A DNA stretch of 45,169 nt from Lentzea aerocolonigenes (lineage in GTDB: Bacteria; Actinomycetota; Actinomycetes; Mycobacteriales; Pseudonocardiaceae). The stretch is from NCBI RefSeq assembly GCF_000955955.1, contig NZ_JYJG01000162.1:1-45169 (forward strand), written 5' to 3'. Below, in pieces: positions 1-45,169 of the stretch. Made by a program: the position numbers and the translations under genes. Every line of letters begins with the position of its first letter. The first letter of the stretch is position 1. The notes beneath the pieces are model-generated. The model was not told the origin of the DNA, ran no database searches, and saw only the letters and a program-made list of their open reading frames with translations.

Positions 1-72
1 AAAAAAAAAAAAAAGCCCATGGCGTCAACACTGCGGGCAGGTGGTTGCGCTCGCAACCGCCGGACCGGCCAA
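1..72. other. Window edge with poly-A run and short downstream region
   Basis: The first 14 bases are all A, which is very unlike the GC-rich DNA that follows and is probably a contig-end or sequencing artefact. The rest of the stretch lies downstream of the aldo/keto reductase gene and holds a small hairpin at 41-60. No gene is supported here. Confidence 0.6.
41..60 (-). terminator. Hairpin downstream of the aldo/keto reductase gene
   Basis: GGTTGCG at 43-49 and CGCAACC at 52-58 form a perfect 7-bp stem, extended by one wobble and one further pair. It lies 12 nt beyond the stop codon of the minus-strand reductase gene. There is no T-tract, as is usual for GC-rich actinomycete terminators. 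The loop is only two bases unless the top pair opens, so the call is tentative. Confidence 0.45.
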
Positions 73-1023
73 TCAGGCGTCGAGGCGTTTCCGCTGCTCG
101 TCGTCCAGCACGAGGTCGAGCGCGCCGAGGCACTCGTCGAGCTGGCTCACCGAGCTCACGCCGAGGATCGGCAGCACTGGCGGGTCGCCGCCCAGCAGCC
201 ACGCGAGGACGACCTGGTTCGGCGTCGCGCCCAGTTCGGCAGCCACCTCGGCCAGCACTTCCAGCCGCCGCCTGCTGTCCTCGTGGTCGTACTGCTCTGG
301 CAACGGCCGGTCGGCACGGGTGTACGCGCCGGACAACAGCACCGAATAGCCGAGCACGGTCACGTCGGACTCCGTGCGCGCGTAGTCCAGCATCTCGTCG
401 CTGATGTGCGGATTCGCGCCGAACTCCGCGCCCGGCCGCGGCCGCAGATAGGTGTGCCGCTGCTGGACCGCGGTGAACCCCGGAACTCCTCGGGCCCGAG
501 CGATCTCCCGTGCCGCGGCGACGCGCCACGCCGCGTGGTTGCTGAGACCGGTGGCCCGCACCAGGCCGTCGGTCACCAACTCCCCGAATGTGGCCACGGT
601 GTCGTGCAACGGCGTGCGGCGGTCTTCGATGTGCGCGTAGTACACGTCGAGGTGGTCGGTGCCGAGGCGCCGCATGCTGGCCGTGAGCTGCGCACGCACG
701 ACCTCACGCGACAACCCCTCCGCGTGCTCCGGCCACGCCGCACCCGGCGGATCGGGCAGCGCGCCGACCTTGGTGGCCAGCACGAGCTCATCGCGGATGC
801 CGCGGGAGGTGAGCCACCGGCCCAGCAGCTCCTCGCTCTCCACGCCGGTGCCGCCGTCCACCCAGAACGAGTAGGTGTTGGCGGTGTCGATGAACGTGCC
901 GCCCGCCTCGACGAACCGGTCGAGCACGGCGAACGCCCGCTCCTCGTCCACGGTCGTGCCGAAGTACATCGTGCCCAGGCACAACGCGCTCACGCCGACA
1001 CCTGATATCGAAAGCTGTTCCAC
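73..1023 (-). CDS. Aldo/keto reductase
   Basis: 316-residue single-domain NAD(P)H-dependent oxidoreductase expected to reduce aldehydes or ketones in the cytoplasm; the substrate cannot be told. It has the AKR barrel landmarks: the catalytic Asp-Tyr region (DTANTY), the catalytic Lys in LATKVG, the His in YAHIED, the NNxA-like segment near LSNHA, and a C-terminal cofactor-binding part around ILGVSS. The length fits the family. It lies downstream of lnt and ppm1 on the same strand, but a 12-bp stem hairpin sits between ppm1 and this gene, so it may be transcribed separately. It resembles the YajO/IolS-like AKR subgroup. Family assignment is firm, function is not. Confidence 0.9.
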   Translation of the reverse strand: MEQLSISGVGVSALCLGTMYFGTTVDEERAFAVLDRFVEAGGTFIDTANTYSFWVDGGTGVESEELLGRWLTSRGIRDELVLATKVGALPDPPGAAWPEHAEGLSREVVRAQLTASMRRLGTDHLDVYYAHIEDRRTPLHDTVATFGELVTDGLVRATGLSNHAAWRVAAAREIARARGVPGFTAVQQRHTYLRPRPGAEFGANPHISDEMLDYARTESDVTVLGYSVLLSGAYTRADRPLPEQYDHEDSRRRLEVLAEVAAELGATPNQVVLAWLLGGDPPVLPILGVSSVSQLDECLGALDLVLDDEQRKRLDA

Positions 1024-1046
1024 GTCATCTCCCCAGAGAACGCGAT

Positions 1047-1083
1047 CCGTCCCGGACCCTCCGTTGCAGACGGTCCGGGACGG
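1047..1083 (-). terminator. Strong hairpin between ppm1 and the aldo/keto reductase gene
   Basis: CCGTCCCGGACC at 1047-1058 pairs perfectly with GGTCCGGGACGG at 1072-1083, giving a 12-bp stem with a 13-nt loop. It begins 7 nt after the ppm1 stop codon on the minus strand. No T-tract follows. It is a good candidate for the lnt-ppm1 operon terminator, although an RNA-processing role is possible. Confidence 0.7.
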
Positions 1084-1090
1084 GGTGGAA

Positions 1091-1855
1091 CTACTTCTTA
1101 CCGGAGAACAGCGCCTTCACCTGGTTGCCCCGGCGGCGCAGGCCCCACTTCGTCACGCGGATCAGCGCCTCGCGGACGATGTTGCCGCTCATCTTCGACT
1201 CGCCGAACTCGCGCTCCAGGAACGTGATCGGCACCTCGCGCACGCGGAAGCCGAGCTCCAGGGTCCGCCACAGCAGGTCGATCTGGAAGCAGTAGCCGGC
1301 GGAGGCGACCGAGACGAGGTTCAGCTTGCGCAGGGTGTCCGCGCGGAACGCCCGGTAGCCGCCCGTCATGTCCCGGATCGAGGCGCCCAGCGCCAGCCGC
1401 GAGTACAGCGAGCCGCCCAGCGACAGGAACTTGCGCTTCGCCGGCCAGTTCACGACCTCGCCGCCCGGCACCCAGCGCGAGCCCAGCACGAGGTCCGCGG
1501 ACGGCAGCGCGTCCAGCAGCCGGTGCAGCTGCTCCGGGGCGTGCGAGCCGTCGGCGTCCATCTCGCAGATGACGCCGTACTCGCGGTCGAGCGCCCACTG
1601 GAAGCCCGCGACGTACGCGGCGCCCAGGCCGGCCTTCTCGGTGCGGTGCATCACGTGGACGCGGTCGTCGGCGGCGGCCATCTCGTCGGCCAGCTGGCCG
1701 GTGCCATCGGGGCTGCCGTCGTCGACCACCAGCACGTGCACGTCGGGCAGTGCCGTGTGCAGTCTCTTGACGATCTTTCCGATGTTGTCCCGCTCGTTGT
1801 ACGTCGGGATCACCACCAGCACCTGCCCGAGTTCCTGGTCAGGCTGCTGCGCCAT
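1091..1855 (-). CDS. ppm1: Polyprenol monophosphomannose synthase
   Basis: 254-residue GT2 glycosyltransferase that transfers mannose from GDP-mannose to polyprenol phosphate at the inner face of the membrane, supplying the donor for lipoglycan and protein O-mannosylation. Visible landmarks are the N-terminal [10 protein letters not shown] at about 16-25, VDDGSPDGT at about 44-52 and the metal-binding DAD at 100-102. The ATG at 1855 is preferred over an upstream in-frame start at 1900 because homology begins there. The start lies inside the 3' end of lnt (17-bp overlap), implying translational coupling. In Mycobacterium tuberculosis the same two activities are fused in one Ppm1 polypeptide; here they are separate proteins, as in Streptomyces. 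Confidence 0.93.
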
Positions 1856-3416
1856 TCGAGTCCTTCCGTCGTCGTGTGAAGCCCAGCGCCAACGCCACAA
1901 GGCCCGCAGCGGTCAGCACCCACTCGGGCCAGGCTCCTAGCCAAGTCGCCAGCGTAGTCTGTGACCTGAGTGGCAGTGTCGCGACCAGGGCGTCTGGCAC
2001 GAAGAGGCCAGTCTTTTGAGTGACGGAACCGTCCGGCCCGACGATCGCGCTGACCCCCGAGGTGGCCGCCACGACCACCGCCCGGCCGTGCTCCACGGCA
2101 CGCACCCGTGACATGGAAAGCTGCTGGTAGGTCATCTCCGTGAGGCCGAACGTGGCGTTGTTCGTCGGGATCGCGATGATCGTCGCGCCGGCCTTCACCG
2201 AGTCGCGGACCACTGAGTCGAACGCCACTTCGTAACATGTGTCAAGTGCGACCTTCGCGGGCCCCATGACGAAACCGTCCGGGTCCGAACCGGCCTGGAA
2301 CACACCCGCCCGGTCCACCTCGGAGGCGAACAGCCGGAAGAACGAGCGCATCGGCATCGTCTCGCCGAACGGCTGCAGCTTCCGCTTGGTGTAGGTGTCC
2401 GTCGGCCCCTTCTCCGGGTCCCACAGCACCACCTGGTTGCGCGGCAGCCCGTCACCCCGGTCGACCACCACGGCACCCACCGCGATCGGCGCCTTGATCG
2501 CCTTCGCGGCCGCGTCGATCACGGCGGCGGCGTCGGCGTTGCGGAACGGGTCGATGTCGGACGAGTTCTCCGGCCAGATGACGATGTCCGGCTGCTTCAC
2601 CTTGCCCGCCGCGACGTCCGCGGCCAGTTCCACGGTCTTCTTCGCGTGGTTGTCGAGCACGGCGCGGCGCTGCGAGTTGAAGTCGAGCCCGGCTCGCGGC
2701 ACGTTGCCCTGGATCGCGGCGACCGTCACGGTCCCGGCGGAGGCGTCCACCCCGACCGGCACCACGAACCCGATCACCAGCGGCACCACGAACAGCGGCG
2801 CCCCGAGCTTCCAGTTCTTGAAGACCCAGAACAGCCCGAAACCGGTCAACACCACCGCGAACGACACCAGCGGCGCCCCGCCGAGCGACGCGAGCGGCAG
2901 GAACCACCCCTCCGGCTGCCCGAACGCGATCTTGCCCCAGGTGAAGCCGCCGAACGGGAACACGCCGCGCAACGCCTCGTCCGCCACCCACAGGCACGCG
3001 GCCCACAACGGCCAGCCGGGCACCCGCGAGATCGCTGACATCGCCGTCGTGCCGATCGAGATCATCAACGCACACGCCAGCGCGAGCGGCAGCCACGCGA
3101 TCAGCCCGACGAACTCCCCGGTCCAGCGCAGCAGCGGCACCATGAACCCGAGCCCGAACAGCAGCCCGTAACCGAACCCGGCGCGCGCCCGCCTGTCGTA
3201 GATCACATGGGCGAGCAGCGCGAACCCGACCGGCGCGAGGAACCACAGCGGACGGGGCGGAAAGCTCAGGTAGACCAGCACACCGCCGGCGACGGCGAGT
3301 GCCACGCGCAGCAGCAGCGGCAGGGTCAGTTTTCGCCTGCGCGCGGGCAATTCCGACGATTCCGGCGCGATCGGGGGTGCAACCACCCGAACAGCGTACG
3401 AGTACCGGGAGTACAC
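1839..3416 (-). CDS. lnt: Apolipoprotein N-acyltransferase
   Basis: 525-residue integral membrane enzyme that N-acylates the lipidated cysteine of lipoproteins on the outer face of the membrane. The N-terminal half (about 30-220) is a set of hydrophobic segments; the rest is a nitrilase-type catalytic domain. The triad is visible as E283 (WPEN), K344 (TYTK) and C394 (LDTC). A C-terminal transmembrane segment and an RRRK tail follow. The GTG at 3416 is only 7 bp from the divergent ligase start and has no clear ribosome site; a GTG at 3386 is an alternative. The partner ppm1 overlaps its end by 17 bp, linking lipoprotein acylation with polyprenol-mannose supply. Confidence 0.93.
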
Positions 3417-3423
3417 AGGTCGT

Positions 3424-4800
3424 ATGACCTACGTCGATCTTGTGTTGCAACGACTGTCCACAGACGACGAACGCGACGCCATCGTCGGCGGCGACACCAG
3501 ACTCACCCGCGCCCAAGCCCGTGACCTGCTGTTCCGCCTCGCCGACGGGCTCGTCCAGCGCGGCATCAAGCCTGGCGACGGCGTGGCGGTGTACGTCGGG
3601 AACACCCCGGAAGCCGTCCTGCTGAACCTGGCCGTCCATCTGCTGGGCGGCCGTCTCGTCTACGTGCCACCGGAACCGGGCCGCAGCGAGCTCGAAGCGT
3701 TGATCAAGAAGGCGGAGGTGGCCGCGGTCGTGGTCGACCCGTCGTTCGGCACGCAGCTCGACGGCTGGCACCTCCAAGACCTCCCCGGCGACCCCGTCGA
3801 ACGCGTGCCGGAACCGGAGTACGCGACCGTCATGTACACCGGCGGCACGACCGGGCTGCCGAAGCTCGCGGTGCACCGCTCCGGCCGGACCGCGCTGTGG
3901 GAGACGCGCGCCAACATGCCCCCGATGAACATGCTGTCCAACACACTCATCACCCACGGCAGCGGTGCCGGCGCGACGATGACCGCGCTGCTCACCGGGT
4001 CGAAGCTGGTGCTGGGCCCGTCGAAGTTCGACGCGGACACGTTCGTGCGCCTCGCCCGCGAGGAGCAGATCAACATGACGATCTTCGTGCCGCCGATGAT
4101 GTACGAGGTCCTCGACCACCCGGAGTGCCCCGGCCCGCAGTTCCACGTGATCGTCGGAGGCTCCCCGCTCGCTCCGAAGCGGCTGCGCCAGGCGATCGAG
4201 AAGTGGGGTCCTGTGATCAACCAGGGCTACGGCATGACCGAGGCCCACGCCATCACGATGATGCCCGCCGCCGAGGTCGACCTGGCCAACGAGACGACGT
4301 TGCGCACGGTCGGCAAGAAGAACCCGCTGATGGAGGTCGAGACCCGCGACGGCGACGTGTGGGTGCGCGGCCCGTTCGTCATGGAGGGCTACTGGGGTGA
4401 GCCGACGCTGCAGGAGGCGAGCGACGGCTGGTTCAACACCGGCGACATGGGCTACTTCGACGACGACGGCTACCTGTACCTCAACGACCGCAGCAAGGAC
4501 GTGATCGTCACCGGCCGGACCTCGGACAACGTCTACTCGCGCCTGCTCGACGACTTCCTCGTCACGCTCCCGGGAATCCGGCAGGCAGCGGCGGTCGCGC
4601 AGCCGGACGAGGCACTCGGCGAAGCGGTCCACGTGTTCCTCGTGACGGACCGAGATGTCGATTTCGACAGCATTCGCGATTCGGTGGTGGCCGAACTGGG
4701 TGAGCTTTACCAGCCCAGGGGCCTCACGATCGTGCCCCAGCTGCCCTTGACGAAGGTCGGAAAGGTCGACAAGCGCAAGCTTCGTTCCCTGTTTCGGTAA
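3424..4800 (+). CDS. AMP-forming acyl-CoA ligase family protein
   Basis: 458-residue member of the ANL adenylating enzymes, which activate a carboxylic acid to an acyl-AMP and usually pass it to CoA. The phosphate-binding motif YTGGTTGLPK is at 138-147, QGYGMTE at 267-273, the hinge region around YLYLNDRSKD, and the C-terminal catalytic Lys in TKVGKVD at 447. At 458 residues it is compact compared with the usual 500-550. It is followed 27 nt later by a TetR regulator gene on the same strand, so the pair is probably co-transcribed and the regulator may sense the acyl-CoA product or control this gene. The acid substrate is not evident. Confidence 0.9.
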   Translation: MTYVDLVLQRLSTDDERDAIVGGDTRLTRAQARDLLFRLADGLVQRGIKPGDGVAVYVGNTPEAVLLNLAVHLLGGRLVYVPPEPGRSELEALIKKAEVAAVVVDPSFGTQLDGWHLQDLPGDPVERVPEPEYATVMYTGGTTGLPKLAVHRSGRTALWETRANMPPMNMLSNTLITHGSGAGATMTALLTGSKLVLGPSKFDADTFVRLAREEQINMTIFVPPMMYEVLDHPECPGPQFHVIVGGSPLAPKRLRQAIEKWGPVINQGYGMTEAHAITMMPAAEVDLANETTLRTVGKKNPLMEVETRDGDVWVRGPFVMEGYWGEPTLQEASDGWFNTGDMGYFDDDGYLYLNDRSKDVIVTGRTSDNVYSRLLDDFLVTLPGIRQAAAVAQPDEALGEAVHVFLVTDRDVDFDSIRDSVVAELGELYQPRGLTIVPQLPLTKVGKVDKRKLRSLFR

Positions 4801-4827
4801 GGTTCGGAGCAAACCAGGAGGTGACGG

Positions 4828-5433
4828 ATGCCCCGTCCAAGCGTGGAAGCCGAACGCAAGGCGCAGATCCTCGCGTCCACCTGCAAGGTGATCGCGGCAG
4901 AGGGCTTCCGCCACCTCCGGGTGTCCGACGTGGCCAAGGACGCCGGCGTGTCCGGCGGCACGGTCCACTACTACTTCGAGACCAAGCGCGAGCTGACCGA
5001 CGCCGCGTTCGAGCACTGCTTCGAACTCTCGGTGAGCCGCCGCCGCTGGATCCTCGAGTCCGACGAGCCGCCGCTGTCCCGGCTGCGCATGGTCGTCGAG
5101 TCGTACCTGCCGGAGGGCGCGGAGACCGTCGAGGCGTGGAAGGTCTGGGCCGAGCTCTGGGTCGAGGCCATCCGCAACCCCGAGCTGCAGGAGCTCAACG
5201 AGCGCTTCTACGGCGAGTGGCGCGACATCGTGGCGAGCATCTTCCGCGACGGCCAGCGCTCCGGCGACATCCACTCGCCCGGCGACCCGGTCGAGCTGGC
5301 GAACATGCTGGTCAGCATGCTGGACGGGCTGGCGCTTCAGGTGCTGGCGGGCTCGAAGGCCATGACGGTGGACGCCATGCGCACCACCTGCCTGAGGTTC
5401 GTCGACCAGCTCTCCACCGCGTCCGTCGGGTAG
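4828..5433 (+). CDS. TetR-family transcriptional regulator
   Basis: 201 residues with an N-terminal TetR helix-turn-helix (about 10-55, ending in the typical GGTVHYYFETKREL) and a helical ligand-binding C-terminal domain of the BetI-like type. A perfect AGGAGGTGA ribosome site at 4816-4824 fixes the ATG. It follows the acyl-CoA ligase gene, so an acyl-CoA or related ligand is plausible. Its last 97 bp overlap, in antisense, the end of the convergent membrane-protein gene. It is the only TetR gene in the window and therefore a candidate reader of the shared palindromes near 16818 and 31407, though nothing in the sequence proves this. Confidence 0.93.
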   Translation: MPRPSVEAERKAQILASTCKVIAAEGFRHLRVSDVAKDAGVSGGTVHYYFETKRELTDAAFEHCFELSVSRRRWILESDEPPLSRLRMVVESYLPEGAETVEAWKVWAELWVEAIRNPELQELNERFYGEWRDIVASIFRDGQRSGDIHSPGDPVELANMLVSMLDGLALQVLAGSKAMTVDAMRTTCLRFVDQLSTASVG

Positions 5434-6593
5434 CCCAGCCCGCTGGCCAGCACGCACAACACGATCAGCAACGCCACCGGCGTGCGCGTGAAACCCAGGA
5501 ACAGCAACCCTTTCGGCACCGGCACGGTCTCCGCGAACCGCTGCGCCTCGCTCAGCAGCAGCCCGCAGAACATCAGGAACACCACGGCGAGCGGCAGCGT
5601 CCGCCCGATCGTTCCCACGGCGACAAGGCTCGTCACCGACACGAGGACGATCCCGGCGGTGAACCACCAGTGGTGCGGCGCGTGCTCGGCACCTTTGGAG
5701 CTGCGCGCCATCAGCCAGTCGCCGAACAGGATCGCGACGGTCGTGAGCACCAGCACCCGCATCGCCGTCAGGACACCGTCCGGTTCGTAAGCCATCGGCA
5801 GGTAGGCGATACCCAGAGCTGTGAGTGGTGTGATGGCGAGTGCGCGCGCCATCCGCATGACCGCGGGCCGCTGCTGCGCGCTCGGCCTCATCGCTGATCT
5901 CGCCCGGATCCGGTCCGCCTCACCGAGCTTGCTCTTCGCGGCCTCGGTGTCCTCCAACTCCCACACCACCCACACGAGGCCGAGCAGCACGACGAGCCCG
6001 AGCACCACCGCGTACCCGGTGAGCTGGCGCGGCCCGTAGATCCACCCGACCGCACCCACGAGCACGCACAGCCCGAGCCGGATCAGGGATCCGAGCTCGG
6101 GCCGGGCGCTCCGCCAGGTCTTCTGCGGCCACGAGGTCAGCACCAGCCTGCGCGCGACGAACCAGACGCTGGCACCCGTCGCGAGCGCGGCGATCCACAT
6201 CGCCAGCCCGACCCCGGGCTGCCTGAGCGATCTCGTGTCGCCGAACAGCAGGATCGCGGCGGTGAGCACGACTGTCGCCGCGGGAACCCGGAGACGCCCC
6301 AACGCCCACAGGTGCTGACCCACCCACCGCTCCCGGTTGCGCCACGCGGACTCCACGGCCACGAGCGCCAGGAACCCGAGCGCGAGGAAGCTCACCGGGT
6401 TGTGCGCGAGGTGCGCCACCGCCAGCACCGCGATCGGCACCGCCCGCGGGTACGGGCTGTCCGCGAGCGTGAGGCTTCTGAGCGGTGACGGCGGGGCTGT
6501 TCGTTCCTTCGCGCGGAGCCACTGCCAGGCGTGCCACAGCAACGGCGCGTAGACCGCGATGAGCACCGTGTCGACGAGGAGATCAACGCGCAT
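5337..6593 (-). CDS. Polytopic membrane protein of unknown function
   Basis: 418 residues with about ten hydrophobic segments spread along the chain, starting MRVDLLVDTVLIAVYAP. A charged cytoplasmic stretch is visible near 215-250 (ELEDTEAAKSKLGEADRIRARS). I do not recognise the family. The ATG at 6593 has a plausible AGGCGAG ribosome site. The gene converges with the TetR gene and the two reading frames overlap by 97 bp on opposite strands. The hydrophobic pattern of this frame ends around the GYP at 5430, so the last 30 or so residues may be a tail of little importance. Confidence 0.8.
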   Translation of the reverse strand: MRVDLLVDTVLIAVYAPLLWHAWQWLRAKERTAPPSPLRSLTLADSPYPRAVPIAVLAVAHLAHNPVSFLALGFLALVAVESAWRNRERWVGQHLWALGRLRVPAATVVLTAAILLFGDTRSLRQPGVGLAMWIAALATGASVWFVARRLVLTSWPQKTWRSARPELGSLIRLGLCVLVGAVGWIYGPRQLTGYAVVLGLVVLLGLVWVVWELEDTEAAKSKLGEADRIRARSAMRPSAQQRPAVMRMARALAITPLTALGIAYLPMAYEPDGVLTAMRVLVLTTVAILFGDWLMARSSKGAEHAPHHWWFTAGIVLVSVTSLVAVGTIGRTLPLAVVFLMFCGLLLSEAQRFAETVPVPKGLLFLGFTRTPVALLIVLCVLASGLGYPTDAVESWSTNLRQVVRMASTVMAFEPAST

Positions 6594-6727
6594 CTCGCCT
6601 CCCCAAGGTTCGGGACAACCGTGGAGTCGCAGGTCAGAGCCTCGGGGTTACCTGCTGTAACACGTCCGGGTGAAATCAGGGTTCATCCCCGATGCAACAG
6701 ATGGACTATCGCGGGCATTCTCGGTAT

Positions 6728-6922
6728 ATGACCACGACAGTTGCTTTGAGCAGGCCCAGGACCAACCGGATGATCGCGGGTGTCTGCGCGGGGCTCGCCC
6801 AGCGCTGGGGCATGAAGGCCGGCACGGTGCGCCTTCTGTTCCTGCTGTCCTGCCTTCTGCCCGGACCGCAGTTCGTCGTCTACCTCGTGCTCTGGGTGAT
6901 CATGCCCGACCGCGGCTACTGA
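6728..6922 (+). CDS. PspC-domain small membrane protein
   Basis: 64-residue protein made almost wholly of a PspC domain: the RPRTNRMIAGVCAGLAQRWG motif followed by one long transmembrane helix ending in YLVLWVIMPDRGY. PspC proteins are linked to envelope-stress sensing; small stand-alone copies are common in actinomycetes and their role is not defined. The ATG at 6728 is chosen over an in-frame ATG at 6692 because the conserved part begins there. It is followed by a long hairpin shared with the convergent gene. Confidence 0.88.
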   Translation: MTTTVALSRPRTNRMIAGVCAGLAQRWGMKAGTVRLLFLLSCLLPGPQFVVYLVLWVIMPDRGY

Positions 6923-6927
6923 TCGAC

Positions 6928-6967
6928 CGCGAGAACGCCGCCCATCCCGCGGGGTGGGCGGCTCGCG
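6928..6967. terminator. Bidirectional hairpin between convergent genes
   Basis: GCCGCCCATCCC at 6937-6948 pairs with GGGGTGGGCGGC at 6951-6962 with one T-G wobble, and a second outer stem (CGCGAG at 6928-6933 with CTCGCG at 6962-6967) extends it. The element fills the gap between the PspC gene and the convergent hypothetical gene, the right place for a shared terminator. Confidence 0.7.
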
Positions 6968-7513
6968 TCACGGAGCCAGCAGCTCGCGGTAGCCAGGAAT
7001 CTCGATGCCGCCCGCCTTCTCGTACCGGAGCGCTTCCGCCGTGCCGACACGGGTGTCGTCGCCCAGGCTCCTGTTCGAGGTCCACAACGTCGCGCGCAGC
7101 TGTTCGTTCTCGACGGACAGGATGTCCGCACTGGACCGCAGCGGCTCACCGGTGCCCCGGCGCCACTCGGCGACCCTCGCCCAGAACTTCTCCACGGCCT
7201 CCCACACGACGAGGCACTGCGGTCCGAGCACCGACCGGACTTCCTCGGCCGTGCGCAAGTGCCCCAAGCCGTGTGAGACGAGGTTCTGCAGGTCCTCGAC
7301 CAGCGCCACCACGAGTTCGTAGTTCGCTTCCTCGGCGGCCAGCTTCTCCGCGACCCGCCCCACCGTCGGCAGCACGTCGTCGGGCATCGCCCGGTTCGCG
7401 GCCACGTACGCCGCCATCTTCGCGACACTCAACTCGCTCTGGTCACCGATGTTCTTCCAGCTGAACCCCGCCGACTCGGCCAGCCGCCGCGCCGCGCTCC
7501 TGCGTCCCCACAT
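6968..7513 (-). CDS. Hypothetical protein
   Basis: 181-residue soluble, mostly helical protein that I cannot assign. It starts MWGRRSAARRLAESAGFSW and is rich in Glu, Ala and Val with no signal peptide or membrane segment. No catalytic motif is apparent. It lies 21 nt downstream of the DUF4239 membrane-protein gene on the same strand, so the two are probably one transcript, ending at the hairpin 6928-6967. Confidence 0.7.
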   Translation of the reverse strand: MWGRRSAARRLAESAGFSWKNIGDQSELSVAKMAAYVAANRAMPDDVLPTVGRVAEKLAAEEANYELVVALVEDLQNLVSHGLGHLRTAEEVRSVLGPQCLVVWEAVEKFWARVAEWRRGTGEPLRSSADILSVENEQLRATLWTSNRSLGDDTRVGTAEALRYEKAGGIEIPGYRELLAP

Positions 7514-7534
7514 GCGGGGATCATCTCAGGGACC

Positions 7535-8323
7535 TCATCCGCCCTGCTCAGCCGGAATACCCGCGAGCTCCTCCGTGACGCTCGTGAAGGCTTCCGGCTG
7601 CACCCGCAACACCCCGTTGAACGGATGCGTCATCCCCAAGCACAACGCGCACACGAACCCGAGCACAGCTGCGGTGACCGACATCTGCACGACGTGCCGC
7701 GCCCGTGCCGTGAACCCGATGAGCAACGGGAACACGATCATGCCGATGGCCCCGACGATCGTGGCGATCAGCGTCAGCTTGCCCATGTTGTCGAGCCCGC
7801 CGGCCTGATCCAGCCGGTCCCGCCGCAGGTCCGTGATCTCCCGCAGCCGCTCCAAAACCCGTTCCCGCGCCGACTTCCCCTGGTCCGGAGTGGAGGGCAG
7901 CGACAGGATCTCGGTGTGCAGCGAGTTCAGCGTCGAGGTCGTCCGCTCGTCGGACTCACCGAAAGCCAGACGGGGCCATTCCTTGTCCGCCACCAGTTTC
8001 GGGTACTCGACGAGCAGCGAGCGGATGTGATCACGTTGCGGCTGCGGCATCACGCCGGTTTGCCAGTAGGCGTCGGCGACGGCGGCGGCCTCGCGGGCGG
8101 CGTTGTCCTCCGCGGTGCCGTTGTCCTCCCACACGATCACCGTGTAGAACGCCAGCGCGACGATGAACAGGCCGGAGATCACCGCCCCCAAAAACCCACG
8201 CGAGTCGGCGTCGCGGTCGTCGGCCTGGTCGTGTGCGCGGGAGCGGCCGAACAGGAGACAGGCGGCGATGGTGACGACCACCGACGCGACGACGATGACT
8301 GGCGCGGTCCACATGGCCTCCAT
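7535..8323 (-). CDS. DUF4239-type membrane protein
   Basis: 262 residues with four hydrophobic segments: two near the N-terminus (about 7-27 and 45-67) and two near the C-terminus (about 180-205 and 210-230), separated by a charged helical region of about 110 residues. This layout and the segment EDNGTAEDNAAREAAAVADAY match the DUF4239 (bestrophin-like) family of uncharacterised bacterial membrane proteins. It is probably the first gene of a two-gene unit with the 181-residue hypothetical. Confidence 0.82.
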   Translation of the reverse strand: MEAMWTAPVIVVASVVVTIAACLLFGRSRAHDQADDRDADSRGFLGAVISGLFIVALAFYTVIVWEDNGTAEDNAAREAAAVADAYWQTGVMPQPQRDHIRSLLVEYPKLVADKEWPRLAFGESDERTTSTLNSLHTEILSLPSTPDQGKSARERVLERLREITDLRRDRLDQAGGLDNMGKLTLIATIVGAIGMIVFPLLIGFTARARHVVQMSVTAAVLGFVCALCLGMTHPFNGVLRVQPEAFTSVTEELAGIPAEQGG

Positions 8324-8579
8324 CTCCCCACAGCGGACACCGTTTGACCACCAACACCACGCTTCTCGGCGGTTTCACCCGCCCGTCAAGAGCAACCGGC
8401 GTTGATCAAGCACACCGCTGGTCCACATGGGAGCGTTAACAAGAATCCGTTGGACACGAATAGGAGAACCGCGACCCGACCGTCCTCAACGGAGAGTGAG
8501 GAGGCCGTGATCAACGAGCGGTGACAAGCCGTCAGAAGCGTGTCAACCTGTGCGCCGACCCCGACCGGGAAGGCGTCGC
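8324..8579. promoter_or_regulatory. Divergent intergenic region
   Basis: This 256-nt gap separates the divergent DUF4239 gene and the secreted-protein gene and must contain both promoters. It contains a noticeably less GC-rich patch around 8435-8465 with GTTAAC and TTGGAC elements, but I could not assign a convincing -35/-10 pair. No small gene is supported. Confidence 0.4.
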
Positions 8580-10646
8580 ATGCGCGTACCGATCCTCATC
8601 GCCGTCGTCCTGCTGGTTCCGCTGCTCGCCCCCGGTCCACCGGTCGCGGCAGCCGAGGTGTGGCACACCCAGTTCGACGAGGCGGTGTACGGGGACGTCA
8701 CGGTCATCGGCAACAGCGTCCTTACCTGCCCCACACCCGAGCAGGCCGGGCCGAACCCCAAGTACCCGCCGCAGTCCTGTGTGGACGCGCTGAACCGCGA
8801 GGGTCACGGGCCAGGAGCGCAGAACAACGGCCATCGCATGTCGTGGACCGACACCGACAACGACTCCAGCACGTTCAACTCGTCCAGCGCCCAGCTCACC
8901 ATCCCCGCCGGCGCGACCATCGCCTACGCCAAGCTCGGCTGGGCGGGCGACGCGACCTGCCACGGCGCCACCGACCCACCCGGCAAACCCCAGGACCCGG
9001 TCACCTTCAACGGCGCCAAGATCACCCCCGACCGGTTCGCCGTCGACGAACAGGACAGCCTGGCGCACACCGACAACGCCTTCTACAGCGCCGAAGCCGA
9101 CGTCACCAGAGCCGCGAGGCCGGGCACCGTCACCGTCGGCGGCATCTGGACGCCCCAGGGCTTCGACTGCTTCGGCGGCTGGTCCCTGACGGTCGTCTGG
9201 AAGTTCCCCAACGCCACCGCTCAAGCACCGGCGAAGCGCCACGTCTCAGTGCACGGCGGCCACGTCCGCCTCACCACCGAACGCCCGGTCCTGAGCACCC
9301 CGATCGCCCCGACGCACCCCGCGGGCGGGTTCCTCCGCCTGGGGTTCACCGCCTACGAGGGCGACTGGGCCACCGACGGCGACCAGCTGCTGGTCGGCGA
9401 CACCTCGATCGGCGGCCGCAACGCGTTCGTCTCGCAGGCCCAGGGCGCCGCGACCCCCAACAACATGAGCGTCGACGCCCGCACGATCACGATCGGCGAG
9501 GACGTCCTCGAACCCGGCTCCAAGAGCGCCGAGCTGACGTTCAGGAGGGCAGAGGACGCGTTCCTCGTGCAGAACATCGCCTGGTCGTTCCCGCTGCCCG
9601 AACTCACCTTGGCGATCGACCCGGAACAACCGGCGGCTCACCCGAAGGACAACGTGTCGCAAACCGCCATCGTCACCAACACCGGTGACGCTCCGGCGGC
9701 CGACGTGTCCGTGTGCGGCCAGAAAATCGGCACAATTGCCCCACACGCCAAAACGACCCGCACCTGCACCGCACAAGCAGCCGAGGACGACTACCAGACC
9801 ACGGTCACCGCAAACGGCACCAGCCTCGCCGGTGACCCGCTTGTCATCCAGAAGTCGGCAAAGGTCGACGTGCTCCATCCGGCATTGCGTGCGACAACAA
9901 CAACCGAACCGATGACCGCACTCCCCGGACAAGTAATCAAGTTCTCAACAACTGTCACGAACGCCGGTGACACCGCGTTGTTCGACCTCAACGCGCGCAC
10001 GGCCGCCAACGGCTGCACCCCGATGCAACGCCAGCTCGACCCCGGCGCCACCGCCACGGTCGAGTGCACTGCCCCGGCAGGCGACGAGACCGGCACCCTC
10101 ACGTCCACGGTCACCGCCACCGACAAGATCGGCGGCAAGGTCGACGCCAGCGCGTCCGTGCAGGTCAGGGTCATCTATCCGAGGCTGACGATCACCGCCT
10201 TGTGGTCGAAGGACCGGGCCGGGGACGGCGAGCTCGTCACGGTCACGATCACGGTCGGGAACCCGTCCGACTGGCCGGTCAAGGACGTCCAGGTCGACGG
10301 CGAGCCCGCCGTGTGCCGCCGGACGTTCCCGGAACTGGGGCCGAACCAACGCCTCACCTACACGTGCCTCGTGGCCGCGCCGGTGAATTCCCGGTTGACG
10401 GCGACGGGTGCCGGAGCGGGTGCGGCGATCGCGGAAAGCGCGCTGGTCCGGGTCGACTCGATAAACGCACCACTGCCCCCGGAGCCGCGACAAGCGCATT
10501 CGCAACCTGACGAACTGGCCCCTCCACGGCCGGTCGCGCACGTTCAGCAGGTGTCGAAACCGGCGGCCGGTGGCGTTGCCGCGGTAATCGCCGTGATCGG
10601 CATGGTGATCGTCGCGAGCGCGTTTTCCGGCTTGGGGAAGCGGTAA
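8580..10646 (+). CDS. Secreted, membrane-anchored protein with Ig/DUF11-like repeats
   Basis: 688 residues. A signal peptide (MRVPILIAVVLLVPLLAPG...VAAAEV) is followed by an N-terminal beta-rich region of about 300 residues, then three adhesin-like repeats of roughly 95-100 residues (starting near PELTLAIDP, HPALRATTT and YPRLTITAL), a proline-rich linker and one C-terminal transmembrane helix with a GLGKR tail. Each repeat carries a cysteine pair and the VTxTVxNxGD pattern typical of DUF11/CARDB folds. It is expected at the cell surface. The ATG at 8580 is favoured over an upstream in-frame GTG because the signal peptide begins there. No partner gene points to its binding target. Confidence 0.85.
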   Translation: MRVPILIAVVLLVPLLAPGPPVAAAEVWHTQFDEAVYGDVTVIGNSVLTCPTPEQAGPNPKYPPQSCVDALNREGHGPGAQNNGHRMSWTDTDNDSSTFNSSSAQLTIPAGATIAYAKLGWAGDATCHGATDPPGKPQDPVTFNGAKITPDRFAVDEQDSLAHTDNAFYSAEADVTRAARPGTVTVGGIWTPQGFDCFGGWSLTVVWKFPNATAQAPAKRHVSVHGGHVRLTTERPVLSTPIAPTHPAGGFLRLGFTAYEGDWATDGDQLLVGDTSIGGRNAFVSQAQGAATPNNMSVDARTITIGEDVLEPGSKSAELTFRRAEDAFLVQNIAWSFPLPELTLAIDPEQPAAHPKDNVSQTAIVTNTGDAPAADVSVCGQKIGTIAPHAKTTRTCTAQAAEDDYQTTVTANGTSLAGDPLVIQKSAKVDVLHPALRATTTTEPMTALPGQVIKFSTTVTNAGDTALFDLNARTAANGCTPMQRQLDPGATATVECTAPAGDETGTLTSTVTATDKIGGKVDASASVQVRVIYPRLTITALWSKDRAGDGELVTVTITVGNPSDWPVKDVQVDGEPAVCRRTFPELGPNQRLTYTCLVAAPVNSRLTATGAGAGAAIAESALVRVDSINAPLPPEPRQAHSQPDELAPPRPVAHVQQVSKPAAGGVAAVIAVIGMVIVASAFSGLGKR

Positions 10647-10674
10647 AGCCTGAAAACGTTTGCAATTCCGGACT

Positions 10675-10690
10675 GAACACAGCCGTGTTC
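10675..10690. repeat. Inverted repeat before the first EF-hand gene
   Basis: GAACAC at 10675-10680 and GTGTTC at 10685-10690 are a perfect inverted repeat with a 4-nt spacer. It lies 28 nt after the secreted-protein stop codon and 30 nt before the EF-hand start, so it could be a weak terminator or an operator. Confidence 0.4.
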
Positions 10691-10720
10691 CTGCGGCCCG
10701 CAATGCGGTAGAAGAACCTC

Positions 10721-11275
10721 ATGGAGATCACCGCCTTCCTGGACCGCAAGCTGGCCCGCCGGTTCCGGACCTACGACTCCGACGGCGACGGGTTCATCGG
10801 GCGGGACGACTTCACACAGGCGGGCGAGCGCACCACGAAGGCTTTCGGGTTGTCCGGCGACGACCCGAAGGCGGTCCGGTTCCACGCCATGCTGGCCGGG
10901 CTGTGGGACCAGCTGCACTCCGTGACGGACCAGGACCACAACGGGCGGATCAGCCTGGAGGAGTACAAGAAGGCGTTCGCGAACGGGTTGCTGGAGACGC
11001 CGGAGTCGTTCGACGACGGCTACACACCCTTCCTGGACGCGATCATGGCGATCGCGGACGAGGACGGCGACGGCAAGCTGACGCTGCAGGAGCACGTCAC
11101 GTGGACGGGCGCGCTGCTGAACCTGTCGGAGGCCGACGCGCGCGGCATCCACGACCTGCTCTCGGACGACGACGGGCTGCTGTCCACCAGGGCGTTGCTG
11201 GAGGCGATCCGGGAGTTCTACTTCTCGGAGGACCCCGCGGAGGCCGGCAACTGGCTGCTGGGCTCGCTGGACTGA
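10721..11275 (+). CDS. EF-hand calcium-binding protein (paralogue A)
   Basis: 184-residue soluble protein of the calerythrin/SCP-like type. Three canonical EF-hand loops are visible: DSDGDGFIGRDD at 19-30, DQDHNGRISLEE near 77-88 and DEDGDGKLTLQE near 111-122. The fourth loop (around SDDDGLLSTRAL) is degenerate and probably does not bind calcium, unlike that of its paralogue at 14441. Role is likely calcium buffering or sensing in the cytoplasm. The GNAT gene starts 1 nt after its stop codon, so they are coupled. Confidence 0.92.
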   Translation: MEITAFLDRKLARRFRTYDSDGDGFIGRDDFTQAGERTTKAFGLSGDDPKAVRFHAMLAGLWDQLHSVTDQDHNGRISLEEYKKAFANGLLETPESFDDGYTPFLDAIMAIADEDGDGKLTLQEHVTWTGALLNLSEADARGIHDLLSDDDGLLSTRALLEAIREFYFSEDPAEAGNWLLGSLD

Positions 11276-11276
11276 C

Positions 11277-11993
11277 GTGCTGCTGAAGACGCTGCAGGAG
11301 TACGCGGCGCGCGCCCAGCCGGCCGCGCACGTCGAAGAAGCGGGTGGCTGGTGGCTGCGGCACTCCCCCGGCGACGCCTGGTGGGTGAGCGCGGTGCTGC
11401 CGCACGACCGCGAGGACCGGGTCGTGCAGGCCGAGGAGTTCTGCGCCGAACGCGGGTCCGGGGCGCGGTTCCAGATCACGCCGGGGGTGTGCGGCGAGGG
11501 TCTCGACGCGCTGCTGGACGGGCGGGGCTACGCACGGGGCCACGACATGTCGTTGCAGATCGCCTCCACGGCGGAGGTCATCAGGCAGGCGCGCGCGGAT
11601 GCCGGTGAGGTGAGCGCGCGGCCGACCGACGAGTGGCTCACGGCGTGGCAGGCGGTGACCACGCGCGACGTCAGCGCCGAACGCGACCTGCTCAGCCGGG
11701 TCGAGCACCCGAGTGCCTACGCATATGCCGAAGTCGACGGCCAGGTCGTGGCGGTGGGGCGGGCGGTGGCCGAGGAGGGCTGGGCCGGGGTGTTCGGCAT
11801 GGCGACGTTGCCCCACGCACGAGGTCAGGGCGCCGCACGGTCCGTGCTCGCCGCACTGGCCTCATGGGCGGCCGCGCGCGAGGCGAACCACTTATATCTG
11901 CAGATGGAGAAGGCGAACACGTCCGCGTTCCGGCTCTACGAACGCACGGGGTTCCGCGAGGTCTGCACCTACCACTACCGGATTCGCGGGTAA
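11277..11993 (+). CDS. GNAT-family N-acetyltransferase
   Basis: 238 residues. The C-terminal half has a GNAT acetyl-CoA fold: the core strand VFGMATLPHARGQGAARS (acetyl-CoA pyrophosphate loop with R/Q-x-x-G-x-A character) and the final strand NTSAFRLYERTGF near the end. The N-terminal half is a divergent, probably non-catalytic GNAT-like region. The GTG start at 11277 directly follows the stop of the EF-hand gene (TGA, one base, GTG), so translation is coupled. The acceptor is unknown; candidates are small amines or a protein N-terminus. Confidence 0.85.
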   Translation: MLLKTLQEYAARAQPAAHVEEAGGWWLRHSPGDAWWVSAVLPHDREDRVVQAEEFCAERGSGARFQITPGVCGEGLDALLDGRGYARGHDMSLQIASTAEVIRQARADAGEVSARPTDEWLTAWQAVTTRDVSAERDLLSRVEHPSAYAYAEVDGQVVAVGRAVAEEGWAGVFGMATLPHARGQGAARSVLAALASWAAAREANHLYLQMEKANTSAFRLYERTGFREVCTYHYRIRG

Positions 11994-12045
11994 GCAATCA
12001 CGAATCAAGAAGCACGGGCAGGGTCGCGGAGTTAGGTTTTCCGCC

Positions 12046-14424
<2,379 letters not shown>

Positions 14425-14440
14425 CAGGGTACTAAGTGGT

Positions 14441-14998
14441 ATGGACATCACGGCGTTCCTGGACCGCAAGCTCACCCGCAGGTTCGAGACCTACGACAGC
14501 GACCAGGACGGGTTCATCCAGCGCTCGGACTTCGAACGGGCCGGGTCACGGACCACCGCGGCGTTCGGCCTGAGCGACGACGACCGCCGGGCGAGGCGGT
14601 TCCACGAGCACCTGCTGGGTGTGTGGGACCACCTCTCCGCCATGACGGACACGAACGACGACGGCCAGATCAGCCTCACCGAGTACAAGCTGGCCTTCAC
14701 CCGGCGGCTGCTGGAGCGGCCGGAGTCGTTCGACGACAGCTATCTGCCGTTCCTCGACGCGTTGATGGCCGTCGCCGACCAGGACGGCGACGGCCAGCTC
14801 GGCGTGGACGAGTACGTGCGGTGGTCGGGGGCGCTGATGAACCTGCCCCCGGCCGACGCGCGGGTCATCCACGCGCGGCTCGACCACGACGGCGATGGCC
14901 TGATCGGCACCGATGACCTGCTGGCCGCGATCAGGGCGTACTACTTCTCGGAGGACCTGGACGGTCCGGGAGCCTGGCTGTTCGGCCCGCTCGGCTGA
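14441..14998 (+). CDS. EF-hand calcium-binding protein (paralogue B)
   Basis: 185 residues, a close paralogue of the protein at 10721 (shared openings ITAFLDRKL and endings YYFSEDL/FYFSEDP). All four EF-hand loops look functional: [36 protein letters not shown] and [12 protein letters not shown]. It starts 16 nt after the UvrA-like gene on the same strand and is probably co-transcribed with it. The intact fourth loop is the main difference from paralogue A. Confidence 0.93.
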
Positions 14999-15037
14999 GT
15001 CAGCGCCGGGTAAGCGGCCCGTGCGACCCTGCCCGGC

Positions 15038-15625
15038 ATGAACCGTACGGGCGGCATCGTGCTGGCGACAGTCATGGGCGTGGCCGTGCTGGCGATCGTC
15101 GGCATCTCCGTGACGCTGATCGTGCTGGCCTCTGGCAAGGACGAACCCGAACCTGCCGCGTTCTGCCCCACCGACCGGGGTGGCGCCGTGCTGGAGTCGT
15201 CGCAACTGGACGGTCGCACCGAGCCGCTCTCCGCGTCAGGTCCGCGTCCGACCATCCTCGTCTCCGACGGCCACAACGTCTCCTATCTGTTCGGACAGCA
15301 GCAGGTACCGGAGTGGGAGTACCGGGACAAGGCGCAGCTGGTGGTGTGCGAGTACACGCACTCGTTGCAGTACAACGCCACCAGCTGCCCCGACGACTCC
15401 GGGAAGCTCGGCCGCATCCCCGTCTTCCGCACGACCTCCACGTACGTGGTCTACGAGGCGGCGACCAAGAAACCGCTGGGGCGGTTCGACCTTCCCGGCA
15501 CGCAGTACACCTGCCCGTCGGTGGTCAGCTACGAGCCGGGGCACGAGGACGAGGTGAAGATCATCGGACATGCGGACGCGCGTGAGGTGGTCGCTCAGCT
15601 CCGCCCGTACGTGGAGCCGAGGTAG
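15038..15625 (+). CDS. Membrane-anchored extracytoplasmic hypothetical protein
   Basis: 195 residues: a short basic N-terminus, one transmembrane helix (about 7-32, IVLATVMGVAVLAIVGIS...) and an exported domain with four cysteines (CP, VCEY, SCPD, TCPS), suggesting two disulfides. It follows the EF-hand gene B by 39 nt on the same strand. I do not recognise the family. It ends 3 nt before the stop of the convergent dehydrogenase gene. Confidence 0.75.
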   Translation: MNRTGGIVLATVMGVAVLAIVGISVTLIVLASGKDEPEPAAFCPTDRGGAVLESSQLDGRTEPLSASGPRPTILVSDGHNVSYLFGQQQVPEWEYRDKAQLVVCEYTHSLQYNATSCPDDSGKLGRIPVFRTTSTYVVYEAATKKPLGRFDLPGTQYTCPSVVSYEPGHEDEVKIIGHADAREVVAQLRPYVEPR

Positions 15626-15628
15626 GGG

Positions 15629-16759
15629 CTAGAACCGCTGCTCGATCTCCCGCACCGCCGCTGCCGCGATCTCGGCGGCGGCCTTGCGCGGCGACTCGGC
15701 GTCGACGATCTTCGCGACGAGCCTGCGCATGTTCGTGCCGATCTTCGCGAACGCCGACTCCGCGGTGGCCTCGATGTCGCCGAACAACGTCCACCACCAC
15801 CAGGAGTTCGTGGCGGAGTTCGCGACGACGTCCGGGATGATCAACGCGGTGATCAGGGCTTCGGCTTCCGCGGTCACCGGCATGTTGGCGGCTTCCACGA
15901 TCAGCTTGGCGCGCACCGATGCCGCGTTGTCCGCGTTGATCGCGTAGCTGGTGGCGGCCGGGACGAGCACGTCCGCCTCGACGTCGAGCCACTTGTCGCG
16001 GTCGAGCCGCAGGTCGTCCGGCCGCAACTCGGTGCGGTCGATCCCGCCGTGCGAATCCCGGGACAGCAAAAGGGTTTCCACGTCGAGCCCGGCGGGGTTG
16101 GCTACCACACCGTGGACATCAGCGAGCCCGACGATCTTGACGCCCGCCCTGGCGAGGTAACGGGCCGTGGCGCCGCCCATCGAGCCGAAGCCCTGGATCA
16201 CGGCCGTGGGGTTCCGGAGGTTCAGGCGCTCGATGCCGGCCAGCGCGGCCTCCGCGACGCCGTAACCGCCGACGAGCTCGTCCAGGCTCACGCCGTCGAC
16301 GTCGACCGCGAAGGCGTCCGCGAGCCGTTGGCGGGCCTTCTGCTCGTCGTCCAGCAACGGGTAGACGGCCTGGATCGACGACTGCAGGCCGATCTTCTCG
16401 ATGGCGGTGTCGATCGTGGACTGCCGCAGCCCGAGGTCCTCCCCCATCGTCCAGAACCGCTCGATGTAGGGGGACATGGCGAACAGGTACGCCGTGAGCA
16501 CCTCTTCTGCCCGCGGGTCGTACGGATCGAAGTCGATGCCGCCCTTCGCGCCCCCGAGCGGCACGTAGCGCGCGTCGGGGTCGTAGTTGAGGGCTTCCTT
16601 GGCGGTCATTCCCTCGGCGAGTCCGCGCACTTCGTCGAGCGTGCAGCCGGCACGCATCCTGAGCCCGCCGCTGCTGACACCGCGCACGAGTCGATCGATG
16701 ACGAGGTAGCCGCGCGCGCCCGTGGCCGGATCGGTCCAGGTGACCTGGAGATAACTCAT
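15629..16759 (-). CDS. Glu/Leu/Phe/Val dehydrogenase family protein
   Basis: 376-residue NAD(P)-dependent amino-acid dehydrogenase, converting an amino acid to its 2-oxo acid and ammonia. The catalytic Lys region PLGGAKGGID is intact, as is a Rossmann glycine motif (GFGSMGGATARYLA) and the helix near YAINADNAAS. The N-terminus is shorter than in hexameric glutamate dehydrogenases, and a run of four Trp (SWWWWTLF) near 319-326 is unusual. Specificity could be glutamate or a branched or aromatic amino acid. It is transcribed divergently from an APC permease across a 90-bp operator-rich gap, implying joint control of uptake and deamination. Confidence 0.88.
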   Translation of the reverse strand: MSYLQVTWTDPATGARGYLVIDRLVRGVSSGGLRMRAGCTLDEVRGLAEGMTAKEALNYDPDARYVPLGGAKGGIDFDPYDPRAEEVLTAYLFAMSPYIERFWTMGEDLGLRQSTIDTAIEKIGLQSSIQAVYPLLDDEQKARQRLADAFAVDVDGVSLDELVGGYGVAEAALAGIERLNLRNPTAVIQGFGSMGGATARYLARAGVKIVGLADVHGVVANPAGLDVETLLLSRDSHGGIDRTELRPDDLRLDRDKWLDVEADVLVPAATSYAINADNAASVRAKLIVEAANMPVTAEAEALITALIIPDVVANSATNSWWWWTLFGDIEATAESAFAKIGTNMRRLVAKIVDAESPRKAAAEIAAAAVREIEQRF

Positions 16760-16785
16760 CGCCTACACCCCTTGACTTCAGCGTA

Positions 16786-16797
16786 TGACCGCGGTCA
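16786..16797. promoter_or_regulatory. Perfect 12-bp palindrome in the divergent gap
   Basis: TGACCGCGGTCA is a perfect palindrome midway between the dehydrogenase and permease starts. Its position 27 bp upstream of the dehydrogenase ATG suggests an operator for that gene; the cognate regulator is unknown. Confidence 0.45.
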
Positions 16798-16811
16798 CAT
16801 GGTCCACCTTA

Positions 16812-16833
16812 TAACTGACTGACGACTCAGTTA
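16812..16833. promoter_or_regulatory. TetR-type operator before the APC permease
   Basis: The core ACTGACGACTCAGT at 16818-16831 is an inverted repeat ACTGA/TCAGT with a 4-bp spacer; outer arms TAACTGA and TCAGTTA also match. It lies 18 nt upstream of the GTG start and overlaps a TATAAC sequence at 16810-16815 that could be a -10 box. A nearly identical element occurs at 31401-31422 (19 of 22 positions the same), 17 nt upstream of the acyl-CoA dehydrogenase. Shape and size fit TetR-family sites. Confidence 0.65.
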
Positions 16834-16849
16834 ATCACCTGGAGGGCCC

Positions 16850-18346
16850 GTGAGCGAGGTACAGCCTCTCAGCGGCAACTGGCTCAGCGAACGAACACAC
16901 CTGCGCAAGTCACTCCGCCGGGTGGACGTGACGTTCTACCTGCTCTGCACCCTCGTCGGCCTGGACACGATCGGCAGCGTCGCCGCCAACGGGCCACAGG
17001 GCCTCGTCTGGATGGTGATCCTGGCGGTGGTGTTCTTCCTGCCGTACGGGTTCCTGACCACCGAGCTGGGCACGGCGTTCCCGGTCGAGGGCGGGCCCTA
17101 CGTGTGGACCAAGCTCGCGTTCGGCCGGATGGCGGCCGGCGTGAACCAGGTGCTGTACTGGCTGTCCAACCCGCTGTGGATGGGCGGCACGCTGGCGATC
17201 ATCGCGGTGACGACGTTCGAGAAGTTCTTCCTCCCGCTCGGACTCGTCGGCAAGCACGTCGCGGGGCTGGCGTTCGTCTGGATCGGCGTCCTCGCCGTCG
17301 CCACGTCGTTGCGGATCGGCAAGTGGGTGCCCATCGCGGGTGCGATCGCGCGGATCGTGCTGCTGGGCTTCTTCACGCTGTCGGTCGTCGTCTACGCCGT
17401 CAAGAACGGCGTGCAACCGTTGTCCGGCGGGGACTTCGTGCCGACGTGGGCCGGGTTCGTGGCGCTGGTGCCCGTGCTGATCTTCAACTACGTCGGGTTC
17501 GAGCTGCCCTCGGCCGCGACGGAGGAGATGACCGATCCGCAGAAGACCGTGCCGTTCGCGATCCTGCGGGCGGGCATCGCGTCGTTCCTGTTGTACGGCG
17601 GGCCGATTCTGGGAATCCTGCTGGTGGTGCCGGCTGATCGCATTCAGGGGCTGGGCGGGTTCATCGATGCCGCCAAGCAGGTGCTGACCGTGTACGGCGG
17701 CTCGGTCTCGCCTGATGGGACCGTGACACTGACCGGTGCGGGCGCGGTGCTGGGAACCGTGTGTGCGGCCGGGTTGATCATCGGTGTGCTGACGTCCGGT
17801 GTCTCGTGGGCGATCGGCGCGCACCGGGCGCAGGCGGTGGCGTGTGCCGACGGGGCCGGACCTGCTTACCTGGGACGGCTTTCCGCCCGGCACGGCACAC
17901 CGTTGCGGGTGAACGTCCTTTCCGGACTGCTGGCCTCCGTCGTGCTGGTGACGGCGTTGAACCTGACGGGCGGCAACTCCGAGAAGTACTTCACCGCCGG
18001 GCTCGCGCTGGTGATCTCGACGACGTTCATCAGCTACCTGCTGACGTTCCCGTCGATGCTGGTGCTGAGGCGACGCCTCCCTGCTGCACCGCGGCCGTTC
18101 CGCGCGCCTTTCGCCTTGCTGACAACGGTTCTGACGACCGGGCTGGTGGCGTTCACCGTGGTCGTGCTGATCTGGCCGCTGGAGCTGCCGTCGGCGTTCG
18201 AGGGTGAGCGGACCGCCTACACGTTGTCGCAGGTCGTTCCGTTGCTGATCGTGGTCGGCATCGGGTTGCTGTTCTACGCGCTGGGTGCGCCTACGCGGGC
18301 GCTGGACCGAGAGCTGCACCGGGACTTCACTTCGACATCTGCATGA
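16850..18346 (+). CDS. APC-superfamily amino-acid permease
   Basis: 498 residues with about 12 transmembrane segments and the unwound TM1 motif of the APC superfamily (VGLDTIGSVAANGPQG). It looks like the GadC/YjeM-type branch (glutamate/GABA antiporter-like). GTG start at 16850 is supported by GGAGGG at 16841-16846. The divergent neighbour is an amino-acid dehydrogenase, so the transported substrate may be the dehydrogenase substrate. A TetR-type palindrome lies just upstream. Its 3' end overlaps the convergent rho-like gene by 20 bp. Confidence 0.88.
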   Translation: MSEVQPLSGNWLSERTHLRKSLRRVDVTFYLLCTLVGLDTIGSVAANGPQGLVWMVILAVVFFLPYGFLTTELGTAFPVEGGPYVWTKLAFGRMAAGVNQVLYWLSNPLWMGGTLAIIAVTTFEKFFLPLGLVGKHVAGLAFVWIGVLAVATSLRIGKWVPIAGAIARIVLLGFFTLSVVVYAVKNGVQPLSGGDFVPTWAGFVALVPVLIFNYVGFELPSAATEEMTDPQKTVPFAILRAGIASFLLYGGPILGILLVVPADRIQGLGGFIDAAKQVLTVYGGSVSPDGTVTLTGAGAVLGTVCAAGLIIGVLTSGVSWAIGAHRAQAVACADGAGPAYLGRLSARHGTPLRVNVLSGLLASVVLVTALNLTGGNSEKYFTAGLALVISTTFISYLLTFPSMLVLRRRLPAAPRPFRAPFALLTTVLTTGLVAFTVVVLIWPLELPSAFEGERTAYTLSQVVPLLIVVGIGLLFYALGAPTRALDRELHRDFTSTSA

Positions 18347-19352
18347 GGAACTCCGCGTTGCTCCGGGTCTTGCGCAGTCCTTCGAGAAGCACGTCGATCT
18401 CGCGGTCCGCCATGGCCCGGCGCATCGTGTCCGTGATGGCCAGTTCCTGTGGGCTCACCAGGAGTTCCGCCTTGCGGGTGCTGGACTGGTGGAGGTCGAT
18501 CGCGGGGTAGACACGCTTCTGCGCGGCCTTGCGGTCGAGCTTCAGCTCGGCGTTGCCGGTGCTCTTGAGCTCCTCGAAGATCACCGTGTCGGCCAGCGAG
18601 CCGGTCTCGACGAGCGCGGTGGCGAAGATCGTGAGTGAGCCGCCTTCCTCGATGTTGCGGGCGGCGCCGAGGAACTGCTTGGGCGGCGTGATGGCGCCGG
18701 AGTCGATGCCACCGCTGAGGGTGCGGCCGCCGTTCGGTGCGGCGAGGTTGTAGGCACGGCCGAGGCGTGTGACGGAGTCGAGCAGGATCACGACGTCCTG
18801 GCCGTCCTCGACGAGCCGCTTGGCACGCTCCACGGCCAGTTCCGCGACCCGGATGTGCTCGCGGGGGTGCTCGTCGAAGGTCGAGGTGAACATCTCGCCG
18901 GGGATCGTGGTGCGCATGTCGGTGACCTCTTCTGGCCGCTCGCCGATCAGCGCGACGATCAGGTGGACTTCGGGGTTGTTCTTGGCGATCGCCTGCGCGA
19001 TCTGCTGCAGCACGATCGTCTTGCCGGCCTTGGGCGGCGCCACGATGAGCGCGCGCTGGCCCTTGCCGACGGGCATGACCAGGTCGATCGTGCGGCTGGT
19101 GAGCTCGTCGGGGTCGTGCTCGAGCCGCAGCCTTTCGTTGGGGTAGAGCGGCGTCAGGTCCGCGAACCTGGGCCTGTTGTGCGGCTTGCGCCCGTTGACG
19201 GTGTCGACGCTGACCAGCTTGTCCTCGTGGGCTTCGCCCGAGATCTGGTCACCTCGCCGCAGATCGTGTTGCTTGACGAGGTTTTGCGGTACGACTGGAC
19301 CGTCGACGAGGAAGGCCTTGTTGTTTCGGATGTCGAGAACACCGATGTGCAT
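18327..19352 (-). CDS. Short Rho-like transcription termination factor
   Basis: 341 residues. It contains the RNA-binding cold-shock-like part (MHIGVLDIRNNKAFLVDG, LRRGDQISG) and the whole RecA-type helicase: Walker A APPKAGKT at 105-112, Walker B VVILLDSVTR at 187-196 and the Q-loop region around 217-233. It lacks the N-terminal helical Rho_N domain and the long basic insertion found in actinomycete housekeeping Rho (commonly 600-700 residues), and is also shorter than the 419-residue E. coli protein. The ATG at 19352 is where homology begins; the frame is open upstream to 19712 but that part is shadow sequence of the kinase gene. It is probably a second, specialised Rho. Confidence 0.88.
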   Translation of the reverse strand: MHIGVLDIRNNKAFLVDGPVVPQNLVKQHDLRRGDQISGEAHEDKLVSVDTVNGRKPHNRPRFADLTPLYPNERLRLEHDPDELTSRTIDLVMPVGKGQRALIVAPPKAGKTIVLQQIAQAIAKNNPEVHLIVALIGERPEEVTDMRTTIPGEMFTSTFDEHPREHIRVAELAVERAKRLVEDGQDVVILLDSVTRLGRAYNLAAPNGGRTLSGGIDSGAITPPKQFLGAARNIEEGGSLTIFATALVETGSLADTVIFEELKSTGNAELKLDRKAAQKRVYPAIDLHQSSTRKAELLVSPQELAITDTMRRAMADREIDVLLEGLRKTRSNAEFLMQMSK

Positions 19353-19382
19353 GGTGTCCGTCCTTTCGGGAGGGTGTGGAAA

Positions 19383-20990
19383 GTGTTGGTGGTGGGGATC
19401 GACTTCGGCACCCTGTCGGCGCGGGCCGTGGTGGTCCGCGTCTCGGACGGGGCCGAGCTGGGCAGCGCTGCCGTGGACTACGCGCACGGCGTGCTGGAAC
19501 CCGAGCCGCAGTGGGCGCTCCAGGTGCCTTCGGACTACCTGGATGCCTTGCGAGCAGTGCCTTTGGCGTTGCGCGAGGCCGGCGCGTCCCCCTCGGACGT
19601 GATCGGCATCGGCACCGACTTCACCGCCAGCACCGTGCTTCCGGTGCTGGCGGACGGCACACCGCTGCAGTCCTCGTCCCCGCACGCCCTGGCGAAACTC
19701 TGGCGCCACCACGCGGCTTCTTCGCAGGCCGCGCGCTTCAACGCCGTTTTCGCGTCAGAGCAGTGGATGGAGATGTACGGAGGACTGACCTCAGCGGAGT
19801 GGGAGTTCCCCAAAGCGCTGCAGGTGCTCGAAGAGGCACCTGATGTGTACGCCAGCATGGGACACTGGGCGGAAGCCGCGGACTGGATCGTCTGGCAGCT
19901 GACCGGAACCTATGTGCGCAACGCGTGCACCGCCGGTTACAAGGGACTGTACCAGTCCGGCTACCCGTCGCCAGCCCTTTTGGCGCAGTTGCACCCGGAT
20001 TTCGGTTCCTTCGCAGCTCAGAAGCTCGACGCGCCGATCGTGCCGTTGGGCACGCGGGTCGGCGGCCTGTCCGCTTCGGGCGCTGCGCTGACGGGACTTC
20101 GGGAGGGCACTCCGGTCGCGTGCGGGGTCATCGACGCGCACGCCACCGTTGCGGCTGCTGGAGCTGCTTCGCCCGGCCGGTTGGTGGCCGTGATGGGCAC
20201 CTCGACCTGCCACATGATGGTGGGCTCTTCGCTGCGTCCCGTACCCGGCATGTGCGGTGTCGTGGACGGCGGCATCGTGCCTGGCCACTGGGGCTACGAG
20301 GCGGGCCAGAGCGGCGCCGGTTCGATCCTCGCCTGGTACGTGGAACACCAGGTGCCCGCGTCTTATTCCGCCACCGCCGCCTCCGAGGGAATCTCGGTCC
20401 ACACGCTGCTGTCGCGCCTCGGGGACGGCCGCCCGGTCGGCTCGCACGGACTGGTCGCCCTCGACTGGAACGACGGCAACCGCTCTCTCCTGGTCGACCA
20501 TGCACTGTCCGGCCTCGTGCTGGGTCAGACCCTCGCCACCCGCGCTGAGGACGTGTATCGCGCGCTCATGGAAGCCACCGCGTTCGGCACGCGCACGATC
20601 GTCACGGCGTTCCGCGAGGCGGGCCTGCCGGTGGAGTCGTTCGTGGCAGCGGGCGGCCTGACGCAGAACCCCGTGCTCATGCAGATCTACGCCGACGTCC
20701 TGGGCATGCCGGTGTCCCTGATCGGCTCCGCGGAAGGCGCCGCCCTGGGTGCCGCGATCCACGGAGCCGTCGCCGCCGGGGCGTACCCGTCGATCCAGGA
20801 TGCTTCCGCGGCAATGGGTTCAGTGCGCCGCGACGTCTACTCCCCCGACCCCGCGAGGGTTTCCGGCTACACCCGCCTGTACGCCGAATACATGATGCTG
20901 CACGACCACTTCGGCCGCGGCGGCAACTCCGTCATGCACCGCCTGCGCTCCTTCAACACTTCTTCCACTGCAGGCGATACGTCGTGCTGA
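19383..20990 (+). CDS. araB: FGGY-family carbohydrate kinase, ribulokinase-like
   Basis: 535 residues with the FGGY fold: N-terminal phosphate-1 motif VVGIDFGTLSARAVVV, the GTDFTAS region near 70-80, and the C-terminal FGGY segment around AAGGLTQNPVLMQIYADVLG. The sequence GTLSARAVV is typical of ribulokinase (AraB), which phosphorylates L-ribulose. GGGAGGG at 19368-19374 supports the GTG at 19383. It diverges from the rho-like gene with a 30-nt gap. No araA or araD is present nearby, so the pathway is incomplete here and the symbol is provisional. The 3' end overlaps the DUF4360 gene by 38 bp. Confidence 0.85.
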   Translation: MLVVGIDFGTLSARAVVVRVSDGAELGSAAVDYAHGVLEPEPQWALQVPSDYLDALRAVPLALREAGASPSDVIGIGTDFTASTVLPVLADGTPLQSSSPHALAKLWRHHAASSQAARFNAVFASEQWMEMYGGLTSAEWEFPKALQVLEEAPDVYASMGHWAEAADWIVWQLTGTYVRNACTAGYKGLYQSGYPSPALLAQLHPDFGSFAAQKLDAPIVPLGTRVGGLSASGAALTGLREGTPVACGVIDAHATVAAAGAASPGRLVAVMGTSTCHMMVGSSLRPVPGMCGVVDGGIVPGHWGYEAGQSGAGSILAWYVEHQVPASYSATAASEGISVHTLLSRLGDGRPVGSHGLVALDWNDGNRSLLVDHALSGLVLGQTLATRAEDVYRALMEATAFGTRTIVTAFREAGLPVESFVAAGGLTQNPVLMQIYADVLGMPVSLIGSAEGAALGAAIHGAVAAGAYPSIQDASAAMGSVRRDVYSPDPARVSGYTRLYAEYMMLHDHFGRGGNSVMHRLRSFNTSSTAGDTSC

Positions 20991-21510
20991 CACTCGAATC
21001 CGTCGAGTCCATCGTCATGAAGCTCACGTTCCGCTTGCCGGTGACTTTCAGCTCGGTCTCGATGCTCAACGGCTTCTTGTCCTTGCACGGCCCGTGAGCC
21101 ACCGAGTCAGGTTTGTCCGTCACCTGCCAGTTATCACTCATCGGCCCCTGATATGTGTGCATGCTGTGCCGCGTAGGAAACCCCGGGAAGTGGTAACTGT
21201 TGCGCGCGGTGCCTTTCGCACCCTGCTCCAGGCTGGCGAACCCGCGGTAGTCCGTGGCCGCGATCCCGTACGCATAGCCGTCCGCGTGGTTGAGCTCGAG
21301 CTCGATCGTGCAACTCTTCTTGGCCTCACTCCCCTTGGCCTGCACCAAGAAGTCGCTGTAGGTCACCGTGAACGCCTCGTTGTCCTCCGACATCGCCACG
21401 TTCGTCGTCCCCTGCGGACATCCCGTGCCGCCCACGCTCACCACCTCGACGGTGACCGGTCCAGGTGGAACCACCGCCACAGCCACCAACGCCATCGCCG
21501 CCGCCAGCAT
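20953..21510 (-). CDS. Secreted DUF4360-type protein
   Basis: 185 residues with an N-terminal signal peptide (MLAAAMALVAVAVVPPG) and the DUF4360 pattern: GTGCPQGTTNVAMSEDNEAFTVTYSDF and paired cysteines. DUF4360 proteins are secreted by many actinomycetes and fungi and have no established function. A strong AGGAGG ribosome site (complement of 21516-21521) fixes the ATG. It lies downstream of the NACHT-HEAT gene on the same strand with a 59-nt gap. Confidence 0.88.
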   Translation of the reverse strand: MLAAAMALVAVAVVPPGPVTVEVVSVGGTGCPQGTTNVAMSEDNEAFTVTYSDFLVQAKGSEAKKSCTIELELNHADGYAYGIAATDYRGFASLEQGAKGTARNSYHFPGFPTRHSMHTYQGPMSDNWQVTDKPDSVAHGPCKDKKPLSIETELKVTGKRNVSFMTMDSTDSSVSTTYRLQWKKC

Positions 21511-21569
21511 CGAGGCCTCCTCACATCGTTGTGGGAGAACCTATCGAGCCGCGCAATCACGCGAACGGC

Positions 21570-24500
21570 TCAGCGACCGCGCAGCTTGAGGATCAACGCC
21601 CGCGCCTCTTCGCGGCACTCGTCACTCCACTCGGCGACACAACCGGCCGCGATCACCCGCACATGCCGAGGAGTTTTCTCGTCGAAAGCGACCTCGTGAG
21701 CCACCAGCACAGCGCGGCTGCGCAGATCACGTCGCAGCCAGAGCAACCGCTGCGCCGCCTTCAACCGGACCAGCGGGCCGAACCCGGCATCGTCCGCGAT
21801 GGCCGACAACTCGGGAATCACCGCGGACGGATGTGTATAAGAGACAGGTCCAACGGCCGGGCGATCGGGAGCAACTCCCGCAGCACTTTGAACATCGCCT
21901 CGCGCCTGGTCGGCCAGCGCGAGCAGATGTCCTCCGCGGCGAGACGACGCAGGTTCACTCCGAGGCCGTCGTCCCTGACCATCGCCTCCAGCACCGCCTT
22001 CGCCTGGGCTCGCCCCAGTTCGCCCATGCTGGCGAGATCGGCGGCGGCGCGGCGGCGCAACGCCGGTACGGCGGCGGGATCGGCCGAGATCGCGGTGAGT
22101 GCGGCGGCACAGGCCGTCCGGTCGTCCGCTGAGAGGTCCCCCAGAAACTCGACGGCTCGCCACCTTTGGGCGGGCATGGCCATCGGGTTGTCGCGGATCG
22201 CCCGAAGCTCACCGAACGCACGTGCGTAACGGAGTTCGTCGATGCGCATTCGCCACGGCGCATCCCGATCGGCCAGGAGGAAGTCGTGCACCGACGGCTC
22301 GGCGGAGATGGCGCCGATGAGCAGCGCTGCCTTCCGGCGTTCACGCATCGGACGTGCTTCATCGTGGACGATCGCGGCCGCATCGCCGTGCACGCGTGCC
22401 CACGCGCCCAGCTCGGCGGCCTTCACGAGCGCCGTCGTCGTTCCCTGCGTCAACAGGAGATCGAGCGCTTCATGATCGGTTCGCACGGACAGCCTGGCGA
22501 GGGCCAGCGCGGCCTCCCGGCGATCGTTGGACCAGCTCTCCGGGCCGGAGATCACCTCACGGACCGCCTTCTCCGCCTCTGCCCGCAGAGGGAGGTCGTC
22601 CCAGATGTCGGGCCGTGGGCCACGATGGGCCATCGAGACCGAACCGTCGGCCAGCAGGAACCGCTCGACCTCCGTTCGCAGCCTGCGCGGTAACACCGAC
22701 GTGCGGGCCAGCCACCCGGCGATGGCATCTCCCAACTCTGGATCACGGGCCAGCGCGACGATCAACCCGACCAGCCGCGGTATCACCGGTGTGTCCACTC
22801 TCGACAGTGCCATGGCGGCGAAAGCGCGCTCGTCCACTGTCAGATGAACGCTCTCCGCGAGCCTCCAGAGGACCTCGATCATCGTCGGCAGATGGACGCG
22901 ATCGAGTTCTACGAGCGCCTCTGCCGCACCGCATCGGACAACGACCTGCTCATCGGCGTCCCTCAGGACCGACAGATGGAAGTCGACCGCCTCCTGCCGC
23001 GCGGAGGGATCCAGCTCGTTCGCCAGGCTCAGGTAGGCGTTCGACCGTGCCAGGAAGCTGCCGCATTCACACTCGGCGTGCTTGCGCAGCAAGGAGAGCG
23101 CAGGTGTGCCCAGTAGACACGCGGCAGCGGTGACCTCCTGGTATTCCCTATCGGGATCGCGGACCAGCGCCCACAGGCTGGCACTCACGTCGGCTCCGAG
23201 TGCGGCGAGATCGTCGACGAGCGCCCTCCAAGTGCTCAACGGCATGGCACCACACGCGCCGAACACGCGGTCCACCGCGGTGGGGAGCCAAGTGCGGTCG
23301 ATCCTCGTGAGCATCAGCGCCACGCGCGCCCGGTCGTCGAGATCAGCCGTCTGGTCGTCGACGTACCGGCGCATCACCCCAACCGGCACGTCGCAGCCGA
23401 GGATGTCGAGCGCCTCCAAAGCGGGTTGGATACGGGACTGGTCGTTGTCGTCGAGGATCTCGTGGAGCGCTTCGGCGAACGAGGCGCGTATGCCGGGCCC
23501 CGACGACGCGAACTTCCTGGCCACGAACGGCGTGTCGAGAACAGCCCCGGAGCGCAGCAGGCGGACCACGCCGTCCACTGCTCTGCGGTGGAACGCTCCG
23601 CCGAGCCAGACGAGTGCCTGCGACGCCTGCAGCCGTGTGCGCAACGTCCGTTCGTCGTCGTGCAGCAAGGTGGTGAGCACGTCAGCGGCTGCCTCGCGCC
23701 GGGTGACGTCGGCACCGGAGAAGGCTGATCCCAGGCTGGGGAGCTGCACGGGCAGGTTCTGATCCCGCGCGATCGCGAGCATTTCCGCACCCGCCTGCTC
23801 ACGCCACGCCGGCCCGTACGAGTGCAGTTGTTGCCAGGCCAGAAAGGCGACCTCCGGGTCCCGCTCGCCTCGCGCGATGAGCAGGAGCTCGTCGACGGCC
23901 TCGGCGTGGTACTCAGGACCACATTGGATCAGCTGGCTCGCGAGGTAACAGCGGTTCGTCGGATCAACGCCCAGATCTACCATCGACGCACGGATCTGCG
24001 CGATCGCGTCGGCGCGATGCGGCTCCCCCAGCCTCGCCAACGCACGCAGGGCGGAGACGAAGAGGTAGCGAGACCGGCCGATGTGTGCGAGCACCGACCG
24101 GAGGTGCCCGGCCGCCTCGTCGTGGAACGCGGGTCCCAGCTCCGCGAGCGCGCCCGCCGCCGAGATGACGCTCCCCCACTGCTCCGCCGGGTCGGAGAGC
24201 ATCCTCCTGAGGTGCTCGGCCGCGACGTCCCTGGGACAAAGCGTGCTGAGGTGGACTGTGAGCGACTGGCGTTCCGCGGGTGCGCCGCCGCACTGGGTCG
24301 CGACCAGTTCCGCCGCGACCACACGCTGTCGCGGGCCGAGCGATGCCAGCGCGTTCGCTCCGTTGGCACGCAGATTGGGGAGAAGCCTCCGGTCGGTGGC
24401 GACTTTCTCCAGCAGTTGTGACGCCGACTGCGGGTCACCGAGCGACGCCAAGCCCACCGCTGCCTTCTTCCTGCCTTCCACGCTGTGTGCCCGATCGCGC

Positions 24501-26557
24501 AGCACGGACAGGAAGATCTCCGCGCACTGCTCGTGGAACTCCAGGCCGATCTCGATCAGTCCCAGTGCGGCTTCGACCAGATCGGCGACCGGTGTGTCCA
24601 CATCGGACACGGTCCGTTGGAGTGCGGCGACCGCGTGGTCACGGGCTTCGCCGCCGAACGCCGCGAGCACGACGGCGGCACCACGGCGATCGGACCCCGT
24701 CGCGTACGGGTCGCCGAGGACAGAGCGCAGGCCGCGTTCGGCCGCGTCCCGTGCGGTGGATCCGCTGTCCGCCAAGGCTTCCGCCGCGATCAGCCGATGT
24801 TCTGCCGGAGCTGAGGCGTTCTCGACGCCCGCACGCAGGAACGCGATCGCCTCGTTCGCACGCCGGTCGCGCAGCCGCACCGCCAGCGCGGTCGCGGCTT
24901 CCGCGCGTGACTCCCAGGGCGCCTCTTCGTCGTGGAACAGGTCGGCGAGCCAGTCGGCCAGTCCGGGGTGATGAGTGGCTCTGCTGGTTCTGGCCAGGAT
25001 GTTCGCGGCGCGGTACTGGGTGGTCATCGCCCAGCCGCGCACGGTGGTCAGGAACTCGTCGACCACCGGCGCGCTCGCGGGCAGGTGCTTGCAGAGCAGC
25101 CGGGCGGCGATGAGGTGCTGCTCCGAGGTTCCGCCGTGCAGCCGGCGCAGCAGCTCGTCCGCCTGGTCGGGGTGCAGGTGCGTGTAGTGCAGGAGCACCG
25201 CGCGGGCGAAACGGCCCGCCTCCCACGACTTCGCCGCGTGCAGCAGCTCGGCGACGGCCGGGTCCCTGGGGTCGAACTCGGCGGGCAGTTCGCGGGCCTC
25301 TGCCGTCGCCGCCACGTGTTCGGCGAAGCTGTGGTGCAGGAAGGCGAGGTCGCCGCCGCGTTGGACGAACGGTCCCGCGGCGGTGAGGTGGTCGATCAGC
25401 TCGTCGGCGGTGCCCGCGCCGGGGTGACACTCGACCCAGCGCCGCACGGCCGTGCTCAGGGAGACGTCGGAGCGGCGCCTGCTGCGGCCCAGGACTTCGA
25501 CCAGGGCGGTGCGATGGCGTTCGAACGCCGGCGGTGTGGAGCGCGAAGAGGAGATGAATCCCAGGTACGACTCGTAGAGCTGGAACTGGTTGCCGGGCAG
25601 CGGCCGGTCACCGTGCCGTTCGAAGACGATCGCGGCGATGGTGGCCAGCAGCGGTACCGCGACCAGTTCGGTGAGGTGGGCGTCGCGGATCTGGTGCAGG
25701 AACGTGCGAGTCTGGTCCTCGTCGCCGAACCAGCACCCGGCGAACCGGCGCAGCCCCTCCTCGTCGAACGGCAGCAGCTCGTAGCGCATCGCACCGGCGC
25801 GTTGCAGGGCGGAGAGCGCGCCGCCTTCCGCGGGCCTGGTCGTGAGGACGACGCGATACGGGTCCTTGCCCGCCCAAGCGGCCAGGGTGTGCACGATCGC
25901 GGCGCGGGCTTCGGTGTCCGCGACCTCGTCCAGCGCGTCGATCAGCAACAGCCAGCGGTGGCCGGACACGCGCCGGGCGAACAGCGCGGGATCGAGTGGT
26001 CCGGTCAGGTAGCGGCCGTATTCGGCGGAAGCGCTCGTCGCGAGCGTTTCGGAGATCGACTGCCCCAGATGCGTGGCGAGCAGCCGGGCGGGGAGGCGCA
26101 GGGGCACCACGGGTTCCGCGATCGGGGCCTCGCCGGTACAGGACCAGGCCCTGACGATGTCCGCGGTGAGCCGGAGCGTGAGGGTCGACTTTCCCTGGCC
26201 GGGGCCGCCGGTGATCACCAGGTGGTCGTCGTTGTCGAGCGCCGACCGGACCGACTTCGAGGGTGGCCGCACGACCGCCCTCGCGACCGGCGCGACCGGT
26301 GCGTCGACGAGCAGGCCGTGCTCGTCGTAGGCCGGGGCAGGCGGCTGGTCGGCCGGGGCCTCGTCGAGGTCGTTGCCGATGTCCTGGCGCACGTAGACGG
26401 TCCCGAGCGTCGGCCTGCGGGCACCGGGGAGCTGGTACGGCAGGAGGTCCGCGGCCTGCTCCTGGGCCCACATCAGGTCCTTGACCCCGGCCGGCAGGAT
26501 CGTGGCCGATGCCCAGCCGCGGGCTTGGATGCTGAACCTGAGCTCATCCTCCGCCAT
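21570..26557 (-). pseudogene. NACHT-HEAT repeat STAND NTPase, interrupted by an adaptor-like sequence
   Basis: The 5' frame (26557 to 21818) encodes about 1570 residues. Residues 1-100 form a conserved-looking N-terminal region I cannot name. A NACHT domain follows: Walker A GGPGQGKST at 117-125, Walker B LLLIDALDE at 203-211, sensor TTRP at 239-242. From about residue 430 the chain is a long array of HEAT-like repeats of 30-40 residues. At 21830-21847 an 18-base Tn5 mosaic-end sequence appears; after it the repeats continue in another frame to the stop at 21570 (from AVIPELSAIADDAG to LILKLRGR). The interruption is most likely an assembly artefact, so the gene itself is probably intact. NACHT proteins of bacteria include antiphage sensors; HEAT arrays usually serve as the recognition surface. 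No effector enzyme domain is visible, so defence is plausible but unproven. Confidence 0.85.
21829..21847. other. Tn5/Nextera mosaic-end sequence inside the NACHT-HEAT gene
   Basis: GATGTGTATAAGAGACAG at 21830-21847 is identical to 18 bases of the 19-base hyperactive Tn5 mosaic end used in tagmentation libraries; the remaining base at 21829 differs (G rather than A). There is no transposase, no second end and no 9-bp target duplication around it. It breaks the reading frame of a repeat protein. It is best read as a library-adaptor remnant or chimeric junction. Confidence 0.92.
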
Positions 26558-26608
26558 CCGGGGATGGTCTCACGATCACTCGGTGCATTTCGTGCCAAAT
26601 CAAGGACT

Positions 26609-28216
26609 TCACGCGCCTGCCAGGGCACCTACCACGTGGATCACGGTGGGGCGGTCGGCGGTGAAGGCCTTGCGCAGGGCTGTGGCGAACTTGTCCTCGT
26701 CGTCCACGGTCAGGCCGTGGCAGTTGAGGCCCTTGGCGACCTTGGCGAAGTCGATGCCCGGGAGGGTGACGCCGTGGACGGGTTCGCTGCGGTCGGCCAT
26801 CTCTCTGCGGATCTCGCCGTAGCCGCCGTTGTCGGCGATGATCACGGGCAGGGGCAGGCGTTCCTGGGCCGCGGTGGCGAGTTCGGGGAGGGTGAACATC
26901 ACGCCGCCGTCGCCGTGCAGGGCTATGACCTGACGGTCCGGGGCGCCCATCTTGGCGCCGATGGCCGCCGGGAGGCCGTAGCCGAGGGTGCCGAAGCCCG
27001 TCGGGTACAGGAAACTGGCCGGGGCTTCGAGGGGCAGGTTGGACAAAGTGCCGTAGTAGCAGGCCATTGCGCTGTCGGCGGCGACGATGGCGCCTGGGGA
27101 CAGGACTTCCTGCATTGCTTCGATCAGTGGAAGCCATGGAGCGCCTTGGGTTCTGGCGTGTTTGCGGAAGAGCCTCTGCCAGCGTTCGGCGCGTTTCACC
27201 GCTTCCTCGTTGGGTTTGGTCTTGCCGAGGCGTTGGTTGAGGGCGGTGACGGTGGCCTGGGCGTCGCCGACGAGGCGGTAGTCCGGGAGGGCGTTGGTGA
27301 TCATCTGCGCTGGGTCGACGTCGATGCGGATCAGGTCGCCGGAGAACTTCAGCGGGCCGTTCCAGAGGTCGGTGGAGGCCAGTTCGGTGCCGATGGCGAG
27401 GACGACGTCGCATTCGGCGACGAACTCGGCCACCGCCTTGTGGTGCAGGCCCGCGCCGATGGAGAGCTGGTGGCGTTCGGAGAAGGTGCCTTTGCCGTTG
27501 GCGGTGGCGACGACCGGGGCGCCGAGGCGTTCGGCGAGGGCGGTGATCTCCTCGGCCGCGCCCTTCGCGCCGCCGCCGATGATCAGGCCGGGGTGGGTGG
27601 CCGCGTTGAGACGGCCTGCCGCGGCGGCGATGGTGACGGCGTCGGCCGGTGGGTGGGCGACGATGACCGGGGCCACCTCGTTGACCTTCTCGAGGGCGTC
27701 GACGAGGTCGAGCGGGATCTCCAGGTGGGCCGGGCGGGGGCGGCCGGATGTCATGTGCGCGAAGGCTTGTGCGACCGCGAGGGGGATTTCGGCGACGCTG
27801 TGGACGCGGTTCGAGTAGCCGATGACGGCTTCGAGCGCGGCACTCAGGTGGCGGGCCTCGTGGAGGGTGCCGTTGCCGCGGCCGGGGTGCCGCAGCGGCA
27901 TGCCCGGCGAGATGAGCAGGACCGGCACGGAGTCGGAGTACGCCTGGGTCACCGCCGTCATGGCGTTGAGCACCGCCGGGCCGCTCGTGGTGAGGCAGAC
28001 GCCGGGTCTGCCGGTGACGCGGGCGTAGCCGTCGGCGGCGAAACCGGCGCCCTGCTCGTGGCGCGGCGTGACGTGCTTGACGTCGTGCTCGGCCAGGGCG
28101 CGGTAGATGCCGAGGTTGTGGGTGCCGGGGATGCCGAACACCAGCTCGGTGCCGTGCGCGACGAGTGCGCGCACCAGGGCGTCACCCCCGCTCATGCGAG
28201 GAACGGTCATGCTCAT
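26609..28216 (-). CDS. Thiamine-diphosphate-dependent enzyme (acetolactate synthase-like)
   Basis: 535 residues with the three-domain layout of ThDP enzymes. The cofactor-activating Glu is in RHEQGAGFAADGYAR near residue 50; the Mg/ThDP motif starts GDGGVMFTLPELA at 435 and ends with ADNGGYGEI near 461-469. It resembles acetolactate-synthase-like proteins including 5-guanidino-2-oxopentanoate decarboxylases, so it may decarboxylate a 2-oxo acid derived from an amino acid instead of making acetolactate. ATG 28216 overlaps the stop of the acyl-CoA synthetase gene by 4 bp (ATGA), so it is translationally coupled as the third gene of the operon starting at 31389. Confidence 0.87.
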   Translation of the reverse strand: MSMTVPRMSGGDALVRALVAHGTELVFGIPGTHNLGIYRALAEHDVKHVTPRHEQGAGFAADGYARVTGRPGVCLTTSGPAVLNAMTAVTQAYSDSVPVLLISPGMPLRHPGRGNGTLHEARHLSAALEAVIGYSNRVHSVAEIPLAVAQAFAHMTSGRPRPAHLEIPLDLVDALEKVNEVAPVIVAHPPADAVTIAAAAGRLNAATHPGLIIGGGAKGAAEEITALAERLGAPVVATANGKGTFSERHQLSIGAGLHHKAVAEFVAECDVVLAIGTELASTDLWNGPLKFSGDLIRIDVDPAQMITNALPDYRLVGDAQATVTALNQRLGKTKPNEEAVKRAERWQRLFRKHARTQGAPWLPLIEAMQEVLSPGAIVAADSAMACYYGTLSNLPLEAPASFLYPTGFGTLGYGLPAAIGAKMGAPDRQVIALHGDGGVMFTLPELATAAQERLPLPVIIADNGGYGEIRREMADRSEPVHGVTLPGIDFAKVAKGLNCHGLTVDDEDKFATALRKAFTADRPTVIHVVGALAGA

Positions 28217-30240
28217 GCCACGCGGCGTCCGCTCGTGTCGTTCAACGTGTCCCCCGAAGGGATGATCAGCGCGTCGACGGCCAGCACGCCGTCAGGGCCC
28301 ACGCGCACGGGGTTCAGCTCGATCTCCGCCAGGTCCGGTCTGGCCACGAGCGTCTCGGAGATCTGGGCGATCACCTGGGCCAACGCTGCCACGTCCACGG
28401 GTGGTGCGCCACGCCGGCCGGACAGGAGCGGGGCGGTCATGAGGCGTGCCAGCATGTCCCGCGCTGTGGCGGGAGTCACGGGCGCGAGCTCGATCGCGGT
28501 GTCCTTGAACAACTCTGCGTGGATGCCGCCCGCCCCCACGAGAATCACTGGGCCGAACGAGTGATCGCGTTTCGCGCCGATGATCAGCTCGACCGCGTGC
28601 TCGCGCGTGTCCATCTCCTCGAGGACGTAGGTGCCGGGGCCGAGCCTCGACTCCATCTCCTCGAACGCCGCGGCCGGGTCGGCGAGGTTGATCTTCACGC
28701 CGCCGTGCTCGCTCTTGTGGGCCAGCCAGTCGGCCTTGAGCGCGTACGGCCCGCGCAGGGTGGTGGCCTCGACGTCGGCCAGGCTGGTGACCGCGTGCGC
28801 CTCGGGGAATCTGACGAAGCTCAGCAGCTCGCGGGCGGCGAGATAGCCCGGCTGGTACGGCAGGCTCGCGCAGGGGTCCCCTCCGAAGGGGTCCCCTGAT
28901 TCAATTCTCCCAGGCAGCACCGACAATTCCGGGCCGCTCGCGGGGCCGACGAGCGGGCGAGAGAGCGCGCCGAACCGGGCAGCGTCGCCCAGCGCAGCCA
29001 CAGCTCGCTCGATCGTGTGCTGCACGGGCACGCCACCCGCCCGCAACGCCCGCACCGCAGCGGAGTCCGCGCACATGCTGTGCACGGTCACCAAGACGCC
29101 TGTTTCCCTTGCCAGAGCACAGATCGAGGCCGCGACCGACACCTCGGCGGACTCCAGCGACGGCGTGTCCGCTCCATAGCTGCCGAAGTACCCGGACAAC
29201 ACGATGGTGTCGACCTCGCCCCCGTGCACCAGAGCCGAGACCGCGCGGGTGTAGTTCGCCATGTCCTGCTCCCCCGCGCCGGCGAGGTCGATCGGGTTCC
29301 GCCCGGAGGACAACCCCGGCACCGAAAGTCCAGCGGCCACCGCGAGATCCGCCGCGATCGCCCCCTGGCCGCCCGAGTCGGAGATGATCCCGGCCCGGCG
29401 CCCGCGCGGAATCCCGGACTTCACAACAGCGGCGAGGTCCACCAGTGCGGCAGGCGTCGAAACCCGCACCGCACCAGCACGGCGACAGGCCGCGTCCACA
29501 ACGTCCGAAGAGGACGTCAACGCTCCGGTGTGTGACAGGGCGGCTTCCTGGGCAGCGGCGGACGATCCGACGGTCAGCAACACCACCGGTTTCCCGGCCG
29601 CTCGCAAGGACGACATCGCCGCGATGGTCCCCGGCCCGAAGCTCTCCAGGTACACCCCGACGACCGCGGTCATGTCGTGGGAAACCAGTTCCAGCAACGC
29701 TTCCGTCGCCGTCACGTCAGCCTGGTTGCCGACCGACACGAACCGCGACACCCCGATGCCCGACGCCGCCGCGAGCCCTGCGATCTCCAGCCCGACCTGC
29801 CCGCTCTGCGACACCACGCCCAACGAGCCGGGCTGGAACTGCCCCCACGCGAGGTGCAACGACGTCGCCGCGTCGAACACCCCCAGGCAGTTCGGCCCGA
29901 GCAGACGCGCCCCGGCCTCGCGAATCCGGCCGATCACCCCTTCGTCGATGCCCGAGGTGATGCCGACGAACCCGCGCACACCAACGGCCAGAGCCTCGTC
30001 CACCACCGCGGGCACAACAGCGGCAGGCACGGCCAAGACCACCAGCTCGGGCGCCTCAGGCAGTTCCGACAAGGACCGGACCGTCGGATGTGAGAGAACC
30101 GAGCCACCACTGCGGTTCACGAGGTGCACGGCCCGCCGGTCAAGGCCGGCCAACGCACCGCGCGCGAGCCAGTGGCCCCACTTGGCGGGGTCGTCGCTGG
30201 CACCTACGACCGCGACGGACGCGGGGTCGGAGAAGATCAT
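28213..30240 (-). CDS. NDP-forming acyl-CoA synthetase (acetate-CoA ligase family)
   Basis: 675 residues. Domains in order: CoA-binding Rossmann domain (MIFSDPASVAVVGASDDPAKWG, GPNCLGV), ligase-CoA domains with the phosphohistidine region (LSHTGALTSSSDVVDAACRRAGA), and a C-terminal ATP-grasp domain (LKADWLAHKSEHGGVKINL, VILVGAGGIHAELFKD, EIELNPVRV). It would make or break an acyl-CoA with phosphate and ADP/ATP. The ATG at 30240 overlaps the dehydrogenase stop by 4 bp (ATGA) and its own stop overlaps the next start in the same way. A linker near residues 448-456 is encoded by two copies of AGGGGTCCCCT. Confidence 0.92.
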   Translation of the reverse strand: MIFSDPASVAVVGASDDPAKWGHWLARGALAGLDRRAVHLVNRSGGSVLSHPTVRSLSELPEAPELVVLAVPAAVVPAVVDEALAVGVRGFVGITSGIDEGVIGRIREAGARLLGPNCLGVFDAATSLHLAWGQFQPGSLGVVSQSGQVGLEIAGLAAASGIGVSRFVSVGNQADVTATEALLELVSHDMTAVVGVYLESFGPGTIAAMSSLRAAGKPVVLLTVGSSAAAQEAALSHTGALTSSSDVVDAACRRAGAVRVSTPAALVDLAAVVKSGIPRGRRAGIISDSGGQGAIAADLAVAAGLSVPGLSSGRNPIDLAGAGEQDMANYTRAVSALVHGGEVDTIVLSGYFGSYGADTPSLESAEVSVAASICALARETGVLVTVHSMCADSAAVRALRAGGVPVQHTIERAVAALGDAARFGALSRPLVGPASGPELSVLPGRIESGDPFGGDPCASLPYQPGYLAARELLSFVRFPEAHAVTSLADVEATTLRGPYALKADWLAHKSEHGGVKINLADPAAAFEEMESRLGPGTYVLEEMDTREHAVELIIGAKRDHSFGPVILVGAGGIHAELFKDTAIELAPVTPATARDMLARLMTAPLLSGRRGAPPVDVAALAQVIAQISETLVARPDLAEIELNPVRVGPDGVLAVDALIIPSGDTLNDTSGRRVA
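28872..28897. repeat. Two copies of a palindromic 11-mer inside the acyl-CoA synthetase gene
   Basis: AGGGGTCCCCT occurs at 28872-28882 and 28887-28897, each copy being its own inverted repeat. It encodes the DP-containing linker between the CoA-ligase part and the ATP-grasp domain, so it is tolerated within the open frame. Confidence 0.6.
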
Positions 30241-31389
30241 CTCGCACCGAGGCCGCGGGAGATGACGAGGCGCTGGATGTCCGAGGTGCCTTCCTCGATC
30301 TCCTCGAGCTTGGCGTCGCGCATCCACCGCTCGACCGGGTACTCGCGCGAGTAGCCGTAGCCGCCCAGGGTCTGCACCGCGGCGTGCGTGCACCACATGG
30401 CGTTCTCGGAGCCGACGAGCTTGGCCATCGCGGACTCCTGCGCCACCGCGTGCCCCTCGTCGTACAACGCGGCCGCGCGCACGGGTGTCGACGCGGGTGG
30501 CCATGTCCGCGAGCCGGAACGCCACCGCCTGGTGCTGGATGATCGGCACGCCGAACTGCTGCCGTTCGCGCGCGTAGTCAGCAGCGAAGTCGAGAGCGGC
30601 GCGCGCCAGACCGGTGGTGGCAGCGCCGATGAGGATGCGCGACGCGTCGAACGTGCGCATCAGCCCGGCGAACCCCTGGCCCTCGTCGCCGAGCCGGTTC
30701 TCGACCGGCACCCGCACGTCGTCGAGGAACACCTCGGCGTTGACGATCGCGCGCTGGCCCATCTTCTGGAACGGCGGTCCGACCGTGAGCCCGGCCGTCT
30801 CCCGGGGCACGACGAACGCGGTCACCCCACGAGACCGCTTCGACGGGTCCACGGTCGCGAAGATCACGAACGTCGAGGCGTACGGCGCGTTGGAGATCCA
30901 GGTCTTCTGTCCGTTGAGGACGTACTCGGAGCCTTCGCGTCGCGCCGACGTCTGGATGCCCGCCGCGTCCGACCCGCTGCCGGGCTCGGTGACGGCGACG
31001 GCGGTGAGCGGCGGTGCTTGCGTCCCCAGTGGACTGAGGAAACGTTCCTGCTGCTCAGGCGTGCCGAGGTGCTCGATCGGCGCGCTGAAGAAGCCGTTGG
31101 ACGTGATCAGGTTGCCGATGCCGATGTCGCCGTGGCACAACTCCTGCTGGACGAGCACCTGGGTGAGCAGGTCGGTGACGCCACCGCCGCCGAACTTCTC
31201 CGGGATCATGAAGCTGGTCAGCCCGAGCCGGGACGCCTTCTCCCACACGTCGAGCGGCGACTCGGTGTCGGCCTCGTCGACGGCACGCCCCCGCGGACGG
31301 ATCTCCCTGGCGGCGAACTCGCGGGCCAGCTCGACGAACTGCTCCTGTTCGGCCGTGAGCCGCAGGCCGTCCCTGACGGTCCGCCCCAT
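30237..31389 (-). pseudogene. Acyl-CoA dehydrogenase, frameshifted near 30482
   Basis: FAD flavoprotein that introduces a 2,3 double bond into an acyl-CoA. The 5' frame (31389 to about 30485) gives the N-terminal and middle domains (AVTEPGSGSDAAGI, GQKTWISNAPYA, FGVPIIQHQAVAFRLADMATRV). The 3' frame (30482 to 30237) gives the rest, including LGGYGYSREYPVERWMRDAK and the catalytic-loop EEIEEGTSDIQRL. Between LADMA and RAA the family normally has about 11 residues; here 19 nt remain where 33 would be expected, consistent with loss of 14 nt. It may be a real mutation or an assembly error. The ribosome site AGGAGTGCGAG precedes ATG 31389, and a TetR-type operator lies 17 nt upstream. Confidence 0.85.
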
Positions 31390-31400
31390 CTCGCACTCCT

Positions 31401-31422
31401 AAATTGACTGACGAATCAGTTA
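31401..31422. promoter_or_regulatory. TetR-type operator before the acyl-CoA dehydrogenase operon
   Basis: The core ACTGACGAATCAGT at 31407-31420 is an inverted repeat ACTGA/TCAGT with a 4-bp spacer. The 22-bp context agrees at 19 positions with the element at 16812-16833. It sits immediately upstream of the ribosome site of the dehydrogenase gene, a position expected to repress when occupied. Confidence 0.65.
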
Positions 31423-31508
31423 TTCACGATCCACGGGGCAGCCTAGTTGTGTCAAGACGCATCAGGAGGTGCGCGAACGGGTGATCCCGGGGGCGTATTT
31501 TGGGCGCC

Positions 31509-31913
31509 GTGGAAGTAGTGATCACCTGCGTCGAAACGACCGGTGCCCAGGTCCGGCTGAGCGACTGCGTGGCCTTCGACCAGGACATCACGACGATGTC
31601 GGTGGAGCTCCGCGCGAACGGCCTCGAAGCCCGGCGCGGCGTCGAACTGCTGGACCACGACGGGTTCGCGCGGTTCCTCGAACAGCTCGCGGCGGACTTC
31701 CTGGGCTGGGACGACCGGCGGGCGTGGCGGTCGTACGACGAGGAGTTCGCCGTGACGGCACGCTTTCACTCGCGCGGACGTGTCGAGCTGCAGTGGACAC
31801 TCGCGGACACCGTGAGCCACGCCTGGACAGCGGCAGTCACGACGTGGCTGCACGCCGGTGAGGACATGGCGCGGCTGGCCGCCGATGCGCGCGAGCTGTT
31901 CGACGCGCGGTGA
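31509..31913 (+). CDS. DUF6228-like hypothetical protein
   Basis: 134 residues from the GTG at 31509 (a TTG at 31500 would add three). A small soluble alpha/beta protein with the pattern FARFLEQLAADFLGWDDRRAWRSYDEEF and a Trp-rich C-terminal half (ELQWTLAD...AWTAAVTTWLHAGEDM), resembling the DUF6228 family often found near immunity-type genes. No function is known to me. It is divergent from the acyl-CoA dehydrogenase operon and converges with the GntR gene. Confidence 0.72.
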   Translation: MEVVITCVETTGAQVRLSDCVAFDQDITTMSVELRANGLEARRGVELLDHDGFARFLEQLAADFLGWDDRRAWRSYDEEFAVTARFHSRGRVELQWTLADTVSHAWTAAVTTWLHAGEDMARLAADARELFDAR

Positions 31914-31928
31914 TGGTCCTGCGGTAGC

Positions 31929-32282
31929 TCAGAACCGCGACAAGGCCGCCCGCACGATGTCGAGGGCCTCGTGCGGCGTGAGGCCCAGTTCCGCCGACAT
32001 CGACGCGTACTGGGCCGCCGCCGCACGGATGCGCTCGCGGTTGTTGTCGCCGTTCGCGCTCACCACGGTGCCCGCGCGGCCTCGGGTTTCGACGAGGCCG
32101 GCCTCCTCCAGCTCGCGGTAGGCGCGGGCCACCGTGTTGACCGCCAGACCCAGGTCTTTCGCCAATGCGCGCACCGTAGGCAGTTTGGCGCCCACCGGCA
32201 GTTCCCGGTTCGAGATGGCGTGGGCGTAGTGCACCCGCACCTGCTCGTACGGAGGTGTGTCCCCGTGGTGGTCGATCTTCAC
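31929..32282 (-). CDS. GntR-family regulator, YtrA type
   Basis: 117 residues from GTG 32282 (MKIDHHGDTPPYEQVRVHYA...). It has the winged helix-turn-helix of GntR proteins (LPTVRALAKDLGLAVNTVARAYRELEEAGLVETRGRAGTVV) and only a short C-terminal helical tail, which is the YtrA subfamily layout. An in-frame GTG at 32327 is upstream but lies outside the conserved part. It is downstream of the beta-lysine operon on the same strand and may regulate it or a nearby transporter; its operator is not identified. Confidence 0.88.
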   Translation of the reverse strand: MKIDHHGDTPPYEQVRVHYAHAISNRELPVGAKLPTVRALAKDLGLAVNTVARAYRELEEAGLVETRGRAGTVVSANGDNNRERIRAAAAQYASMSAELGLTPHEALDIVRAALSRF

Positions 32283-32357
32283 TGCGCCCCGCCCCTCCCC
32301 GCATGTAACTACCTCTGTATTGACCAACGGAGGAACGCGGCTGAGGTTGCGGTCAAT

Positions 32358-32558
32358 TCACCGAAGATTGGTCTGGTCCGCACCCATCCGCACGTAGAGC
32401 TTGCGCCAGCCCTGGTCAGCCGCTGACGCTGCTTTGCCGTCGCAGTAGGCCTTTGTGCCGTTCGTGGTGTAGTAGCGGAGGATGGATAACGAGACGACGG
32501 TGTCCCATTTACCTTCGTCGAAGTACTCCTCCCCCGGCTGCTGCTCCTGATGCTTCAT
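32358..32558 (-). CDS. Small hypothetical ORF, possibly a gene remnant
   Basis: 66 residues from ATG 32558, ending KLYVRMGADQTNLR, with one Cys and several aromatic residues (EYFDEGKWDTV, LRYYTTNGTKAYCDGK). The base composition is visibly less GC-rich than its neighbours. The reading frame is open upstream to 32762 but runs into the kal coding region. It could be the C-terminal piece of a longer secreted protein or a small gene of its own; I see no ribosome site or family match. Confidence 0.4.
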   Translation of the reverse strand: MKHQEQQPGEEYFDEGKWDTVVSLSILRYYTTNGTKAYCDGKAASAADQGWRKLYVRMGADQTNLR

Positions 32559-32653
32559 GCACGAGATGTCGGACTGCTGTTCGTCTGGTTGGCATTGTCC
32601 TGCTCCCTTCCCACGGCCGGGGATCCGGAAGCAGGACGCCTGCCGGTTCGAAC

Positions 32654-33052
32654 CTATTCTGCGGATTTCGGAGCGACGACCGTGCCACGAGCACGGGTTA
32701 CGACGATCGGCGCAGCCAGCACGTCGGCCGCGGAAGGTCCGCGTTCGGGCGCCGACCGGCACACCACGCGCGCCTCGAACTCGATCTCACGCGAGCGCTT
32801 TCCGATGCGCACCAACGTCGCCGTGGCCTCGACGACGTCGCCGGCCTGGATGGGTGCCGCGAACTCGACCGAGCTGTACCCCGCGAACAGCCCCTCGTCC
32901 GAGTCCGTGTGGATCAGCAGCTCGGTGGCGACGTCACCGAACATGCCGAGCCCGTAGGCACCGTCGACCAGGTTGCCGCCGTAGTGCGCGTGCGAGTGCG
33001 GCACGTAACGGCGGTGCGTCACCTGAAAACCTTCGACCAAAGCCCCGCTCAC
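32654..33052 (-). CDS. kal: 3-aminobutyryl-CoA ammonia-lyase
   Basis: 132-residue hotdog-fold enzyme that eliminates ammonia from 3-aminobutyryl-CoA to give crotonyl-CoA, the last step of the 3,5-diaminohexanoate pathway of lysine degradation. The segment [24 protein letters not shown] and the stretch [15 protein letters not shown] match Kal closely. GTG start overlaps the kamE stop by 4 bp (GTGA). Family assignment rests on these motifs and on the neighbours kamE, kamD and kdd, which fit the same pathway. Confidence 0.9.
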
Positions 33053-33792
33053 GCGGCGACCCCCTTCTTCTCCTGCATCGCGTGCACCAGGTAGCTCGCG
33101 ACCTCACCCGGCGTGGTGCCGCGTGAGAAGACCCTGTCCACCCCTAGTTCCCCTGCCATCAGGGGATCGAACCGCGGTCCGCCCGCGACGAGCAGCGGCC
33201 GCTTGTCCCCCATCGCCTCGCGGAACGCCGCGGACATCTCCTGCGTGTTCAGGATGTGCGCGTCCCGTTGCGTGACGACCTGCGAGATCAGCACCGCGTC
33301 GGCCTTCTCCGCACGGGCGCTGCGCACCAGTTCCGGGACGCTCACCTGCGCGCCGAGGTTCACGACCTTCAGCTCGCGGTAGTACTCCAGGCCCTTCTCG
33401 CCCGCGAAGCCCTTGATGTTGAGGATCGCGTCGATGCCCACGGTGTGCGCGTCGGTGCCGATGCAGCCGCCGACGACGACCAGCTTGCGCCGCAACACCT
33501 TCTTCAGCGTGGTGTTGACCTCGGACGGGGTCAGCAGCGGGTACTCGCGCTCGACGACCTTGACGTCGTCCATGTCCACGATGTGCTTGACCGAGCCGTA
33601 GACGACGAAGAACGTGAAGTCGTCGCCGATCGGGTGCGAGTGGACCACCATGGCGGGGTCCATGCCCATCTTGTTCGCGAGCTGCTGCGCCGCGCCGTCC
33701 GCCTTGGGGCCGAAGGGAATCGGCAGCGTGAACGACGTCTGGACCATGCCGTCGCCGGTGGTGTCGCCGTACGGCCTCACATACCTGCTCAT
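33049..33792 (-). CDS. kamE: Lysine 5,6-aminomutase beta subunit
   Basis: 247-residue adenosylcobalamin-binding subunit. With KamD it moves the terminal amino group of beta-lysine (or D-lysine) to the neighbouring carbon, giving 3,5-diaminohexanoate. The cobalamin base-off motif DAHTVG is present in [16 protein letters not shown], followed by a B12-domain pattern ending [22 protein letters not shown] 33792 overlaps the kamD stop by 4 bp (ATGA). The enzyme needs PLP and adenosylcobalamin. The dedicated reactivating proteins found in clostridia are not in the window. Confidence 0.93.
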
Positions 33793-35357
33793 GCTTGGGC
33801 CTCCAGCATGTCGCTCGCCGGGTTGAAGTACGCCTCTGCCTTCTCGATGACGCCGTCCGCGCCCTTGCCCTTGTCCGCTGGGCGCTTCATGAGGCCGAAC
33901 GTGCCGTCCGCGATCGCGTTCAGCAGGCCGTCGTCCACGATGCGCTCCAGCAGATCCACTGCCTCGCCCAGAACCTGGTGGGCGCGCTTGACGATCAAGC
34001 CGTCCGGGGCCGGCCGGAAGTCCTCGGCGAGGCTGCCGGCCGCGTTCAGCACGTACCGGACGTTCTGGAGCGCGAGGTCGCGGTCGGACAGGAACGGCGT
34101 CACGACGGCTTCCGTCATCATGCCGACGAGCAGAATGGACTGTCCTGTCAGGACGCCTGCGAGGTTGAAGAACCCGTCCAGCAGGTAGCCGTTGAAGACG
34201 TCGCCCGTCATGTGCTTGGTGGGCGGCATCCACTTCAGCGGTGCGTCCGGGAAGAGTTCGCGGGCCAGCAGCGCGTGGGCGAGTTCGAGCCGGAACGAGT
34301 CGGGCACCCTCGGGTTGATCTCGAAGGCGTGACCGAGGCCCAGCAGGTGGTCGGGCAGTCCCGCCTCGTGGGCGAAGTGCTCGTTCAGGAGCTGGCTGAC
34401 CGTGACGGTGTGCGCGGCGTCGACGGCGTCCGCGGTGGTGAGGTAGTTGTCCTCGCCGGTGTTGATGATGATTCCCGCGCGGGCGTGGACCTGGCGGGAG
34501 AAGCGCTGGTCGACGAACGTGCGGATCGGGTTGATGTCGCGGAACAGAATCCCGTACATCGAGTCGTTCAGCATCATGTCGAGCCGCTGAAGGCCGGCCA
34601 GCACAGCGATTTCCGGCATGCACAGGCCGGACGCGTAGTTGGTCAGCCGCACGTACCGGCCGACCTCCTTCGACACGTCGTCGAGCGCGGCCCGCATGAT
34701 GCGGAAGTTCTCCTGGGTGGCGTACGTGCCCGCGAACCCGTGGTGCGTGGCGCCTTCCGGAACGTAGTCGAGCAGGCTTTGGCCGGTCGAGCGGATCACC
34801 GCGATGATGTCAGCGCCTGCCCGGGCCGCGTTCTGGGCCTGCACGACGTCTTCGTCGATGTCGCCGGTCGCGACGATCAGGTAGATCCACGGCCGCTGCG
34901 CCGGATCTCCCCACTTGGCGACGAGCTTGTCGCGCTGGACCCGGTTGCGGTCGACCGTCTTGAGGCCCTTGGCGACGGCGGAGGTGGCAGCCTTCCTGGC
35001 GGCCGTCAGCTCCTTGCCAGTGGGGATCTTGAACTGGATCTGGCCCGCCGCGGTGGCTTCCGCGAGCTCGGTGAGGCTGCCGAGGTTGTGTTCTTTCAGG
35101 GCCTGGAAAGCCGGGAGCACCACGCCGTGCTCCAGCCCGCACTGCTCGCGGACCGTGTCGATCACGCGGTTGACCCACGGCACGTCACCGGCGCGGTGGG
35201 TGGAGTCCGCGCCGGTGATGCCGGCCAGGCGAAGCGTGGCGCGCTCGACGGCGACGGTGGTGTGCGCCTTCGCGATGGACACCACCGGTTCCGCCGCCCG
35301 CGCCGCGAGTCCGCGCGCGGTGGCGACGACCTTGGGGTCGAGGTCGAGCAACGCCAT
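33789..35357 (-). CDS. kamD: Lysine 5,6-aminomutase alpha subunit
   Basis: 522-residue catalytic TIM-barrel subunit of the B12- and PLP-dependent aminomutase. Conserved stretches include DVPWVNRVIDTV near the N-terminus, LIVATGDIDEDVVQAQNAARAG, RSTGQSLLDYVPEG, GTYATQENFRIMR and PPTKHMTGDVFNGYLLD. Length matches clostridial KamD. ATG 35357 has the ribosome site AGGAAGTGA, which contains the stop codon of the upstream amidohydrolase gene. It is coupled to kamE. Confidence 0.94.
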   Translation of the reverse strand: MALLDLDPKVVATARGLAARAAEPVVSIAKAHTTVAVERATLRLAGITGADSTHRAGDVPWVNRVIDTVREQCGLEHGVVLPAFQALKEHNLGSLTELAEATAAGQIQFKIPTGKELTAARKAATSAVAKGLKTVDRNRVQRDKLVAKWGDPAQRPWIYLIVATGDIDEDVVQAQNAARAGADIIAVIRSTGQSLLDYVPEGATHHGFAGTYATQENFRIMRAALDDVSKEVGRYVRLTNYASGLCMPEIAVLAGLQRLDMMLNDSMYGILFRDINPIRTFVDQRFSRQVHARAGIIINTGEDNYLTTADAVDAAHTVTVSQLLNEHFAHEAGLPDHLLGLGHAFEINPRVPDSFRLELAHALLARELFPDAPLKWMPPTKHMTGDVFNGYLLDGFFNLAGVLTGQSILLVGMMTEAVVTPFLSDRDLALQNVRYVLNAAGSLAEDFRPAPDGLIVKRAHQVLGEAVDLLERIVDDGLLNAIADGTFGLMKRPADKGKGADGVIEKAEAYFNPASDMLEAQA

Positions 35358-35360
35358 GAG

Positions 35361-36899
35361 TCACTTCCTCTCGTGAATTGTCCGGCCGTTCAGGACGGTT
35401 CGCACGCAGACGGGCGCCGGACCGGTCAGGTCGGGCAGCCCGGGAACACCAGAACGCGGGTCGGTCGACCAGCGCTGGACTCGCGAGTCACTGGCCGCCA
35501 CCACGAGGTCGCCCGTCTCCCACACCGCGTAGGTCGCGGGAGCGCCGGGCTGCAACGTGCCGGTCAGGCCGTCGTCCACGCCCGCCGCACGCCAGCCACC
35601 GCGCGTGTGGGCGGTGAAAGCAGCGCGCGGCGAGATTCCGTGGCCATCGGTCTTGTGGTGCACGGCGGCGCGCACGGCGGCCCACGGGTCGATGGCGGTC
35701 ACCGGGGTGTCCGAGCCGAACGCCAGCACGACGCCCGCCGCCGCAAGACGTGAATAGGGATTCAGCCCCACTCCGCGCTCAGCCCCGAGGCGCTGAACGT
35801 ACATTCCTGCCGGCCCGCCCCACTCGGCGTCGAAAAGCGGCTGAACCGAGGCGATGACGCCCCACCCGGCCAGTTTCTGGGCCTGCTCCGACGAGACCAT
35901 CTCGACGTGCTCGAGGCGGTGGCGTGCGGAAGCCAGCTCGGGCGTGCCGAGGGCCTTCTCCGCGATCTCGAAGCCCTCGATCACGGCGGCCATGCCCGCG
36001 TCGCCGATGACGTGGAACCCCGCCTGGATGCCCTCTTCGGTGCACTTGATCAGGTGGTCCGCGATCTGCTGGCCGGTCAGGTACAGCGCGCCTGAGGTCG
36101 AGGCGTCGGCGTAGGGCTCGGTGAGAGCGGCCGTGCGGGAGCCGAGCGCGCCGTCGACGAAGTGGTCGCCGGCGAGGCCTCGGACCTCGACTGACGGCTT
36201 CTCGTGCGAACCCCAGTAGGCGACGACCTCGGGGCCTTCGGTGTGCTGGAGCAGTTCGCGCAGGTCGTCCTCGCCGGAGATGTCCGGGCCCGCGCATTCG
36301 TGGACTGATGCGATGCCCATCGAAGCAGCGTGGCGGAGGAACGTGAGCTGCGCGGCCTGGCGTTGCTCGGACGTGATCGCATCGCGCGCCACGCGACGCA
36401 CGACGTGATGGGCGGCGCGAGAGAGTGGGCCGTCGTCCGAGAAGCCGTCGGCCGTGCGCGCGTCGTCGGTGATCAGGTTCGACGACACGAGCGCCGAGTG
36501 CACGTCGATGCGCGACAGGTAGACCGTCTTGCCCTGCGCGGCGTCGTCGATCTCCGCACGCGTCGGCGGCCGGTTCTCCTGCCATCGCGTCTCGTCCCAC
36601 CCATGCCCCCACACCATCGGGCCCTCGGCGTCGCGAACGAGTTGGAGGATTTCCGCGATGGAGGTCGTGCGGGTCAGGTCGAGGCCGGTCAGCAGCAGTC
36701 CGGCGGACGTGGCGTGCACGTGGGCGTCGACGAACGCGGGCGCGACGAAGGCACCGTGCAGCTCGATGACCTCGGCGTCGGGGTGCAGCGCGCGGCCCAC
36801 CGAGTCCTGGCCGATCCACACGATGACGCCGTCCGTGACGGCCATGGCCGTCGCATCCGGTGCGTAGATGCGTCCGCCGACCAAAAGTTGCGTACTCAC
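35361..36899 (-). CDS. YtcJ-like amidohydrolase in the beta-lysine operon
   Basis: 512 residues from GTG 36899, an amidohydrolase family 3 metalloenzyme. The metal-binding HxH is in FVDAHVHATSAG; other landmarks are GHGWDETRW, VHECAGPD, FHVIGDAGM and FGSDTPV. It starts 1 nt after the kdd stop codon and ends 3 nt before the kamD start, so it is embedded in the operon. Known lysine-fermentation clusters do not usually include such an enzyme. It may release lysine or beta-lysine from an acylated or amide-linked form, but this is inference. Confidence 0.88.
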   Translation of the reverse strand: MSTQLLVGGRIYAPDATAMAVTDGVIVWIGQDSVGRALHPDAEVIELHGAFVAPAFVDAHVHATSAGLLLTGLDLTRTTSIAEILQLVRDAEGPMVWGHGWDETRWQENRPPTRAEIDDAAQGKTVYLSRIDVHSALVSSNLITDDARTADGFSDDGPLSRAAHHVVRRVARDAITSEQRQAAQLTFLRHAASMGIASVHECAGPDISGEDDLRELLQHTEGPEVVAYWGSHEKPSVEVRGLAGDHFVDGALGSRTAALTEPYADASTSGALYLTGQQIADHLIKCTEEGIQAGFHVIGDAGMAAVIEGFEIAEKALGTPELASARHRLEHVEMVSSEQAQKLAGWGVIASVQPLFDAEWGGPAGMYVQRLGAERGVGLNPYSRLAAAGVVLAFGSDTPVTAIDPWAAVRAAVHHKTDGHGISPRAAFTAHTRGGWRAAGVDDGLTGTLQPGAPATYAVWETGDLVVAASDSRVQRWSTDPRSGVPGLPDLTGPAPVCVRTVLNGRTIHERK

Positions 36900-36900
36900 G

Positions 36901-37911
36901 TCACGCAGTCTGCCGTTGCTCGAACAACGCGCGCACACCCGGCTGGGTCCGGACCAGGTCCAACGCGAACGCGGCGTGACCAGGCACATACCCGTTGCCG
37001 ACCAGCATCTCCACGTCGGCGGCGAGACCTTCGGCGCCGAGAGCCGCCGCGCTGAACGAGGTGGCCATGGAGAAGAAGATCACGGTGCCGCCGTCGCCGG
37101 TAGCGAGGATGGCGCCGTGCTCGCACCCCGGCACGTCCACACACACGACCGTGACATCAACCTGCTTGCCGACCGCTTCGGCCACGGCGACGGGGTTGCG
37201 TGCGTCCGCGATGACGACCTCGTCAGCGAGGCCTGCCTTGCGGACCTGCTCGGCTTCCTTTTCGGTGGGGACGAGTGCGACAAGACGCGTCGCACCGGCC
37301 TGACGTGCGGCCGCGAGAGAGAGCGAACCGGACTTGCCACCACCGCCGAGCACCAGCACGGACCCGCCGGGGTGCTGGCGGACCACTCGATCGGTCAACG
37401 CCGGCGCCCCGCACACGTCCAGCACGGACAGCGCCAGCTCGTTGGGCATGTCCTCCGGGAGCACGGCCGCGATGGACCGTCCGAACAACACCGCGGTGCC
37501 CCGGCACGGCACCTGCTCGTCCTCGCCGTCCCAGTCCTGCAGGCCGTCGTTGATCTTCAGCGGCGTCAGCGTGAGGCTGACCAGCGTCGCGATCCGGTCG
37601 CCCGCCTTGAGGCCGAGCGGTGACTCCGGGCCGACTTCGAGGACCGTGCCGAGCAGCATGCCGCCAGAGCCGGTGACCGGGTTCTGCATCTTGCCGCGCT
37701 CGGAAACGATGTCGAGCACGGCCTGCCGAACCGCGTCACCGCTGCCGTGCTGCTCCCTGAGCTGCCGGAACGACGCAGCGTCCAGGTTGAGCCGCTCGAC
37801 CGCGACGATCACCTCGTCGGCCGCGGGGACGGGTTCCGCGTCCAGCCGCCACGCCTGCTGCGGCAGCACACCCGCGGGCTCGAGGACGCGGTGCAGTCCG
37901 TACGCGCTCAC
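36901..37911 (-). CDS. kdd: L-erythro-3,5-diaminohexanoate dehydrogenase
   Basis: 336 residues. NAD(P)-dependent enzyme that oxidatively deaminates 3,5-diaminohexanoate to 5-amino-3-oxohexanoate. The N-terminus (VSAYGLHRVLEPAGVLPQQAW), KMQNPVTGSGGMLLGTV, the Rossmann loop VLVLGGGGKSGSLSLAA and FFSMATSFSAAALGAEG match the Kdd family. GTG 37911 begins the conserved region; the frame is open to 38007 without support. It is the first gene of the operon kdd, amidohydrolase, kamD, kamE, kal. Palindromes lie in the 70 bp upstream. Confidence 0.92.
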   Translation of the reverse strand: MSAYGLHRVLEPAGVLPQQAWRLDAEPVPAADEVIVAVERLNLDAASFRQLREQHGSGDAVRQAVLDIVSERGKMQNPVTGSGGMLLGTVLEVGPESPLGLKAGDRIATLVSLTLTPLKINDGLQDWDGEDEQVPCRGTAVLFGRSIAAVLPEDMPNELALSVLDVCGAPALTDRVVRQHPGGSVLVLGGGGKSGSLSLAAARQAGATRLVALVPTEKEAEQVRKAGLADEVVIADARNPVAVAEAVGKQVDVTVVCVDVPGCEHGAILATGDGGTVIFFSMATSFSAAALGAEGLAADVEMLVGNGYVPGHAAFALDLVRTQPGVRALFEQRQTA

Positions 37912-37942
37912 CTGAAAATCCTTCGGTCGACGACGCTGTCTC

Positions 37943-37954
37943 GAAGATATCTTC
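37943..37954. promoter_or_regulatory. Perfect palindrome upstream of kdd
   Basis: GAAGATATCTTC is a perfect 12-bp palindrome 32 bp upstream of the kdd start, in an AT-richer patch of the short gap after the STAND gene. It is a reasonable operator or promoter-overlapping site for the beta-lysine operon. The regulator is not known; the GntR protein at 31929 is one candidate. Confidence 0.45.
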
Positions 37955-37981
37955 ACGTGAACCGTAAAGAATCCGCAAGCT

Positions 37982-40900
37982 TCACTTGACAAGTCGTGTG
38001 ACCACACCGGAACCGCGATCGGTGCCGAACCGGTCGCCGACCTCCAGCACCACGGGGACGTTCAGCGACAACGCGACCAGGGCGGCACCTTCCGGCACAT
38101 CCGCGGAGCCGAGATCCACAAGCTTCGCGTCCACGCGCACCCCGCGCAGGACCAGCTGGGTGTCCGCCGGAGGCAACGGCAGCATCAGGAACGCCTGGAT
38201 CTCCTGGCACATCCGCGTCGTGCCCGGCGCCGCCACCACCTGGACGGGCTTGAACTCGTGCCAGTTGGGTGCGGGAAGCACCACGCGCACCAGGTCGCCC
38301 GCGAACGCGGTGGTCACCAGCTCATCGGCCAACTTGATCGCGGAAACCCCGACCGTGGTGGCGCCGGCGCCCTGACCTCTCAGCTCAACGACGTCGTCCA
38401 CACTCACCTGGCCTCGCACGATCCGCCCGGTGAACTCCGGCGGTTCACCCGCAGCGACGTCGGTCCTGGCAACCGGCATCAAGAACGGCCGGTCGCGAAC
38501 GGCCGGTACGTCGTGGTCCAGCACCGGCACCAGCCCGCGCACGTCGTCCAGACTCGTGAGCCGGACCACAGCCGAGTGCTCGAACGCGAGCTCGGCCGCC
38601 AGTTCTTCCAGGTCCGCGAGGAGCAGGTCGTCCTGACCGGGTCCGACGACGGCGAATACGACCGCGCGCACCCCGACCTTGGCGGCCACCAGCAGCTGTT
38701 CCTCGCCCTGGTCGGTCACACCGTCGTCCGCGCCGACGATCATCAGCGCGCAGTCAGGCCGCCAGGCCCCCGAGACGAGGTAACGCAGACGCTCCTCGTG
38801 TTGCGCGCAGTCCACATGCGCGAAGCGCCGTGAGTAGACGGCATACCGGTGGACGACTCCCGGAGCAGCCATCTCCGAGCGGCCTTCCTGCAACACGCAG
38901 AACACCTTGGCGACCGTCTGGTCGCCGTCCACGTCCGCGCCGAGCGAAATGAGCACCGTTTCCGCGGGCTGACGCTGTTGCACGGCGGCCAGCAGACTGA
39001 TGGCGCCGCTGTGGTCCGGTTGCAACCGCAGCGCGTACTCGGCCAGGTCCCGTTCGTCGCTGCCCCGTTCGAGCCACCGCCTCCCGGTTTCAACGAGCAG
39101 ATCCGCGCAGAGCCGCAAGGCGACGTCGTGTCGCTCGGCGACCCGCACCACGAGCTTCACGTTCGTGGTGAACTCGACCAGAGGCAGGACACCGTCGCCG
39201 CCATCAGGTGGGTTCATGCGGAGTGCGGTCAGGGTGCGATCGATCAGATCGGGGCCGAAGCTGTCGTGGATCAGATCCCGGACGAGCGCTCGCACGACCA
39301 GATGGACCGCGAGCCAGCGACCCGCTGAGGACAGCAGCGACACCCGGTGCAGAGCGCGAACCGCGTTGTCGAAGCTGTGCGCGTCCACGTCCAGGATCCC
39401 CAGCACCACCTCCCGGTCGAGCGGGAACGCGGTCATCGCCAGCACCTTCAGCAGATCGGACGTGACTCGGTCGAAGGAGTCGACCGGGCCGAGAACGTTC
39501 CTGAGCTCCGGATGAAGGGACGTTCCGCGCTCCTCGAGCAGCGTTCGGTACGCGACTGCGGACGCCCCGGTCTGGCGCATGTACGCACCGGCGAGAGACA
39601 GCGCGAGCGGGAGGTGGCCGAGCTTCCTCGCGATGTCGCGGAGGACGTCGAGATCTCCCGGCCCGAGCAGCGAGAGCGAGTCGTCGCCGAACATCGCCGG
39701 CACCTCGATCACCGTGCCGTACTCGGCCCAGTCCGGATCGGTCGAGGTGATCAGCACATCGCCTCCGCCAACGCCAGGAAGCCGATCGAGCAAGGTGTGC
39801 GGGCTGCCGGCGCCGTCGAAGACGAGCAGCCACCGTCCGCGCGCGGTGAGGCTCTGGATCGCCTGCTCCGGCGCCACCTGCAACGCCCTGGCCAGCCTCG
39901 CGACGTCTTCGTCCAAGGTGTCCGCACGGAGGATCCAGATCACCTCGTACGCGCTGGTGTGTGCCTCGGCGTAGGTGCGCGCGAGGGTCGTCTTGCCGCC
40001 ACCGCTGATGCCGACCAGAGCACAGATCGTCGGCCTGCCCACCGCTGCCGTGGCGAAGCACTTCTCGATCTGGCGCTGAAGAGCCGGACGGGGCACCTCG
40101 ACGAGTCGTGCCACCGGAACGTTGTCGATCGCCGAGCCGGTGCCGGGAAACGCGCCCGCGGTCTTGACCTCTGTCAACGGGAGGTCGAGCCGGCGGGCGA
40201 GGCGGGCCCGTGCCGTCGCCTGGTCCAGGTCGAGCAGGCTGGTCATCGGCTGATCGGCGAGCGACGCCGGAAGCTCGGTCCGTTGCACCATCACGAAGAC
40301 GACCACGAGGCGCGCCGCGATCGCCGCCGCCAGCGACCGCTGTGTGCGTTCGTCGGTGAGAGCGGCGGGCGACACGAGCAGGATCATCCGGCTGTGGGCC
40401 TCGAACCCGCCGATGTCCGGATCGGCCACGGACACCCCCGCTCCGAGCCCAGTCAGCTGGGAGGCCACCCACTCGCCCCACCTTGTGTCCTCCGCCGCGT
40501 AGCTGAGCAGCAGGTCCGTGCGCGAAGCAGCGGCGACCGTCGCGGTCGAGTCCACCGTGGACACGGCCTTCACGAACGACACGTAGCGTTCCATGTCGAC
40601 GCCCACGAAAGTGTCCCGCTCCGAGATCTTCAGCGACAGCAACGACCTGAGCGCCGGGTACAGCTCGGAGAACCGCTTCACCTGTTCCACCAGCACCAGG
40701 TCCGGCTCGTCCCGTTCCAGCACTGCGGGTGTGCGGTAGGCCTCTTCCAGCCGTGCGAGCAACGTGTGGTCGTCCACCACTGCCCGGTACACCTGCCGGT
40801 ACTGCGCCTGGATCACGACGAGTTTCGCGAGCACGGGCGGCACCACGCCGTCAGCGAACTCCTTGAGCAGGCTAAAGGCCTGGACGCTGCGCTTGATCCG

Positions 40901-41938
40901 GCGCGGGTTGTAGGGCGGGCTACCGCGCAGGACAGGCACGCAGTCGTGCACGTCGACGTCGTCCGACAGCGACCGGATGAAGTCCTCCACCCGTGTCTCG
41001 GCGGCAGGCGGCAGCGAGTACGGCAGCTGCACGACCTTCTCGAAATAGGTCTCCCCCAGCTCGCGTCCACCTGCGTGCAGGTCCTTGTACTTCACCGCGA
41101 TCGCGTGCTCGATGATCTCCCGGTCGACCGCGAGCAGGAAGACGCAGCCGGGTTCGTCCAGCACGAGCTTCACGGTCTCGACGATCTGCAGCGTCTGCTC
41201 CGGCAGGCACCTGTCGAGATCGTCGATGATGACCACCAACGGCTTCGACGCGTGCACCACGTCCAGCACGCCGCGGAACTCCCGGTTGAAGTCGTCGAGC
41301 AGCGCGCTCTGTTCGCGGTGGGCCTGGCTGCGGCGGAACTTCGAGAGGTCCGCGCCGAGCTTGATGTCGAAGAGCTTGAGCAGCGCGTCCGGTTTGGCGC
41401 CCAGCCCCGCGAACAACGCGACGAGAACCCGGACGACGGGTGAACTGAAGATCGGGTTCGCTGCGAGGGAGTTCGCCACGGGGTTCGATGGCACGGGCAC
41501 CAGGCTGATCGCCATCAGGATGAGCACCGCGAGTAACGCTACCCGGAACAGCAGCACGAACGTCTTGCGGCAGACCTCCCAGGCACCTGCCCTGAAGTCG
41601 ATCGACTTCCACCAGATCCGCAGGCGCGCCCACGGACGGCGGTACCAGGGCACAGACAGCTTCGATTCGGTGATGATCCGCTCGATCAGGGCAGACCAGA
41701 GGTTCTCCTCGCGGACGTACTTCCAGGCGTTGAACCAGATCGGCTTGATGCCGCGAGCCCGCAACGCCTGGTCGACCATCATCAGGAAACTGGTCTTGCC
41801 GCTGCCCCACTCGCCGTACACGCCGATGGTCCAGGGCGTGCCCGCGCGGTTGGTTGCGCTGATCCTCGTCGCCAGCGGTACCGCGAACTGGTCGAAGCCG
41901 AGCTTGTCGTCGGCGGTCGGCTGATCGGGAACCGGCAT
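37982..41938 (-). CDS. KAP / TIR-like / NB-ARC / EF-Tu-like multi-domain STAND protein
   Basis: 1318 residues. In order: KAP-type P-loop NTPase (Walker A GEWGSGKT at 42-49, Walker B VVIIDDLDRC at 225-234) with inserted membrane segments at about 126-148 and 167-180; a TIR-like domain at about 473-580 (TDLLLSYAAEDTRWGEWVASQL, then SRMILLVSP); an NB-ARC NTPase with Walker A GISGGGKTT at 633-641, Walker B LLVFDG at 704-709 and GHLPLAL at 774-780; a winged-helix and helical region to about 990; and an EF-Tu-like module at about 993-1318. In the last part RRFAHVDCAQHEE matches the EF-Tu switch II region but the three GTP-binding motifs are lost (see findings). KAP and NB-ARC proteins act as membrane or cytoplasmic switches in bacterial conflict systems. 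The gene starts 30 nt after the GH13 gene, same strand. Function is inferred. Confidence 0.88.
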   Translation of the reverse strand: MPVPDQPTADDKLGFDQFAVPLATRISATNRAGTPWTIGVYGEWGSGKTSFLMMVDQALRARGIKPIWFNAWKYVREENLWSALIERIITESKLSVPWYRRPWARLRIWWKSIDFRAGAWEVCRKTFVLLFRVALLAVLILMAISLVPVPSNPVANSLAANPIFSSPVVRVLVALFAGLGAKPDALLKLFDIKLGADLSKFRRSQAHREQSALLDDFNREFRGVLDVVHASKPLVVIIDDLDRCLPEQTLQIVETVKLVLDEPGCVFLLAVDREIIEHAIAVKYKDLHAGGRELGETYFEKVVQLPYSLPPAAETRVEDFIRSLSDDVDVHDCVPVLRGSPPYNPRRIKRSVQAFSLLKEFADGVVPPVLAKLVVIQAQYRQVYRAVVDDHTLLARLEEAYRTPAVLERDEPDLVLVEQVKRFSELYPALRSLLSLKISERDTFVGVDMERYVSFVKAVSTVDSTATVAAASRTDLLLSYAAEDTRWGEWVASQLTGLGAGVSVADPDIGGFEAHSRMILLVSPAALTDERTQRSLAAAIAARLVVVFVMVQRTELPASLADQPMTSLLDLDQATARARLARRLDLPLTEVKTAGAFPGTGSAIDNVPVARLVEVPRPALQRQIEKCFATAAVGRPTICALVGISGGGKTTLARTYAEAHTSAYEVIWILRADTLDEDVARLARALQVAPEQAIQSLTARGRWLLVFDGAGSPHTLLDRLPGVGGGDVLITSTDPDWAEYGTVIEVPAMFGDDSLSLLGPGDLDVLRDIARKLGHLPLALSLAGAYMRQTGASAVAYRTLLEERGTSLHPELRNVLGPVDSFDRVTSDLLKVLAMTAFPLDREVVLGILDVDAHSFDNAVRALHRVSLLSSAGRWLAVHLVVRALVRDLIHDSFGPDLIDRTLTALRMNPPDGGDGVLPLVEFTTNVKLVVRVAERHDVALRLCADLLVETGRRWLERGSDERDLAEYALRLQPDHSGAISLLAAVQQRQPAETVLISLGADVDGDQTVAKVFCVLQEGRSEMAAPGVVHRYAVYSRRFAHVDCAQHEERLRYLVSGAWRPDCALMIVGADDGVTDQGEEQLLVAAKVGVRAVVFAVVGPGQDDLLLADLEELAAELAFEHSAVVRLTSLDDVRGLVPVLDHDVPAVRDRPFLMPVARTDVAAGEPPEFTGRIVRGQVSVDDVVELRGQGAGATTVGVSAIKLADELVTTAFAGDLVRVVLPAPNWHEFKPVQVVAAPGTTRMCQEIQAFLMLPLPPADTQLVLRGVRVDAKLVDLGSADVPEGAALVALSLNVPVVLEVGDRFGTDRGSGVVTRLVK

Positions 41939-41968
41939 GCTCGTTTGTCGCCAGCCGACCGCCTTTCG

Positions 41969-43471
41969 CTACTGCAGGCGGAACCAGCGGCAGTCGTACG
42001 GCGCGAGATCGACCTTGGCACCGCTCTTCGCGGGCCTCACCCGCTTGCCGGTCAGCAGGTCCGTGAGCACGCCTTCCGCCGGGATCCTCACGGTGATCTC
42101 CCTGTTCGCGAGGTTGTGCGCGGCGATCACGGTGCCGCCGTCGCAGTCCGCGCGATGGGCGAACACGGTCGGGTCACCCGCGTCGAGGACCTGGAAGTCG
42201 CCCCACGCGAGTTCGGGGCACTCCCGGTAGAGCTGGATGAGCTGGCGCATCCAGGTCAGCAACGACTCGGGGTCGTGGCGTTGCTCCTTCGCGGCCTCCC
42301 AGTCCATCGGCACGCGCACCGCCAGCCTGCCTTCCAGCTTCAGGTCTTCCTTCAGACCGATTTCTTCTCCGTAGAACAGCACCGGCGTGCCCGGCAGCGT
42401 GAACAGCAGGCTGTAGACCATGCGGATGCGGCGCTGGTCGTCCTTCAGCATGCCCGGCAGCCGTCGGCGCAGACCGCGGCCGTAGAGCTGCATCGACGGG
42501 TCCGGGCCGAACGCGTCGAAGACCTCCTGGCGTTCGTCCTCCGGCAGTTTGTCGAGGGTCAGTTCGTCGTGGTTGCGGACGAACGTCGCCCAGTGTCCGT
42601 CGCGCGGCGGCTGCGGGCGTTCCTGCAACGCCTTGACCAGCGGTCCGCTCGACTGCCGCGCCAACGCCAGGTACATCGCCTGCATGCCCACGAAGTCGAA
42701 GCACATCGTCAGCTCGTCGCCGACGCCCTGGCCGTAGTAGGCCATCGTGTCCTTGTACGGCAGGTTCACCTCGCCCAGCAGCACGCCCTCGCCGTTGCGG
42801 CGGTTGAGGAACGCGCGCAGGTCGGTGAGGTAGTCGTGCGGGTCGGGCAGCGAGAGGGCGTCCGTGGGGTCGTTGTGCTCCAGCAGGAACGGGACGGCGT
42901 CGACGCGGAAGCCGCTCAGGCCCAGTTCCATCCAGAAGCCCATGATCCGGGCGATCTCGTCGCGGACCTCCGGGTTCGAGACGTTCAGGTCGGGCTGGTG
43001 CTTGTAGAAGCGGTGCAGGTAGTACTTGCCGACCTCTTCGGAGTACTGCCAGAGGCTGTTCTCCTTGTCCGGGAACGTGATCCCCTGCGGGCCGTCGGTC
43101 TGGGGCTCGTCGGCCCAGACGTACCAGTCGCGCTTCTCGGGGTCGTGGAACCACGGGTGCTGGTCCGAGGTGTGGTTGACGACGAGGTCCGCGATGACGC
43201 GCATGCCCCGGTCGCGTGCCGCGCGAACGAACTCCACGAAGTCACCCAATGACCCGAGGCGCGGGTCCACGCCGTAGAAATCCGTGATGTCGTAGCCGTC
43301 GTCGCGTTCGGGCGTGGGATAGAACGGCATCAGCCACACACACGTGACCCCTAGTGCGTGGAGGTGGTCGATGCGTTCGGTGGCGCCTTTGAAACCGTTG
43401 TCGGAGAAGGTCTCCACGTCGAGGCAGTAGAGAACGGCGTTCTTCCACCAGACGTCTGACGTGCGGATCAT
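41969..43471 (-). CDS. GH13 alpha-amylase/trehalose-synthase-like enzyme
   Basis: 500 residues with the GH13 barrel: opening DVWWKNAVLYCLDVETFSD, VVNHTSDQHPWF, nucleophile Asp in GFRVDAVPF, acid/base Glu in LGEVN, transition-state Asp in RNHDELTLD, and a C-terminal beta domain ending DLAPYDCRWFRLQ. It resembles the TreS branch (maltose to trehalose isomerase) but is shorter than TreS and could be a glucan or sucrose-type hydrolase. ATG overlaps the LLM oxidoreductase stop by 4 bp (43468-43471), so the two are translationally coupled. This pair is typical of actinomycete genomes. Confidence 0.9.
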   Translation of the reverse strand: MIRTSDVWWKNAVLYCLDVETFSDNGFKGATERIDHLHALGVTCVWLMPFYPTPERDDGYDITDFYGVDPRLGSLGDFVEFVRAARDRGMRVIADLVVNHTSDQHPWFHDPEKRDWYVWADEPQTDGPQGITFPDKENSLWQYSEEVGKYYLHRFYKHQPDLNVSNPEVRDEIARIMGFWMELGLSGFRVDAVPFLLEHNDPTDALSLPDPHDYLTDLRAFLNRRNGEGVLLGEVNLPYKDTMAYYGQGVGDELTMCFDFVGMQAMYLALARQSSGPLVKALQERPQPPRDGHWATFVRNHDELTLDKLPEDERQEVFDAFGPDPSMQLYGRGLRRRLPGMLKDDQRRIRMVYSLLFTLPGTPVLFYGEEIGLKEDLKLEGRLAVRVPMDWEAAKEQRHDPESLLTWMRQLIQLYRECPELAWGDFQVLDAGDPTVFAHRADCDGGTVIAAHNLANREITVRIPAEGVLTDLLTGKRVRPAKSGAKVDLAPYDCRWFRLQ

Positions 43472-44412
43472 CGGGTCACCTCAACGAATGCGTCGATGAA
43501 CGGAATCAGGTCCTGGCCGACGTGGTGCAGGTAGATCTCCTCGAATCCGAGCTCGCTGTAGTTGTGCAGCTGCTCGAGGTGCCACTTGAGGTCTGACGAC
43601 ACGTTGACGACCTGTGCGACCTCTTCCGGCGTGACGTGCTCCGCGACCACGTCGAAGTGCTCGGCCAGTTCCAGGTCCCAGCAGACCGGTGGTTTGAACA
43701 CGTTGGTGCGCCACTGCTCGTGCGCGATCTTGAGCGCGGTGTCGTCGTCTTCCGCCCAGCTGAGGTGCACCTGCAGGTGGAGCTTGCCGCGGCCGCCCGC
43801 GTCCCGGTAGGCGCCGGCCAGTTCCCGCAGCCGCTCGGGTGGGGCGTTGACCGTGATCAACCCGTCGGCCCACTCGGCGCACCAACGCGCGGTCTCGGGG
43901 CTGACGGCGGCACCGATGAGCTGTGGCGGCTCGTCGGGCAGCGTCCAGAGTTTCGCGCGGTCGACGCGGATGAGGCCGTCGTGGCTGACCTCCTCGCCGT
44001 CGAGGAGCGCACGGATGACGTCCACGCACTCCCGGAGTCTGGCGTTGCGGAGGTCCTTGCGCGGCCAGCCGTCGCCGGTGATGTGCTCGTTGCTGGCCTC
44101 GCCGGTGCCGAGGGCGGCCCAGAACCGGCCTGGGTACATCGCGGCGAGGGTGCCGATCGCCTGGGCCGTGATGGCCGGGTGGTAGCGCTGGCCCGGGGCG
44201 GTGACCACGCCGAACGGGAGGTTCGTGGCCTGCAGTGCGGCGCCGAGCCAGGACCAGGCGAACCCCGAGTGGCCCTGTCTGGAGCTCCACGGGGAGAAGT
44301 GGTCGGAGCTCATCGCGGCTGTGAAGCCGGCCTGTTCGGCTCGTTGCACGGCCGTGAGCAGGGCGGTGGGGTGGATCTGCTCATGTGACGCGTGGATGCC
44401 GTAAACGGTCAT
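43468..44412 (-). CDS. LLM-class flavin/F420-dependent oxidoreductase
   Basis: 314 residues of the luciferase-like monooxygenase fold: MTVYGIHASHEQIHPTALL at the start, SSDHFSPW, GVVTAPGQRYHPAI, ALGTGEASNEHITGDGW, and a C-terminal ELGFEEIYLHHVGQDL. The pattern matches the TIGR03885-type family, members of which lie beside GH13 enzymes. It may use F420 or FMN; the substrate is unknown. It is the first gene of the LLM-GH13 pair, divergent from the small secreted peptide gene. Confidence 0.88.
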   Translation of the reverse strand: MTVYGIHASHEQIHPTALLTAVQRAEQAGFTAAMSSDHFSPWSSRQGHSGFAWSWLGAALQATNLPFGVVTAPGQRYHPAITAQAIGTLAAMYPGRFWAALGTGEASNEHITGDGWPRKDLRNARLRECVDVIRALLDGEEVSHDGLIRVDRAKLWTLPDEPPQLIGAAVSPETARWCAEWADGLITVNAPPERLRELAGAYRDAGGRGKLHLQVHLSWAEDDDTALKIAHEQWRTNVFKPPVCWDLELAEHFDVVAEHVTPEEVAQVVNVSSDLKWHLEQLHNYSELGFEEIYLHHVGQDLIPFIDAFVEVTR

Positions 44413-44442
44413 GCGACTTCAGGTACCCCGCACGGAGATCAA

Positions 44443-44469
44443 GGCAACCTTTGTCGCGGCTCGGGCGTG
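44443..44469 (+). promoter_or_regulatory. Putative ECF-sigma-type promoter of the small peptide gene
   Basis: GGCAACC at 44443-44449 and CGTG at 44466-44469 are 16 bp apart, a spacing and composition typical of ECF sigma-factor promoters (AAC in the -35 and CGT in the -10). The expected start of transcription, about 6-8 nt further on, falls at or just before the ATG at 44478, and there is no ribosome site, so a leaderless transcript is likely. Confidence 0.5.
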
Positions 44470-44477
44470 CACGAGTC

Positions 44478-44606
44478 ATGAAGATCCTCATCGCCGCACT
44501 GGCGGCTCTCGCGTTCGCTCTCACCCCGTTCGCAACCCAGGAAGCGCCTGCTCAGAACCCCGGCTGGTGCTCGGACCAGTCCGTCGGCGCCGGCCCCTGC
44601 ACGTAG
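44478..44606 (+). CDS. Small secreted peptide with two cysteines
   Basis: 42-residue ORF too short for most annotation. A signal peptide (MKILIAALAALAFALTPFA) is followed by an AxA-type cleavage site near TQEAPA and a mature tail of about 17 residues (QNPGWCSDQSVGAGPCT) whose two Cys could form one disulfide. No ribosome site precedes ATG 44478, but an ECF-like promoter 9 nt away suggests leaderless expression. No modification enzyme or transporter is next to it, so a RiPP is not supported. A secreted signal or toxin-like peptide is possible. Confidence 0.6.
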   Translation: MKILIAALAALAFALTPFATQEAPAQNPGWCSDQSVGAGPCT

Positions 44607-44624
44607 CCCGAACTTTTTTTCGGG
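44607..44624 (+). terminator. Hairpin with a T-rich loop after the small peptide gene
   Basis: CCCGAA at 44607-44612 pairs with TTCGGG at 44619-44624 around a 7-nt loop of one C and six T. It begins directly after the TAG stop. It is a candidate terminator, although the T-run is in the loop and not after the stem. Confidence 0.45.
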
Positions 44625-44691
44625 GAACCGTTGAACCGATCCCGAACAGCGTCCGTGTGGATGGCAGCACCCTCGCGGAGGAGGAACGGCG

Positions 44692-45087
44692 ATGTTCAAC
44701 GAGACCCGGATCGGCACTGCCACCGTCGTCGAGTTCATCAGGCCGGACGGCACGGTCGAGCCGATGAACGTCGACCTCCAGTACCGCTCGGACGATCCGC
44801 ACGCGGTCACCATGCGGTTCCAGACGAGGGACCAGGAGTCGACCTGGGTGTGCGGGCGCGAGCTGCTGTCGGACGGGCTGCTGTCGCCCGCGGGCATCGG
44901 TGACGTGCGGCTGCGGCCGGACCACGGGGACGTGCTCGTGCTCGAGCTCTTCACCGAGGACTCGCACGCCGTGTTCCACCTGTCGGCGGACGAGCTGGGC
45001 CGGTTCCTGGACTCGACCTACGCCGTGGTGCCGGCCGGGCGTGAGGCCCTCGACTTCGAGCTGCTGCTCAAAGATCTGCTCGCCTGA
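44692..45087 (+). CDS. SsgA-family sporulation/cell-division protein
   Basis: 131 residues. SsgA-like proteins control septum-site selection and peptidoglycan remodelling during sporulation in actinomycetes and interact indirectly with FtsZ. The family pattern is visible: YRSDDPHAVTMRF, STWVCGRELLSDGLLSPAGIGDVRLRPD, VLELFTEDSHAVFHLSADELGRFLDSTYAVVPAG. The ribosome site GGAGGAGGAA at 44677-44686 fixes ATG 44692. It is downstream of the small peptide gene. Confidence 0.9.
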   Translation: MFNETRIGTATVVEFIRPDGTVEPMNVDLQYRSDDPHAVTMRFQTRDQESTWVCGRELLSDGLLSPAGIGDVRLRPDHGDVLVLELFTEDSHAVFHLSADELGRFLDSTYAVVPAGREALDFELLLKDLLA

Positions 45088-45125
45088 CGTTCCGGGACGT
45101 TCCGCGACGTTCCGGGACGTTCCGG
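45086..45125. repeat. Four tandem copies of a 10-bp unit
   Basis: GACGTTCCGG is repeated at 45086-45095, 45096-45105 (last base C), 45106-45115 and 45116-45125, beginning within the SsgA stop codon. Each unit boundary makes a near-palindrome around ACGT. Function is unknown; it may be a slippage repeat or a regulatory array. Confidence 0.7.
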
Positions 45126-45169
45126 GGCGCTCGCGGCGCTGTTCGGGGCGCTCGCGCTGGTTCTCGGCC
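45126..45169. other. Window end, possibly the start or end of another gene
   Basis: On the plus strand in the frame of 45088 the bases read as a hydrophobic string (ALAALFGALALVLG), as in a membrane protein, but no start codon is visible in that frame. The minus strand also stays open. The piece is too short to decide. Confidence 0.25.

What the first reader, a model, noticed from the sequence alone, without database searches (positions are those of the whole stretch)
37982..41938. Single protein combining KAP NTPase, TIR-like, NB-ARC and EF-Tu-like domains: candidate NLR-type immune receptor
Seen: two different P-loop NTPases in one chain (KAP at about 35-370 and NB-ARC at about 615-800), a TIR-like domain between them, membrane segments inside the KAP part, and an EF-Tu-like module at the C-terminus. 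Known: KAP and NB-ARC STAND proteins are switch modules, TIR domains are frequent effectors in bacterial immunity and plant NLRs. Inference: the C-terminal module senses, NB-ARC switches, TIR and/or the membrane-linked KAP part executes (NAD depletion or membrane damage). I know of no described defence system with this exact architecture.
Basis: partly seen in the sequence, partly recalled or inferred. Interest (0 to 1): 0.95.

Follow-up and report, generated by a model that had tools for sequence, protein, structure and literature searches.

The report
Bacterial immune-type receptor wearing dead EF-Tu
A soil bacterium carries a plant-NLR-like switch protein whose sensing end is a complete but disabled copy of the essential translation factor EF-Tu, which looks like bait for an invader, although what it detects has not been tested.

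The parts
37982..41938 (-). whole gene, 1318 aa, ATG to TGA
   Evidence: the ORF listing; full-length homologues
40955..41893 (-). KAP family P-loop NTPase domain, residues 16-328
   Evidence: Pfam E 7.5e-39; PADLOC partial matches to QatA 1.2e-35, PDC-S20 6e-30 and PifA 5.3e-27
41792..41815 (-). KAP Walker A GEWGSGKT, residues 42-49
   Evidence: G42-K48 invariant in the 15-sequence alignment; residues checked
41474..41575 (-). membrane segment inserted in the KAP domain, residues 122-155 (weaker second one 158-181)
   Evidence: Kyte-Doolittle 19-residue means up to 2.79
41207..41236 (-). KAP Walker B VVIIDDLDRC, residues 235-244
   Evidence: V235 and I237-C244 invariant, V236 nearly so; residues checked
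40229..40507 (-). TIR-like domain, residues 478-570; catalytic-Glu position is Ser
   Evidence: Pfam TIR_2 E 2.6e-8; alignments
39122..40153 (-). NB-ARC/STAND switch (CED-4-like nucleotide-binding and winged-helix region), residues 596-939
39989..40012 (-). NB-ARC P-loop GISGGGKT, residues 643-650
   Evidence: G643 G646 G648 K649 invariant; residues checked
37985..38968 (-). pseudo-EF-Tu, residues 991-1318, all three domains
38489..38968 (-). pseudo-EF-Tu domain I, about residues 991-1150
   Evidence: structural match; alignment with EF-Tu of the genus; boundary from alignment
38915..38941 (-). degenerate P-loop GADVDGDQT, residues 1000-1008, where EF-Tu has GHIDHGKT; it holds no lysine
   Evidence: read from the sequence, register by eye and from the structural match; MAFFT mis-registers this stretch
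38210..38488 (-). pseudo-EF-Tu domain II, about residues 1151-1243; absent in the short and bridge forms
37985..38209 (-). pseudo-EF-Tu domain III, about residues 1244-1318, with the GGRHT and GG/TV loop positions gapped
41939..41968 (-). 30-bp leader between the upstream amylase gene and the start; similar-looking leaders precede the genes in G022, G008 and G014
41969..43471 (-). alpha-amylase family gene, upstream marker of the fixed site
   Evidence: Pfam; genus search
36901..37917 (-). zinc-dehydrogenase-like gene, downstream marker of the fixed site (start codon chosen by me)
   Evidence: Pfam ADH_zinc_N E 2.5e-6, 27.9 bits, under its cut-off; genus search

Best explanation
A single-gene, NLR-type conflict (most likely anti-phage) receptor with an integrated host-protein decoy. 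SHOWN by sequence and prediction: the N-terminal KAP NTPase with a membrane segment, the NB-ARC switch of CED-4 fold, and a C-terminal whole EF-Tu fold without its GTP-binding motifs and without two domain-III loops. INFERRED: at rest the NB-ARC holds the molecule closed, with the pseudo-EF-Tu displayed at the far end. An invader protein that binds, cleaves or modifies EF-Tu acts on the decoy instead. That opens the NB-ARC, the molecules assemble into a ring as CED-4 and plant resistosomes do, and the clustered membrane KAP domains act (membrane damage or another KAP output), stopping the infected cell. The TIR-like domain is most likely a dead adaptor in this protein. Precedents for EF-Tu as a contact point: the Gol region of T4 major capsid protein binds EF-Tu domains II and III and prefers the open GDP form (PMC3014915, passages); solved EF-Tu complexes with CdiA, Tse6 and Q-beta replicase appear among the matches.
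Against: No functional data. A faithful decoy should keep a recognised surface, but only 6 of 64 polar or charged EF-Tu-conserved aligned positions are retained. Nine of 15 forms lack domain II, so a ligand that needs domain II cannot be shared by all. The annotated neighbours nearest to it are metabolic genes, not a defence island. dN/dS of the one close pair (G008 v G014) shows constraint, not positive selection: 0.37 and 0.39 in the EF-Tu parts, 0.16 in KAP, with few changes. The occupied state is not clustered on the tree of the flanks more than shuffles (about 90 of 500 as low), and gain by exchange is not excluded. The G022 protein matches the short-form profile (8.3e-18) but not the long-form one at E <= 10. 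AF2 conformations are weak evidence for the GDP-like form. The GTP_EFTU Pfam hit alone is under its cut-off.
Confidence: 0.5

Rival explanations
1. The EF-Tu fold was captured once and now serves as a generic, fast-changing binding scaffold (like TPR or WD40 in relatives). It recognises ligands that have nothing to do with EF-Tu; it is a receptor but not a decoy.
For: Surface residues are mostly not kept (6 of 64 polar); domain II absent in 9 of 15 forms; the same position holds TPR or WD40 in several relatives.
Against: An EF-Tu core and the domain I+III pairing persist over deep divergence; why EF-Tu should be a good scaffold is unexplained.
Confidence: 0.27
2. A translation-state or antibiotic sensor: the pseudo-EF-Tu reads an endogenous EF-Tu partner (EF-Ts, ribosomal stalk, Balon-like hibernation factor) or an EF-Tu-targeting antibiotic, and the NB-ARC turns this into a developmental or death decision.
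For: Actinomycetes make EF-Tu-binding antibiotics (recalled); EF-Tu complexes with Balon, EF-Ts and GE2270A are among the fold matches.
Against: Nucleotide motifs and two domain-III loops are lost; patchy presence, 4 of 24 genomes, and about 45% identity between most alleles do not fit a housekeeping sensor.
Confidence: 0.12
3. One reading: TIR NADase executes NAD depletion after EF-Tu-side sensing.
For: TIR_2 match E 2.6e-8; Glu kept in P0004, P0018, P0025, P0030, though P0025's register is shaky.
Against: Ser at the catalytic-Glu position here; Glu in 4 of 32 family members. The TIR fold itself was not structurally searched alone.
Confidence: 0.07
4. Artefact: a join of separate genes or a chance resemblance.
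For: None found.
Confidence: 0.01

Closest known systems
Plant NLRs with integrated decoy domains (NLR-ID; PMC5067614, search listing with the start of the abstract)
   Same: NB-ARC switch plus a domain derived from a host protein; presence/absence and allelic diversity (recalled for plants)
   Different: Bacterial; the integrated protein is the essential translation factor EF-Tu; KAP in the effector position; ligand unknown
bNACHT25 with host DnaJ (PMC12169576, passages)
   Same: Bacterial NLR-related protein proposed to sense phage through a host protein (guard model)
   Different: NACHT, and DnaJ is a separate protein; here a host-protein copy is built into the receptor
Lit / Gol / EF-Tu exclusion of T4 (PMC3014915, section 37 passages)
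   Same: EF-Tu is the contact point of a phage capsid region in a suicide response
   Different: Lit is a protease that cuts the real EF-Tu; no NLR, no decoy
PifA (F plasmid) and QatA, KAP-type proteins of anti-phage systems (PMC9712102, one passage on PifA; PMC13279940, listing only)
   Same: KAP NTPase domain
   Different: Matches cover only parts of the KAP region; QatA model score 141 against a cut-off of 600; no qatBCD-like gene seen among the neighbours scanned with Pfam
KAP-(TIR)-NB-ARC-TPR proteins of actinomycetes (P0018, P0020-P0030), FxSxx-COOH TPR protein NF040586
   Same: Same N-terminal part, 36-43% identical over 57-75% of the query
   Different: TPR instead of pseudo-EF-Tu; NF040586 score 124.6 is under its cut-off of 300
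NTP-dependent conflict systems of multicellular bacteria (PMC7159879, PMC8195603, passages)
   Same: STAND and TIR modules with variable sensor parts; KAP named as a replacement NTPase in PMC8195603
   Different: Neither main text contains the word EF-Tu

Membership tests
NB-ARC/STAND (NLR-type) switch protein | P-loop plus winged-helix arrangement of the Apaf-1/CED-4 class | tested here: met
NB-ARC/STAND (NLR-type) switch protein | variable C-terminal module and constant N-terminal module (roles inferred) | tested here: met
   EF-Tu, TPR or WD40 at the C-terminus over a conserved KAP N-terminus
NB-ARC/STAND immune receptor | protects against phage or triggers cell death | not testable with these tools
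   needs bench work
KAP NTPase | Walker A and B with membrane helices inserted in the P-loop domain (insertion recalled as a family trait) | tested here: met
   Pfam E 7.5e-39; segment 122-155; invariant motifs
TIR NADase | catalytic glutamate | tested here: not met
   Ser in this protein; Glu in 4 of 32 aligned family members
TIR domain (fold) | TIR fold | tested here: inconclusive
   Pfam TIR_2 above cut-off and strands and helices in the model, but the 50 entries shown by VIA were filled by EF-Tu and NB-ARC
EF-Tu (translation factor) | three-domain EF-Tu fold | tested here: met
EF-Tu (translation factor) | GTP-binding motifs GHxDHGKT and NKxD | tested here: not met
   both lost (P-loop register by eye and)
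EF-Tu (translation factor) | domain-III loops that contact tRNA (role recalled) | tested here: not met
   GGRHT and GG/TV positions gapped in at least 5 of 6 long forms
Integrated-decoy receptor | domain derived from a host protein, activity motifs lost | tested here: met
Integrated-decoy receptor | bound or modified by an invader protein that also acts on the host protein | not testable with these tools
   no ligand known
QatA (qatABCD) | NCBIfam equivalog cut-off | tested here: not met
   141.1 bits against 600
FxSxx-COOH TPR protein | NCBIfam equivalog cut-off | tested here: not met
   124.6 bits against 300; best stretch 632-809 only

The most novel reading that the evidence does not exclude
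A bacterial NLR with an integrated decoy: an essential host protein, EF-Tu, was copied into the receptor, killed as an enzyme, and then diversified and pruned (domain II lost) in an allelic series at one fixed locus, so that invader proteins which must touch EF-Tu betray themselves. Bacteria and plants would then have invented integrated-decoy immunity independently.
Probability: 0.37. Interest if true: 0.92.

Novelty: new variant of a known kind. Interest (0 to 1): 0.76.

Why it matters
What bacterial NLR-like proteins sense is known for few of them. A receptor that carries its presumed target as a built-in, inactive copy makes the question directly testable: whatever binds both EF-Tu and this domain is the candidate trigger. 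If true, integrated-decoy recognition, a feature of plant NLRs, arose separately in bacteria, and EF-Tu is marked as a hidden front line between actinomycetes and their phages or rivals. The nested series (whole EF-Tu, EF-Tu without domain II, TPR) is a natural experiment in how receptors change sensors.

Tried and rejected
tRNA sensing by the EF-Tu part: set aside because the domain-III loops that I recall as tRNA contacts are gapped and domain II is absent in 9 of 15 forms.

TIR NADase executioner: set aside.

A Lit-type cleavage site (EF-Tu G59-I60) kept in the decoys: considered by eye (G-V, G-V, G-T, D-T, G-V, G-M at the roughly corresponding place in P0001-P0006); the alignment there is too poor to claim it.

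EF-Tu pseudo-domains fused to other proteins: two region searches gave 5 and 1 proteins, the queries included. P0004 and P0006 were missed although they carry the domain, so these searches are not exhaustive. A profile search of 396 actinobacterial genomes listed one long frame with the domain, the window's; the other listed matches lie in frames of 352-736 aa (at most 5 candidates per genome scored, list cut). In 397 genomes of the order, only the own genome matched the whole protein at E<=1e-50 (2 candidates scored per genome; the sample was drawn, and the other three occupied genomes seem not to be in it).

PDB fold list: no TIR chain among the 50 shown; not evidence of absence. PADLOC listed no Avs model for this protein at E<=1.

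Corrected on re-checking: the conserved-position count (45 of 204, 7 of 77 polar) included a stretch that MAFFT had mis-registered; one search repeats it without that stretch (41 of 175, 6 of 64), and the report uses the latter.

Rows dropped: P0015 and P0016 (931 and 853 aa, no EF-Tu match at E<=1e-3) and P0008 (no such match) are not among the 15. P0033 and P0034 are left out of the 32 because they have no TIR segment. P0112 carries a separate EF-Tu-type match. Domain bounds (II 1132-1222, III 1223-1318) differ from those I settled on later (II about 1151-1243, III about 1244-1318); the percentages keep the earlier bounds.
Full report
THE OBJECT. The reading frame at 37982-41938 lies on the minus strand and encodes 1318 residues. 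Pfam finds KAP_NTPase at 16-328 (7.5e-39), TIR_2 at 478-570 (2.6e-8), AAA_16 at 619-700 (2.9e-11) and GTP_EFTU at 1034-1095 (1.4e-5, a little under its cut-off). NCBIfam EF-Tu models match 1032-1249, best E 1.7e-20, and solved EF-Tu chains match with 7vmx_B on top, 1.6e-21 (M. tuberculosis by its title). Hydropathy shows one strong membrane segment at 122-155 and a weaker one at 158-181. Such inserted segments are a KAP family trait (recalled), so they are not unusual in themselves.

IT IS A PSEUDO-GTPASE. Where EF-Tu of the same genome has GHIDHGKT (L002), this protein has GADVDGDQT (residues 1000-1008; register by eye and from the structural match). NKAD is gone, and two loops of domain III (GGRHT; GG/TV positions) are gapped in at least 5 of 6 long forms. 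From EF-Tu position 71 on, 175 aligned positions are conserved between the two EF-Tu types of the genus; 41 are kept in at least 5 of 6 long forms, and 35 of the 41 are hydrophobic, Gly or Pro against 111 of 175 overall (Fisher p 8e-4). Only 6 of 64 polar or charged ones are kept. The fold core is preserved; the canonical working surfaces mostly are not. The last point speaks against a faithful mimic.

THE SITE. In 24 of 24 genomes of the genus (unnamed; records with the closest named relatives are Lentzea) the flanking amylase and dehydrogenase genes are present. In 4 of 24 a KAP-TIR-NB-ARC gene lies between them (G000, G022, G008, G014); in 19 the two matches are 76-87 bp apart; in G019 they are on different contigs. 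The four genes are 45-47% identical to each other, except G008/G014 at 93%, while the flanking genes of the other three are 86-97% identical to the window's. By profile, G000, G008 and G014 match both C-terminal profiles; G022 matches the short one (8.3e-18) but not the long one. The leaders before the start codon look alike, and the sequence after the stop codon continues the empty-site sequence. In the empty site of G011, CCCGGATTGTCAAGTGATGCTTGCGG follows the amylase stop; it differs at 1 of 26 bases from the end of the G008 gene (T-R-I-V-K-stop and beyond), which I read as a deletion scar. On the tree of the flanks the occupied state needs at least 3 changes (where G019 was counted as empty; about 90 of 500 shuffles do as well). 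So this is a fixed locus with loss in at least one lineage, loss or exchange in others, and extreme allelic divergence, as seen for immune receptors (general knowledge). One close pair (G008 v G014) shows purifying selection: dN/dS KAP 0.16, TIR 0.17, NB-ARC 0.60, helical part 0.71, EF-Tu I 0.37, III 0.39, with few changes.

MECHANISM. Best reading: NLR-type receptor; the pseudo-EF-Tu is bait, NB-ARC the switch, the membrane KAP part the output, the TIR-like domain an adaptor. Precedent: the Gol region of T4 major capsid protein binds EF-Tu domains II and III, preferring the open GDP form, and makes Lit cut EF-Tu (PMC3014915, passages). PifA, whose PADLOC model matches this KAP domain, is escaped by T7 mutants in the major capsid protein (PMC9712102, one passage). 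bNACHT25 senses through host DnaJ, with a guard-like model proposed (PMC12169576, passages). The steps after 'the parts are there' are inference.

NOVELTY. Ten searches of the open-access library showed, in the rows listed, no bacterial NLR with an EF-Tu domain; several searches had more papers than were listed. PMC7159879, PMC8195603 and PMC10907252 do not contain the word EF-Tu in the main text. Subscription papers and most preprints were not searched. The kind (bacterial STAND receptor; integrated decoy, known from plants) is known; the combination is, as far as I could see, new.

Noticed in passing
21821-26557 (-): A second NLR-like protein in the same window: 1579 aa with a NACHT domain at 113-280 (E 3.8e-7); PADLOC gives only a weak GajB match, E 0.009.
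   Followed up: partly
L005 (G000:C449) and L002 (G000:C294): The genome has two EF-Tu genes, one with HVDCPGH and one with HVDMPGH; further EF-Tu matches of both kinds occur in the genus. The decoy reads HVDCAQH, nearer the first at that motif, though overall identity does not favour either.
   Followed up: partly
G011 empty site (L068): A remnant that looks like the receptor gene's 3' end survives after the amylase stop codon; in some empty genomes (G002, G013) the amylase ends in IVE-stop, resembling the receptor's IVK-stop, possibly a fusion left by deletion.
   Followed up: partly
28216-31389 (-): One frame joins acyl-CoA dehydrogenase domains to CoA-binding, succinyl-CoA-ligase-like and ATP-grasp domains.
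   Followed up: no
33052-35357 (-): Two overlapping frames with D-lysine 5,6-aminomutase alpha and ornithine-aminomutase dimerisation/B12-binding domains.
   Followed up: no
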